NCBI RefSeq assembly: GCF_032118995.1
Contig: NC_092657.1
Location: 7,193,391 to 7,257,390, forward strand
Reading direction: 5' to 3'
Origin: Asterias amurensis
Taxonomy: Eukaryota; Echinodermata; Asteroidea; Forcipulatida; Asteriidae
DNA: 64,000 nucleotides
Shown here: positions 1 through 64,000 of the stretch, in pieces
Layout: the number at the start of each line of letters is the position of its first letter
Position numbering within the stretch: the first letter of the stretch is position 1
Made by a program: the position numbers and the translations under genes
Notes under the pieces: model-generated
Seen by the model: only the letters and a program-made list of their open reading frames with translations
Database searches by the model: none
Told to the model about the DNA's origin: nothing

Positions 1-170
1 TTAACTGAACGTTTATCCTTCACATTCTAAATTGTTATGGTTTTAAATTAATTGACTTCGATCTCTAGCCATACGGTGATGACGTTCTGACATTGATTCT
101 CTCATCAACAGGCGAAGGTTGCTTATAATAACAAATATTTCTTGCATTTTGTTTACATTCAACCAAAATC

Positions 171-419
171 TGATGAGAATGTCACACTCATTGTAATCTG
201 ATGAGAATGTCACACTCATTGTAGTCTGATGAGAATGTCACACTCATTGTAATCTAATGAGAATGTCACACTCATTGTAATCTGATGAGAATGTCACACT
301 CATTGTAATCTAATGAGAATGTCACACTCATTGTAATCTGATGAGAATGTCACACTCATTGTAATCTAATGAGAATGTCACACTCATTGTAATCTGATGA
401 GAATGTCACACTCATTGTA
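171..419. repeat. 28-bp tandem satellite, 9 copies
   Basis: Nine head-to-tail copies of a 28-bp unit with core GAGAATGTCACACTCATT. Each unit holds an inverted repeat, ATGAG and CTCAT around nine bases. From the third copy the units alternate between TGATGAG and TAATGAG, so the later part is a 56-bp dimer repeat. Seen directly. No gene overlaps it. Confidence 0.95.
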
Positions 420-1923
420 AAAAGTTTTGAGTTTAAACTCATTTGCTGTACCCCTTTTTTGCAAACATGTTAAATTATTAACATGCTTATCATGTTGACA
501 CCTGCTCACATGGTTTGTAGCATTCAAACACGAACGAGAATCTAAACATGTTTTAGCTTATACATGTGTGCAAAAAAGTGAGTGCAAAACTTATGTTTAG
601 AATTGTGTTGAAAATGTGATATAGACTCAGAAGGTGTCCTTTTCCTCTGATTGGTTGCTCACAAAATTAAGCCCTTCGTTATTGTATTGCAACTGATGTA
701 ACTCTGTTGGTATTCCACATGACAATCACATAGAGACCACTCTGGTTAGTTAGAACATGATATTGTACAAAGAAACACCAATCATCAATTAAAACAAACA
801 CCCAGAACTGATTTGGTTTAGTGGTCCCTTTTAAGTGATAGAGTAATGCGTGAACAACCAGCTTCTATGAACAACACGTTGGGATGTTTAGTAATTCATA
901 AAACAAAAATCACCGGCCGAGAGTCCAAACAAGGTTCTTGCTTTATGGGTATTGACTCAGCGGTAACAATCAATATGCTGAGATAATAACTTAAAAACAA
1001 AAAGCATGCAGTCAGTGTGTTTCCGTTGTTTTGTGGTATGTCAGAGGATCATGAGCAGTCCCCAATTTGTTCTCTTGGTCAAAATTGTTAATGGACTCAA
1101 ATTAATTTTTCTACAAGGAAAGACAAAAACAGCAAACACAACACCAACAAATCAATGCAAAGGTCAGTTATGATTTTCAACCAATCAATAATTGTTCATG
1201 TGTGTTCTACAGTGTACCAAAGGATTCTGAACAAGGACGCAGTCCAAAATTTGTTCGAGAGGTCAACTTGGTAATTAAGTCAAATTGATTTTACAATCAG
1301 TAAAAAACGGCAAGAAAAACTGAGAGAAACCATGAACCAGGTAGCGTGTGGCATGCCGATACTGACGGTCAGTGTCGTCCATATAAAATCCTCTTGACTG
1401 CTCATGTTTATTCATGAATTATTGTTGGTGTTAGCCAATCAAAGTGTGCTCATTGTAGCAGATAACAGTATATTGCTCTATTGGTGATGCAGAAACAAGA
1501 GGTATCACAACTCCTCTACGAAGCAACCATTTAGGTCAACTTTGTCTTTCTGAGAAAAAAAAGCAAGTTTATTGAGAGGTAATATATATCTCTTGTGTCT
1601 ATAAGCTGTCACTGTGTGTGTTCATCTGTGCCAAATTGTTCCTGTATTAATGACAAACCATTATCAGTAACAGCTGGACGACTTGACACCAGAGTGTATA
1701 GTTGAGAAAACTCATCACCGAAGAACCACACTATTTTTACTGGAGAAATTTGTGACATAAGTGGTGGTTTTACAAAGGAACGAGTCGCAGGTAGACTACG
1801 GTGCAACGCATAATAAGTATTGACTCTCAACAGCCAATTTTTTCGGGGGAAATTTAGACAATCATTTGATTCGTAAAAGGCAAAACTGTAGATATCTACG
1901 TTAATTTTGTTTGCAAGAGCATC
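420..1923. other. Non-coding stretch upstream of the lectin gene
   Basis: AT-rich sequence with only short, unconvincing ORFs. A run AATATATAT near 1581 could serve as a TATA-like element for the lectin gene, about 340 bases before its ATG, but nothing else supports this. No known repeat family was recognised. Confidence 0.4.
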
Positions 1924-2442
1924 ATGTCGTCCTTAATGTTGTTCACATTGATTGCCTTGCTACATAGCCGTTGCTTTGGAGTAGTTTCATCTGGAGGACC
2001 GCAATGCTTTACATTTATGAGTCACCACTCCTCCTGTCCGGAGTCTTGGCATCACTGGGGAGACTCTTGCTACAGGATCACGGACTCCAACGTTCCCTGG
2101 TCCGATGCTAGAGACGAGTGTGGTAAGCTGGATGGTGTTCTGGCCGCACCCAGCTCAAGTCAAGAAAACGAGTTTATTGTATCTTTGATTCCAGCAGGCG
2201 GCTATGTGTGGATCGACTGCAATGATATCGAGGAGGAAGGAAGATGGGAGTGCAGAGAGGGTGGCATACAAGTCTCTTATAGAAACTGGTATTCTACTGA
2301 ACCCAATAATGAAGGAGAGGAAGATTGCGCCATCATTTCGCGGGCGGTGGGAATTGCAGAATGGCACGATGTAGGTTGCAACTGGGTTTGCAGAGTCGCT
2401 TGCAAACTGGTTGGCAGACCAGTCCTTCGCATTGAACAATAG
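1924..2442 (+). CDS. Secreted C-type lectin, single exon
   Basis: 172 residues. Residues 1-19 or so form a hydrophobic signal peptide (MSSLMLFTLIALLHSRCFG). The rest is one C-type lectin domain: CPESWHHWGDSCY start (Cys38/Cys49), outer pair Cys66/Cys160, inner pair Cys135/Cys152, plus an extra Cys99/Cys110 pair. The carbohydrate-binding loop has EPN (126-128), the mannose-type calcium-site motif in this family. The usual WND is WHD (147-149), so calcium binding is likely but not certain. The domain fills the protein and there is no membrane segment, so it should be secreted and bind sugars extracellularly, possibly in immunity (inference). The whole domain lies in one exon, whereas animal lectin domains are often split by introns; this may be an intronless paralogue. 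An AATAAA follows 63 bases after the stop. Confidence 0.88.
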   Translation: MSSLMLFTLIALLHSRCFGVVSSGGPQCFTFMSHHSSCPESWHHWGDSCYRITDSNVPWSDARDECGKLDGVLAAPSSSQENEFIVSLIPAGGYVWIDCNDIEEEGRWECREGGIQVSYRNWYSTEPNNEGEEDCAIISRAVGIAEWHDVGCNWVCRVACKLVGRPVLRIEQ

Positions 2443-2504
2443 AACACCAACGTTCAGCGATCAAAAGTATATACCGTACAAGGAATCCTCTACCTTAATT
2501 ACAT

Positions 2505-2510
2505 AATAAA
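2505..2510 (+). terminator. Poly(A) signal of the lectin gene
   Basis: Canonical AATAAA 63 bases after the lectin stop codon, in the lectin's direction. A short 3' UTR supports a functional transcription unit. Confidence 0.6.
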
Positions 2511-2888
2511 CACAATGAAAGTGCTGCTTGTGGCGGAAGAACTGCGCTTTGGTAGTGCTACACGTCATTTCAGTATCATCGTTTATCATTTGGTTGGATT
2601 CTATCATGAGACTCGTCGTCAATTATAACAAAATCTCTGAAAGTGTTTGGGTACTGTTTCATTATATCCATGTTCTATCTATTAGTGATTTCAGACATTC
2701 CCACCAGTCTTCACTAGTTACAAGTTCAACTTGGCAGTCCAGTATAGAAGTCACATTTCTCATGAGTGGGTTAAAATGTAATGATTGAATGCATTGGACA
2801 GGTTTGAAATAATAAATAATTTCCATTTTAATCGTTCTCATAAATGTGTGTGCTTTCAGATGCCTAAAAAATATTATGCAAATTTCAT

Positions 2889-3205
2889 TTAAAGACACTG
2901 GACACTATTGGTAATTGTCAAAGACCAGTCTTCTCACTTGGTGTATCTCCACATTATGCACAAAATAACAAACCTGTGAAAAACTCAATTGGTCGTCGAA
3001 AATGCGAGATAATAAAGGAAGAAAAAACACCCTTGTCATACGAAGTTGTGTGTTTTCCTGCTTGATTTCGATACCTCACGCTTGAGGTTTCGAAATCAAT
3101 TCAAATACTTTACTGAGAAATTACTTCTTTCTCAAAAACTACATGACTTCAGAGGGAGTCATTTATCACAATGTGTTATACTATCAACAGCTCAAATAGT
3201 GTCCA
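2889..3205. mobile_element. Palindromic TTAA element, family 1 (diverged copy)
   Basis: Starts TTAA then AGACACTGGACACTATTGG, and runs through the family's conserved middle (GAGACCTCA-type inverted repeats, CTTTCTCAAAAACTAC) to a decayed end with ATAGTGTCCAG. Non-coding. The same family recurs about twelve times in this window. Confidence 0.75.
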
Positions 3206-3925
3206 GACTATTAGAACTATTAGAACAAGACTATTAGAACAACCTTTGCCTCCTTCTGTTGTGTCAATCTGATTTAGCGCTTATAACTTTCATATTTAGC
3301 GTTCTATAAACATTGCAATTATTATTATTGTTATTATTATCGTTTACAGTGAGGCCAGGGATTCCATGCGACGTTTATAACATTTTGCCAAATAGTGCCG
3401 GGTGTCCACTGCGCATGCTCAATTCGTAGCTGCGGCCTTTTTTGGGTGAAATGTTGATCAGTGTTACAACCTCTTTCCCTTCGTAGGTCGGTGGCCAGAT
3501 TCTGTCTATTCTACAAACATATTCATGGTAAATGTGGCACTATAATTTGAAAGGAAATCACTATTTTTTATCGCAAGGAAATCAACGAATCAAAATTAAT
3601 TATTTCAGCAATACATTTTTACTGAAAATATAATGACAAATTCAACACAAAAAACGTCTTTGATTCATGGTTGATGCATTTATTTCATTTATAAGGAAGA
3701 ATTACACAAACTGCCACCAAACTAATTAATAATAGCGCGAAGGGTTAATGTGACTGGGGTTGTTTCCTAGCGATGAACAACTTATGAATGTAGCTTGGCT
3801 TCGTTGGGTAACATTTTTGAGCTAACAAGGAATCTACTATGCTTACCTAATACTTGTACCCACATGTTTTCTAAAACTGGGCCTAAATCTCCGTAATGTG
3901 TGTTACGTAGCATAAAGCAACAGTG
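3206..3925. other. 3' flank of gene A, shared with gene B flank
   Basis: No gene. The stretch around 3700-3800 (CCAAACTAATTAATAATAG, then a GAAGGGTTAA motif and TAGCTTGGCTT) matches sequence around 31690-31780 downstream of gene B. The duplication that made genes A and B therefore included their downstream flanks. Confidence 0.5.
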
Positions 3926-3934
3926 CCCAGTTTA

Positions 3935-4312
3935 GTTTTAGAGCGGGCGAGTTTGTTTGTGAAAAGCGTTTGGAATTCGTTTGTTATAAAAATGCACATG
4001 GTTAGAAACATGTTTTTAAAGTAGAAGATAATAATCCACACAAAAATACCTCGAAATTTCAATGTTTTCCTTATACGTCGTGAATTAACACGGCACGCCA
4101 TTTTCTGAAGCCAATTCTTGAACTCCACAAAACGGCCGACCGTGTTAGCTCGCAAACAAGGGAAAACCACGACATTTCGAGGAATGTTTATGTCGATCAT
4201 TATATTCTACTTTTAAAGCATTTATTTTTCACTTGCATTTCATAACAAATAGCTTCTATAAGTTTTCATATACCAACTCGCCCGATCCAAAGCAACGTCC
4301 ACTTTAAGATTG
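3935..4312. mobile_element. Palindromic TTAA element, family 2 (diverged copy)
   Basis: Two inverted arms: GAAAAGCGTTTGGAATTCG..ATAAAAATGCACATGG on the left, and their complement with CTCGCCCGATCCAAAGCAACG on the right. The centre carries the two halves of CGGCCGACCGTGTTAG. The right end is followed by TTAA. A degenerate copy of the 26244 and 47288 elements. Confidence 0.7.
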
Positions 4313-5187
4313 TAAGAACAGGAGTTTCTTTAAAACAATTGCCGACCCAAATGTGTTATCATTTACGATGGTTGGATGACATGCTAGGTTTGTTTACTTT
4401 TTTGTTTGATTTTTCTTTTCTTTTTTTCTGGATGAAGTGTTTTGAAATTAATGTACTTATCTATTTGATACTGGACAATTACACTATAGACCATGTGACA
4501 TTTGTTTACAACAGCTGTGACCTTGTACATCCTTTGGCTAGTCTGGTAGGCAAGATACTGCACTGGTCATATGGGAAAGTTGACATTTTGTGTCATAATT
4601 GCCACATAAATCAAAGAGAAATGAAAGTAAAAGCTGGACAGGTTTTTTGCGATGTGACCCCTTTCATCATATCAAACGTTTACGAGAGTTAGACAGTGCA
4701 ATCTCCGTAAAATATCAGATTTGATGTTCTCTACCATTGAGCTGTGTACAAATCATGCCTGCGGGCTTGGTGCCTCTTTTGTAAACAAGTGATGTCACGG
4801 GACACATTGTATATACATACTATACTATTAAAGTTAATTTTCGCCCCCCCCCCCCCTGTTTTATTGTGACATATTTTTAAGGTCACTGATTGCATGTTTT
4901 GGTTGATTGCTCTTTTCTCATGAATGCATATTTACATTGTCTGTGTCCATACAAAGTTTTGTCATGTACCAGACCCAAATAGCCCTTTAATACAAACAGG
5001 ACGTTAACAGTTTTAGCAATATTAAAAGTGCAAAACGTATTACTTCTTCTGCTGAGCAACATTTTTAGGTTAGTTTAGCATCATTATCATTGTTTTCGTA
5101 ACCGTTAAGATAAGCAGTAATACAACTTAGCGAAATATTGCAAAAACATTCAAACTAAACATATTAAAGTAAACCCATCTACTCGTA
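4313..5187. other. 3' flank of gene A, no gene seen
   Basis: A 117-codon open frame (4339-4692, +) has no recognisable motif, no splice or poly(A) context, and Leu/Phe-rich low-complexity composition, so it is not called. A C14 run lies near 4844. The part around 5040-5130 is similar to 32500-32570 downstream of gene B. Confidence 0.4.
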
Positions 5188-5193
5188 TTTATT
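5188..5193 (-). terminator. Poly(A) signal of gene A
   Basis: AATAAA on the minus strand 88 bases after the gene A stop codon at 5281-5283. It is the first such signal downstream. Confidence 0.55.
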
Positions 5194-5280
5194 TACCTTT
5201 AATGGACATAAAACAATTTGTTGTCAGTGTAAGTAATGCTTGTCAGTTCCTCGTTGTCTGCGACAGTCCATCAGATCAAT

Positions 5281-5294
5281 TTATTTACCATCTT
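5281..5294 (-). CDS. Gene A terminal coding exon (Lys-Asp-Gly-Lys-stop)
   Basis: Acceptor CTTTAACAG precedes AAGATGGTAAATAA. With the A left from the 6549 exon this reads K-D-G-K-stop. The 3' UTR that follows (GATCTGATGGA.., CAACGAGGAACTG) is matched by the gene B 3' exon at about 32772, which supports it being a real exon. Confidence 0.65.
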
Positions 5295-8200
5295 CTGTTA
5301 AAGACAAGAAGAAATATCTACATTTAAAAAAAAAAATTAACAATAATAATTATGTAAATGTATGTAATTTGAGTTCTTGGAACTAACCAGATTCCGAAAT
5401 CTGAAGGCCTGACCTAGTATGATCATTAATAATCAAACTTACACAAATTGTATCAAACTAGTCAGAGTCAAATCCATTTGAGCAACCGGTTTCAGAGTCA
5501 GTGTAACCAGGATTCTGAGTTAACTGACACAAATTGTAAACTGCGCAGAGTCAAATCCATTTGAGCAACCGGTTTCCGGGTCAGTGTGACCAGGATTCTG
5601 AGTCAACTGACACAAATTGTTTCAAACTGCGCAGAGTCAAATCCATTTGAGCAACCGGTTTCCGGGTCAGTGTGACCAGGATTCTGAGTCAACTGACACA
5701 AATTGTATCAAACTACACAGAGTCAAATCCATTTGAGCAACCGGTTTCCGGGTCAGTGTGACCAGGATTCTGAGTCAACTGACACAAATTGTATCAAACT
5801 ACGCAGAGTCAAATCCATTTGAGCAACCGGTTTCAGGGTCAGTGTGACCAGGATTGTGAGTCGACTGACACAAATTGTTTCAAACTACGCAGAGTCAAAT
5901 TCATTTGAGCAACCGGTTTCAGGGTCAGTGTGACCAGGATTGTGAGTCAACTGACACAAATTGTATCAAACTACGCAGAGTCAAATCCATTTGAGCAACC
6001 GGTTTCCGGGTCAGTGTGACCAGGATTCTGAGTCAACTGACACAAATTGTTTCAAACTACGCAGAGTCAAATCCATTTGAGCAACCGGTTTCAGGGTCAG
6101 TGTGACCAGGATTCTGAGTCAACTGACACAAATTGTATCAAACTACACAGAGTCAAATCCATTTGAGCAACCGGTTTCAGGGTCAGTGTAAACAGGATTC
6201 TGAGTCAACTGACATAAATTGTATCAAACTACGCGGAGTCAAAACCATTTGAGCAACCGGTTTCAAAATCTTGTTGTCAACTTAAATATACGTATTGAGA
6301 GAACCTAAGTACTTCGTTGTGCATGGCACAATGTGTTTTGCATTACTTTAGGACAATTAAAATACAAACCTATATTCGTTTAGCCGTTGCACTAAAGCAA
6401 ATAATAATTTAAAATAAAAATTTAGTTTGAAAATACGGAAAATCTGTCGTATATTTTGTTGTATCAATGAGGTCATTTAAAAAGTTTCCGTGTTGCGAAT
6501 ATTTCAGACCAAATATTAATAAAAAGATAAAAATAAAAGTGTTCTTACTGAAGCAGTATCCAGTGCCATCTTTATCTTGACAGTACTGACCCGCAGGACA
6601 CTGGAATAGTGGTCCACATGTATAGCGCTCTGTAGGGAAGGATAAACCAATACAACATCACCGTTCAACAATGTAAGAGAATGGGCAGCAGTAGAAAAAT
6701 GTTAAGTACAACAAAGGGCTGTTTTGGAAGCAAAATTGGGATGTGAAATCCCCTTGAAAGTGAACATTTGAAATCAATAATAACAGCAATTTCTTGAGAA
6801 AACAAAGCAAGCGGTAATTAAGTTTAAAGGCAGTGGAGACTTGGTAATTACTCAAGATAATTATTGGCATAAAACCTCATTTGGCAATGAGTAATGGGGA
6901 GAGTTTGAGAGTATAAAACATTGTGAGAAACGGCTTCCTCTGAAGTGCCATAGTTTTTGAGAAAGAAGTAATTTTCCATGAATTTGATTTCGAGACCTCA
7001 GATTTAGAATTTCAGGTCTCGAAAACAAGCATCTAAAAGCACACAACTTCGTGTGACAGGGGTGTTTTTTCTTGTATTGTTATCTCGAAACTTCGACGAC
7101 CGACTGAGCTCATACTTTCACAGGTTTGTTATTTTATGCATATGTTGAGATACACCAAATGAGAATACTGGTCTTTGGCAATTACCAATAGTGTGCACTT
7201 TAAGATGTATGCTCGAGATGGGTAAACCTGCACCAAGAGAAAAGAAAAGAACCATCTCCCCTTGTTTGCCAATGGGAAACTTTGGGACGCTAGGTGGCAG
7301 CAGACTTTCCAGGTAAATTTCCATTGTTTACGTAGTTCTGGGCGTGCGCACACGACCGAGAACAATGGATCAGAGTAAGGGGACCCAGATTGTGTTGTAA
7401 ACAAACGAACTCAACTTGCAACAAACTGTTCAGTTTTGCATTCAATGTTAGCGTTCTAAGAGTAGTTCACCAATTAAGTTGATCAAATCCCCATCGAACT
7501 TTTGTAATTCTGTTGCTATGGTTTTATCGAAAGAAATGCAGGATTGGTGAGGATAAAGGAGACTCATGATTGTTCAAAAAAACAAAGCAAGAGGTATTTG
7601 TTTAAGGTGTATGCTCGAGATGGGTATACCTGCACCAAGAGAAAGGAAAAGAACCATCTCCCCTCGCCAATTGTAAGCGCGTCTGATAAACTTGCCATTT
7701 CAACCACCGGGACTATGCCATCATTAAGAAAGAAAGCAGCATTTTGTGACATGAAATTGGCCCAAGGTTTTGAGGACACACAAACCAAACAGCGCCCTCT
7801 ACTGTGTGCTCTGCGCAACCCCAATTCGTCTTGTCACCTCCTACAGCAAGACGATTTATCTCAGATTTGATCATTTGCATAAAGTTATTCTTACATTATC
7901 AAATTGTGATAAGATGTAACACCTTTCATCTCAAAATGTAAAGATATTTTACAATACTACAAACACATTAAGAAAATAAATGAAAAATGAATCTTACTTT
8001 GTTCAGCGAAGTTCCCTTCTTGCCCGTTTTCTAAAAGCATACAACAAAGACAAAATTAAAATTAAAATCAATGGCGTTTATAAATAAACAATGAAATTGC
8101 AAATAATACTTAGAAGTGTCAGAGCTTTTTACAAAGCCTTTACAAAGACTTTTCACCCTCAAAACAGAGACTTTGTTGGCACTAAAGACACTTTAATCAG

Positions 8201-10739
8201 ACGGAAATAGATGCCTGAACTTACCGTAACTTAGTTCTTCTTATAACCATTATAGACGCTTTCGGTAAACAGTATTGTCCAAAGGCCCACATTTCGAAAA
8301 TTTATGCTCAATCGGTCATCAGAGTCGGGAGAAAATAACGGGAAACCCACCCTTGTTTCCGCACGTTTCGCCGTGTCAATCCGTAATTCTCGATGTCGAG
8401 AATTCATAATTTTATTGTTTTAATGCTTTCTCAAAAAGTAAAGCATTTCATGGAATAATATTTCAAGAGAAGTCTTTCACCATTACCTTCTGTAAACCCT
8501 GTAAGTTATTTGTAAATCTGTGAACTTTTATTCATTTTTTTCTGTTGTGAAAGTGTATAATGGCTTTAAATAATATAACTTTTAAGATCTGTTTTGTAAG
8601 CCCGGTACAAAGTTCCAGACGAATCCAAGCAATGTGAGAAAGTTCCAGTCAACGATGCATCAGAGTGAATGCTAGAGGATTTTGTCTTTGTGTCGTGTTG
8701 CTGAGTTATATTGGTTTATTTAGAATACTCACTGCGTTTATTCAACAGACTCTCAAGATTACGGAGAAGCTCCCGAAGGGTTGGTTCATCTGAAGATATA
8801 AATTAAATGAATAAATCGACGATATGAGCTGAAAGTGGCAAACACATTAGAAATGACCGCGATCAGGCTTAGCCTAAAAGCGATGCGTCAACTATACACC
8901 ACACACCGCCACACACATTTGCCGTTTTCTACATTTGCTTAGAGGCAGTGGACACTATTTTAATTACTCAAAATAATGATTAGCATAAAACCTTTCTTGG
9001 TGACGAGTAATGGGGAGAGGTTGATGGTGTAAAACATTGTGAGAAACGGCTCCCTCTGAAGTGACATAGTTTTCAAGAAAGAAGTAATTTTCCAGGGGGG
9101 GGCATGTTTAGTCTGAAGCAATGTATTAAGGCATGGAATTTCGAACAGTAACATGTGTAAAAAATGCACAATTCCAATACACGCTCTTTGCTATGAAAGT
9201 CGCCATCTTGTACGACAAACCGTATGCGCATCCAAACGCGTACTTCAATGAAGCACGCAACATTCCCGGTTTGATTTCTACTGCACATGCACGCATATAT
9301 AACTCTATGATATGCACGCACTCACACACTCACACGCGCACAGACGCCATCTTGTAGGGCAGATTTTTGAACGGTGACGTCATATTCAATACGGTCTTTT
9401 CGCCTTGTCACCTCGTATATCAAGACGATAACTTCAGGTTCTATCATTTGCATAAAGTTATTCTTACACGATCAAATTAATCTAAGATGTTTCACCTTTC
9501 TTCTCAAATTGTCAGCTCAAAATGTAAAACAAAGGCATTTACAATACTACAAACATGTTAAGAAACAACATGAAAAATGAATCTTACTTTCTTCAGCGGC
9601 TTCCCTTTCCTGCGTGTTTTCTAAAAGCATACAACAAATGAACAAAATAAATAATCAACTAAATGTCGTTTATGAAACAATAAAGTTTCGATGCTTGTTT
9701 TTATGTTTGCTGCTGCTGATACTGCTTCCGCCTTTTCCCCTAAAGCCTTTTTGAGATATTTGCTTTAGAAATAATGTTTGTCCCAAGATCCATAAACACA
9801 AATAAGTCTAAAAGATAAAAAGAATAGTGCGGTAAACAGTTCTAAGATGGTGTTATCTTCACCAAAAGAGTTGAGCTTTCTTAGAAAATTCCAATGATGA
9901 CGTAGTTTACTAGTTGTACAACTTGTGTTTTTATCAAACTCCAATTTATCGTCTATAACAGTTTCAATGTACTTTTTATACTCCGTTACTCTTTCAATTG
10001 GCAGTCCATTTATAGTAACTTCTGGTATGGGCGTGCCTCTCTTTCTGAAGTCAATAACCAATTCCTTTGTTTTATTCACATTAATGTCAAGGTCATTTTC
10101 TCTACACCAGTTTTAATTTCGCTGTTGTTGCGTTGCAGTGAGTTAAGTTCTCTGTGGAAGACATACGACTAACAGTTGAAAAATCATCAGCACATTAATT
10201 TGATTAAGGAATGTTTTGATTTTGGAGGGGTACAAGTCCTTTCGTATGAAGCTGAGGGGGTACTTTTTAGTATGTTAATAGTGCTAGTGGTTTTAATTGT
10301 TGTTTTCTTTAATATTTGTCTAAGGGGTCTTTGTGCTTTTTTTGGATGGTGTTTGGGGAGGCTTTCTGCTAACATTGTCCTCGAGCTCAGTGGGTTTGGC
10401 ATGAATCTGTGAGGGTGCACTGTTTTGTTTTTTTAGGGTTTTTAGTCCATTCTATGTTTTTTATTTTTAATTGTTGTCCCTTCCTCTTATCGCTGCGGTG
10501 TTTTGTTGTAGGTGTAGTTTTTTGTTTTCAATAGTCTGGTTTTGCTTGTGTTTTAATGATTTCTTTGTGTGATTTTAAAATGTTTCAGTGCAATCACCTT
10601 TTTATATTGTATAATTATATTTTTATCGTTGGCAGGGGTCTGGTTTTACACATCTTTTGATGACAGTTTTATACTTTTGTTTTAACCTTGACAGCCCCTG
10701 TACAACTTGCAACTATTGTGTATGTCTAAAGATTTAAAA

Positions 10740-10778
<39 letters not shown>

Positions 10779-13700
10779 ATGATCAAGTTATCAGTCTCTT
10801 TTGCTCTGCAGTCATTGGTAGCAAATTTTATACAAAACCGGGGACAGGACACAACCTTGTTGGGTACCTGTATTTGTACTAAGAAATGGTGAGATAGTGG
10901 AGTTTAGCTCCACCTGTTGTGTCCGGTTTGTAAGAAAACTTTGTATCCATAAAACAATATTAGAATCTACATTAAGATCAAGCAGCTTTTTAATTATGAG
11001 GTGAGGCTGATTTTTACAGTACACGAGAAATCTTGAAAATATCCCTACACCTCCTCCAATTAGGATCAGTTACTTCAGGGCCTTTACCTTTTCTTCATAT
11101 GTAGTCATGTGTTCATAACAAAAGTACTCGTGTTGCGAATATTTCAGACCAATATTAATAAAAAGATAAAAATAAAAGTGTTCTTACTGAAGCAGTATCC
11201 AGTGCCATCTTTATCTTGACAGTACTGACCCGCAGGACACTGGAATAGTGGTCCACATGTATAGCGCTCTGTAGGGAAGAACAAACCAACACAACATCAC
11301 CGTTCAACAATGGAAGAGAATGGGCAGCAGTAGAAAAATGTACAACAAAGGGCTGTTTTAGAAGCAAAATTGGGATGTGAAATCCCCTTGAAAGTGAACA
11401 TTTGAAATGAATAATAACAGCACTTGATTGAGAAAACGAAGCAAGCGGTAATTAAGTTTAAGATGTATGCTCGAGATGGGTATACCTGCACCAAGAGAAA
11501 AGAAAAAAACATCTCCCCTCGCCAATTGTAAACGCGTCTGATGAACTTGCCATTTCAACCACCGGACATTTGAAGAAGAAACAGAGTAAGGGGACCCTGA
11601 TTGTGTTGTGAACAAGCGGACTTAATTTGCAACAAACTGTCCAGTTTTACATTCAATGTTAGCGTTTTAAGAGTAGGTTCACCACTTAAAGACATGGACA
11701 CTATTGGTAATTGTCAAAGACTAGCCTTCACAGTTGGTCTATCTCAACATATGCATAAAATAACAAACCTGTGAAAATTTGAGCTCAATCGGTCGTCGAA
11801 GTTGCGAGATATTAACGGAAGGAAAAACACCCCTGTCACACCATGGTCACACAGAGTTGTGTGCTTTCAGATGCTTGATTTCGAGACCTCAACTTCTAAA
11901 TATGGGGTCTTTAAATCAAATTCGTGGAAAGTTAATTCTTTCTCGAAAACTACGTCACTTCAGAGGGAACTGTTTCTCACAATGTTTTATACAATCAACC
12001 TCTCCCCGTTCCTCGTATTCAAGAAAAGTTTTATGCTAATAATTATTTTGAGTAATAACCAGAACACTGGTCTTTGACAATAACCAAAATTAGTAAAATT
12101 AGATTACCGCTCAAGACTCCACGCAATAATTGTTATGCTAAGTAAACAACAGCTTAAAACCAGTCTAAAGCAATGTATACGGCATGGAATTTTGGCCAGT
12201 ATCATGTGTAAAATAAGCCAGCTATTTTTGTGCTATTAGCAAATGTTGGGCTTAAGTAGCTCTATAAAATTAGCCCTGGTTCGCATAGACCTTTTCGCAA
12301 ATACTGGGGCGCGCGCGTAAAGCTTGGAATTAGGTGCATTGTGGTCTAGCTGATTACAAATTTGATTCATATATATCCCACAATGCACCTCATTTAACAG
12401 TCTGCGCTTGCGCATTGGTATTTGCGATAAGGTCTATGACAAGCAAACCAAACAGCGCCCTCTACTGTGTGGTCGGCACAATTCCAATACATGCTTTTTT
12501 GCTATGAAAGTCGCCATCTTGTAGGGCAAACCGTATGCGCGTCCAAACGCGTACATCAATGAAGCACGCAACATTCCCGGTTTGATTTCTACTTACACAC
12601 ACTCAAAAGCGCACAGACGCCATCTTGTAGGGCAGATTTTTGAACGGTGACGTCATATTTAATACTGTCTATTCGCCTTGTCACCTCGTATATCAAGACG
12701 ATAACTTCAGGTTCTATCATCCGCATGAAGTTATTATTACACGATCATCTAAGATGTTCCACCTTTCTTATCAAATTGTCAGCTCAAAATTTAAAACAAG
12801 GCATTATACAATACTACAAACATTTTAAGAAAATAAATGAAAAATGAATCTTACTTTCTTCAGCGGCTTCCCTTTCCTGCGTGTTTTCTAAAAGCATACA
12901 ACAAATGAACAAAATGAATAATCAACTAAATGTCGTTTATGAAACAATAAAATTTCGCCGCTTGTTTTTGTTGTTGCGGCTGCTAATACTGCTTCCGCTT
13001 TTTTCCCATAAGCCTTTATGAGATATGGCGGACACAAGCTACAACACCATAAGGTTTAAATTTGTGTGTATTATACCCAAACCAAACAGTACATTCCTGT
13101 CACGTCCGCCATACCTCAAAAAGGCTTTAGTCGGTAGGTCTTTTTGTTTGTAGTTCGGTTCTGTTTATTATTCTTGCATGCTTAACAACTCTTAAGAAAT
13201 AATGTCTGTACCAAGATCCATAAACACAAATAAGTCTAAAAGATAAAACACTTTGTAAAATAGTGCGGTAAAACAGTTCTAAAATGGTGTTATCTACACT
13301 AAAAGAGTATTAGCTCTTTGCGAAAATACAAACGTTGACGTAGTTTACTAGTTGTACAACTTGTGTTTTTATGAAACTTCAATTTATCGTCTATAACAGT
13401 TTCAATGTACTTATACTCCGATACTATTTCCATTGGCAGTCCATTTATAGTAACTTCTGGTATGGGCGTGCCTCTCTTTCTGAAGTCAATAACCAATTCC
13501 TTTGTTTTATTCACATTAATGTCAAGGTCATTTTCTCTACACCAGTTTGAATTTCGCTGTTGTTGCGTTGCAGTGAGTTAAGTTCTCTGTGGAAGACATA
13601 CGACTAACAATTGAAAAATCATCTGCACATTAATTTGATGATTAAGTTATCAGTGTCTATCGCTCTGCGGTTGTTTTTATAAATTGTATACAAAACCGGG

Positions 13701-16700
13701 GACAGGACACAACCTTGGTGGGTACCTGTATTTGTACTAAAAAAATGGGAGATAGTGGAGTTTAGCTTAATCTGTTGTTTCCGTTTTGTAAGAAAACTGT
13801 GTATCCATGAAACAATATTAGAATCTACATTAAGATCAAGCAGCTTTTTAATCATGAGGTGAGGCTAATTTTTACAGTAAAGGAGAAATTATTTATTGAC
13901 GCTCAAACTTTAATTCTCTAATCAGTTATTTTTGCCCGTCGAGTTATTCCCCCTCCAAATAAAGATTCACACAGACTAGTGTAATTGTCCAAACGTCGAC
14001 GCCGGACATCAATCTTGGAAATATCCCCACATCTCCTCCAAATAGGATCACTTACTTCAGGGCCTTTACCTTTTCTTCACGTGTTTTCACGTGCTCATTC
14101 AAAAAGTTTCTGTGTTGCGAAACATTTCTGACCCCCCAAAAAGTATAACTAAAGAACAAAAATCAAAGTGTTCTTACTGAAGCAGTATCCAGTGCCATCT
14201 TTATCTTGACAGTACTGACCCGCAGGACACTGGAATAGTGGTCCACATGTATAACGCTCTGAAGGGAAGGACAAACCAATACAACATCAGCGTTCAACAA
14301 TGTAAGAGAATGGGGAACAGTAGAAAAACGTTAAGTACAACAAAGGGCTGTTTTAGAAGCAGAATTGGGATGTGAAATCCCCTAGAAAGTGAACATTTTA
14401 AGTCAATATTAACATCACTTTCCTGACAAAACAAAGCAGGAGGTATATTTTGTTTAAGGTGCTACCGCAGGGAAGCTTTCTTCTATCATAATCTTCAAAC
14501 TGTGTAAGTTTAATGTAAATCTGTTGACAATGTGTTTTTAAAATTAGATTACCGCTCGAGACTCCACGCAATTGTTATGCTATGTAAACAACGGCTAAAT
14601 ACCAGTCTGAAGCAATGTATTAAGGCATGGAATTTTGACCAGTAACATGTGTAAAAAATGCACAATTCCAATACACGCTCTTTGCTATGAAAGTCGCCAT
14701 CTTGTATGACAAACCGTATGCGCATCCAAACGCGTACATCAATGAAGCACCCAACATTCCCGGTTTGATTTCTACTGCGCATGCACGCATATATAACTCT
14801 ATGATATGCACGCACTCACACACTCACACGCGCACAGACGCCATCTTGTAGGGCAGATATTTGACAGTGACGTCATATTCAATACGGTCTTTTCGCCTTG
14901 TCACCTCGTATTTCAAGACGATAACTTCAGGTTCTATCATTCGCATAAAGTTATTCTTACACGATCAAATTAATCTAAGATGTTTCACCTTTCTTCTCAA
15001 ATTGTCAGCTCAAAATGTAAAACAAAGGCATTATACAATACTACAAACATGTTAAGAAACAACATGAAAAATGAATCTTACTTTCTTCAGCGGCTTCCCT
15101 TTCCTGCGTGTTTTCTAAAAGCATACAACAAATGAACAAAATAAATAATCAACTAAATGTCGTTTATGAAACAATAAAGTTTCGATGCTTGTTTTTATGG
15201 TTGCTACTGCTGATACTGCTTCCGCCTTTTTGAGATATTTGCGGACACAATGCTACAACACTATAAGGTTTGGGTAAATTTGTGTGTATACACCCAAACC
15301 AAACAGTAGGCTCCTATCACGTCCGCCATACCTCAAAAAGGCTTTAGTCGGTAGGTCTTTTTGTTTGTAGTTCGGTTCTGTTTATTAGTCTTGCATGCCT
15401 AACAACTCTTAAGAAATAATGTTTGTCCCAAGATCCATAAACACTAATAAGTCTAAAAGATATAAAGAATAGTGCGGTAAAACAGTTCTACATAGGTGTT
15501 ATCACCAAAAGAGTTGAGCTTGGTAGAAAATTCCAATGATGACGTAGTTTACTATTTGTACAACTTGTGTTTTTATCAAACTCCAATTTATCGTCTATAA
15601 CAGTTTCAAAGTACTTTTTATACTCCGTTACTCTTTCAATTGGCAGTCCATTTATAGTAACTTCTGGTATGGGCGTGCCTCTCTTTCTGAAGTCAATAAC
15701 CAATTCCTTTGTTTTATTCACATTAATGTCAAGGTCATTTTCCCTTCACCAGTTTAATTTTGCTGTTGTTGCGTTGCAGTGAGTTAAGTTCTCTGTGGAA
15801 GACATACGACTAACAATTGAAAAATCATCAACATATTAATTCGAAGATCAAGTTATCAGTCTCTATTGCTCTGCAGTCATTGGTATAAAATTTTATACAA
15901 AACCGGGGACAGCACACAACCTTGGTGGGTACCTGTATTTGTAAAAAGAAATGGTGAGATAGTGGAGTTTAGCTTAACCTGTTGTGTCCGGTTTGTAAGA
16001 AAACTTTGTATCCATAAAACAATATTAGAATCTACATTAAGATCAAGCTGCTTTTTAATTATGAGGTGAGGCTGATTTTTACAGTACACGAGAAATCTTG
16101 AAAATATCCCTACACCTCCTCCAAAAGGGATCAGTTTCTTCAGGGCCTTTACCCTTTCTTCATATGTAGTCATGTGTTCATAACAAAAGTACTCGTGTTG
16201 CGAATATTTCAGACCAATATTAATAAAAAGATAAAAATCAAAGTGTTCTTACTGAAGCAGTATCCAGTGCCATCTTTATCTTGACAGTACTGACCCGCAG
16301 GACACTGGAATAGTGGTCCACATGTATAGCGCTCTGTAGGGAAGAACAAACCAATACAACATCACCGTTCAACAATGGAAGAGAATGGGCAGCAGTAGAA
16401 AAACGTTCAGGTACGACGATATAAGGAGTGTTTTAGAAGCAAAATTTCGGATGTGAATTGAAATCTCCTAGAAATGTTAAAATCAATATCAAACTTTTTA
16501 AATAAATATTAACATCACTTTCCTGAGAAAACAAAGCAAGTAAGTTTAAGATGTATGCTCTAGATGGGTAAACCTGCACCGAGAGAAAAGAAAAAACCAT
16601 CTCCCCTCGCCATTTGTAAGCGCGTCTGATAAACTTGCCATTTCAACCACCGGGACTATGCCATCATTAAGAAAGAAAGCAGCATTTTGTGACATGAAAT

Positions 16701-19700
16701 TGGCCCAAGGTTTTGAGGACACACAAACCAAACAGCGCCCTCTACTGTGTGCTCTGCGCAACCCCAATTCGTCTTGTCACCTCCTACAGCAAGACGATTT
16801 ATCTCAGATTTGATCATTTGCATAAAGTTATTCTTACATTATCAAATTGTGATAAGATGTAACACCTTTCATCTCAAAATGTAAAGATATTTTACAATAC
16901 TACAAACACATTAAGAAAATAAATGAAAAATGAATCTTACTTTGTTCAGCGAAGTTCCCTTCTTGCCCGTTTTCTAAAAGCATACAACAAAGACAAAATT
17001 AAAATTAAAATCAATGGCGTTTATAAATAAACAATGAAATTACAAATAATACTTAGAAGTGTCAGAGCTTTTTACAAAGGAGAATTATTCGTTGACTTTT
17101 CACCCTCAAAACAGAGACTTTGTTGGCACTAAAGACATTTTAATCAGACGGAAGTAGATGCTGAACTTACCTAAACTTGGTTTTCTTAAATAATATAACT
17201 TTTAAGATCTTTTTTGTAAGCCCACTACATCGTTTCAGACGAATCCAAGCAATGTGAGAAAGTTCCAGTCAATGATGCATCAGTTTGAATGCTAGAGGAA
17301 TTTGTCTTTGTGTCGTTTTGCTGAGTTATATTGGATAATTGAGAATACTCACTGCGTCTATTCAACAGACTCTCAACATTACGGAGAAGAGAAAAGATCA
17401 ATGCAGAAGTTATTATTAGTGACCTGAGATGATGAATTGTAAAATGCAAACTAAATCAACACATTTACCAAGCAGTGCTTTATCGCACTCAGGCGGCCTG
17501 GGTACAAAACGATTGCAGTCAAGTCTACTCACCTAGAAACTAATTCGTTGCATCGTTTTAGGAAACATACGTTTCAACCATTGTTTTATATGGTGGCCCT
17601 GAAGGGACACAGCCAGTCGTGAATATTTTTGCGACGTCGTATTATTTATTCACGACAAGTCGCGAATATTTTGGCGACGTCGCGAATATTTTGGCGACGT
17701 CGCGAATATTTTCACGACTAGTCGCGAATATTTTCACGACGTCTTGAATAATTCTGCGACTAGTCGTGAATAATTCTGCGACTAGTCGTGAATAATTCTG
17801 CGACTAGTCGTTAATAAATTCGCGACTAGTCGTGAATAAATTCGCGACTAGTCGTGAATATTTTTTTCAGTAGCTTGAGTGTGTAATTCTTACACGGCAC
17901 GCGTAGAGAGCCAAGCTATGAAGATTGTTGCCACTCTGTGTATGGGGCCCATGTTTTATCCAGTGGAATCGTTATCTAAGTTCGAAAAAACAGTGTCTGA
18001 TTTTCATCAATATTTCGGGGGTTTTCAAGGTTGAATTACTCCAAACCCAAATAATTCTGAATGCTAAAGGAATAATCTTTCAGTTAAACTTGGTAGGGGA
18101 TTACGTGATGCGTTGCACCCTGCCGTGACGAAACGAACTCGCATTTCAAGTTGTAAATAACAACGCAAATTGCTCTAACAATTCAGGTAAATTAATTGTC
18201 AAATTTATTGCTGAAATTGTCTACACATTATAATTAAACTTATCATTGGGTTGTTTGGAAAATTTACCTATTGTTGGTCCGACTACGCCGGGGTTAAAAA
18301 TTGATGTTTTCATTTCGTAAAAAATAGTTGTTTTAATGAGTGTGTGAGACGTCGCACTTCTAAAAGTTAATTTTTCTAGCGTTTATGTTTTTCAAAACGG
18401 GTCATAAATTGATAGTGTCAAGGTCATCGAAAATTACATATTATTTTGGACAGGAAGGTCGTATGATCATGATTTTTATTTTATTTAAAATGTTGAGATT
18501 TGCTTGTTGGGATTATTATGATATAAACTCAAAAATGAAATTTACTCGATATTCTTCATTACGAAGGAGCGGGTGACATATAACGTTATGTTTTTTTCTG
18601 AAGAGTGAAAGTGCCAACGTTTATTGCCTAGCATAGGATAGCCTACTCCTACTTAAGTACTAGTAAAACTATAACGTTAGGCCTAGGCCTACCGTTAGGG
18701 CCATACGTTAACGTTACTTTTGTTTAAACAACCCACCTTCGATTTGCATCAGTCGGAATTCTCCTCCGAAACCATCATCGTACGGGACAGCTTTTACTTA
18801 GTCTTACTAAGCCGTCAACGTGAATACAGTAATTACACACTCAAGCTACTGAAAAAATATTCGCGACTAGTCGTGAACTTATTCGCGACTAGTCGCAGAA
18901 ATATTCACGACGTCATGAAAATGTTCGCGACTAGTCGTGAAAAATTCGCGACGTCGCTAAAATATTCACGACGTTGCAAAAATATTCGCGACTTGTCGTG
19001 AACAAATTCACGACGTCTCAAAAATATTCACGACTGGCTGTGTCCCTTCAGGGCCACCATAGTTTTACTCTGGACAACATTTGGGGTTTCAAAATCAAGC
19101 ATCTGAATGCACACAACTTCGTATGACAAGTGTGTTGTTTGGGGTTTTTTTTTCAGTGTTATCTCGCAACCTCGACGACCATTTGAGCTCAAATTTTCAC
19201 AGGTTTGTTATTTTATGCATATGTTAAGATACACCAAGTGATAAGACTGGTCTTTAACAATAACTAATAGTGTCCAGTGTTTTTAAACACGTTATATTAC
19301 AAATAGTTTGTACACGCCAAGTCTCACATTGACCGTCAGTGTTCAATTTTACTAAGTCGGTTCTCAGTGCGCGTGCAATGTGACTTTTATGCACGATTGC
19401 TCTAGCGCGTGAGGGCAGAAACCCAGCGTGTGCCAGTGCAAGTTTACGAGTGCTCGACACAACGCTTTTTCAATGGTGTACATGCCGCACTCGATCAAAA
19501 CTCATTCGATCAAAATATTAGCCAGGTTTTTATCGATATTTTAACAGTATTCCTGAAACTAAAAGAAGACACTGAGGTGGTGGTCAATTGAAATTTTCGA
19601 AATAGAGGTTTGTAATTAAGTGTTTTTCTTTCGTTAAAAACTGCTAAGTTATGGGTTTCCGCAGCACGCTTGACACACGGCATACGTACACACGTACACA

Positions 19701-20613
19701 CTGTGTAGCTTGACGATCGATATATGATGACAACGCTAAAAAGTTTGTCGAACGAACCATTGCTGCACAGGGTCAGGTTGTACGGTAATAATAAACATGT
19801 GGACTGAAAAGAGTGCTAATATATAAGACTGTCACATACAACACCCCAGCCAATGAATTTGATTTAAATATTTTAATTAAAAAAATTATAATAATAACAA
19901 TGAAGCGGATTTATGCAGGCGAGTCCGCCTGCGCCCCTCCGGAATAATATATCGAATCAAACGGCCCCACACGCAGAGTGGAACAGGTCCATTTTGCGTA
20001 TGCCACATGCAAAGGTCATGCAAGTTGCAAAGCCAACTTAAGCGTATGGTACCTGTACTTAAACTCCGCTTAGCGGGTGTATTAGTTTAACGAAATCAGT
20101 AAACAAAGGTGGCACCATCGTCCTTGTGATCAGAAGTACCTGGTACTTGTGTGGCAACAAAATCACTGGTGCTCGGGAAGGACGTGGCGGTTGTTCACAA
20201 CGCATCGGGGCGATAGAGCAAGCATTCTTGCGCGCTCTCATTACTTACAACGTAAAACGGGTCATGAAGTGACATGAACTTGAAATTTGATTACTCACGA
20301 TTTTGAGACCTCTTCAAGTCCAGAAGGCGCTCCAAAAGGGCGACCTCATCTGACAATGCAAACGAAAAGAAAAAGCACTATCAGATGACCCTACCATGCT
20401 TAGACCATTTTTAGTCAATAGCAACGAGGAATATAAATACATAGATTGCATATCTAACGATGCCTAATATTTGTTTCTTTCTTGCAAAGGAGCGAATGTT
20501 TCAAAACAGCGACAAACATATTAATAATTCTTTAAATATGTGTATTTACCATCTTGGTATGCTGACACACAGCCGACCACCACAAGCAACGCTAGGAGAG
20601 TGTAGCCCTTCAT
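5281..20613 (-). CDS. Gene A: multi-copy four-cysteine peptide precursor (13 coding exons)
   Basis: Unrecognised family; a secreted prepropeptide by architecture. Coding exons in order: signal peptide 20613-20550, propeptide 20349-20299, spacer 16973-16941, peptide 16333-16253, spacer 15114-15082, peptide 14258-14178, spacer 12887-12855, peptide 11268-11188, spacer 9620-9588, helix 8789-8733, spacer 8030-7998, peptide 6629-6549, tail 5294-5281. All have AG/GT borders and phase-1 junctions, and joined by eye they read open for about 224 residues. The peptide (C-x5-C-x5-C-x8-C, with GPLFQCPAGQYC) occurs four times, each preceded by Lys-Arg created at the splice junction and followed by Lys plus an acidic spacer such as NTQEREAAEE. 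Convertase cleavage at KR would release four identical peptides (inference). The leader exon lies at 27303-27410. The gene resembles multi-copy neuropeptide, antimicrobial and toxin precursors; transcript evidence is lacking. Confidence 0.75.
5441..6264. repeat. 86-bp tandem satellite, about 9.6 copies, in the last intron of gene A
   Basis: Unit of 86 bp containing the palindromes TCAAATCCATTTGA and CCGGTTTCCGG and the pair GGGTCAGTGTGACC. Copies are very similar, differing mainly at TATC/TTTC, CGG/AGG and CTGAG/GTGAG positions. It fills most of the intron between the last peptide exon and the terminal exon. Confidence 0.95.
6549..6629 (-). CDS. Gene A peptide exon 4 (last copy)
   Basis: 81-nt symmetric exon: acceptor CCTACAG, donor GTAAGAAC. 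Encodes RYTCGPLFQCPAG then QYCQDKDGTGYCF, giving spacing C-x5-C-x5-C-x8-C. The first two bases, AG, complete a Lys codon with the preceding exon's final A, so KR precedes the peptide. By eye identical in sequence to the copies at 11188 and 16253. Confidence 0.8.
6838..7199. mobile_element. Palindromic TTAA element, family 1 (complete)
   Basis: Begins AGGCAGTGGAGACTTGGTAA and ends CCAATAGTGTGCACT, with TTAA on both sides. The duplicated unit at 11455-11470 lacks it and has a single TTAA in the same flanks (TAATTAAGT..GATGTATGCTC), so that is a natural empty site. Non-coding; long imperfect inverted arms meet near GAGACCTCAGATTTAG. Confidence 0.9.
7998..8030 (-). CDS. Gene A spacer exon (NGQEGNFAEQ)
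   Basis: 33-nt microexon, acceptor GCTTTTAG, donor GTAAGATTC. Phase 1-1, coding NGQEGNFAEQ between Lys codons formed at both junctions. Nearly identical to the copy at 16941. Confidence 0.75.
8260..8545. mobile_element. Palindromic TTAA element, family 5 (partial)
   Basis: Matches the complement of the 39277-39633 element: ATTGTCCAAAGGCCCACA, CAATCGGTCATCAGAGTCG, then AAAGTAAAGCATTTCATGG and GTAAACCCTGTAAGTTA. Both ends are eroded, so exact borders are uncertain. Lies in a gene A intron. Confidence 0.65.
8733..8789 (-). CDS. Gene A helix exon (EPTLRELLRNLESLLNKR)
   Basis: 57-nt symmetric exon, acceptor ATCTTCAG, donor GTGAGTATTC. Codes EPTLRELLRNLESLLNKR, a strongly amphipathic helix ending in Lys-Arg, likely propeptide with its own convertase site. 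Paralogous exons lie at 36470 (gene B) and 58247 (gene C); a deleted copy lies at 17353. Confidence 0.8.
8937..9095. mobile_element. Palindromic TTAA element, family 1 (half copy)
   Basis: Left arm only: AGGCAGTGGACACTATTTTA through GAAAGAAGTAATTTTCCA, then abrupt loss of similarity. Truncated; in a gene A intron. Confidence 0.7.
9588..9620 (-). CDS. Gene A spacer exon (NTQEREAAEE), unit 2
   Basis: 33-nt microexon, acceptor GCTTTTAG, donor GTAAGATTC. Codes NTQEREAAEE, acidic, phase 1-1. Same sequence as the spacers at 12855 and 15082. Confidence 0.75.
9770..11100 (-). mobile_element. LINE fragment (CR1/L2/Rex-like reverse transcriptase), unit 2 copy
   Basis: Minus-strand pieces of a non-LTR reverse transcriptase. 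10812-11024 carries the conserved TGTQQGCVLSPVLY block. Near 10150-10200 lies an ADDFS-type active-site segment in a shifted frame. 9765-10079 carries MNKTKELVIDFRKRG..VTINGLPIERV..IDDKLEFDKNT, typical of the RT thumb in CR1/L2/Rex-type LINEs. The 5' part (endonuclease) and 3' end are missing, so it is dead. Its RT part is split by another retroposon (10205-10783). Related fragments sit at the same place beside the peptide exons of units 3 and 4, so it inserted before those duplications. Confidence 0.8.
10205..10783 (+). mobile_element. Nested retroposon 3' fragment with (AAAT)n tail
   Basis: Present only in the unit 2 LINE fragment; units 3 and 4 run uninterrupted at this point (TTAATTTGAT..AAGTTATCAG). 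It ends in about eleven AAAT repeats (10734-10779), the short-tandem-repeat tail typical of several LINE clades. No protein was recognised in it; the flanking duplication is too short to define. Confidence 0.65.
11188..11268 (-). CDS. Gene A peptide exon 3
   Basis: 81-nt four-cysteine cassette with the same borders as the 6549 exon and, by eye, the same coding sequence. Immediately downstream of the unit 2 LINE fragment in plus-strand order. Confidence 0.8.
11690..12085. mobile_element. Palindromic TTAA element, family 1
   Basis: Begins TTAA-AGACATGGACACTATTGG and includes the paired GAGACCTCA and GGGGTCTTT arms; the far end (CTTTGACAATAACC) has lost its terminus. Unit 1 (around 7475, CACCAATTAAGTTG) lacks it at the matching place. 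Confidence 0.75.
12295..12437. mobile_element. Short inverted-repeat element (ATAGACCTTTTCGCAAATAC ends)
   Basis: About 143 bp with inverted ends ATAGACCTTTTCGCAAATAC and TATTTGCGATAAGGTCTAT and inner arms GGTGCATTGTGG / CCACAATGCACC. A near-identical copy lies at 53411-53564. Non-coding MITE. Confidence 0.85.
12855..12887 (-). CDS. Gene A spacer exon (NTQEREAAEE), unit 3
   Basis: 33-nt microexon identical in coding sequence to those at 9588 and 15082; acceptor GCTTTTAG, donor GTAAGATTC. Confidence 0.75.
13010..13129. mobile_element. Short inverted-repeat element (AAGCCTTTTTGAG ends)
   Basis: Inverted ends AGCCTTTATGAGATATGGCG and CGCCATACCTCAAAAAGGCT around ACCCAAACCAAACAG. Copies at 15225-15346 and, diverged, at 41157-41272. 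Non-coding. Confidence 0.75.
13190..14100 (-). mobile_element. LINE fragment (CR1/L2/Rex-like), unit 3 copy
   Basis: Same two RT pieces as at 9770-11100: TGTHQGCVLSPVLY at 13619-13855 and MNKTKELVIDFRKRG at 13299-13514, here without the nested retroposon. The ADDFSIVSRMS segment follows GCVLSPVLY in a shifted frame, so the element is broken. Confidence 0.8.
14178..14258 (-). CDS. Gene A peptide exon 2
   Basis: 81-nt four-cysteine cassette. By eye it differs from the others by one silent change (CGT for CGC in the first Arg). Acceptor is CCCTTCAG instead of CCCTACAG. Confidence 0.8.
15082..15114 (-). CDS. Gene A spacer exon (NTQEREAAEE), unit 4
   Basis: 33-nt microexon, same coding sequence as 9588 and 12855, phase 1-1. 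Confidence 0.75.
15225..15346. mobile_element. Short inverted-repeat element, second copy
   Basis: Same family and same relative position as 13010-13129 in the duplicated unit: CTTTTTGAGATATTTGCGG at one end, CCGCCATACCTCAAAAAGGC at the other. Confidence 0.7.
15405..16190 (-). mobile_element. LINE fragment (CR1/L2/Rex-like), unit 4 copy
   Basis: RT pieces at 15877-16173 (TGTHQGCVLSPVLY) and 15488-15721 (MNKTKELVIDFRKRG). Uninterrupted by the unit 2 retroposon. Same position relative to the peptide exon as in units 2 and 3. Confidence 0.8.
16253..16333 (-). CDS. Gene A peptide exon 1 (first copy)
   Basis: 81-nt four-cysteine cassette, by eye identical to those at 6549 and 11188, acceptor CCTACAG, donor GTAAGAAC. 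Confidence 0.8.
16941..16973 (-). CDS. Gene A spacer exon (NGQEGNFAEQ), first copy
   Basis: 33-nt microexon like that at 7998. Joined to the 20299 exon, the split codon is C+AA (Gln), giving LKRSQN-Q-NGQEGNFAEQ. Confidence 0.72.
17353..17389 (-). pseudogene. Deleted helix exon in gene A
   Basis: Matches the 3' part of the EPTLRELL exon (..NVESLLNRR, donor GTGAGTATTC), but about 28 bases that held the acceptor and first codons are missing compared with 36470-36526. The flanks on both sides remain alignable (GAAAAGATCAATGCAGAAG). It is probably skipped; because the cassette is symmetric, skipping keeps the frame. Confidence 0.7.
17589..19061. mobile_element. DNA transposon relic with satellite-built inverted ends
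   Basis: 1473 bp. Ends TATGGTGGCCCTGAAGGG and its complement. Each end continues for about 200-290 bases as a tandem array of a roughly 22-bp unit built on palindromes CGACTAGTCG, CGACGTCG and CGACAAGTCG joined by GAATATTTT spacers, then CAGTAGCTTGAGTGTGTAAT in inverted orientation on both sides. Flanked by GTTTTA on both sides; gene C (complement of about 58043-58056) has the unoccupied site with one GTTTTA, so the target duplication is 6 bp. The inner 900 bp has no convincing ORF, so it is non-autonomous. Superfamily not assigned. Confidence 0.85.
19085..19287. mobile_element. Palindromic TTAA element, family 1 (half copy)
   Basis: Right arm only: TTTCAAAATCAAGCATCTGA through GGTCTTTAACAATAACTAA to GTGTCCAGTGTTTTTAA. 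It abuts the satellite-ended transposon region. Confidence 0.7.
19288..20298. other. Gene A intron sequence, nothing recognised
   Basis: Short ORFs on both strands overlap one another and show no motif. No repeat family of this window was recognised. Confidence 0.35.
20299..20349 (-). CDS. Gene A propeptide exon (EVALLERLLDLKRSQN)
   Basis: 51-nt symmetric exon, acceptor TTGCATTGTCAG, donor GTGAGTAAT. Codes D-EVALLERLLDLKRSQN, an acidic amphipathic helix with an internal Lys-Arg. Copies at 37786 (B), 45436 (D) and 56845 (C) share the exon and its upstream GTTTGCATTGTCAG. Confidence 0.82.
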
Positions 20614-20618
20614 TGTCT
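20550..20618 (-). CDS. Gene A signal-peptide exon
   Basis: Acceptor GATTAAACAG, then AGACA and ATG at 20613-20611. Codes MKGYTLLALLVVVGCVSA followed by YQD: a textbook signal peptide with small residues before the likely cleavage after Ser-Ala. Donor GTAAATAC, phase 1. The ATG is chosen because it is the first after the leader junction, has A at -3, and is conserved in all four units. Confidence 0.85.
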
Positions 20619-20852
20619 CTGTTTAATCGAAAAGGAAAAGGGAAGTTATTTTTCCCTGCAAAAAAAAAGGTTCAAATTCAATATGAAAATTGTTTTCTTC
20701 GATACAGAATGTTGAAATAGACCTCCGGGTTACTAAGTAATTATTACAAACCAACAATTGAAGTTGTTATTGTTCTACAACATCTAATCAAGTGAAAGAT
20801 TTCGTACATTAAACATCTCGAAATGAGCACATCTCAAAACTTGGCGAAAAGA

Positions 20853-21158
20853 AAAAGACAATGTGTAGGTTACAGGGCACTGTGTATGATCTAAAAGACA
20901 ATGTGTAGGTTACAGGGCACTGTGTATGATCTAAAAGACAATGTGTAGGTTACAGGGCACTGTGTATGATCTAAAAGACAATGTGTAGGTTACAGGGCAC
21001 TGTGTATGATCTAAAAGACAATGTGTAGGTTACAGGGCATGATCTAAAAGACAATGTGTAGGTTACAGGGCATGATCTAAAAGACAATGTGTAGGTTACA
21101 GGGCACTGTGTATGATCTAAAAGACAATGTGTAGGTTACAGGGCACTGTGTATGATCT
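20853..21158. repeat. 40-bp minisatellite, about 8 copies
   Basis: Unit of 40 bp with GACAATGTGTAGGTTACAGG and GCACTGTGTATGATCT. Two adjacent copies in the middle share a 10-bp deletion, giving 30-bp units. In intron 1 of gene A. Confidence 0.95.
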
Positions 21159-21269
21159 TTGAGTCGTGCGAGTTTCCGGGTGAATATTGACATCCGGGAA
21201 CCTGGCATCAGGTACGGCCGACTTGTGTTCATAATTTATTTTCATGATTGAAAAACTAAAGACATTTAA

Positions 21270-21622
21270 AGACACTATTGGTAATTGTCTAAGGGGCCAG
21301 TCTTCTCACTTGGTGTATCTCAACATATGCATGAAATAACAAACCTGTGAAAAACTTAGCTCAATCGGTCGTCGAAGTTGCGAGATAATAATGAAAGAAT
21401 AAACACCCTTGTCACACGAAGTTGGTTACTTTCAGATGCTTGATTTCGAAACCTCAAATTCTAAACTTGAGGTCTTGAAATCAAATTCATGGAAAATTCA
21501 TTTTTTCTCAAAAACTACGTCACGTCAGAGGAGCCGTTCCTCACAATGTTTTATACTACCAACATCTACCCATTTCTCCTAACAAGTAAGGTTTGAGTAA
21601 TTACCAATAGTGTCCACTGCCT
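21270..21622. mobile_element. Palindromic TTAA element, family 1 (complete)
   Basis: TTAA at both borders (21266-21269, 21623-21626). Left end is shortened (AGACACTATTGGTAATTG), right end ACCAATAGTGTCCACTGCCT. Paired CTCAAATTCTAAACTTGAGG in the centre. Confidence 0.85.
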
Positions 21623-21626
21623 TTAA

Positions 21627-24600
21627 GGTAAAAAGAGTAATATGTAAAAAACAAAAAGAAAAAAATACAAAAACACAAAAAAGTAAAGCAAAATCCTTCA
21701 AAAATGTTTTCCGTCAAAAATGAATGTTTCTTTTTGCTAAATGATTACTTTGAGAAACATTCTTGACAAGGAGCTACATATTATGCAAAACCAATTCAAA
21801 GGCAAAGTGTACCTTTGGTTTTTTAAACCGTTCGATTGTTTCAACTGTATACACATTTTAGGTGTATACAATACTTTTAAACTGTATAAACTGTATTTCA
21901 AAATGCTTCCGCCTTTTTTAGTTTTCTCCGAAAATCTGGAGCAAATTATGTTCACCCAGGAAGATTAATCTAATCCCTAAATAGAAACACCAAATCGGAG
22001 AAACGTTACTGCGGTAACGCAATCCTGTCAAATTTAGGGGCATAACAAATAATATATTTTTAAGTAACCACACAACTTCAAAGTAAAAATGTTTCTCAAA
22101 ATACTTTATGATGTCAAATGCTGTTGAAGGCCCAAACCAGCAGTTTTTATTAGGAGTGATTACAAAACTACTTTTGTCTTTAATGAAATCATAAAGGCCT
22201 TATAATCCATAGCCGACGATTTTTCATTGATTCTTTGATGCATGCAATGCAATAAAAGGCAAGTGACATGATCAATGACCTACACGTATATAAACTCATG
22301 TAAGCTGCTATAATCACAACACTGAAACCCAGACTATGACACGGTTTGCCAGCCGACTCCTGGCAATATCACCGATAATCAGTGTCGTTGACTCGAGTTA
22401 GACAAACTTTTGACTTGACGTATCTTGACTTGAACAAAGATAATTTGCTACTGTACTTGACTTAACTTCAAACAAAAAGACTTGGTTACAACACTGCCCA
22501 TAACCCATGCTTCACTTGGTTCCAAGAACGAAACACTATGATCCCTATTTAAAACTTGGGTCTCTTTAGTGCAGTCGACAGGATTTACTTGAACAGCCAG
22601 CGTTATTCGCAATTGGGCACTTCTAGCTGGGTCTGTTATTGCAGTCGACAGGGTTTGCTTGAACAGCCGGCGTGATTCGCAATTGGGCACTTCTAGCTGG
22701 ATGATATATCCTCCACTTACCAGTTTTCACATATATTGTTTAACATATATTAAAACTTGATGGACATTGAAATGTTCAAACCACACACCGATCTTCGATG
22801 ACGTCAACTGGCCCCATTTGTTTTGAGTTTTTCCTGTTTTCACGGCAAACGAGAAAGTACAGTTTCCCGGTGAAGCAATACATGGAAGAAACATCTGCAG
22901 TGACTACAAGTGTTCTTTGAGACTATGCGTATGACTCTATAGCCAGCAGTTGTCTGTATTTTATTCAAAATATTTTTTTTTATTAAATTTTTAAAATTAC
23001 CATGGTAAATTGCAAAAAATCAAAAGAATTATAAAAAGTGTGAATAGGTACTGGCTTTCAAATCTGATTTTTATTTATTTTAAAAAAAAAATTTCTTAAT
23101 GTTTATAATAAAGCGTATAAACAAACAGTAATAATTGAATCAACAAGCTGATGTTTAAATTTTAATGTAGGAATCCAAAGCGCGCCCTCATTGTTGGATT
23201 TGTTCAAAGTTAACTTTTGGTTTTGTCATGTGACAATCACCCTCTTTTTATTTAGCTTCGACTTGGAAGAGCAAATTATTTTATTGGGTCTGTGATTCTC
23301 TCTATTTTTATAGGGAGCATGGCTCTGGCCATGCTCCAAAAACCTATTTATATGGGATCAATAGAGTTATAGAGATATTTGTGAGTATTATTCTGTGTTT
23401 TACCCTCATTAATGCCCAAATTATTGTGATTTTGTAGCTCTCTATTTGGATCGTTTTATTTGTTAAACCATGTGTGTATGCCAGGCAGCACTGTCACACA
23501 CGTGCGTCCATTAGCCTCTGTGTGTGCTGACCTTTTGGTGAACTTCGTGCACTGCATCATGTAGGCTACGTGTAGTGTATACTGTAGTGTTATAACTTTT
23601 TGTATGTTTTCTATGGGTTGGAAGTATTAAAACCTGTATAGTAGAGATTTTCATAAAAACGTCATTGGCTTACTGACTGTTCCATTTATTGACATGTATT
23701 TTGGCGAATGCTCGTCCTTTATTAAGTAGAGGACCGTCTCTCACCTTCCCGTCTCTCTCTCTTTACATTAATATTAACAATAATATTAGGGTGAGGGTTA
23801 AAAAATAAAAATCTCAAAAAAAAATTGAAAATGATATAAGGCACATGGCTTCTTTTAGCCTCTGTATTTTTTTTTCCAGAATGCTCAGCAAAATATTCAA
23901 TCACATGATTTGATCATCATGAATTGTGAATTGAAATAGTGTTTGATGAAACTTTTTCGGCGGGCAAATATTTTTATATGGACTCAACATTATAACATAT
24001 TTTTGTACCTTGTAGAAATGCCTAAAATACCAAACTTTTTAGTGCAAATAACCAGTGGAGCCTTACGTGTTTCTAAGTTTTGGTCAAGGGAGAGGAGACT
24101 CTTTGCTGGGCAAATAAACCACACAATTTTTATCTAGGGACTGTTTACATCGCGCACAGAAAGGTAAATGATTTGCCACGATTTTAGGGGCACCTCGAAA
24201 ACAGGATCTCCTACGATATAAAGTATCAGCAAATTCTTTTTTTTTTGTTCATAAGTTTCCCAGCAATTTCATTTTAATTATACTTATGACAATAGTGACC
24301 TTTTCGTCGCCTGGTTCATACTTCCTGCGAATGCGATACGAATTTTAAAGTCACAAGTTCGCAACTGTGCAGCAATGTGACGTCAAAATGCACTTCACAT
24401 TCGCATTGGCATAACATATGTGGCTGTCTCTGAATCAGTGGCTGTTGCTAAGTGTGTTTCTACGGAGGTTCTTTATTTCAATACATGATGACGCAGAAGT
24501 TTAATGGCAGCCGTAGGTATAGCCACTAATTCAGTAGCGGTCAGGGTCCACTGATTAAGTAAGCTTGTTTGCCAAGACCTTGAGGCGGGGGTCTAGCTTG

Positions 24601-25839
24601 TTGACGAAGTATGGGTGTGCAATAAAAAGGCTCACTGTGTGCACCTGAAAGTTTATCAAGACAAAAGTTTTAGATATGCAACCATGCGAAGAACCAATTA
24701 TGCATGAAGTACGTTAAGGGGTCAGGTGTAGCTGTGTACAACAGCATGTTTTGAAAAACACAGCATACCTGACCTATTTGCCTCGCCTTATTTCTAAGGA
24801 ACACAATGCGACGTAAAGAGAAAGTGGACCAGTTCCCCTGCAGTTTGCAGTGGCAGCATCTCTTTGGATTTATGACTGTGTTGATTTAACACAAATACAG
24901 TTTGGTGAATTATGATCGCTTGTACCTTCGGGTATGCAGCGAATGGTTCACCACCCAATCACGACAGGAGTTTTGATAAAACTTTGGTGTGTTGCCGCAC
25001 GCGATATTAAATGAACTGTCCGTAATGGTCGACTTAACACAATAGAAGTCGAATCAATGTAAACTACCTTGGGATTGGGTCAAGTGTTGAAATACGCACA
25101 GAAAATCATTGCAATATTGTTGTTGTTTTTTTCTTTCATTGCAGCAGCTCTGGCTGCTCACAATTTGGCCAAGTTGACAAAACGGTAAAATCAACTAAAG
25201 AACACTGGTATTAACACTCTCGTCGATATTGTGACACTTAACCTATTATACAAAATGTTTTCCTAACTTCTTTACTACCACGAAGTAGATTTGGAATCGT
25301 GAGACTACGATGTTCTGACAAGAACTTCCTTCCTGATGCAGTTTTCTAAGACTTGGTTTCTCAGATGACGAACACACCGAACAAAGGGACAGTGTCTATG
25401 TCTTGCTCTTGTCTGGCAGTCTTTGTTTGAAAAAAAAAACTAAGGAAAAATATTGTTCCATATAGCAAACAAATAATTTAATTGCCGTTGAATTATTTAG
25501 TGATATGAGTCGCCTGAGTTAGATATATGCTACGACGTTTCATATACTTAACAAAGTAGGATGCCGATAACCTGGCAAAAATATTATGATATCCAGGATT
25601 TTGTCAAAAATAGTTAACGATGACGTCACCAAGTGGTGTGTTTGGACAATATTAATAATTACTCAAAAAGGTTGTAATTTCAACTGTAAAAATGTATTTT
25701 TTTTTTAGCCCGAATTGGTATGAAGTAAAAGTGTTGATCATGTTGTCTTTGGAACAATACCATTTTACTGCATGGGATAATCAAGCGGTAAGTATTCGTT
25801 GTGCAAAACACAAGGTATCATGCATTCAAATTGTATCAT
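21627..25839. other. Gene A intron 1, long gene-free stretch
   Basis: Holds a 70-bp tandem duplication at 22571-22700, a GGAGCATGGC/GCCATGCTCC hairpin near 23311, and AT-rich low-complexity sequence near 22970-23100. Around 24580-24720 (GAGGCGGGGGTCT.., AAGAACCAATTATGCATGAAG) it is homologous to gene B intron 1 at about 40655-40795. No coding exon seen. Confidence 0.45.
22571..22700. repeat. 70-bp tandem duplication
   Basis: Two copies of a segment beginning GCAGTCGACAGG and containing CGCAATTGGGCACTTCTAGC, with few differences. Confidence 0.85.
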
Positions 25840-25843
25840 TTAA

Positions 25844-26203
25844 GGGATTTGGGTACTTTTTCAAAATGTCCAAAGATTTACTTTAAACTTACAGGGTTTG
25901 AAGATAAGATAATGATAGTGGAAAGCTCCCCCTCAAGTATCACTTACTGAGGTGCTGTAGTTTTTGAGAAATGGGTAAGACAATGGCATGAAAATACGTT
26001 TGTAAATGATTAAAACAATTTTGGTCTTATGAGACCAACATTATTTTCATGACATTGTTTTACTCATTACCCCAAAAAAATACAGCACCTCAGCACGTAA
26101 TATTTTCAGGGAAGCTTTCTACTATCATATCTTCAAACTGTGTAAGTTTAATGTAAATCTGTGAACATTGTGTTTGTTGTCCTACAAAAAGTAAATACAC
26201 CCT
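25844..26203. mobile_element. Palindromic TTAA element, family 3
   Basis: TTAA on both sides. Ends GGGATTTGGGTACTTTTTC and AAAGTAAATACACCCT. Long inverted arms carry CACCTCAGTA..GTTTTTGAGAAATG and meet at GGTCTTATGAGACC. Sister copies at 57272-57625 and, split, at 51565-53177. Confidence 0.88.
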
Positions 26204-26243
26204 TTAAAGAAGAATTTGTTATTATTATACTCAGATCATTTAA

Positions 26244-26627
26244 AGGAACACGTTGCCTTGGATCGGACGAGTTGGTCAAAACAAAAGCGTTTGTAACCGT
26301 TTTTTATAAAATGCATATGGTTGGAAAGATGTTTTAAAAGTAGAATACAATGATCCACACAAGTTTGCCTCGAAATTGCGTGGTTTTCCTTCTACTGTGC
26401 GAACTAACATGGTCGGCCATTTATGGGAGTCAAAATTTTGACCCCCCATAAATGGCCGACGTGTTTAGTCGACGAGGTAAAAGGAAAACCACGCAATTTC
26501 GGGGCATGTTTGTGTGGATTATTGTATTCTACTTTTACAACAGCTTTCTACCCATATGCATTTTATAAAAAACGGTTACAAAGGCTTTTCAAAGACCAAC
26601 TCGACCGATCCAAGGCAACGTGTTCCT
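26244..26627. mobile_element. Palindromic TTAA element, family 2
   Basis: TTAA on both sides; ends AGGAACACGTTGCCTTGGAT and its complement. Almost the whole 384 bp is one inverted repeat, meeting at GGGAGTCAAAATTTTGACCC. Non-coding; ORFs within it are strand shadows of the palindrome. Confidence 0.9.
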
Positions 26628-26631
26628 TTAA

Positions 26632-27302
26632 TGTCAGCCACTTTTTGTTACTTTACAAACAAGGAAATAAAAAAGAAAGAAACATAAATGAGAAAAATAC
26701 ACATAAGCACTTTGGATTTACCCATTGATAATGGTTTCGTCCGGGTATAGTTGAAAGACAATAAGGTGGATACTAAACTATTAATTTGGGGTTACAAAAC
26801 GTTTGTTAAGTTGACGTCAGTTGTCGGCTTTAAGTGCGACTGGGCATAAAAACTTACATGAACGCGAAATGGAGAGCTTGTTGATAACAACATTTTGAAA
26901 ACGTAGTGAAGTTACGTAGCTTTTGAGAAAAAGGTTATTCCTAACTCAAATATTAAAATACTTCAGACATATCTGAAGTCACTCAAATTTGTGCGACAAG
27001 GGGTTTTCCCCATTATTTTCTTGCAAATTCGATAACCAGTTCAGTCATAATTGTCACACATGTATGCAAGTGAAATTACTGGTCTTTGACAGTTACCCAG
27101 TGTGTCATGTGCCTCAAAGAAACGACATGTTTGCGTTTTGTCGACGTCTGCACACGTATTATCGTAGACTTTAAACAAATAATTTATTCTGAACAGACTG
27201 GACGCACCGTCTAAACACAATTCGCATAAATTATTTTCGATCACCCAATCTAATCATTTAAAGACTATCAGTTTCCACGTTTTAATAAAGTTGACTTCCT
27301 AC
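26632..27302. other. Gene A intron 1, part next to the leader exon
   Basis: Diverged family 1-like words occur around 26860-27110 (TTTTGAGAAA.., GTTCAGTC, ACTGGTCTTTGACAGTTACC), probably an old copy. Otherwise nothing is seen. Confidence 0.35.
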
Positions 27303-27410
27303 CTTTGTAATAACTTCTTCGCTTGAGTACTAAGATGACGGATTCAAACAGTATCGTCAGAGCTCTGTAGTTTAAGTTCTAGTATACCGTGGAAAGCCAC
27401 ACCTTCAACT
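27303..27410 (-). other. Gene A 5' leader exon (non-coding)
   Basis: 108 nt from the predicted start (A of TCAGTT at 27410) to donor ACAAAG|GTAGGAAG. Strongly similar exons with the same donor stand ahead of each signal exon (42853, 47218, 51341), which is the main evidence. It contains no ATG. It should splice to AGACAATG at 20618, across a 6.7-kb intron. Confidence 0.7.
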
Positions 27411-27514
27411 GAGCTTCAGCTACTTCCAGGGTCTACTTTTTAGCCCCACAATTTTTGGCTCAACAAAAGACGAATTTTCCAGCTCCAGTTTGTAAAGGTC
27501 CGCATGTAAGGTCA
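27410..27514 (-). promoter_or_regulatory. Gene A core promoter
   Basis: TATA-like TAAAAAG (27442-27436) lies 32 bases before initiator TCAGTT (27412-27407). AGGTCA, a nuclear-receptor half-site word, lies at 27509-27514. Spacing and order recur in genes B, C and D. Confidence 0.6.
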
Positions 27515-27825
27515 AACTTATATAAAAACCTCGGCACAAAGAACTTATTCATGTGTGAGGTGCCGTGTGTGGAAACTATTCACCTCTTGTGTTGTTATTA
27601 ACATTTTAAAGGCTACCGCTCAAAGTCTAGCTTCAAACTTCAGGAAACACGTCACAACAAATATCGTTGAAAATGTTGGCTATGTTTTTAATAAAACAAT
27701 TATTAGGTTTTCTTCAAATAATGATTTAATAATAGTTTATTTTCTGTTGATATAGCGTCTTACATAAAAACAATCGCAAAACGCTGTACATATTTTTACA
27801 TACAAACATTATAAACATTAAGCTT

Positions 27826-28222
27826 AATAAACTGAACACTGTTGGTAATTTCTTAAAATAATTGTTAGCATAAAAACTTCCTTGGTAACAAGCAATGGAG
27901 AGCCGCTGATAGTATAAAACAATGTGAGAAGCGGCTCCCTCTGAAGTAGCGTTGTTTTGGAGAAAGAAATAATTTTCCACTAACATTTTTATTTGAAATT
28001 GATTTGGAGACCCCAGAATTAGGTTTTGAGGTCCCGAAGTCAAGCATCTAAAAGAACACAATTTCGTGTGACAAGGGTGGTTTTTTTTCTTCCATTATTA
28101 TCTCGCAACTTAGAAGACCAATTGAGCTCAAACTTTTACAGGTTTGTTATTTTGTGCATAATGTTGAGAGACACCAAGTGAAAAGACTGCTCTTTGAAAA
28201 TAACCAAAGGTGTCCAATGTCT
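27826..28222. mobile_element. Palindromic TTAA element, family 1
   Basis: Left CTGAACACTGTTGGTAATTT, right CCAAAGGTGTCCAATGTCTT, with CCCCAGAATTAGGTTTTGAG in the centre. Moderately diverged; lies upstream of the gene A promoter. Confidence 0.78.
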
Positions 28223-28334
28223 TTACCTGTATTAGGGTCATTCCATGTCAGACCAACGCACTTTTTTACCTCATGTCTTCCGATTTTGATAAAAATTGCT
28301 GTTCTTGTAGGTCCTAATGAGCAATGAATGCACA

Positions 28335-29863
28335 CCAATTTCTAGCCCGATCCGACTTACCATGTTGTAAGGGCAGAAACCACTAAAATCTGGGAAAAAA
28401 TTATGATTAATATAACAACTTTTTGGTAAAAATGTGTCATAACCATGTCAATTCTCTTCACATAGTGCAACGTTTGTATCAAAATGATAAAAATTGCATG
28501 CTCAAATAAATTTTCTAAAATTAAGGTCACTGTTATCTTAAATATGTCATCAAAATACCTTTGACCCAATTTTTGAAATAATGCATCATTCCAAAATTAA
28601 CGAAATAAAAATCACTTGATAGAGCCTGTCTTTCTGTAACAGAATCCACTAAGAAACAACTGGGCCTTCACAATTTACAATTTTAGCACTTCTTTTGTAC
28701 AGCTGTTAGGTTACAGATTAGTCAACTTATCCACAAACAAAACTCACTCCTCTGTTTCTAAAGTTATGAAAAGTGTTTTAACACTTTTCAAATGGTTTGC
28801 GATTTGTGTTTTACTATTGAGGGCTGATGTGGTTTAACCAGAATCAGACTTTAAATTATCAGCAGTGGCGCACCCTGGATTTATTGTTTTTGGGGGATGG
28901 GACCATGTTTTCCCCAAAATTTCTTTCGAAGATTGTAAAACAATTTGTTAATACATTGGAGGGACTGTGATCAATCCCCTAGACCAATCGCCGCCCCCCC
29001 CCCCCCTTTCGGGTGCACCATAGTGATCCCAGTTAGAGATTACATCAACGTTGCGATGGAGAAGCTGTCTGCCTTTCTTCAGTAGATCATAAACTTCTGC
29101 AGTCTTGCTTTAACCCCCTGTGATGAATCTTGAACAACAAATGAATGCATAATAACTTTCTGAAAAATCCACAATCCTCATTTCCGTTTCATAGCACCGC
29201 TAACTGTGTAGCACACGAAATGGCGTGCTAACCTTGCGTTGCGTTGCATCATGGTGAAAGAATTGGGTTTTTTTTTACCATCTTGGATAGAATTTTGTTT
29301 GGGAAACATGAGCCCCATAAATACCCCTCCCCCACAATCCTTTGTGTGTGACACTGCTGGTATTGTAATGTATAACTCTAGTTAGACCACATCAGCCCTC
29401 AAATAAAATCGCAAACCATCAAGAATTTTGGTAAATTTGGAAACAGAGGAGTGAGTTTTGTTGGGGGATTTATGTAAAGTTTATAAAAATTGACTAAATT
29501 GTAACCTACCAATTGTACAAAAATAGCCATTAAGTTGTAAATTTTGAAGAGCCCAACTGTTTCTTAGTGGATTCTGATAGAGGATGACATGCTCTATTAA
29601 GTGATTTTCATTTCGGTCACGATAACTTAATAAAGATTACAGTGACCTACATTTCATAAACTTATTTTTTGACAAAGGAGTTGATTTGAGCAATCATGCA
29701 ATTTTCATTATTTTTATACCAAATTTGAATAATGTGAGGAGAACTGACATGGTTATGACATATTTTTTTACAAAAAGGTGGTATTTTACCCTAAAACTGT
29801 CAGATTTTAGTGATGTCTGCCCCTGACCACATGGTTAGTCGGATCGGGATAAAAATTTGTTTT
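28335..29863. mobile_element. Long foldback element, about 0.5-kb inverted arms
   Basis: Left arm (28335-28860) and right arm (29390-29863) are complementary: CCCGATCCGACTTACCATG against its inverted match near 29840; GTCATAACCATGTCA; AGAATCCACTAAGAAACA against TGTTTCTTAGTGGATTCT; AACTCACTCCTCTGTTTC. The central 0.5 kb, with a C14 run near 29000, has no ORF. Old: the arms differ by several per cent plus indels. Family not assigned. Confidence 0.75.
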
Positions 29864-30146
29864 CGAGCAACACAAAATACTTGTCTGTGAATAATGTTCT
29901 GTTTAACTATGACAATCGAACCTAGTACCGGATTATACTACTTGCGATTGCGAATGTGGTACTAATTCTGACGACACAAATTCGCAAAGAACAATTTGTG
30001 TATGTTAACATGTACCTTCCTGCGAAACATTCGCAGCGAGGAGAGCAACGTGACGTCAAAATTGGCCTCGTAAACGCATACACAGGAAGTGAACCGGGCT
30101 TTGTGCTGAACTGGAACCCCCAAAAAGTGATTCCAGGTCCAGTATA

Positions 30147-30299
30147 GGGTGCGTTCGTTTAGCTCCCTTCGGTCGACCCCGGTTCGTGGCGGTTTTTTTT
30201 TTACCAGGACGAACGTGGGTAATTATCTGCACACACTTGTCCTGGGGGGAAAAAAACCACACACCGGGGTCGACCCAGGGAGGCTAAACGAACGCACCC
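30147..30299. mobile_element. Short inverted-repeat element (GGGTGCGTTCG ends)
   Basis: Inverted ends GGGTGCGTTCGTTTAGC and GCTAAACGAACGCACCC, inner GGTCGACCCCGG. A longer relative lies at 48595-48849. Confidence 0.85.
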
Positions 30300-30922
30300 A
30301 TAATGACATGATTTACGGAGCCATAGAAGGACATGGCAATGTTATTCCGTTCGACATGAGCTAAATAGCACCTCACTCAAAAAAAAGATGCAAACTAGCT
30401 TAAAACTTCGTGTTTAAACACACGTTCTGACGATCTGTTCAAATAACAGAACCTTTGTGCGGTACGCTGGACAACTCGACCCACGACACATACCCGTAAA
30501 GATCCCGTGTTGTACCCCAAGGTTTTAACTAGAAAGGTGAATACGTGAACAATGCATTTTGGATAACACCAGACTATTGTTGAGCACCATGGCGCCAGAT
30601 AATCCTTTAAAAGGTATTTTATCCACTGTTAGTTTCGAGGCCTTTTTAAAGAAAAGACAATGAGTTTTTCGGTCTAATATTCCCGTCAACAACCTGTCAA
30701 AATGGCATACAATTTGTAACCAACCGCCACAAAAGAAACATTCAAGCAAATGATCAAGTTGTGCCACTGTTTCCTCCCACGCAAAATAGGAACTGTTCCA
30801 TTTAGTGTGCATGACTCAAGGACACCAGTAAACAACGTGACTCAAACAATGTGACTTGCCCCGAAGGTTATTGCGTTTTCAAAGAACAGAACTTTTCAGG
30901 ATCGGAATTCCAATCAATATTT
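30300..30922. other. Intergenic between genes A and B, nothing recognised
   Basis: A 95-codon minus ORF (30525-30812) shows no motif or gene context. No repeat of this window was recognised here. Confidence 0.35.
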
Positions 30923-30926
30923 TTAA

Positions 30927-31306
30927 TGACATTGGACACATTTGGTATTTGTCAAAGACCATTTTTCTCACTTGGTGTATCTCAACATATGAATAAAATA
31001 ACAAATCTGTGAAAACTTGAGCTCAATTGGACGTCGAAGTTGCGAGAAAATAATGAAAGAAAAAACACCCTTGTTACACAAAGTTGTGTGCTTTCAGATG
31101 CTTGATTTCGAGACCTCAAGTTCTAAATCTGAGGTCTCGAAATCAAACTCGTAAAAAAAACTACTTCTTTCTCGAAAACTAATTTACTTCAAAGGGAGCC
31201 GTTTATCAAAATGTTTTATACTATCAACAGCTCTCCATTGCTTGTTACCAAGTAATTTTTTACTCTAAAAATTGTATTGAGTAATGACCAATAGTATCCA
31301 CTGCCT
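30927..31306. mobile_element. Palindromic TTAA element, family 1
   Basis: TTAA at 30923-30926 and 31307-31310. Centre GAGACCTCAAGTTCTAAATC against its inverted match GAGGTCTCGAAATCAAA. Good conservation of both arms. Confidence 0.85.
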
Positions 31307-31310
31307 TTAA

Positions 31311-32700
31311 ATGGATGTTCGTTGGCTCCCCTCCTCCTTCTTTCTCATTGGAGAGCATTGGATACGACGTCAGATGTGCCGGGTACACCTGGGCATTCAA
31401 TTCGATTCTTTAAATTCAACTTCACTTCAAAAGGCTAACTTTTTATTTTGTTCAATATTTTTTCATGACGAACCTTAATTGCCGATCACATCAACATTTG
31501 TTGTACGTTCCCCCAAACGTTAACATTCATTTGTTTTATTTTCGATGAATGGACAATTTCAATTCAGATATGCAAACAAAAATCACCTTTTTTATACTGG
31601 TGTGCCTCCTTGTTGGTCTTACAAATTCAACACTAATAAACGTCCTTAGTTCGGTTTTGATATATTCATTTTATTCTAACAATAATTATAAATCTGCTAC
31701 AAAACTAATTATTAAAGGCGTGAAGGGTTAACAATTTCTTAAACTGTTCCAGTATGTCGTCAATATTAGACGTAGCTTGGCTTTTAATGGAGGTGTATTC
31801 TTGTCACGCATTTCGTCATTTCAATGCAAAAATCTCGCGTTTGTAAAACTCGAGCAAATTGCAGTTGGAATGACGTTTTTGCACAGACAAGACAACATGG
31901 AAAAGAAAGTTTGTGGATCGAAAATACGTTTCCCATCGACTTCGTGTTAATTAATTGTGTTATCTGCAAAGTATACGATGGGAGTACATTTTACTAACGT
32001 TAAACCCTTGAAATCATATTTATAAAAAAGAAGTAAAAAAAAAATTTGGTAAATCGCTTTCAAAAGAATACTACATTAGAGCAACATACATTGTTATGCC
32101 ACGGTCGGAGTATAGATATGGGTCTGGGAGAAAAAGCTGATTCCATATTGCAATGGAATTTGGTTTTATTCACTCGTTGTAGTTATTATGGAAACTTTAA
32201 TAGTTGCCTGTTTTTGGTTGATTGCTCTTTTTGTCACAATTCGTTCTTACGCCATTTTAAATTGCCCGGGTTAAAACAAAACGTGCCGTGACTGCCACTG
32301 ACAAAGTAAAGCAGACGTAACGAGCAGCCAACCAAAGAACAGGCAACCTTACAAGATTATAACATAACGAGTTAACATTACAGGACAGGAAAAGAAAACA
32401 AACCGTTTGAGCTCTCTGAATTAGAAGTAAACCGACAGTGAGTTAAATGCAAACCCACAGTGAATTAAAACATGAAGACTTGATTATACGATATCTTCTG
32501 CTTAGCAATTTAATGAGGTAAGTATAATATGATTATCATTGTTTTCATTATCATTAATAATCGTTAATCAAGATGATCGGGAACAAAAAGCAAGTTTGCA
32601 AGACACACACTTGAAGCTACAACAATAAAGTATAGTCCACCATATGTAAAGTATAAATCCATCAACGCGTGTTGATTAACGGTAGATGGGCCTATAATTT
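31311..32700. other. 3' flank of gene B
   Basis: No gene. Segments near 31690-31780, 32210-32240 and 32500-32570 match the flank of gene A (3700-5130), marking the extent of the ancestral duplication. Confidence 0.5.
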
Positions 32701-32772
32701 GTTGTGGGTGTAAACAATGCTTTACAGTTCCTCGTTGTCTTCAACACTCCATCAGATCAATTAAGTCCCACG
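32701..32772 (-). other. Gene B 3' UTR exon (start of)
   Basis: Acceptor TTTTCACAG at 32773, then CGTGGGACTTAATTGATC and CAACGAGGAACTG, homologous to the gene A terminal exon. Coding already stopped in the 33484 exon, so this is untranslated. The poly(A) site was not identified; the lower border is arbitrary. Confidence 0.5.
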
Positions 32773-33483
32773 CTGTGAAAAGAAAAGTAACAAATTTCTT
32801 GAATTATTTGACGAAAGAAATGCATGGAGCATGGCTACTTCTTAAACTATTCGCCAAAGCAATCTTTATTCACTGAATCAAAATGCGCTTTACTCATAAG
32901 TTGCAACCATTTTCCGGGGCAGCTTGACTTAGATATAGGTCAGACCCCTTGAACCCATAATCTGAGTCAACTCTGATCCGGGATTAGACTGTAAAGGCTT
33001 CATTTGAGAAAAAAGACAAAAGCTGACATGTATTAATTTTGTTACCATTTTTTTTTTGTTTTTTTTTTTGGGGGGGGGGCGGGGTTTGAGGGAGTTTTAC
33101 TGTGTTATTTGATAATCAGTCTCATTTCTTGACGAGACAGTGCCTTGATGCCACGAGTTACTTTTTCTGCATTTACTCACATTTTTTGTAGCATTAAGAG
33201 ATAATCTTCTCAAATAATAAATTGTATGAAATAAAATAAAGCAAATGTTTTTACTAGAAAAACATTTACATTAATCTGAAAGCATTCAATTTTAGCTTTT
33301 GGGTAATTACTAATCACTTTTAACGTCGAATCAGCCGTGTGTCTCAGCATTTTGTTCAATTTGTGGATTGACTTGATAGCAAAATATCTGTGCGTTTATA
33401 AAGTGTTCGTGTTACGTCTGATTTTAGACCAAATATAAAAATAATATCATAATTAAGAATACAAAGATGTAAATTTGTCTTAC

Positions 33484-33581
33484 CATCTAAGACTTCACCT
33501 TAACGCAGTATCCAGTGCCTTTAAAATCTACACAGGTTAAGCCCTCGGCACACTGGAATAGTGCTCCACATTGATAGCGCT
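33484..33581 (-). CDS. Gene B peptide exon with stop codon
   Basis: Acceptor TCCCCACAG, donor GTAAGACAA after the stop (TAG at 33487-33489). Codes 30 residues with C-x5-C-x5-C-x8-C and a basic tail VKVKS absent from gene A, where the same place is a donor site after Phe. Because the stop is inside, this cassette cannot be followed by further copies. Confidence 0.8.
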
Positions 33582-36500
33582 CTGTGGGGAGAAGACAGAA
33601 CAATACAACATCAGTGAAAGAGAGAATTAACGGTACTGGTACGGTGTTTACGTGTTGTGTGCGTTTCGTTACAGGATAAGAATGACGGCCTCCTCCAAAC
33701 TTGCAACAAACTTTCACCTTTTTCCATAATTGCTGGCGGATAAAATGTGGGCTCACCAGTTCAGATAATTTAACCCTCATCAAATTATTGCAATTCTGTT
33801 TTCATTGGTGTAAAGGATAAAAACACATCGATTGTTTAATCTTATTCTAGAGGGTTTTATCATTAAGTTATTCTTACATGATCAAATTGTTCTTTTACGC
33901 TCCATCTTTCTTCTCAGCTCAAATTATTAAGGCATTATACAATAAAATTGTTAAAATTTGATAACATGAATGAAAACATAATGCTTACTTTGTTCAGCGA
34001 ATTTCTCTTCTTGCGTTTCAACTAAAAGCACAACAAAAAGAAAAAATAATTAATCAAATGGCGTTCATAGAAAAATCAGGATATTGCAAAGGTTCTTAAT
34101 GCTGCTGCTGCTGTTACTATTGCTGCAGCTGCTGTTACTATTGCTGTTGTTATTGCTTCTGCCGCTGCTGTTACTATTGCTGCTGCTGTTGCTGTTACTA
34201 TTGCTGCTGCTGCTGTTACTATTGCTGCTGCTGCTGCTGTTACTATTGCTGTTGTTATTGCTTCTGCTGCTGCTGTTACTATTGCTGCTGCCGCTGCTGT
34301 TACTATTGCTGCTGCTGCTGCTGTTACTATTGCTGTTGTTATTGCTTCTGCCGCTGCTGTTACTATTGCTGCTGCTGTTGCTGTTACTATTGCTGCTGCT
34401 GCTGCTGTTACTATTGCTGTTGTTATTGCTTCTGCCGCTGCTGTTACTATTGCTGCTGCTGTTGCTGTTACTATTGCTGCTGCTGCTGTTACTATTGCTG
34501 CTGCTGCTGCTGTTACTATTGCTGCTGCCGCTGCTGTTACTATTGCTGCTGCAGCTGCTGTTACTATTGCTGTTGTTATTGCTTCTGCCGCTGCTGTTAC
34601 TATTGCTGCTGCTGTTGCTGTTACTATTGCTGCTGCTGCTGTTACTATTGCTGCTGCTGCTGCTGTTACTATTGCTGTTGTTATTGCTTCTGCTGCTGCT
34701 GTTACTATTGCTGCTGCCGCTGCTGTTACTATTGCTGCTGCTGCTGCTGTTACTATTGCTGTTGTTATTGCTTCTGCCGCTGCTGTTACTATTGCTGCTG
34801 CTGTTGCTGTTACTATTGCTGCTGCTGCTGTTACTATTGCTGCTGCTGCTGCTGTTACTATTGCTGTTGTTATTGCTTCTGCTGCTGCTGTTACTATTGC
34901 TGCTGCCGCTGCTGTTACTATTGCTGCTGCTGCTGCTGTTACTATTGCTGCTGCCGCTGCTGTTACTATTGCTGCTGCTGCTGCTGTTACTATTGCTGTT
35001 GTTATTGCTGCTGCTGCTGCTGTTACTATTGCTGCAGCTGATGTTACTATTGCTGCTGCCGCTGCTGTTATTATTGCTGCTGCAGCTGATGTTACTATTG
35101 CTGCTGCTGCTGCTGTTACTATTGCTGTTGTTATTGCTTCTGCTGCTGCTGTTACTATTGCTGTTGTTATTGCTTCTGCTGCTGCTGTTACTATTGCTGC
35201 TGCCGCTGCTGTTACTATTGCTGCTGCTGCTGCTGTTACTATTGCTGCTGCCGCTGCTGTTACTATTGCTGCTGCTGCTGCTGTTACTATTGCTGTTGTT
35301 ATTGCTGCTGCTGCTGCTGTTACTATTGCTGCAGCTGATGTTACTATTGCTGCTGCCGCTGCTGTTATTATTGCTGCTGCAGCTGATGTTACTATTGCTG
35401 CTGCTGCTGCTGTTACTATTGCTGTTGTTATTGCTTCTGCTGCTGCTGTTACTATTGCTGCTGCCGCTGCTGTTACTATTGCTGCTGCTGCTGCTGTTAC
35501 TATTGCTGTTGTTATTGCTGCTGCTGCTGCTGTTACTATTGCTGCAGCTGATGTTACTATTGCTGCTGCCGCTGCTGTTACTATTGCTGTTGTTATTGCT
35601 TCTGCTGCTGCTGTTACTATTGCTGCTGCAGCTGATGTTACTATTGCTGCTGCTGCTGCTGTTACTATTGCTGTTATTATTGCTGCTGCTGCTGCTGTTA
35701 CTATTGCTGCTGCCGCTGCTGTTACTATTGCTGCTGCTGCTGCTGTTACTATTGCTGTTATTATTGCTGCTGCTGCTGATGTTACTATTGCTGCTGCCGC
35801 TGCTGTTACTATTGCTGCTGCTGCTGCTGTTACTATTGCTGTTGTTATTGCTGCTGCTGCTGCTGCTGTTACTATTGCTGCAGCTGATGTTACTATTGCT
35901 GCTGCCGCTGCTGTTATTATTGCTGCTGCTGCTGTTACTATTGCTGCTGCCGCTGCTGTTACTATTGCTGCTGCTGCTGCTGTTACTATTGCTGTTACTA
36001 TTGCTGCTGCTGCTGTTGCTTGCTGTTACTATTGCTGCAGCTGATGTTACTATTGCTGCTGCCGCTGCTGTTATTATTGCTGCTGCTGCTGCTGTTACTA
36101 TTGCTGTTGTTATTGCTGCTGCTGCTGATGTTACTATTGCTGCCGCTGCTGTAACTATTGCTGCTGCTGCTGCTGTTACTATTGCTGTTGTTATGCTCCT
36201 GTTGCTGCTGATTTTGTTGCTGTTGCTGCTGTTGTTGTTGTTAGTGCTGCTGCCGCCGCCGCCATTTAAAGTTAACGTTGTAGTTTTACTATAGAAAGAG
36301 ATATATCTTAAGATATTTTCGTGAAAAAATTACTACGAGTTTCAGACGAATCTAAGCAATAAGAGTAATTCCAGTCGACTATCCCATGATGCATCAGTGT
36401 GAATGCTATATAGGATTGTTGTTTTTGTTTCGTGTTGCTGAGTTACATTGGACTAATTAGAATACTTACTGCGTTTATTCAACAGACTCTCAACATTACG

Positions 36501-39076
36501 GAGAAGCTCCCGAAGTGTCGGTTCATCTGAAGGTAGAAAAGATCAATGCAGAAGTTATTATTAGTGACCTGAGATGATGAATTGTAAAATGCAAACTAAA
36601 TCAACACATTCATCAAGCAGTGCTTTATCGTACTAAGGTGGCCTGGGTACAAAACGATTGTAGTCAAGTCTACTCACCTAGAAACTAATTCATTGCATCG
36701 TTTTAGGAATCAAACATTACGTCTCAACCAATTTTTTTACTTTGAAGAAGTCTGTACGTAATTAACTAAATTGCAACCTAAATGTGTCTCTTAAATCTCA
36801 ATACTTTACCCAAATTGATTTACAAACATCAAAGTGTTTCAATGGCAGGAATTAAAGGCAAAGAAAGGATGAGAAAAGGCTCACAAGTTACTCTTTTCTT
36901 CAAGCTGCCTTTCTTCCGGGGCCTCCTCCAATTTAACTAAAAACAACCGAAAGTCAATCCAGAAAATGTTTTTAAAGTAAACCGCCTTCTTTTTACTTTC
37001 AAGTAATGGAACTTAGTCTTTGTAATTTAATTAACATCATGTAATTGTTATGCATCAAAGTATTTCACTTTTAAAATAACTCCATTAAATTTTTCCGAAA
37101 TTTATTTGGGTCCGCCATCTTGAAACCAAATCCAACAGACCCAACAAGTCGGCTACCGTTAGGTCTGAACAGCATCGTCATCGCACCTCAACCGAACACG
37201 CGAAAACGCTCAACCGGTGACCAAAACTCAACAACATAATGTTCTGTTGGGTCACCACAACGCACTCCGTGTCCCCTCAAATGTCATGACGATTAACCGC
37301 AGGTTTTATCATTCGCATAAAGGTATTCTTACATGATCAAGTTGTTCTTATTATAAACAACCTTTCGACTCAAAAAGGTTCACAGAATGATTTACAAATG
37401 TCAAGGTGTTACAAAGGCAGGAATGAAAGGCAAAGAAAGGATGGGAAAAGGGTCAAAACTTACTCTTTTCTTCAAGCTCTCTCTCTTGCGGGGCCTCCTC
37501 CAAATTAACTAAAAATAACAAAGGTCAATTCAGAAAATGATTTTAAAGTATACCGCCTTCCTTTTACTTTCAAGTTTTGAACTTAGTCTTTGTAATTTAC
37601 TTCCAGTTTCTGTTTTAAAGTTGGTACACAATATTTACATGTGTTTTCTTTTTAGTTTTGATCAATAAAAGCTGGGTCCACACAGATTGTCAGTTTTGAC
37701 AACATCGTCAGTTAACACGATTCTTCCCACTATTCTAGCAACCTTTTGATTAAAAAGAATGTAATTCACATGAAGTAAAACTCACGATTTTGAGACCTCT
37801 TCAAATCCAGAAGGCGCTCCAAAAGGGCGACCTCATCTGACAATGCAAACGAAAAGAAAACGCATTTATAGGTTTTCCAGTTGCCTGCTCCCTCATTTAC
37901 GTGCAGTTAATTTTAGCAAAATAACGTGACTCTGTAAAGTTGTATTGAAGCATTTTAAATTGACAGTATCAAATAAAGGAGTGAATAGCTTTGATACGAA
38001 TGCATGACCGTATAAGTTGGAGTTACTTTGATTTTTAAAGGAATGTTCACAACATGAGCAGCAGATCTATTCTTAAAACACTCAGTAGAAGTATGACTGA
38101 AATTGTCTAGACACGTCCAGATTGTACAAATGTCCTTCCAGGTTATTTCGGTGATGATTAAGTTTTGTCAAGACAAGACAAGGAGAACAAAGACAGTAGT
38201 ACATCCTAGAAGCTCAATAGGGATAGAAGTGACCCGGATCACGGGTCGTGACCCATTTGTGTGTAAAGCTGACCCGGAAACTGGTTTTCAAATGTGAGTT
38301 CGCATCCTTGCAAGTTTCTTTTGTTATTTTAGTGTTAGTGTAATTTAACAGCTCGTGCCACTAGAAAGTTCCTTATTTACAGACTATAGTTTTGCTACAT
38401 ACTGCTAAACACTCTGGTTTTCAATATAATTGCGTCAATGTCTTTATACGCCAGTGCCGACATAATGCTAATCAATACCGAAACTTCGATTTGATTTCTT
38501 CAGTAAAGACGTATCCTGTCAATGGAAACTCGAATTTAATGAAATTCCAACTGTCGTTAGTATTAAAGGCACACCCATCATTGTTTAATGTTGAACCGAT
38601 TTGATGGTAATTAAATCTACTTATTGTCACGTATTGTCTGTAGGAACCGATTTCGATTTGCAAATTGTTAAAAGTGCATTAGCGTTGCAGTCAGTGTTTC
38701 AACAAAACACATACACGTACATCCTTGTCATCTGATTGGGGCTTGTAGATCACGCGCTTATTCAAACCATCGCATGCCTACCATATTTAGACCATTACAA
38801 GTAAACTGCAATGAAAATGACAAACCTACTTGGAATTTATATCAAACATTTTGTTAATTCCTGCAAAGGAAATGTTTGTGTGATTTGTTGAAAGATGGAA
38901 TGTCCCTCTCAATATGAAACTTTACGATTTGTTGAATGTGACATTCAGTATTTACACTCATTAATAAAACAATATTCCACATATAAATATTCATTATTTG
39001 TTTACTACTTACCATCTTGGTATGCTGACACACAGCCGACCACAACAAGCAACGCTAGGAGAGTGTAGCCCTTCAT
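33487..39076 (-). CDS. Gene B: single-copy four-cysteine peptide precursor (7 coding exons)
   Basis: Paralogue of gene A with one peptide. Exons in order: signal 39076-39013, propeptide 37836-37786, acidic 37508-37464, acidic 36936-36892, helix 36526-36470, spacer 34021-33989, peptide 33581-33487 (stop). All junctions are phase 1 with AG/GT borders; the joined frame is open, about 129 residues. Order: signal peptide MKGYTLLALLVVVGCVSA; EVALLERLLDLKRSQN; two copies of an LEEAP(Q/E)ER(E/Q)LEEK module; EPTLRELLRNVESLLNKR; ETQEEKFAEQ; then KR and the peptide RYQCGALFQCAEGLTC..GTGYCVKVKS. Lys-Arg occurs at three places, each a plausible convertase site. Cysteine spacing equals gene A, but the residues between differ at about a third of positions. 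Leader exon at 42853-42966. Function unknown. Confidence 0.8.
33989..34021 (-). CDS. Gene B spacer exon (ETQEEKFAEQ)
   Basis: 33-nt microexon, acceptor GCTTTTAG, donor GTAAGCATT; mixes features of both gene A spacers (NTQERE.. and ..NFAEQ). Confidence 0.75.
34099..36260. repeat. CTG-rich compound minisatellite, 2.1 kb, in a gene B intron
   Basis: Tandem variants of GCTGCTGCTGTTACTATT mixed with GCTGTTGTTATTGCTTCTGC, GCTGCCGCT and GCAGCTGATGTTACT units, arranged in higher-order blocks. Because no variant carries a stop in one frame, it forms a 736-codon plus-strand ORF of almost pure leucine; that is a by-product. Its sense in gene B transcripts would be CAG-rich. The matching place in gene A (9702-9730, 12970-13000, 15195-15225) has a single short seed GCTGCTGCTGATACTGCT. 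Confidence 0.95.
36470..36526 (-). CDS. Gene B helix exon (EPTLRELLRNVESLLNKR)
   Basis: 57-nt symmetric exon, acceptor CTACCTTCAG, donor GTAAGTATTC. Ends in Lys-Arg. Confidence 0.82.
36892..36936 (-). CDS. Gene B acidic exon 2 (KLEEAPEERQLEEK)
   Basis: 45-nt symmetric exon, acceptor TTTTTAG, donor GTAACTTG. Tandem paralogue of the 37464 exon; the surrounding introns (AGGCAAAGAAAGGATG.GAAAAGG) are duplicated too. Confidence 0.75.
37464..37508 (-). CDS. Gene B acidic exon 1 (NLEEAPQERELEEK)
   Basis: 45-nt symmetric exon, acceptor ATTTTTAG, donor GTAAGTTTTG. Highly acidic, likely helical propeptide. Gene A has no such exon; gene C has one (57855). Confidence 0.78.
37786..37836 (-). CDS. Gene B propeptide exon (EVALLERLLDLKRSQN)
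   Basis: 51-nt symmetric exon, acceptor TTGCATTGTCAG, donor GTGAGTTTT; same protein sequence as gene A's 20299 exon. Confidence 0.82.
37840..39012. other. Gene B intron between signal and propeptide exons
   Basis: No extra exon seen. Segments 38215-38300 (GTGACCCGGATCACGGGTC..) and 38520-38600 (AAAGGCACACCCATC) match, in opposite orientation, the corresponding gene C intron near 56440-56515 and 55845-55900, confirming common origin of the units. Confidence 0.5.
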
Positions 39077-39081
39077 TGTCT
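39013..39081 (-). CDS. Gene B signal-peptide exon
   Basis: Acceptor GATTAAACAG, AGACA, ATG at 39076-39074, then MKGYTLLALLVVVGCVSA and YQD. Donor GTAAGTAG. Same encoded protein as gene A's exon. Confidence 0.85.
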
Positions 39082-39276
39082 CTGTTTAATCAAAATGAAA
39101 CAATAGGTGATGTTTTCCCATTGAAAAGTTCATTTCCAATAATAAATTACGTTTGCCGTTCATCATGCATTGTTGAAATACACTAAGTAACTGCGTGCTC
39201 TTGGTTATTCTTACAAACCATTAATTAAAGATTACAACTTGTACTTGTCTGTGTGTCAAACTTAAGACGAGTTTAA

Positions 39277-39633
39277 AGCAATTGGACACTTTTCTGAACA
39301 GAACAAAAAATAAAAGTTCACAGATTTACAAATAACTTACAGGGTTTACAGTTGGTAATGGTGACGAACTTCCCTTGAAATATTATTCCATGAAATGCTT
39401 TACTTTTTGAGAAAACATTAAACTACTTATCAATGCTCGATATCGAGAATAACGGATTTATTTAAAACACATGTCATGACACAGCGAAACGTTCAAAAAC
39501 AGGATGGGTTTTCCCGTTATTTTCTCCCGACTCCGATGACCGATTGAGCATAAATTTGTACAGGTTTGTTATTTTGTATAGTTGTGATACACGAAGTATG
39601 GGCCTTTGGACAATACGATGTTGTGCGATTGCT
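39277..39633. mobile_element. Palindromic TTAA element, family 5
   Basis: TTAA at 39273-39276 and 39634-39637; ends AGCAATTGGACACTTTTC and GTTGTGCGATTGCT. Inner arms meet near CTCGATATCGAG. Partial relative at 8260-8545. Confidence 0.8.
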
Positions 39634-39637
39634 TTAA

Positions 39638-40008
39638 GATTTTGAATTCCTTTTAGATTTAATCACATTGCAAGGTTTATACACACCCACGTGACGCGCT
39701 CTCCACCAATAGGAATAGCGAAACTGTCGGAGGTATTTATGAATGCGGGTTTAGAGAAATTACACGCTTGAGTATTAATTAAATGTCACTTTCTTATAAA
39801 AAAAAAACACAAAACATTAGACTGCAACTTACAATTTTGTACTGCTTTCTTAAATTCTCTATTTTATTACATACAACTTTGTCCTCTTTACAAAGGATAT
39901 CAATTATGTATTAGGTTAATTGTTTTCTTATAATGGTCGAGGTTTGAGGGTCAATTAGCGCATTGCCCCGTATGAAAGGTCATATGAAGAGGTGTTTTGT
40001 TTAGGGAC
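39638..40008. other. Gene B intron 1, nothing recognised
   Basis: Around 39690-39720 (GACGCGCTCTCCACCAATAGG) it resembles the complement of gene C intron sequence at about 57125-57155. No exon seen. Confidence 0.35.
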
Positions 40009-40012
40009 TTAA

Positions 40013-40355
40013 AAGGAACTTGAAAAGCCTTTGAAACAATTTGTTTTGAAGTCGATATGGTTAGAAAGATGTTTTAAAAATAGAATATAATGATCCACAC
40101 AAACGTGCCTCGAAAAGGCGTGGTTTTCTTTTACTTTGCGAATTAAGCGGTCGGCAATTTTATAGAGTCAAAAGCCTGACTCCACAAAATGGTGTGCCGT
40201 GTTAGTTCACGACGTAAAATAAGGAAACCATGCAATTTGTTTGGATCCGTTATATTCTACTTTTAAAACATCTTTGTAACATGCATTGTATAACTAACGG
40301 TTTCAAACGCTTTGCATACCCCAACTCGCCCGATCCAATACATTGTGTCTCTTCA
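40013..40355. mobile_element. Palindromic TTAA element, family 2 (diverged)
   Basis: Arms GATATGGTTAGAAAGATG..TCCACACAAACGTGCC and inverted partner; centre ATAGAGTCAAAAGCCTGACTC. TTAA at 40009-40012; right terminus decayed. Confidence 0.7.
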
Positions 40356-40359
40356 ATGT

Positions 40360-41920
40360 GTGGTTTGATTTATATATAAAACATATGTTTTACTTTTGAA
40401 ATGAAGGAAGAGGCACATCTCAAAACCTGTTCAGCTAGGGTTTTTTAACGCTTGAGTTTGTTTAGCACAAAATGTTAAAATCCCATGATCGGTGCAGTAT
40501 CTCGCCTGCCAGTTAGGCACTGGCATGTACAGTGTCATTATTTGTGTATTGTGACAGGGGGTTTAGACTATACAAATTAATGAAGAGACCGTGTGAGTTT
40601 ATGCGTGAATGGTGACCTCCATCAAGGAAACTAACAGAGCAATGTAAGAACAAGAGGCGGGGTCTCACTTGTTGCCCTCGGCAAACGAAATATGGGTGTG
40701 CAGACTACTTTTGTGTCAATCTGAAGGATACACAAAACAGTTGTCAGAAATTCAACCATACAAAGAACCAATATGCATGAAGTACCTTATTGGGGGTCAG
40801 TGTTCAATAACATGTTATTTTGAAGTTTTTTCGCCTTGCCTTATTTCTGACGAATACAATGCGCTGTAATTAGAAAGTGGACTAAGTCCCCAGCAGTGTG
40901 TGTGGGCAGCATTGCTTTGGATTTGTTTGTCGAGTCACGTGTGTAGAGTCCGAGGTGAAATCTCGAGTGTGCCGAAGGGAAGTCCGGGTATTTTGCAGAC
41001 GTCACTCGAGTCTAGTCTGAATCAACGTGACTGTGGACTCGAAATGGACTCAAGTCATTTGGGTTGCGCCAAACGTTCAGATGTTTTAATGCAGCGAATG
41101 GTTCACCGACCAATCACGCAAGCAATTTGATAAACTCCAGCGTGCAAAATGGACAAGCCATTTTGAGATATGCTGAACTGAATACACGATTTGGTTTGGG
41201 TTTATTTGAATGTATACACCCAAACCAAATCGTGCACTAGAACCATATTCACCATATTTCAAAGAGGCTAATTATCCATAATGTCCGACTTTACCCGGTA
41301 GCCCTATGAGTCGAATCAAGTGGGAACTATCTTTTACGTATTTATTATTTATAATTTGGACCTATTGGTTTTTGTTGTCAAGCGCCAAGGGCACAATATG
41401 AGCTCTATAGAAATCATGTTTTGTTGTGTTATAAATCCTTGGGATTGGTCCAATTTTTGAAATACGCCAAAAACTCATTACTTTACACTCCTTTCAAGTT
41501 TTGACTGAATCGTTACATTTTGGTCAATATTATCAAAAATAAGAAAATGCATCAACTTCCAAGTAGAACCATTAAGTACCGGCATCTTCAAACTTTCGCA
41601 TAAATAAATTTATGCTTTTACTGCAAAGTATCCACTGACTGATGCTTTTGAGTACAGTGTAAAATAATTTACTTCTGATATCAATGGCTCTTAACAAAGA
41701 AAAATTCCCTCAGTACCACAGGACCCTTACGTCATGCACGTACACACACCCACACACCCCAAGCAGCTTTAGAATTAACAGAAACATAGCAATTTACAAG
41801 TCAGCCATGAGTTAAGCTTAATGAAGCTGACTCGTCTGGATCCTAAGAATCATAGCAACAAGTTTGTGTTAAAATGCTGAAACATGATAATTGTCTTTTA
41901 TTGACTGAAGCCCATTTACC
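40360..41920. other. Gene B intron 1, gene-free stretch
   Basis: Around 40655-40795 homologous to gene A intron 1 (about 24580-24720). 41157-41272 is a diverged member of the short AAGCCTTTTTGAG family with GATTTGGTTTGGGT arms. No exon seen; short ORFs have no motif. Confidence 0.4.
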
Positions 41921-41923
41921 TTA

Positions 41924-42030
41924 AAGGGAAGGTACACGTTTGGTAATTACTCAAAACAAATATTAACTTAAAAACTGACTTGGTAACGAACATTGGAGAG
42001 CTGTTGATAGTATAAAACATTGTGGGAACG
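41924..42030. mobile_element. Palindromic TTAA element, family 1 variant (half copy)
   Basis: TTAA then AGGGAAGGTACACGTTTGG, continuing into TATAAAACATTGTGGGAACG and stopping at CTCCCTCTGA. Only the left arm remains. Confidence 0.65.
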
Positions 42031-42474
42031 ACTCCCTCTGAACATTATGCTTTCAGTCTGTAGAAATGCATTAACAACAATTACTCCCTCTGATTTTATG
42101 AACAATAAGCCTGGTATATCAATTTATGAAGAAGGACAAAATGCTTTGCTATTATTTGAAAACAGTTGTTTAATTGATACAAAACCCAAACCGTTTTATT
42201 TTATCTTCAAAATAAATAAAAACAAATTTGTGTAAAGCCCAACAACCCGGCACCAGGGGGCAATGTTTAAGTAAATGAGTAAAACATTGAAGTAATAAGA
42301 CATTGGTGTATTTTGTTCAGATGGGATCCCTTCTTACAACTTCGGAAAGCGAAAAAACAAGAGTGACAAAAGGTATTCGTCTCGCCCTTTTGTATCGAAA
42401 TTCCACGCCATCACAGTATTTATAATACGGTAAAACACTACAACAAAAACTTGCAACTAAAACATTGGTATTAT

Positions 42475-42809
42475 TAAGACACTGGACATTAACTGTAGTA
42501 ATTACCAAAGACAATATGCATACAAATATAACACATCTGTGAAAACTTGGATTCAAAGTTGCAAGAGAATAATGGACGGAGAAACACCCTTGTTGCACAA
42601 CTTGTGTGCTTCAAAATGCCTAAAAAGGGCATCAGGCCTGAAGCTTTTTAATATTTGAGTGGGAAATTACTTCTTTCTCGAAAACTATACGTTACTTCAG
42701 AGGGAGCCGTTTCTCACAATGTTTTACACTATCCGTTGCTCATTACAGAGTAAGTTTTAATGCTAACACTTTTTTTGAGTAATTACCAATAGTGTCTTGA
42801 CCAGTGCCT
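42475..42809. mobile_element. Palindromic TTAA element, family 1
   Basis: Left AGACACTGGACATTAACTG, right AGTAATTACCAATAGTGTC with CAGTGCCT and TTAA at 42810. The middle is shortened. Confidence 0.75.
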
Positions 42810-42852
42810 TTAACAACAAATTGAAATGGATCGTGTTAAGATTTCTTCTTAC

Positions 42853-42966
42853 CTCGTTAACTTCTTCGCTTGAGTGCTAAGATGACCGATTCAAACAGTG
42901 TCGTCAGAGCTCTGTAGTTTCAGTTCTTAAAGAGTAGTTTAACCGTAAAGAGCCACACCTTCAACT
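42853..42966 (-). other. Gene B 5' leader exon (non-coding)
   Basis: From predicted start A of TCAGTT (42966) to donor GAG|GTAAGAAG. Homologous along its length to the gene A, C and D leaders. Splices to AGACAATG at 39081. Confidence 0.7.
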
Positions 42967-43054
42967 GATCGTCAGCTACTGCAGGGGTCTACTTTTAACC
43001 TACGATTTATGCACCCAAAAAGTCAAATTTTAAAGGTCTGAATAGGTTAGGTCA
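42966..43054 (-). promoter_or_regulatory. Gene B core promoter
   Basis: TTAAAAG (42998-42992) 32 bases before TCAGTT; AGGTTAGGTCA at 43044-43054 gives the conserved AGGTCA word with a second partial half-site. Confidence 0.55.
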
Positions 43055-44100
43055 AATTTTGTTTATTGATGCATGTTTAGCGACCTCAATTCGGCCTCAG
43101 TCGAGGCTGATTAATACCGGAAGGCGATTGGGCGTCACACAAGTTCAACAATACAAAGAGAGTGAAATTGTATTATTGTCATTAATACAGACGATCGAGC
43201 AAAGCTTTGACCGATCTTCTGTATTAAGTACAGTGCTAACACACGGTTAACCCTCCGACCCCCCCCCCCCTAAAAAAAAAAAGTAGTAACTATAATAATA
43301 ATAGTAAAATTTAACATCTGTTAAATCACAGAGCTGTTCCGATACTTTGACCAAGGACACTAACCAACATTATAAAATTGTGTTTTTCGAGTAAATATCC
43401 CATAATCATTATGACTTGGATGCTTGGGTCACAATAATTCATTAAGAGGGTGATGTTAAAAATGAAATAATGACGTGTGTTATAAACCGAGGGGCGCGGG
43501 ATGAAGGACCAGCTACATAATTTTTTTTAATTACTATAAAAAATGTGAATCAATTTGGCTCATTTGTGTTTTTTTGAAGTACCCTTATTAATTTCATAAA
43601 CTCATAGGTTGACAAATAGTTAAGGATGGCAGATTAGACTCAAAATATTATGCCTTCAATTGTTGAATGATAGAAGAGATTGCGAAAAAGAACTTTTTGG
43701 AATTTGACAACAAAATTGTGGTAGAAAATCACGGCGGAGTAATTAAGGGTCCATTCCACAACACAGTTAATTACCAGGAAGGTACACAAGTCACTGTAAA
43801 GTATTATATTATAAGTATTGATTGTGTGGTCCACACCATCACAACTTGAAGGTCTGGCTTTTGTGATGGTAAATGCTCTGCTTGATCGTGGAGGTAGTAC
43901 AAACAATGAGGCCTAATTATAGAAACGTCACTTTCAATATTTTGATTAGTGACAGTTTTCTCAGTCTTGAGAGTCGTTGTAGGCGCAACTGATTGATTTT
44001 GACCGAGAACAGTATAACCAATCAAACCCGCAACTGATGACGCAGGCGTTGGTCTCCAAGCTTTCTTGCTTTTTTTCAATCCCTCTTTCTCTCATCCAAC

Positions 44101-44175
44101 TTGAAACATTGACGTCAATGGGCATAGCCGCGCAATCTTGAAACATTGACGTCAATGGGCATAGCCGCGCAATCT
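44101..44175. repeat. 37-bp direct repeat, two copies
   Basis: Two adjacent copies containing the palindrome CATTGACGTCAATG and GGGCATAGCCGCGC. Confidence 0.9.
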
Positions 44176-44427
44176 TGTTTCTGATTTTGATGGTACAATC
44201 CTGCAAGGGTGTTAACCAACGGTTCAGCGAAACATTCTACTTGGCTGAGAACCGAGCCTTACTGAATCATATGTTTCAGTGGAAGACTGTATCTTCACCA
44301 GTCTATGGATCCACAGTGTGCATCATTTAACTTTCAAGAAAACACCGTTTGTCTCTTGAATAATGCCAGCAGAGCTCACAACCTTGATGACTTTCTTGAG
44401 GGATTCAAAAGCCATATTTTTTGGACC

Positions 44428-44722
44428 GAAAGCATATCTTGGAACGTAAACGTAGCTGCGTATGGAACGTAAGCGTAACTTGACTCGGGATTGAAAGCGT
44501 ACCTTTTGTAACTTGAAGGAACGTAAGCAAAACTTGGAATGTAAGAGTAGCTTGGAACCTAAGCATATCTTGGAAGGTAAGCGTAGCTGGGTATCTTGGA
44601 ACGTAGACGAAGCTGCGTATGGAACGTAAGCGTAGCTTGACTCGGGCTTGAAAACGTACCTGTTGATATTATGGCGTAAGGAACGTAAGCGTAGTAGGAA
44701 CGTAAGCGTAGCTGAGTATCTA
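44428..44722. repeat. Degenerate minisatellite, about 18-24 bp unit
   Basis: About a dozen variants of GGAACGTAAGCGTAGCTTG. It underlies a 147-codon minus ORF (44323-44766) that I read as spurious because its repetitive residues follow the DNA repeat. Confidence 0.8.
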
Positions 44723-45054
44723 CGTTTTTTACAAAATAATGCTTTGAGGGAATTTTTTTTTATCATTATTTTTGTTTCAACCTTTTACAAAATTACTATT
44801 CACCTGGTCTTTTTACCATCGGGGGCTCCGTTTTTTTTATCCACGAAGGTCTACCTCCATAGTCGAAGGATTTGCCTGATCCGTATATTTATGCTGGTTG
44901 TTTATAATACATGGATAGACTGGATCCTTATGCTGCGTCATAGTAAAACGTTGCTGTAAACAAAGCACCGGTCTACTTGCAACATTGTGCGACAATGTCA
45001 CGAAGATTTGACAGTTGCAACGGCTGGAAACACGTATACGGTGGCCTTTTACCG

Positions 45055-45189
45055 CTTTGGGTTTTTTAATCATTTTTCGCTAATTACGTGACATTTTGAT
45101 GATTGTTTTTACAGCAACCATCTATAAAAACATTATTTATGATTCTACACCCCTAAATTGCGTAAATGGTGAGCCGGTGTGTCCCTTTA
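45055..45189. mobile_element. Palindromic TTAA element, family 4 (end fragment)
   Basis: AAAAACATTATTTATGATTC then AATTGCGTAAATGGTGAGCC and GGTGTGTCCCT followed by TTAA; it matches the complement of the start of the 60505 element. Confidence 0.8.
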
Positions 45190-45435
45190 AGTCTGTATAT
45201 AATTTTTTTTTAACCGATTTATTGGGCCTTTGTTTCCCATACTTTCTCATAAAAAAGTTTAACAAGGTTAGTCAGTAAGCATGCTTTAAATAGATTTGTG
45301 TAGACTTTTTTTGGGGGGGGTCCACACCGCTTGAGATTAACAATTATCGTCAGTTGACAATTCTTTGTTTAGTTTGTCTTCTTCTTCTTCGTCACACTAT
45401 TTATGAAAACGTAATTCAGACGAAGTATAACTTAC

Positions 45436-45486
45436 GTTTCTGATGCCTCTTCAAATCAAGAAGGCGCTCCAAAAGGGCGACCTCAT
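45436..45486 (-). CDS. Gene D propeptide exon
   Basis: 51 nt, acceptor TTGCATTGTCAG, donor GTAAGTTAT; EVALLERLLDLKRHQK. Confidence 0.72.
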
Positions 45487-46601
45487 CTGACAATGCAAAC
45501 TACAATAACTACAGTCAATCATAGGTTTCCCGCTCATTCTTTTGACAATTATAAGCAGCCAACATGCGTTATTCTTTTTTGCAGGATATTTTGTTCATCT
45601 TTCAAGCAAAGAATAATTGCGCCTTAGAATAAACAAAGATGACCTTTCAAATGAAATAGTCCACAGTTACACAGTTTTGTGATCAATTCATTTACCGTTG
45701 CACATTACATGTAGTCATTGTCAAAGCCACTGGACACTATTGTTTTTTTTACTCAAAATATTTTGTTGGCTTAAAACTTATTTGTTAACGAGCAACCGCG
45801 GGAGCTGTTGGTATTTTTATTGTGAGAAACGGCTCCCTCTGAAATAACATAAAATTTTGAGAAAGTGGTAATTTCTCACTCAAATAAGCCTTTTATTATG
45901 CATCTGAAAGCACACACAGTTGTGCAACAAGGTTTTTTTTATTCAATGTTCTTTTGCATTTTTGACGACCAATTGAGTTCAAATTTTCACATGTTTGACT
46001 GTAATTTTATATGTTGGGGTACATCAAGTGAGAAAAATTGTCTCTGACAAATATCTATAATGTGTCCAGTCTCTAAACCCCTCGTTAAAAATGTGTACAA
46101 TCACCATGCTGTTTGAATGTTTTTAACATCCAATAACATCAAGTTTCACCCAAAAGGGTCGCTTATTTTTTCACAGAAAATTGGCAGCAACTTTAACAGT
46201 AGCACCACTCTGCTAAATTGGATAACGATTATAAGCATGGTAAAAACAACCTCCTGTATCGACAATAATGGCTGTAAAAAAATTCACTTTTCACAAAATG
46301 AAATTGAACGACGGTCTCAACTAAAGAGGCAAATTGTTTTAATAAATGCAAGACCGTTAAACAAGCTCCTGTTTTGTGACGAAGTGAGCAATCAACAAGA
46401 AATATGACTGGTAATGACCAGACAGCTATCGACCATTACTTCAAAACTGATTTTGAAATTTTATATCTTTCAACTCAAAAATAAAACATGTAATTCGCTC
46501 ATAATTAATATTGATTATTTGTTTGTTTACTATTTACCTTGTTGGTATGTTGACACACAGCCAAGCACAACAAGCAATGCTAGCAGAGTGTAACCTGTCA
46601 T
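45436..46601 (-). CDS. Gene D: truncated or 5'-only peptide-precursor unit
   Basis: Two coding exons: signal 46601-46538 (MTGYTLLALLVVLGCVST then YQQ) and propeptide 45486-45436 (EVALLERLLDLKRHQK). Joined they read open for about 38 residues in the same phase as genes A-C. The cassettes that should follow were not found before gene B's leader at 42966. Either the unit lost its 3' half, or its exons serve as an alternative 5' end that splices into gene B, whose signal exon could be skipped because phases match (inference). The leader exon upstream is interrupted by a palindromic element. Substitutions M-T, A-T and Q-Q against A and B suggest relaxed constraint. Confidence 0.55.
45724..46072. 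mobile_element. Palindromic TTAA element, family 1 (diverged)
   Basis: Left AGCCACTGGACACTATTG, right ATAATGTGTCCAGTCTCT. Lies in the gene D intron between signal and propeptide exons. Confidence 0.7.
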
Positions 46602-46610
46602 TGTCTCTGT
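46538..46610 (-). CDS. Gene D signal-peptide exon
   Basis: Acceptor GATTAAACAG, then ACAGAGACA and ATG at 46601-46599. A CAG duplication at the acceptor offers two splice positions. Donor GTAAATAG. Confidence 0.72.
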
Positions 46611-47217
46611 CTGTTTAATCAAAAAGGGGAAAAAGATGTGATGTTTTCCCATTGAAAAGTTCATTTCCAATAATATAACGTGGCGTCTTTCCCAAAGGCC
46701 CGAAATTATGACGACCTAAAGTGCAGGTGCAAACACCACCTCGGATCAATCAAAACACAAATGGAAAGCTTATGTCACTGCACGTTTATCCAATGAAATC
46801 ATTGTATCTTGTCATGAAATCACTGGTTCTGTAAAACCATCCTATTGCGGATAAAGACACTGCTGACGCAGAGCAGGTCGGGAATCGAGTGACATTATAT
46901 ACTGTGTTCCCGCAAAACAGGGGTCAATTTTCTATAATCGAATACGATCCGTTTCCAAGAATGAAGTGACCGTTCGGAAGGTCACTCGTCTGTCCTTGAG
47001 AAATGAGATCTTTCGTTGAAACAAATGAAGTCACATGTCATGTTTGCACGTTGTCGACATATTACTATTAACTCAATGATGTCGTGAACTTTAGACAAAT
47101 AATTCAATCTGAACAGACTGGACCCACTTCCAAAATACACTTTGCATATTTTAGATTATCCAACCTAATCATTTAAAGACAGTCGAATTCCACATTTTAA
47201 TTAAGACGACTTCCTAC
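46611..47217. other. Gene D intron 1 sequence
   Basis: 46730-46860 (CACCTCGGATCAATC.., CACTGCACGTTTATCCAATG) is shared with an orphan copy at 48857-48990 and, inverted, with gene C intron 1 at about 54770-54910. Confidence 0.5.
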
Positions 47218-47709
47218 CTTCGCTATATTCATTGCTTGAGTTAGAGATGACCGATTCAAACAGTATCGTCAGAGCTCTGTAGTTTAAAGGAACACGTTGC
47301 AAGGGACCGGTCGAGTTGGTCTTTGAAAAGCGTTTGTAACCTTTTGCTATAAAATGCATATGGTTGGAAAGATGTTTTAAAAGTAGAATACAATGATCCA
47401 CACAAATATGCCTCGAAATTGCGTGGTTTTCCTTTTACCTCGTCGACTAACACGGTCGGCCATTCATGGGAGTCAAATTTTTGGCCCCCATAAATGGCCG
47501 ACCGTGTTAGTTCGCAAAGCAAAAGGAAAACCACGAAATACCGAGGCATATTTGTGTGGATCGTTGTATTCTACTTTAGAAACATCTTTCCAACCATATG
47601 CATTTTGTATAAACAAACGGTCACGAAAATGCTTTTTATAGATCAATTCGTCCGAACCAAGGCAACGTGTCCCTTTAAGTTCTTACCGTGGAGAGCCACA
47701 CCTTCAACT
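47218..47709 (-). other. Gene D 5' leader exon, interrupted by a palindromic element
   Basis: Same leader as genes A-C (start at 47709, donor GAAG|GTAGGAAG at 47218), but 391 extra bases stand between GTAGTTTAA and GTTCTTACCG. In gene A the same spot reads GTAGTTTAAGTTCT. If transcribed, the 5' UTR would carry a near-perfect 387-nt hairpin and new ATGs, which should depress translation (inference). Confidence 0.7.
47288..47674. mobile_element. Palindromic TTAA element, family 2, inside gene D leader
   Basis: 387 bp, flanked by TTAA at 47284-47287 and 47675-47678 where genes A-C have a single site. Ends AGGAACACGTTGC and ACGTGTCCCT; centre CAAATTTTTGGCCCCCA. Two shadow ORFs on opposite strands come from the palindrome. 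Confidence 0.92.
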
Positions 47710-47838
47710 GAGCTTCAGCTACTGCCAGGGTCTACTTTTTAGCCCCCTTTTTGTTTAGTTTTTTTCCTCTGTTTTTTTTTGTCTCAGCAAAAGACGAATT
47801 TTCAGACGACTGTAAAGAGCTAAATGTAGGTGAGGTCA
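47709..47838 (-). promoter_or_regulatory. Gene D core promoter
   Basis: TAAAAAG (47741-47735) 32 bases before TCAGTT (47711-47706); AGGTGAGGTCA at 47828-47838. Confidence 0.55.
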
Positions 47839-47961
47839 TGTTCAGATTTTGTGTACACTATTTAGAGAATGAAAATCATGGCACACAGAAGGTATTCATG
47901 ATTGTGTGAAACTATTCACCTCTTGTGTTGCACATACAAACACCGCGTCAAAACATTTAAA

Positions 47962-48294
47962 GGTTTTAGACAGTGGACACGTTTGGTAAGTGTCAAAGAC
48001 CAGTAGCCTCACTTGATGTATCCCAACAAATGCATAAAATAACAAACCTGTGAAAATTTGAGCTAAATTGGTCGTCGAAGTTGCAAGATAATAACGGAAG
48101 ATAAAACACCCTTGTTGCATTACTTTGTGTGCTTTCAGACGCATATTTAAAGTCTTCAGCGGAAGTATTTTATAATTTGAGTGATAAATTACGTCTTTTT
48201 TAAAAACTACGTTACAGCTCTCCATTGCTCGTTTCCCAAAAGTGTTAAATGTATACAGTTATTTTGAGTAATCACCAATAGTGTCCAGTGCCAT
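47962..48294. mobile_element. Palindromic TTAA element, family 1
   Basis: Left AGACAGTGGACACGTTTGG, right ATCACCAATAGTGTCCAGTG. Upstream of the gene D promoter. Confidence 0.75.
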
Positions 48295-48594
48295 GCCGCA
48301 CAAAGTATGGCTCCATAAGTATTCGATATTTGTTTTTGTATCATTCTTTTTTACCAAGAAATGTATGTGTAGTATTCTTTTAAAGTATTATACTGTTAAT
48401 TAACGAAAACAAACTATCCCTCCATTTAGGTGCTGTTGTTGTGGACGTTGTGAGTAAAAAATAAATAAAATAATAAGAAAAATAAACACAAAAAGAGTTG
48501 AAATAGTAGGCTTTGTTTTGGGTTTTTTATTCTTGTTTTTGTGTTTATATCAATGTCTCACAAGAAACGTTTTTAACGAACGCACCCTCTACAA

Positions 48595-48849
48595 TGGGTG
48601 CGTTCGATTAGCTTCCCTGGGTCGACCACGCGGTACTCACTCGGGTGAGCCCCTGACAAGACCTAATCGAACGATCACACTCGCCCTCTCGTGGTAACGT
48701 CAAGCACATCGGGTCACCCCCTAGTGACCAACTCCACAAGCAGGGCACTGGGGACTGACCCGGGTGAGTCCCTGCAATGACGTCAAAGCTATTCGAACGC
48801 ACCGGGTGCAGACCGGGGTCGACCCAGGGAAGCTAAACGAACGCACCCA
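48595..48849. mobile_element. Inverted-repeat element (GGGTGCGTTCG ends), long form
   Basis: Ends GGGTGCGTTCGATTAGC and GCTAAACGAACGCACCC with GGGTCGACC arms and GTGAGCCCCTG / CGGGTGAGTCCCTG inner copies. An inverted terminus (AACGAACGCACCC) lies 8 bases before it at about 48575, hinting at a second, nested copy. Confidence 0.8.
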
Positions 48850-48856
48850 CGGTATC

Positions 48857-48990
48857 TGTTTTTTAATTGGTCCGAGGTTGGAAAGCTCATGTCACTGCAC
48901 GTTTTTCCAATGACATCATTGTATCCATTGAAATCACTGATTCTGAAAAAAAAATGTGTTTATCCTTGCGGGTAAAGACAGGCCCCCAGT
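48857..48990. other. Orphan copy of a gene-unit intron segment
   Basis: GAAAGCTCATGTCACTGCAC through CCAATGACATCATTG to GCGGGTAAAGACA matches 46755-46870 in gene D intron 1, same orientation. No signal exon remains beside it; the inverted-repeat element above ends next to it. Confidence 0.55.
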
Positions 48991-48999
48991 CTAGCTACA

Positions 49000-50240
49000 C
49001 AGCAGCTAACGTTTAGATCAGCTGGGGTCAATGTGTTAGATCTGGTGTAACTGAGGGTGCATAAACACACTGTGCTGGCTTCCTTACGCGTTGACTTTCC
49101 TTATTAACGAACCAAACAACAGAACACCCGAAATTAATCTCTTCTTTATCCCAGTCTCTTCTGTATCCCAGTTTGGTTCCTAATTGTAATTAACCCAAAG
49201 CGGCATTGTTAAAACTATACCGCTCTGGGTTCTAAATCTCAGTACGGGCCAAATGGAATTGCGTTGAGAAAATAAACAAATCATAAAGATTCTGAATACT
49301 GACGGATTCTAAAATGGTCGGATAAAAACTTACTCCGGCCACGGAGGTAGAATTGATGCTCAGGCTGAATCCCATGGTGTGTGGTTAGTCCTCCGAGTCA
49401 GTTTCAGTAAGCCCCGCCCTCCCCTCCTCCTGAAATCGATCTTAAAATCGGTACTTAGTCCATTTCCTACATTGCAAAGGTTATTTTGTTGACACTATTC
49501 TTTGTATCGGATATAATTAGCCGATGAAAACTTGACACATAGGCCTAATCAAAACTGTGCAGAAGCCCCTGCTTGGTGCTCCAGTGGTAAGACATATGCT
49601 TAAGCAATCTAAAGGTCTCGAGTTCGAATCCTACCTGAGTAATTTTCTTGTTTTCCACAGCCCTTTTGAAAGCACTCGGTATACAGTGCTTAAAACACAT
49701 TAGTGTGATGGTCAATAACCAAATTATAATTCTTATACCCGATGCAAAATTATGATTTATTAAATACCAACACGTACGCGATTTTGTTATGCATCAACAA
49801 CATTGAGCAACATGATTGATTGCCTTATATTTGTGTCTGTTTGTGCCTTTGACAATACAGAATTTCACTTGCTAGTTTTGTCTGGCTTCAAGCAATTGTG
49901 GCGCCCAGTTGCAACCCGTAAATAACAAGCCTCGCCTGGGGCAGCCTTTTCACAAATTCACTAAATAGAGTACAACAAATCTGAATATGACCTCAACTAC
50001 ATTCAGCAATTTAATCTCGTCTGAAAGTTTGTCTTTTGTTGAGCAAAATACGGGAGCTACAAAGAAGTGTAAGAAAAATTAAACCAATAAAAAAACATAG
50101 CCTACCTTTTCCAGGACATTTTTGTTTGCTTAGTCAACAAAGCGGTTGGTTGTCTTTAAATTGTTATTGACGTTATTTAAATTGTTTTTTTGCTACAACA
50201 AAAGAGGTGAATAGTACGGAAGCGTATTGCCGCCACATGA
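49000..50240. other. Intergenic between genes D and C
   Basis: No gene. Contains a tRNA-derived segment (49570-49690). Otherwise nothing recognised. Confidence 0.4.
49570..49690 (+). mobile_element. tRNA-derived SINE-like segment
   Basis: GTGCTCCAGTGGTAAGAC resembles a pol III A box and GAGTTCGAATCC a B box, about 35 bases apart. The acceptor stem does not pair, and the sequence continues into an unrelated tail, so it is not a tRNA gene. Borders uncertain. Confidence 0.5.
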
Positions 50241-50250
50241 AAAAAACATT

Positions 50251-51010
50251 CTCTCTAACCGTGTACGTATCGTGTACGTACACGATAAGCGCAAACTTAT
50301 CATGTGTGTACGTACACTATTAGTTATAGTGTATTATAACACCCCTTGCAAGTATTCTGCCTGCTCATTGGTTTAGAGCGCGTCACATGACATGTCTTAG
50401 TTTTGCTAGACGACGGCCGTGTGATAGTGCGTCGGTTTGCCATGCGCTAGTCCGAAGACTAGCACACGGCGCCGTGCGCTAGTCCGACAGACTAGCACAC
50501 GGCGTGCAGTACCCAGACGTCCGTTGCGTGTATGAGGATGATAAATTAATAGTCTGTAACCATTTCGGATTGCACGACACCACATGCAACACAGTAAGTA
50601 AAAGTGTTTGCAATCTGTATTCGCGTCGTCCGTGGATTGTAGCATTCAGGTCTGTAACTTAATAATAATAGTACAGTATTTAGAAATGTTTGGGGTGTTA
50701 TAAAACAAATATTGACTGCTTTTACTCGTGCAATGGTTAAAAACTATGACTCCCTCGGTGATCCCCGGAGCGTTCTATTTTCCCTCGGCTTTGCCTCGGG
50801 AAAATAGAACGCTCCGGGAATCACCTCGGGAGTCATAGTTTTAACCATAGCACTCGAAGCAGTCAATATTTGTATACGCACACGATATATCCAAACTTGT
50901 TTGCACTTACACGATAAGTTTGGACGCGGTAAGTTTGGATTTATCGTGTACGTACACAATAACTTAACGTGTACGTACGTACGTACACGATAAGTCTACA
51001 TAAGAGAGAG
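50251..51010. mobile_element. 760-bp DNA transposon relic with 9-bp target duplication
   Basis: Flanked by AAAAACATT on both sides (50242-50250, 51011-51019). Ends CTCTCT with inner CGTGTACGTACACGATAAG repeats inverted at both sides. Inside lie palindromes of GACTAGCACACGGCG and a hairpin of CGGGAAAATAGAACGCTCC. A 9-bp duplication suits Mutator-like elements (family knowledge), but no transposase is present. Confidence 0.75.
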
Positions 51011-51134
51011 AAAAACATTATTTATATGGCAGCAATACGTTTCTGTAGAATAGTTTGAATAACAATCATGAATAGCTTCTTTGTGCCTAGATTTTTATTC
51101 TCTAAATAGTGTACACAGAATCTGCACAATATTA

Positions 51135-51236
51135 TGACCTCACCTACATTTAGCCCTTTATTGTCGTCTGAAATTCGTCTTTTGTTGAGCCAAAAAACGG
51201 GCCTAAAAAGTAGACCCTGGAAGTAGCTGAAGCTCA
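51135..51236 (+). promoter_or_regulatory. Gene C core promoter
   Basis: TAAAAAG (51204-51210) 32 bases before A of TCAGTT (51236); TGACCTCACC (complement of GGTGAGGTCA) at 51135-51144. Confidence 0.6.
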
Positions 51237-51341
51237 GTTGAAGGAGTGGCTCTCCACGGTACTAGAACTGAAACTACAGAGCTCTGACGATACTGTTTGA
51301 ATCGGTCATCTTAGTACTCAAGCGAAGAAGTCATTACAAAG
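51236..51341 (+). other. Gene C 5' leader exon (non-coding)
   Basis: Homologous to the other three leaders; donor ACAAAG|GTAGGAAG. Splices to AGACAATG at 55375 over a 4-kb intron that contains several transposon copies. Confidence 0.7.
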
Positions 51342-51564
51342 GTAGGAAGTCATCTTAATTTAAATGTGGAAACCGACAGTCTTTAAATGATTAGATTTAC
51401 AAACTTTGATTATACAATTCACTTATGAATTATTATGGTTTTTAGACCATTGAAATTGAATCATCATTCAAACATGAAAAAAACGAAGAGTCATGAAACA
51501 TGGTTTATAAACCATGAAAAATTAAGCACATCCAAAACATTAAACCCTAAACTTTGCATCTTAA

Positions 51565-53177
51565 AGGGTCTTTGTAACTTTTGTAGTACAAAAAAACACA
51601 ATGTCCACAGATATACACTAAACTTTACACGGTTTGAAGATAATGATATATATAGAGGAGTTTGCGGTAACACCATGTAATAACAATCTCTAAATGAGTT
51701 GGGGTGGTTCTGAAAAGAACCGTTGGGTTAACTCGACGTTTCGATCAGTATGCTCTGATCGTCTTCTGGAGAATGCTGGACTCTGATGCTGCATGCTGCT
51801 TAAGTACTAGGCGGTGGATCAGCGGTGATGCACGAAGGCGGGAAATGTAGGCGGGAAGTGAACTCGATGATGCGTGGTGAAACCTGTTGTGGAGCCTTGG
51901 GGTTGTGTGGGGGGGTGTGCTCACTGAACCGTGTCAGTAGGAACAAGCACAGGGGATAGTGAGGGTGTGGGGCCTAGGTGACTGAGGGTATAGATGACCC
52001 AAAGCAGTCTAATGGTTGGGGGCCTAGGGGGTGACCGTGGATATAGAAGATCCATTGGTCGGGAGAAGGGGGAGCCAGATGTCTCTGATGTGGAAGCCGA
52101 TGTCTTGGGGTACGGTGTCATGCTTGTGGATCTCGATGGCCTCTCTAATGCGTCTAGGGTGCCACGCCTGGATGGGAGCGATGATTTCAGCAGCATCCCA
52201 GTTCACTCGGTGGTCAGCGATGTGGGAATGCTTGACGATGGCGGATTTATCGAGGTCCCCCTCCTACCGTGTGCTCGGTGTTCCTTAAGTCTAGTGGGAA
52301 GTTTACGCCCGGTTTCCCCGACATAAACCTTACCACATTCGCATGGAATGCGATAGACTCCGGCACGGGCGGAGGGGTCCTTCTTGTCCTTGTGCGATTG
52401 GAGAGAGCCATGGAGTTTCTTCGGGGCGGAGTGATACACCTTGATACCTGCTTCCTTGAAGATGCGTTGGAGGCGATGAGAGGGGGGACCTAGGTATGGT
52501 AAACTAACTGCGGGTGTGTGTGTTTGACCTTGGGTATAGGAGACCCTTTGGTCGGGGGGACGGGCTTGCTAGTCTTTACTTGCTTGGCGTTGTATCCATT
52601 CCGCTGTAGAGAAGTGGTGATGTGCTGCAACTCATGCTGGAGGCTATCCGGATCACAAATGGTATAAGCCCGTTGAACCAGCGCACGGTTGACTGACGAC
52701 TTGATGGCAGGATGATGGAAAGACCGCTGATGCAGGTAACGGTCGGTGTGGGTGGGTTTCCGGTAAATGCTGTGATGTAGGGTGCCGTCTTGGTTTCTTG
52801 TAATGAGAACATCCAGAAAGGGTAACTTTCCGGAATGTTCTTGCTCCATGGTGAACTTGATACTGGAGTGTTGTTGGTTGAGGTACTGCAGAAAGATAAT
52901 GATAGTAGAAAGCTTCCCTGAAAATACTACGTTGCTGAGGTGCTGTAGTTTTTGGGAAATGAGTAAAACAATGTCATGAAAATAATTTTCGTCTCATGAG
53001 ACGAAAATTATTTTAATCATTTACAAACGTATTTTCAAGACATTTTTTTACTAATTTCTCAAAAACTACAGCACCTCAGTAAGTAAGATTTGAAGGGAAG
53101 CTTTCCACTATCATTATCTTCAAACCCTGTAAGTTTAATGTAAATCTATGGACATTTTGAAAAAGTACTGAAATCCT
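51565..53177. mobile_element. Palindromic TTAA element, family 3, split by a Penelope-like insertion
   Basis: Left piece 51565-51648 starts AGGGTCTTTGTAACTTTTG after TTAA; right piece 52893-53177 ends ACTGAAATCCT before TTAA. AAGATAATGATA occurs at both junctions (51637-51648 and 52893-52904) and once in intact copies, as expected for a target duplication of the inserted element. Confidence 0.85.
51649..52892 (-). mobile_element. Penelope-like retroelement, 5'-truncated
   Basis: Minus strand. 52490-52849 carries FTMEQEHSGKLPFLDVLITR-type sequence with YRKPTHTDRYLH, the end of a Penelope-type reverse transcriptase. 52203-52439 carries a GIY-YIG endonuclease (GVYRIPCECGKVYVGETGRK, then RLKEHRAH). 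The 3' part reads GATCGAAACGTCGAGTT and ends CATGGTGTTACCGC near 51660. Most of the reverse transcriptase is missing, so this is a dead insertion, bounded by a 12-bp target duplication. Confidence 0.85.
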
Positions 53178-53410
53178 TTAAAAACGTGGCCTATAACTGT
53201 GCACATTTAATTCATCATAAACCATTCATCGATGAAATCAATGGACCGATCAGCGGAAATCAGCGGTCTTTCCATCATCCAGCCATCAACTGGGCCTATC
53301 AATCAAACTGTGCGCGTTCACCCATTTGACCAATCACAGCAATGATTGTGGTCGGACAAATTCGGTCATGTGTGCGCGTATATTTGGCACGCGCGGCAGA
53401 ATCGTGCAGA

Positions 53411-53564
53411 ATAGACCTTTTCGCAAATACTGGGGCGCGCGCGTAAAGCTTGGAATTAGGTGCATTGTGGTCTTGCTGGTAGCAAAATTTGATTAATATC
53501 TATCCCACAATGCACCTCATTCAACAGTCCGCGCTTGCGCATTGGTAATTGCGATAAGGTCTAT
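53411..53564. mobile_element. Short inverted-repeat element, second copy
   Basis: Same family as 12295-12437 (ATAGACCTTTTCGCAAATAC ends, GGTGCATTGTGG arms). High identity by eye, so relatively young. Confidence 0.85.
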
Positions 53565-54346
53565 GTCATTGGGAGTGTTAGCACACGAGTCTTGCTCACG
53601 TTCGCGGTAGGCGGAGCTTAGTGGAAAGCCGGAACGGTCCATAGACCCTTCCCATGAAATATGTAAATTGCACATAGCGCGTGCGCACTAACGTTTTGGT
53701 TGGCAAAATGAGGGAACATCGCGCTGTTTTGTACACGGCTATTGGGTGCGTGACGCAGACACGATTGCGCGTCTGCTTAGTGCACAACTCTATGGCGTTT
53801 GCCAACCAACTGGGTCTGTACGCATGCGTGAATGTGAATGTGAAAACTTTGATTGCTTAGTAAGAAACCATTAAGAAAATTTCAGCCGTTTCTATGGTTT
53901 ACATTTAGTTGTTACAAACCATGGTAAAAACATGTGTAAAAAAAAAAAAAAAAAGTGGCCAGATATGATACTAATCGGTATAGAGAACCTGAAATGTTTT
54001 TTAAATAATGGTAACCAGTTTTCCAATCTACTCCACGGCAGTATAATGTATAAAATCATGTCTGCATTAAAGTTCATGCTCTATAGATCTGTTGTACACA
54101 TTACTTGACTTCACATAGTGCAACAATATCTTACATTGACTTTTTTTATTATTCAACTCGGAAATATGGATACTTTAATTGTCACATCCCTTCATCGAAA
54201 TTAGTTTTCAGTGACGTCATGTCTTCGTCTGGATATGCATTTGTATTTATGTTCCGGATCATTAAATCAGGGTTAAAAAAAGGTTCACAGTAAAAATTAT
54301 TGTATTATGACAGGATAAATCAATCATCGAACTGTAGCGTGTGACC
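53565..54346. other. Gene C intron 1, nothing recognised
   Basis: Short ORFs only; an A17 run near 53939. Confidence 0.35.
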
Positions 54347-54593
54347 TGGGCCCAATTTCATAGCGCTGCTTAAGCAAAAAATTTGCTCAAGCACGAAAAT
54401 AGCTCGCTTATTTAACACATGTTACTGGCCAAAATGTCATGTCATATACATTGGTTATGACGTGTATTTAGCTATTGTTTACTTAGAATAACAATTTGAG
54501 TGTAGTCTTGGCCGGTAATCTGACTTTACTAAGCAAGGATTTTCTCGCTTAAGCAAAATTTTGTGCTTAAGCAGCTCTATGAAATTGGGCCCA
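54347..54593. mobile_element. Inverted-repeat element (TGGGCCCAATTTCATAG ends)
   Basis: Ends TGGGCCCAATTTCATAGCGC and CTCTATGAAATTGGGCCCA with CTGCTTAAGCAAA arms. Two relatives at 58617-58849 and 58919-59150. Confidence 0.85.
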
Positions 54594-55374
54594 GATAATA
54601 GCAGAGCCGATTCCATGACTTGCCATAGACACGATAACAGTTCAATCGATACAACAATTCTTTACATCTGACTTGCTTGAATCATAGAGGTTTAGGTTGT
54701 ATAGAACAATTATGATATCGTCGCTCGCCATTACCGAGACTGGTCCCCTGGTTTTAGCAACACTGATAATGACTGGTATTGGGTTTACAGAACCAGTGAT
54801 TTCATTGGATACAGTTATTTATTATACTTTCCATATCTGTGTTTTGGTTGGTTGGAGGTGATGTGTGGATGCAGCTGACAAACGTCACCTCGGACCAATC
54901 AGCACACAGATGGAAAGGTTACCTTTGCTTGTCTGCATGCAACTTCCACGTGTATGATGTACAGGTTGACTCTTTCAAACCATTTCGAAATTTTTTCTAA
55001 GTTTACTTTAAAAATGTATTCCATGCTAATCTCTTGAATTAAACGGGAATAATAACGGCCTTATTTGCTGTCTTACATCGGTTTTAAATGTCATGTCTTT
55101 ATTATCGTCCATAGGCTGGGGAACCGGACTAATAGATTTTGCTGTTTTGTTTACAATTCACTTTCGTATCACTTGTGTATGTACTATCCATTTGGTATAT
55201 AACATCATACAATTCATTTTGAATCACTATGATATCTGCAAAAGTGATTAAACTTTTTTGTATGATTCGAAATCTTTCAACATTCTTTGATGAAGAAAAA
55301 GAACCTCAAATTGAATATTAACTCACCTAATTTTGTTAGATAAATAACCTCATTTTTCTTCTTCGATTAAACAG
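54594..55374. other. Gene C intron 1, part before the signal exon
   Basis: 54770-54910 is the inverted counterpart of the gene D intron segment at 46730-46860 (AGAACCAGTGATTTCATTGG, GTCACCTCGGACCAATCAG). No exon seen. Confidence 0.45.
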
Positions 55375-55443
55375 AGACAATGAAGGGCTACACACTAATA
55401 GCGTTGATTGTTGTGTTCAGCTGTGTGTCAGCATACCAAGATG
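55375..55443 (+). CDS. Gene C signal-peptide exon
   Basis: Acceptor CTTCGATTAAACAG, AGACA, ATG at 55380, donor GTAAATACA. Phase 1 end. Confidence 0.85.
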
Positions 55444-58303
55444 GTAAATACAATACATCATTCTCAGATGAGTGTCATTGTGTTTTGTTTATGATTTGAA
55501 ATAATGATTTCATGTCACATTTACCAACACGTAAAAGCTCACATTGAGAGGAACGTTCCATCTTTCATTAAATCACGGTATTATTCTCTCCATGAATCGC
55601 ATGAATTAGAACAACTTGATACATTGTTTGATATCAAATCCAAATTGATATTCTGTCATTAAGATTGCTGCAGCCGATTTCAAGAAACGCTAGAATTAAT
55701 CCTATCTCGAGTTAGGAAGAGGAAGGAAGGAGTGGTGTACTACAAAACATGTTAATTGATGTCGCTACCTACAAACTGAGAACAACTAGACTAGACGGTG
55801 TTTATTACAATCAAATCGTTGAATTAATTGATTTCAACAGAAGACGTGGATGGGTGTGCCTTTAACACTAACGACTTTTGAAACTCCATTAAATACGAGT
55901 TTCTTTTGAAAAGGGTATGCCTGTTTTGGTGTTGCTTTTTGAAAAGAAACGCATTCAAAGCTGTGCAGTGATTAACACCATGTCACATTTCCTTTTAAGG
56001 GCAAAGAAAAAATCAAATTTAACACCAGAGTGTTTCACATTTCCTTTTAAGGGCATAGCAAAAAATCAAATTTAACACCAGAGTGTTTCACATTTCCTTT
56101 TAAGAGCATAGCAAAAAATCAAATTTAACACCAGAGTGTTTCACATTTCCTTTTAAGGGCATAGCAAAAAATCAAATTTAACACCAGAGTGTTTCGCAGT
56201 GCAAGGATAAGGAAACTGTCATCTCGAGGTTGTACCTCAAACTTACCATTGCACTGTGGCACCAAAAACTGTATTGACAAAAGGAACTTGCGAAGTGGGT
56301 ATTGAGAAACTCTACAAGACTTTGGGTCAGATTTAACCCAGACCCCCAGAACAGAGAGGGCATGACCAGTGTGACACAAAAGGTGTCACAATAATCTTGG
56401 ATTAGTAACTAAAAATCGGAACTAAAGGTTCATTTTGTGAAAACCAGTGTCCGGATCAGCTTGACCCAGATGAGTTGGGACCCGTGACCCGGTTCAGTAT
56501 TCAGTTCTCACATTTGCTTTCTTTTGACAACATTAAATCAAGACAAACAACAGTTTTCACAATCTATTTCTCATATATCGGTCATTCTCCCCGAGTTTTT
56601 AGAATATTTTTGCCCCCAATAAAAACAAAATCAATAAATTAATGAATAAATTAACAAATAAAATTAAAGGTCGTGCATCTGTCGGAGTGTAAGCGCATCT
56701 GATTCCTTCGATAAGCTGCAGCAAATTTCCTGAACCAATATTTTGGAAAACTGGAAAACCTTCGAAAAGCTGCGCCAATATTTTGAAGAGAAAAAACGTG
56801 AAAACCTACAGAAAATGTTTGTTTCTTTTCGTTTGCATTGTCAGATGAGGTCGCCCTTTTGGAGCGCCTTCTGGACTTGAAGAGGTCTCAAAATCGTGAG
56901 TTTTACTTCTTGTACATTACGTTCTTTTTAATCAATAGTGGCAAGAATAGTGGGAAGAAACGTGTTCAACTGATGATATTGTTAAAACTGTCAATCTGTG
57001 TGGACACAGCTACTATTGATCAAAACTATAAAAAGAAAATATATACAATTTTGTTTACCAACTTTAACTACGAAACTGGAGGTACATAGGAAACGTTTAT
57101 TAATAAAAACCCAATACACATTCGCTATTCCCATTGGTGGATGGCGCGTCACATGGGGATGTTTAATTAATAAAGACCAGCTGGGGCTGTTTATAACCGG
57201 TTATTACTACGCGAACAAAACTGTGTTATTCTGACTCAGATTCGGGGTCAAAGTGACCCAGAAGTAGTTAAAGGATTTGGGTACTTTTTTAAAATGTCCA
57301 TAGATTTACATTAAACTGACAGGGTTTGAAGATAATGATAGTGGAAAGCTCTCCTTCAAATCTTACTTACTGAGGTGCTGTAGTTTTTGAGAAATGAGTA
57401 AAACAATATCATGAAAATACGTTTGTAAATGCTTAAAATAATTTTGGTCTCATGAGACGAAAATTATTTTCATGACATTGTTTTACTCATTTCCAAAAAA
57501 CTACAACACATCAGCACGTAATATTTTCAGGGAAGCTTTGTACTATCATTATCTTCATACTGTGTAAGTTTAGTGTCAATCTGTGGACATTGTGTTTTTT
57601 GTCCTATAAAAAGTACATACACCCTTTAAGGCACACGGTACCCATGCAGAATACGGGACAATTCTCGATTTATTTTTTATTTTTTATTTTATTTTTTTAT
57701 TTTATTTTTTTATTTTATTTTATTTATTTATTTATTTTTTTTTTTTTTTTTGGGGGGGGGGATTTTAGAGTATGTGGTTTTTGCATTAAAGAATAACGAA
57801 TTCAACCACTATCAAACCAACATCTGTTCTGGATTTATCTTTTGTTGTTTTTAGTTCATTTTGAGGAGGCCCTGGAAGAAAGAAAACTTGAAGAAAAGAG
57901 TAAGTTTGTACCTTTTTTCATTCTTTATTTTCTTTTACAGTCCAATTATTTCATCGATACACTTCGATAATTTCTGTCACATGGTACAAAAACAAATTGT
58001 GATTTAATTAAATTAGTTAAAGTTTTCTCCAGAGTAAAACATTGGTTGAGACGTAATGTTTGATTACTAAAACGATGCAACGAATTAGTTTCTAGGTGAG
58101 TAGACTTGACTGCAATCGTTTTGTACCCAGGCCACTTTAGTACGATAAAGCACTTCATGATGAATGTGTTGATTTAGTTTGCATTTTACAATTCATCATC
58201 TCAGGTCACTAATAATTACTTCTGCATTGATCTTTTCTACCTTCAGATGAACCGACACTTCGGGAGCTTCTCCGTAATGTTGAGAGTCTGTTGAATAAAC
58301 GCA
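55375..58303 (+). CDS. Gene C: peptide-precursor unit, 5' coding exons only
   Basis: Plus strand, head-to-head with gene D. Exons: signal 55375-55443 (ATG at 55380; MKGYTLIALIVVFSCVSA then YQD), propeptide 56845-56895 (EVALLERLLDLKRSQN), acidic 57855-57899 (HFEEALEERKLEEK), helix 58247-58303 (EPTLRELLRNVESLLNKR). All AG/GT, phase 1, open when joined (about 72 residues). Intron homology to genes A and B continues to about 58560, then gives way to a cluster of transposon copies. The spacer and peptide cassettes are not seen before 64000; they may lie beyond, or be lost. Exon sequences are as well kept as in A and B, which argues for recent function. Confidence 0.7.
55984..56195. repeat. 53-bp tandem repeat, 4 copies
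   Basis: Unit with CACATTTCCTTTTAAGGGCA and TTTAACACCAGAGTGTTT; in the gene C intron between signal and propeptide exons. Confidence 0.95.
56845..56895 (+). CDS. Gene C propeptide exon (EVALLERLLDLKRSQN)
   Basis: 51-nt symmetric exon, acceptor TTGCATTGTCAG, donor GTGAGTTTT. Protein identical to the gene A and B exons. Confidence 0.82.
57272..57625. mobile_element. Palindromic TTAA element, family 3 (complete)
   Basis: TTAA at 57268-57271 and 57626-57629. Ends AGGATTTGGGTACTTTTTT and AGTACATACACCCT, centre GGTCTCATGAGACG. Confidence 0.9.
57669..57765. repeat. T-rich low-complexity run
   Basis: TTTTA/TTTA repeats passing into a pure T run and then G10. Confidence 0.9.
57855..57899 (+). CDS. 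Gene C acidic exon (HFEEALEERKLEEK)
   Basis: 45-nt symmetric exon, acceptor TTGTTTTTAG, donor GTAAGTTTG. Confidence 0.78.
58247..58303 (+). CDS. Gene C helix exon (EPTLRELLRNVESLLNKR)
   Basis: 57-nt symmetric exon, acceptor CTACCTTCAG, donor GTGAGTATTC; same protein as the gene B exon. Confidence 0.82.
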
Positions 58304-58616
58304 GTGAGTATTCTAAAGAAACCAATGTAACTCAACATGAAACAAAGACAACAATCCTATAGCATTCACACTAATGCATCATTGAACTAGCTCACTTGCT
58401 TGTTTTCGTCTAAAACTCTTAGTGGATTTAAGAAAAGATCAAATCATAATTATTAAACTGCAACATTTACTTATTTTACAAACTAAGGTTATGTCTTTCC
58501 TAAAAAAAAATTACATGCCACCAAAAACTCTGTTTTGAAAGTGAAATTTGTGTTAACAAAATGATGGCTGTTTAGTAAACTTTTTGTTGTGACGTAATGC
58601 AACCGGGTCATGACCG

Positions 58617-58849
58617 GGCCTAATTTCATGGCTCTGCTTACCGTAAGCACAGAATCGGCGCTTACGGAAGCAGGGAGTTCTGTGCTTACGGCAAGCGTAT
58701 TTCACGGGTTAGTGGCGAATTTTGGCTTTTGCGCGTGCGTACTTCACATTACTAGGTATTCTACGCTTACAAGGCGCTTGCACGTAAGCGGGGAATCGTT
58801 TTCGTAAGCGCAGACTTCGGTGGTAAGCAGAGGCATGAAATTGGGCCCG
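58617..58849. mobile_element. Inverted-repeat element (GGGCCTAATTTCATGG form)
   Basis: Ends GGGCCTAATTTCATGGCTC and GGCATGAAATTGGGCCC; inner TGCTTACCGTAAGCA pairs. Relative of 54347-54593. Confidence 0.8.
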
Positions 58850-58918
58850 AGTCAGACCCGCAAAACTGAAATGTATTCAACTAGAGTCTTTCGAACGCTA
58901 GTTGGCAGCAGATACCAG

Positions 58919-59150
58919 GGCCCAATTTCATAGCGCTGCCTAACGGTAAGCAAATTTGCGTGCTTACTGTAGCAGAAAAAATTTGCTTAAGCCTTAGCGT
59001 ATTTCACAGGTTAGCAGAAAAATTGGGCGGCCATATTTCGTGTTTACCGTGGATTTGCATTGTGACGTCATTTATTTTCGTGCGGTAAGCACCGGAAGGT
59101 CAGCATGCCTGTTCGTGTGCCTACGTTTAGCAGCTCTATGAAATAAAAGT
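58919..59150. mobile_element. Inverted-repeat element, third relative
   Basis: GGGCCCAATTTCATAGCGCTG at the left and AGCAGCTCTATGAAAT at the right; continues into decayed sequence to about 59215. Confidence 0.7.
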
Positions 59151-59225
59151 CGCACAGTAAGCAAAACATCGGCCGCTAAGCAGCGCTATAGCTGCTAAGC
59201 ACAAAAAATTTGCTTAGCATTTCGC

Positions 59226-59647
59226 CTCGGGAAAATAGAACGCTACGGGGATCACCGAGGGAGTCATAGTTTTTAACCATTGCACGAGTAAAAGCAGTCA
59301 ATATTTGTTTTATAACACCCCAAACATTTCTAAATACTGTACTGTTATTATTAAGTTACAGACCTGAATGCTACAATCCACGGACGACGCGAATACAGAT
59401 TGCATACACTTTTACTTACTGTGTTGCATGTAGTGTCGTGCAATTCGAAGTGGTTACAGACTATTAATTTATAATCCTCGTACATGCACAGGACGTCTGG
59501 GTACTGCACGCCATGTGCTAGTCTGTCGGACTAGCGCATGGCAAACCGGCGCTCTATCACACGGCCGTCGTCTGGCAAAACTAAGACATGTCATGTGACG
59601 CGCTCTTAACCAATGAGCAGGCAGAATACTTGCAAGGGGTGTTATAA
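59226..59647. mobile_element. Partial inverted copy of the 50251-51010 element
   Basis: Complement of 50336-50800: CGGGAAAATAGAACGCTACG, TATTTGTTTTATAACACCCC, GACTAGCGCATGGCAAACC, ending GCAAGGGGTGTTATAA. The outer CGTACG-rich ends are absent. Confidence 0.8.
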
Positions 59648-59831
59648 AGGTTTTTATCACCACTCCATTCTGCGAATCTGATTGGAGAATTAGCACGTAC
59701 TTGAAGATAAATATTTTTATTAGACCTAGTTGTTCTGTACATTTTTGCAATAGGGAAATAAATGTTTTGTATTCATGGGTGCATTCTGTCTTCAATGATA
59801 TTGGTATAATTGGCAGCCAGGATGTACTTAC

Positions 59832-59899
59832 TTGCTTGGACCAAATTTCTGTACCGATCCTTACACTGAGCTGCTGTTTTGTTGTTCCCTCCAGCAACA
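59832..59899 (-). CDS. Candidate orphan exon, SANT/Myb-like helix
   Basis: 68 nt with acceptor TTTGTATGTAG and donor GTAAGTACATC. Codes VAGGNNKTAAQCKDRYRNL then VQA. The KTAxQCxxRYRNL pattern resembles the third helix of Myb/SANT-type DNA-binding domains. No neighbouring exon was identified. It may belong to a host regulator extending beyond this window or to a transposon-encoded Myb-like protein. The reading relies on the motif and splice sites alone. Confidence 0.35.
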
Positions 59900-60504
59900 C
59901 TACATACAAACATTAAACAAATATTTGAATGTTTATTTGATTCAACAGTTAAGTGACAGCACATTAGCTATTTCTTGTGTTTGTCAAATATTCATAATGG
60001 TTGTACAGTGATTCACCGTATGTTGCAGTGAAGTTGTAGTGAAATCACAGTTATCGTTAATACCACTTTCAGGTTTCCTTATGTACGTGTGAAAATAGTT
60101 AACATGCAAGAACTGAGTAAAGAATTTTGCAGAAATAGTTATGCCTGATAATGTCTAGGCAGGCTTCAGCATGTTCGGCTTGAAATATCAGACAACAGAA
60201 GCTTTTGGCTCTCTGGAACTAAACTAAACGTTACTCACTTACTGTACTGTACTTGGCACAACAGCTGTAACCATAGAGTAGAAACAGCTACAAGGGTACC
60301 GGATTTTTTGTTTTGTAAAGTTAGACAAATACCGAATTAGGCCTACTGTACTGTACTGTAGTTCAAAAGATAAACAAATTGTAGGCACGGCACAAAACCT
60401 GAACGCAGTGCTAGGTGCCACTGCCATGACTGCTAGTGCTACGGTGCTGAAGCCAAACAAGTTTTGTTACTTTTTGCAGATGTGAAAAAAGTTAATAATA
60501 TTAA

Positions 60505-61027
60505 AGGGACACACCGGCTCACCGTTTACGCAATTTAGGGGTTTAGAATCATAAATAATGTTTTTATAGATGGTTGCTGTAAAAAAAAAATCATCAAAAT
60601 GTCACGTATTTAGCGAAAAATGATTTTAAAAAACCAAAGCGGCCATATAACGCTTCCGTTACACGGACTCTTTGGATGTGAATCTTACGTTAGATTTTTC
60701 ACCATTATTTACATTTTGTAGCGATAATTTGAATACATGATCTTTTTCGTCAATTATTCGTAAATAATTTTGTAAACAAAAGATTTAAATTTTGTTAAGT
60801 AAGTTACTTTAGACGGCTGAAAGTAAAACTAGCCCGGAAGGTCACGTGATTGTTTGTACCACTTTTTGGTTAGAACAATCACGCGACCTGCGTTTTTATC
60901 TTAAAATGCTCAAAAAACGGCTAAATTTGATGATTTTTTTTAAGGACTGTTCTTCTTCATTCCTGGAAGACCGTTGAAGTCATATCTTAGTCTATTTTGT
61001 AGCCCAAAATTCGGCCGGTGTGTCCCT
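60505..61027. mobile_element. Palindromic TTAA element, family 4
   Basis: TTAA at 60501-60504 and 61028-61031; ends AGGGACACACCGG and CCGGTGTGTCCCT. Inner arms less complete than families 1-3. An end fragment lies at 45055-45189. Confidence 0.85.
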
Positions 61028-61068
61028 TTAATAAAACAAGTGAAGTAGGACTACGTTTATAACATTCA

Positions 61069-61105
61069 CTAGCGGGATGCCGCGCTTCGCGCGGCACCCC
61101 GCTAG
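61069..61105. repeat. GC-rich hairpin
   Basis: CTAGCGGGATGCCGCGC and GCGCGGCACCCCGCTAG around a 3-base loop, with one mismatch pair. Confidence 0.85.
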
Positions 61106-63454
61106 ATGATGAAAATCCTTTACACAAATATTTCGAAATGTAATGTGGGTCAGAGGGTGTTATACGCCTCTCTCAATATTTATGCATGGCGTCATAATTC
61201 TAACCCAAAATGAAGCTATTTCGCACGTCCGCCACTACTTGCAGTGGCTGCGCCCACCTCGTTTTGGGTTGGACGACGACCTTATGCATACTTCTAGAAA
61301 CTATAAGGCTCCCCCGTGAGCCTTATAGGGGTCTAATATTTTGGGCCTCCTTAACGCTACGCGTTTTTCATATCAGCGTTGATAGGTGAAACTGACCAAT
61401 AGCCAGCAGTAACTAAAGTTTCTTTTGTACTACACTACCAAAACTTTCCCCCAAAAATAATATACATTCATAATGCTTGCATTTCCTTTTTAAAAAACAT
61501 CATCAAAAAATGACATTTTCACGTCCCACGATACATAGCGTTGCTACAGCACTATAAGTAAAGCGAGTTTTCGGAACATGCTGTGTGCCACAAATCTAAT
61601 TTATCTACTGTTTTGGGTTTTTTTCGGGGGGGCGGTAAGAGCGTAGGCCTCTTTTTAGTTTATTCTTATCTGAATTGGTCTTGTAAACTTTCTGGTCAAT
61701 AGGCTGCACTATACGGGAGCACTAAACGTGAACGTCAAAAAAGTGTTTTGTTTATTGTCACTTGGGCTTATTGCATCTCGCGAAATTTTAACGACAAACG
61801 ACACAATTTCTGACCGCGTTCATGTTCACGCTGCTCTAGAAACAAACCTCCATACATCCCATATCTCTCCTGGAACCCTATATCGTACAAACTAAATAAA
61901 AACGATAAATTCATCCTCATTCCTTAATTTTCTCTAACTTATTTCACTTTCAGAAAGCATGTAAAGTTATTTTTAGGGTTTGTTACGTCCAGTTTGGGTC
62001 AATAGACAAACTCCTAAAAATGTACCCCATTCAGCCGCATGAGGTCTCTTTTGTTAATATTATCTCCAGTAACCAACCCGACGGCCGATTGCTAAATTAG
62101 GCTACAAAATGGATTTGGCAAAATGTACATTCTGAGACCTGACCGACACACTGCTCTAACCAATTTTGTGAATGGACTTGTTCAAAAGGAAACTTAATGT
62201 CGTTTTGCTTAACAACTTTGACCAATAATGCAACGTTCTTTTTAACAGCTCCAACACAGCCTTTGACGTACGTGTATAAGTTTCACAAACTTCCGTGATG
62301 GGGTAAACTTTGAAACTCCAACACTATACCTCCATGAACAGACCGTATTCTAAAACGGTATTCATGTACTCATTTGAGTTTACTGGCAAAAGATAGTGTC
62401 CATCGTTTAAAAACAGCAAGATACGTTTTGCATCAATAGTGCAATTTCTGTATGGAGATTTATTGTAAGTCCGAGGTCGCCACCCACTTTCAACCTGAAT
62501 TGGTCCCACGGCGACCTCCTTCACCAAGCAACAGGTGGCCTGTCTCAAAACCAGACAACGCACCACTCACAATACACTGACCAGAATGTAAGGAACGGTT
62601 AGGCTCTCTGTGTAAGGCCCCCACCCAACCCCAAAATGTTATTAATTGTAAAGTTCCCTTAGACACCTTCCAACCTATAGCCGGCCCTACCCATTGTTTC
62701 CAATTTATAAAGCTTCCGTTTGATCCCATCCTTGTCCATCACGATAATTCTCATGCCGTTTGGAAGTGAATGCTTTTTTATAAATATTCTCCATTTAATC
62801 TTTTCAACAAATGAGTCACCTGTCAGAAGGATTTCTAGGAAGTTTGGTAACATCGACCAGTGGTTGACACATGGTCGCCTGCGAAACATCAATCTGTGAG
62901 TTACTTATTCAATGCAAATTCGTGAGATTTGTTTCGGTTTTGTCCTGGCACCCAGCCTCTTCGATCCCCTTTCGACCCTGCGCGGCAATGAATGAACCAA
63001 TCCGGAGAACCATGCTTAGTACAACATGAAAGTAACCCGACCAAAAAAGGCGGATCGAATGGCGGGTGGGCGGGCAAGGGGCAATGAGTGAACCAATCCG
63101 GAGAACCATCTGCGAAACACTGTCCAATGAGTCGCCTGTCAGAAAGATTTCTAGGAAGTCTGGTAACAACATCGACCAGTGGTTGACACACGGTCGCTGC
63201 CCAAACTTTCTCCAATCAGATGACTTGTAAGTGGGAGTTTGGGTCAGGGTTTTGTAGACTTGCAACCCGACGTCTGAAACCACACAAACGTATTGAATTC
63301 CACACACTTAACCGTGTTGATTTCCACAAGGATGCCATGCCACTGGACCCTCTAATTTTCAATCCAAGATGGCGCGGGTTACGCTTTTAATAGTATAGAT
63401 ATGCCCTACATTAAATTAATAAAATGCTTACGTATTGTGAGGTCTGCCGTTGAC

Positions 63455-63538
63455 GTAGCCCCACTTGTGTGGCCAAGGCTAGCTGAATCAGCTATGGTTC
63501 AGCTAGTCTTGGCCACACAAGTGGGATGCTGGGGCTAC
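63455..63538. repeat. 84-bp palindrome
   Basis: GTAGCCCCACTTGTGTGGCC..CTAGCTGAA against TTCAGCTAG..GGCCACACAAGTGGG..GGGGCTAC with a short loop; arms differ by a few bases and a small indel. Confidence 0.9.
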
Positions 63539-63617
63539 AGTTGACGCAGTAAATGTTGACGGCATTGGATGGACGAGCAAAACAACTAAAGTTTTATACG
63601 TCCGTGATGGCTGTGAT

Positions 63618-63664
63618 ATAACATAATGCTGGCAATCATGACGTGATTGCCAGCATTATGTTAT
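63618..63664. repeat. Perfect 21-bp inverted repeat
   Basis: ATAACATAATGCTGGCAATC plus A, five-base loop TGACG, then the exact complement. Confidence 0.95.
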
Positions 63665-64000
63665 GGCTTATGACGCCAGAAATCATCACCAACGAACAAA
63701 CAAATTACCAACCCAATTTAGACTGTTAAAACATCGTATGTTGGCCTAGAACTTGAACAAAAACCATATCTTTACAACATAAGACCGTAGCGTTGAATCT
63801 GTTTATGTAATACTTTCGTTCGTTATGGTTTATGCTGTTGCGCCACCCATTGACAATACTCACGCATTCACACACCCCCTCACTCGTTCCCAGCTTGATT
63901 GTTTGTGCCGGGACGTCAAGTTCGATCCTTTCAAGTGGCCCTCGATGACCGCCTTCTCCTAAATATAGGAAGTCGCCAGCGCCAGGTCCATTTCGGCGGA

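What the first reader, a model, noticed from the sequence alone, without database searches (positions are those of the whole stretch)
5281..20613. Gene A encodes four identical cysteine-rich peptides in one precursor
Thirteen small exons joined at canonical splice sites read open for about 224 residues: signal peptide, then four copies of a 26-residue cassette with C-x5-C-x5-C-x8-C, each preceded by Lys-Arg and separated by acidic spacers. Three copies look identical at DNA level and the fourth has one silent change, while the flanking introns carry large insertions. I know of no named family with this sequence; starfish cysteine-rich antimicrobial peptides with four cysteines are described, but homology is not shown here.
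Basis: partly seen in the sequence, partly recalled or inferred. Interest (0 to 1): 0.88.

Follow-up and report, generated by a model that had tools for sequence, protein, structure and literature searches.

The report
Four-copy gene for starfish peptide KASH2
A starfish gene appears to make four copies, in one precursor, of KASH2, a small disulfide-bonded body-fluid peptide already known from the common starfish and linked to injury; the peptide is known, and the four-copy gene layout and its paralogue cluster look new.

Summary
On the minus strand, 13 exons (20613 to 5281) join at GT/AG sites into a 224-residue frame with four identical 4-cysteine cassettes; one of the four 81-base exons has a single silent difference. 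[quoted passage not shown] What is added: (1) four copies in one precursor, built from symmetric phase-1 exons; (2) only the last copy carries a Gly-Lys amidation signal, while the other three run into an acidic spacer without a dibasic site directly behind the cysteines, so they should give 36- and 53-residue products, not the synthesised 26-28-mer; (3) exact repeats up to 118 bases in the message could collapse in short-read assembly; (4) a cluster: gene B (one peptide, probably KASH1) and two partial paralogues. The antimicrobial-peptide link is unsupported: the core is net-neutral. Function is inferred: a secreted, injury-linked coelomic-fluid peptide. No transcript could be tested.

The parts
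20550..20613 (-). exon 1 (coding): start codon and signal-like MKGYTLLALLVVVGCVSAYQD
   Evidence: amino-acid identity to exon 1 of genes B, C, D 100, 85 and 81%
20299..20349 (-). exon 2: DEVALLERLLDLKRSQN
   Evidence: conserved in genes B, C, D
17353..17389 (-). remnant of a D exon; a 28-bp deletion removed its acceptor and first 20 bases; not part of the message
   Evidence: alignment with D exons of genes B, D and the 8.7 kb copy
16941..16973 (-). exon 3, spacer S1 (NGQEGNFAEQ)
16253..16333 (-). exon 4, cassette P1 (KR|YTCGPLFQCPAGQYCQDKDGTGYCF)
15082..15114 (-). exon 5, spacer S2 (KNTQEREAAEE)
14178..14258 (-). exon 6, cassette P2 (one silent change, CGC to CGT)
12855..12887 (-). exon 7, spacer S3
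11188..11268 (-). exon 8, cassette P3
9588..9620 (-). exon 9, spacer S4
8733..8789 (-). exon 10, D exon (NEPTLRELLRNLESLLNKR)
7998..8030 (-). exon 11, spacer S5 (KNGQEGNFAEQ)
6549..6629 (-). exon 12, cassette P4
5244..5294 (-). exon 13, terminal: KDGK, stop TAA at 5283-5281, then 3' UTR; aligns to sequence downstream of gene B's stop. The end 5244 is where the search string ended, not a mapped polyA site
33484..39076 (-). gene B, single-cassette paralogue (7 coding exons, 129 aa, ends KR|YQCGALFQCAEGLTCVDFKGTGYCVKVKS); probably KASH1
45436..46601 (-). gene C fragment: exons 1 and 2 only; no KASH-like cassette found before gene B
55380..58303 (+). gene D: exons 1, 2, acidic exon and D exon on the opposite strand; no KASH-like cassette found up to the window end

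Best explanation
Gene A is the KASH2 (Kartesh-2) gene of Asterias rubens or a close relative. It encodes a secreted polyprotein from which a convertase cutting after Lys-Arg frees four copies of a 4-cysteine peptide with a disulfide-directed beta-hairpin (Cys I-III, II-IV). The likeliest role is a humoral peptide of coelomic fluid that rises after injury, with the tandem copies multiplying yield per message. Shown here: gene structure, four identical cassettes, identity to KASH2, conservation of the cassette against diverged introns. From print: fold of the synthetic peptide, presence in coelomic fluid, upregulation after injury, no effect on human fibroblast growth. Inferred: that the full 13-exon message is made; that copies 1 and 2 leave as 36-residue and copy 3 as 53-residue peptides with an acidic C-terminal tail; that only copy 4 is amidated; the physiological role.
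For: 26 of 26 residues identical to 8V2M and 8V2U, E 8e-16 and 1e-15. The K at position 26 is coded across the junction from a P exon to the next exon, so the published peptide itself supports splicing there. Fold, injury link and convertase-cleaved precursor: PMC11891777, parts 1-4 of 5 read. 0 amino-acid changes in 4 cassettes although 24 of 133 near-flank columns vary (binomial P 3e-6 for none of 64; rough, since copies are related). Gene B has the same signal and pro-exons with one cassette at its end.
Against: No transcript or peptide of the four-copy form was seen. The published acid peptide reads FK-G at positions 25-27 whereas window copy 4 reads FK-D-G-K and copies 1-3 FK-N, so no window copy matches beyond residue 26. 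The injury link rests on a proteome study that is not held and is known to me only through PMC11891777, whose fibroblast test was negative. No receptor or target is named there.
Confidence: 0.72

Rival explanations
1. The cassettes are alternatives: because every internal exon is phase 1-1, splicing joins one or a few P exons to the terminal exon, giving the single-cassette KASH2 precursor described in print; extra cassettes are spare copies.
For: Joining any of the four P exons (with one spacer exon before it) to the terminal exon stays open and gives the same 80-residue single-cassette precursor. The paper describes one mature region per precursor.
Against: All four cassettes kept free of amino-acid change while flanks diverged. 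No splice data either way.
Confidence: 0.18
2. Antimicrobial peptide of the PpCrAMP kind.
For: Reviews give PpCrAMP as a cysteine-rich starfish peptide with a predicted beta-hairpin (passages).
Against: Core net side-chain charge 0, tailed forms -3 and -4; no sequence comparison possible; PMC11891777, the only paper found for KASH2 with Asterias, reports no antibacterial test in the parts read.
Confidence: 0.12
3. Protease inhibitor or structural cysteine-rich repeat (TIL-like or lustrin-like).
For: Four-copy protein scores above Pfam cut-offs for TILa (50.4 bits) and Lustrin_cystein (47.7); weak PDB likeness to eggshell membrane modules (E 0.057 for the gene A cassette, 0.00036 for gene B's peptide).
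Against: One cassette alone scores 21.1 and 18.2 bits, below both cut-offs of 27: the high scores come from summing four identical copies. Matches cover only part of each profile. Gene B's peptide matches neither.
Confidence: 0.07
4. The four copies are an assembly artefact of one cassette.
For: Three of four cassettes are identical.
Against: Introns beside the cassettes differ by 6-16.5% between copies and carry different insertions; spacers S1/S5 differ from S2-S4.
Confidence: 0.03

Closest known systems
KASH2 / Kartesh-2, Asterias rubens (PDB 8V2M, 8V2U; PMC11891777)
   Same: Residues 1-26 identical; signal peptide, acidic stretch, dibasic site before the cysteines; C-x5-C-x5-C-x8-C
   Different: Four cassettes rather than the one mature region described; residue 27 on differs (N in copies 1-3; DGK in copy 4; G in the published acid peptide)
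KASH1 / Kartesh-1, Asterias rubens
   Same: Gene B fits its description in print: 28-30 residues for KARTESH peptides, no amidation signal, four cysteines
   Different: Its letters are in a figure I could not see, so gene B = KASH1 is inferred; gene B differs from the gene A cassette at 9 of the 25 residues compared
Disulfide-directed beta-hairpin toxins of arachnids (U1-LITX-Lw1a, J-ACTX-Hv1c)
   Same: Fold and, for U1-LITX-Lw1a, Cys I-III, II-IV pairing according to PMC11891777
   Different: The paper judges convergence; very little sequence likeness beyond the cysteines
PpCrAMP, Patiria pectinifera
   Same: Small starfish cysteine-rich peptide, beta-hairpin predicted (reviews, passages)
   Different: Sequence not available here; KASH2 core is not cationic

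Membership tests
KARTESH (KASH) peptides | Mature sequence of KASH2 | tested here: met
   26/26 identical; residue 27 on differs
KARTESH (KASH) peptides | Signal peptide, acidic region, convertase site, four-cysteine mature region | tested here: met
   translation, read by eye (no signal or cleavage predictor run); definition
KARTESH (KASH) peptides | C-terminal amidation signal Gly-Lys/Arg (KASH2) | tested here: inconclusive
   Present only behind copy 4 (FKDGK); absent behind copies 1-3
Disulfide-directed beta-hairpin fold | Hairpin with Cys I-III, II-IV | not tested
   Taken from the NMR structure of the identical synthetic core; native pairing unknown according to the paper
PpCrAMP-type antimicrobial peptide | Sequence homology | not testable with these tools
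   No PpCrAMP sequence was seen
PpCrAMP-type antimicrobial peptide | Cationic peptide (general AMP feature, recalled) | tested here: not met
   Net side-chain charge 0 for the core, -3 and -4 tailed, -1 for the copy 4 amide
Pfam TILa | One domain reaching the gathering score | tested here: not met
   21.1 bits against 27 for one cassette; four copies together 50.4
Pfam Lustrin_cystein | One domain reaching the gathering score | tested here: not met
   18.2 bits against 27 for one cassette; four copies together 47.7

The most novel reading that the evidence does not exclude
KASH2 is really a four-peptide polyprotein whose copy number has been hidden: exact repeats up to 118 bases would make short-read assembly report one cassette. 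It yields two kinds of product from identical cores, three acid-tailed forms (36, 36 and 53 residues) and one amidated form, so the peptide synthesised and tested so far (26-28 residues) is not the main native one.
Probability: 0.4. Interest if true: 0.55.

Novelty: new variant of a known kind. Interest (0 to 1): 0.42.

Why it matters
KASH2 is, according to PMC11891777, the first peptide outside arachnids reported with this fold; its function is unknown and the activity test reported there, with short synthetic forms, was negative. If three of four native copies carry an acidic tail, that test did not use the main native peptide. The locus also suggests how a single-peptide gene became a four-copy one: in gene B the cassette exon holds the stop codon, while in gene A it ends in phase 1 and so can be duplicated without breaking the frame, the old 3' UTR exon now supplying the last codons.

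Tried and rejected
Antimicrobial peptide homology: no sequence to compare, charge argues against. TILa/lustrin membership: fails on a single cassette. Gene conversion confined to the cassette exon: silent sites give P 0.018 with 150-bp flanks but 0.16 with near flanks, so not decisive; selection on the amino acids is enough. Positive selection between genes A and B: in the cassette dN 0.305 and dS 0.324, so no excess of dN over dS; only the contrast with the signal, second and D exons (dN 0.008, dS 0.103; Fisher on N sites P 9e-8; on S sites P 0.2) is clear, and the spacer exon changes as fast (dN 0.339, dS 0.097), so fast change is not confined to the cassette. Cassettes for genes C and D: tblastn, a six-frame four-cysteine scan of the coding strand of each and a splice-aware scan gave nothing like a KASH cassette; one search did list one internal four-cysteine candidate (42619-42494, minus) and five terminal ones, all dismissed by eye as unlike the family and without Lys-Arg in the expected place. 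A very different cassette would be missed. Earlier report of KASH2 among A. rubens neuropeptide precursors: a text search of PMC4772807 for two stretches of its sequence found none (sequences in figures are not searchable). NCBIfam: one sub-threshold repeat match, 15.2 bits against 25. 'copies', 'tandem' and 'repeat' do not occur in the main text of PMC11891777; its figures and supplement were not seen, and the 2019 proteome paper is not held, so a multi-copy precursor may be in print there. Paper searches run.
Full report
WHAT IS THERE. The gene is on the minus strand. Thirteen exons from 20613 to 5281 join at canonical GT/AG sites into 224 codons and a stop: a 21-residue N-terminus with a hydrophobic, signal-like stretch (MKGYTLLALLVVVGCVSAYQD; judged by eye), an acidic exon, then spacer and cassette exons in the order S1 P1 S2 P2 S3 P3 S4 D S5 P4 T. 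Internal exon lengths are all multiples of three and the frame crosses each junction in phase 1. Each cassette exon of 81 bases completes Lys-Arg at its start, then YTCGPLFQCPAGQYCQDKDGTGYCF. P1, P3 and P4 are identical; P2 has one silent change.

IDENTITY. A PDB sequence search finds 8V2M and 8V2U, both 'Kartesh 2', E 8e-16 and 1e-15, identical over 26 of 26 residues. The source paper (PMC11891777, parts 1-4 of 5 read; part 5 not read; figures and supplement not seen) describes KASH2 of Asterias rubens: found in coelomic fluid, upregulated after injury, precursor with signal peptide, acidic region and convertase site, synthetic peptide with a disulfide-directed beta-hairpin, Cys I-III and II-IV, and no effect on human fibroblast growth. 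It describes one mature region, and the words copies, tandem and repeat do not occur in its main text. It also says that KARTESH and CHUPA homologues occur in other echinoderms, but that no usable KASH2 homologue was found outside the A. rubens genome. The window is therefore probably from A. rubens or a near relative; the species could not be settled (the genome search did not complete).

WHERE THE WINDOW DEPARTS FROM PRINT. The published acid peptide has G at residue 27 (residue 28 was not displayed). In the window copy 4 ends FKDGK and stops, and copies 1-3 continue FKNTQEREAAEE. Directly behind the cysteines of copies 1-3 stands only one Lys, with no basic residue at the upstream positions that monobasic cutting usually needs (a rule recalled, not tested). 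If cutting is at Lys-Arg alone, copies 1 and 2 give 36 residues, copy 3 gives 53, and copy 4 gives a 27-residue amide (masses and charges).

IS THE FOUR-COPY LAYOUT REAL AND KEPT? Flanking introns differ between cassettes by 6.0-16.5% over 150 bp each side (6 of 6 pairs), while 1 of 81 exon columns varies against 79 of 260 flank columns (40 gapped columns dropped) and 24 of 133 nearer ones, from 100 bases upstream to 50 downstream (17 gapped columns dropped; summed). No amino-acid change in four copies has binomial P 3e-6 with the nearer flanks; copies share ancestry, so this is a guide only. Silent sites alone are not decisive (P 0.16 near, 0.018 wide). Flanks show S2 and S4 at 1.4%, S1 and S5 at 2.7%, and P1 and P3 at 6.0%, which suggests that the array grew in more than one round. 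A first D exon at 17.37 kb lost its acceptor in a 28-bp deletion.

HIDDEN COPIES. The spliced coding sequence has exact repeats up to 118 bases or just over (one repeated word at k=118, none at 120; 119 not tried). De Bruijn assembly of short reads with usual word lengths would tend to fold these into one cassette, which could explain why one mature region is described; no assembly was run. That is a hypothesis; the splicing alternative (any P exon joined to T gives the same 80-residue precursor) explains it as well.

THE CLUSTER. Gene B (39076-33484, minus) has 7 coding exons and 129 residues with one cassette, YQCGALFQCAEGLTCVDFKGTGYCVKVKS, fitting KASH1 as described (28-30 residues, no amidation signal). 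Between A and B the signal, second and D exons differ at about 1 of 129 nonsynonymous sites, the cassette at about 15 of 59 (Fisher P 9e-8; silent sites P 0.2). In the cassette dN and dS are about equal (0.305, 0.324), so this is fast change relative to the pro-region, not proof of positive selection; the spacer exon changes as fast (dN 0.339, dS 0.097). Gene B's cassette exon contains the stop codon; gene A's exon ends earlier and in phase 1, and gene A's last exon aligns to sequence downstream of gene B's stop. This suggests that loss of the stop made the cassette exon symmetric and so free to multiply. Gene C (46601, minus) shows exons 1 and 2 only; gene D (55380, plus) shows exons 1, 2, the acidic exon and D, with no KASH-like cassette up to 64000. 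They may be fragments; C could also be an alternative 5' end for gene B.

FUNCTION. Best supported: a secreted humoral peptide of coelomic fluid tied to injury, made in several copies per message. Target unknown. Antimicrobial action is possible but the core is neutral and the tailed forms acidic. Pfam's TILa and lustrin matches arise from adding four copies and fail for one.

VERDICT. Known peptide, new gene layout as far as my searches show: a new variant of a known kind. Interest is moderate, because it gives concrete tests of which native form exists and of how a peptide gene multiplies its cargo.

Noticed in passing
45436-46601 (minus): Orphan exons 1 and 2 of a KASH-like gene upstream of gene B without a recognisable cassette; could be a fragment or an alternative first pair for gene B.
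   Followed up: partly
55380-58303 (plus): KASH-like gene on the opposite strand with four 5' exons in frame but no recognisable cassette within the 5.7 kb to the window end.
   Followed up: partly
34100-36253: Two-kilobase low-complexity array of short trinucleotide-rich units in the intron of gene B just before its spacer and cassette exons.
   Followed up: no
5436-6265: 86-bp tandem array, 9.7 copies, in the last intron of gene A.
   Followed up: no
20853-21158: 40-bp tandem array, 8 copies, beginning 240 bases upstream of the gene A start codon, in possible promoter sequence.
   Followed up: no
20614-20635, 39077-39098, 55358-55379: A shared GATTAAACAG just before AGACA-ATG in genes A, B and D looks like a splice acceptor, hinting at an unfound non-coding first exon.
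   Followed up: partly
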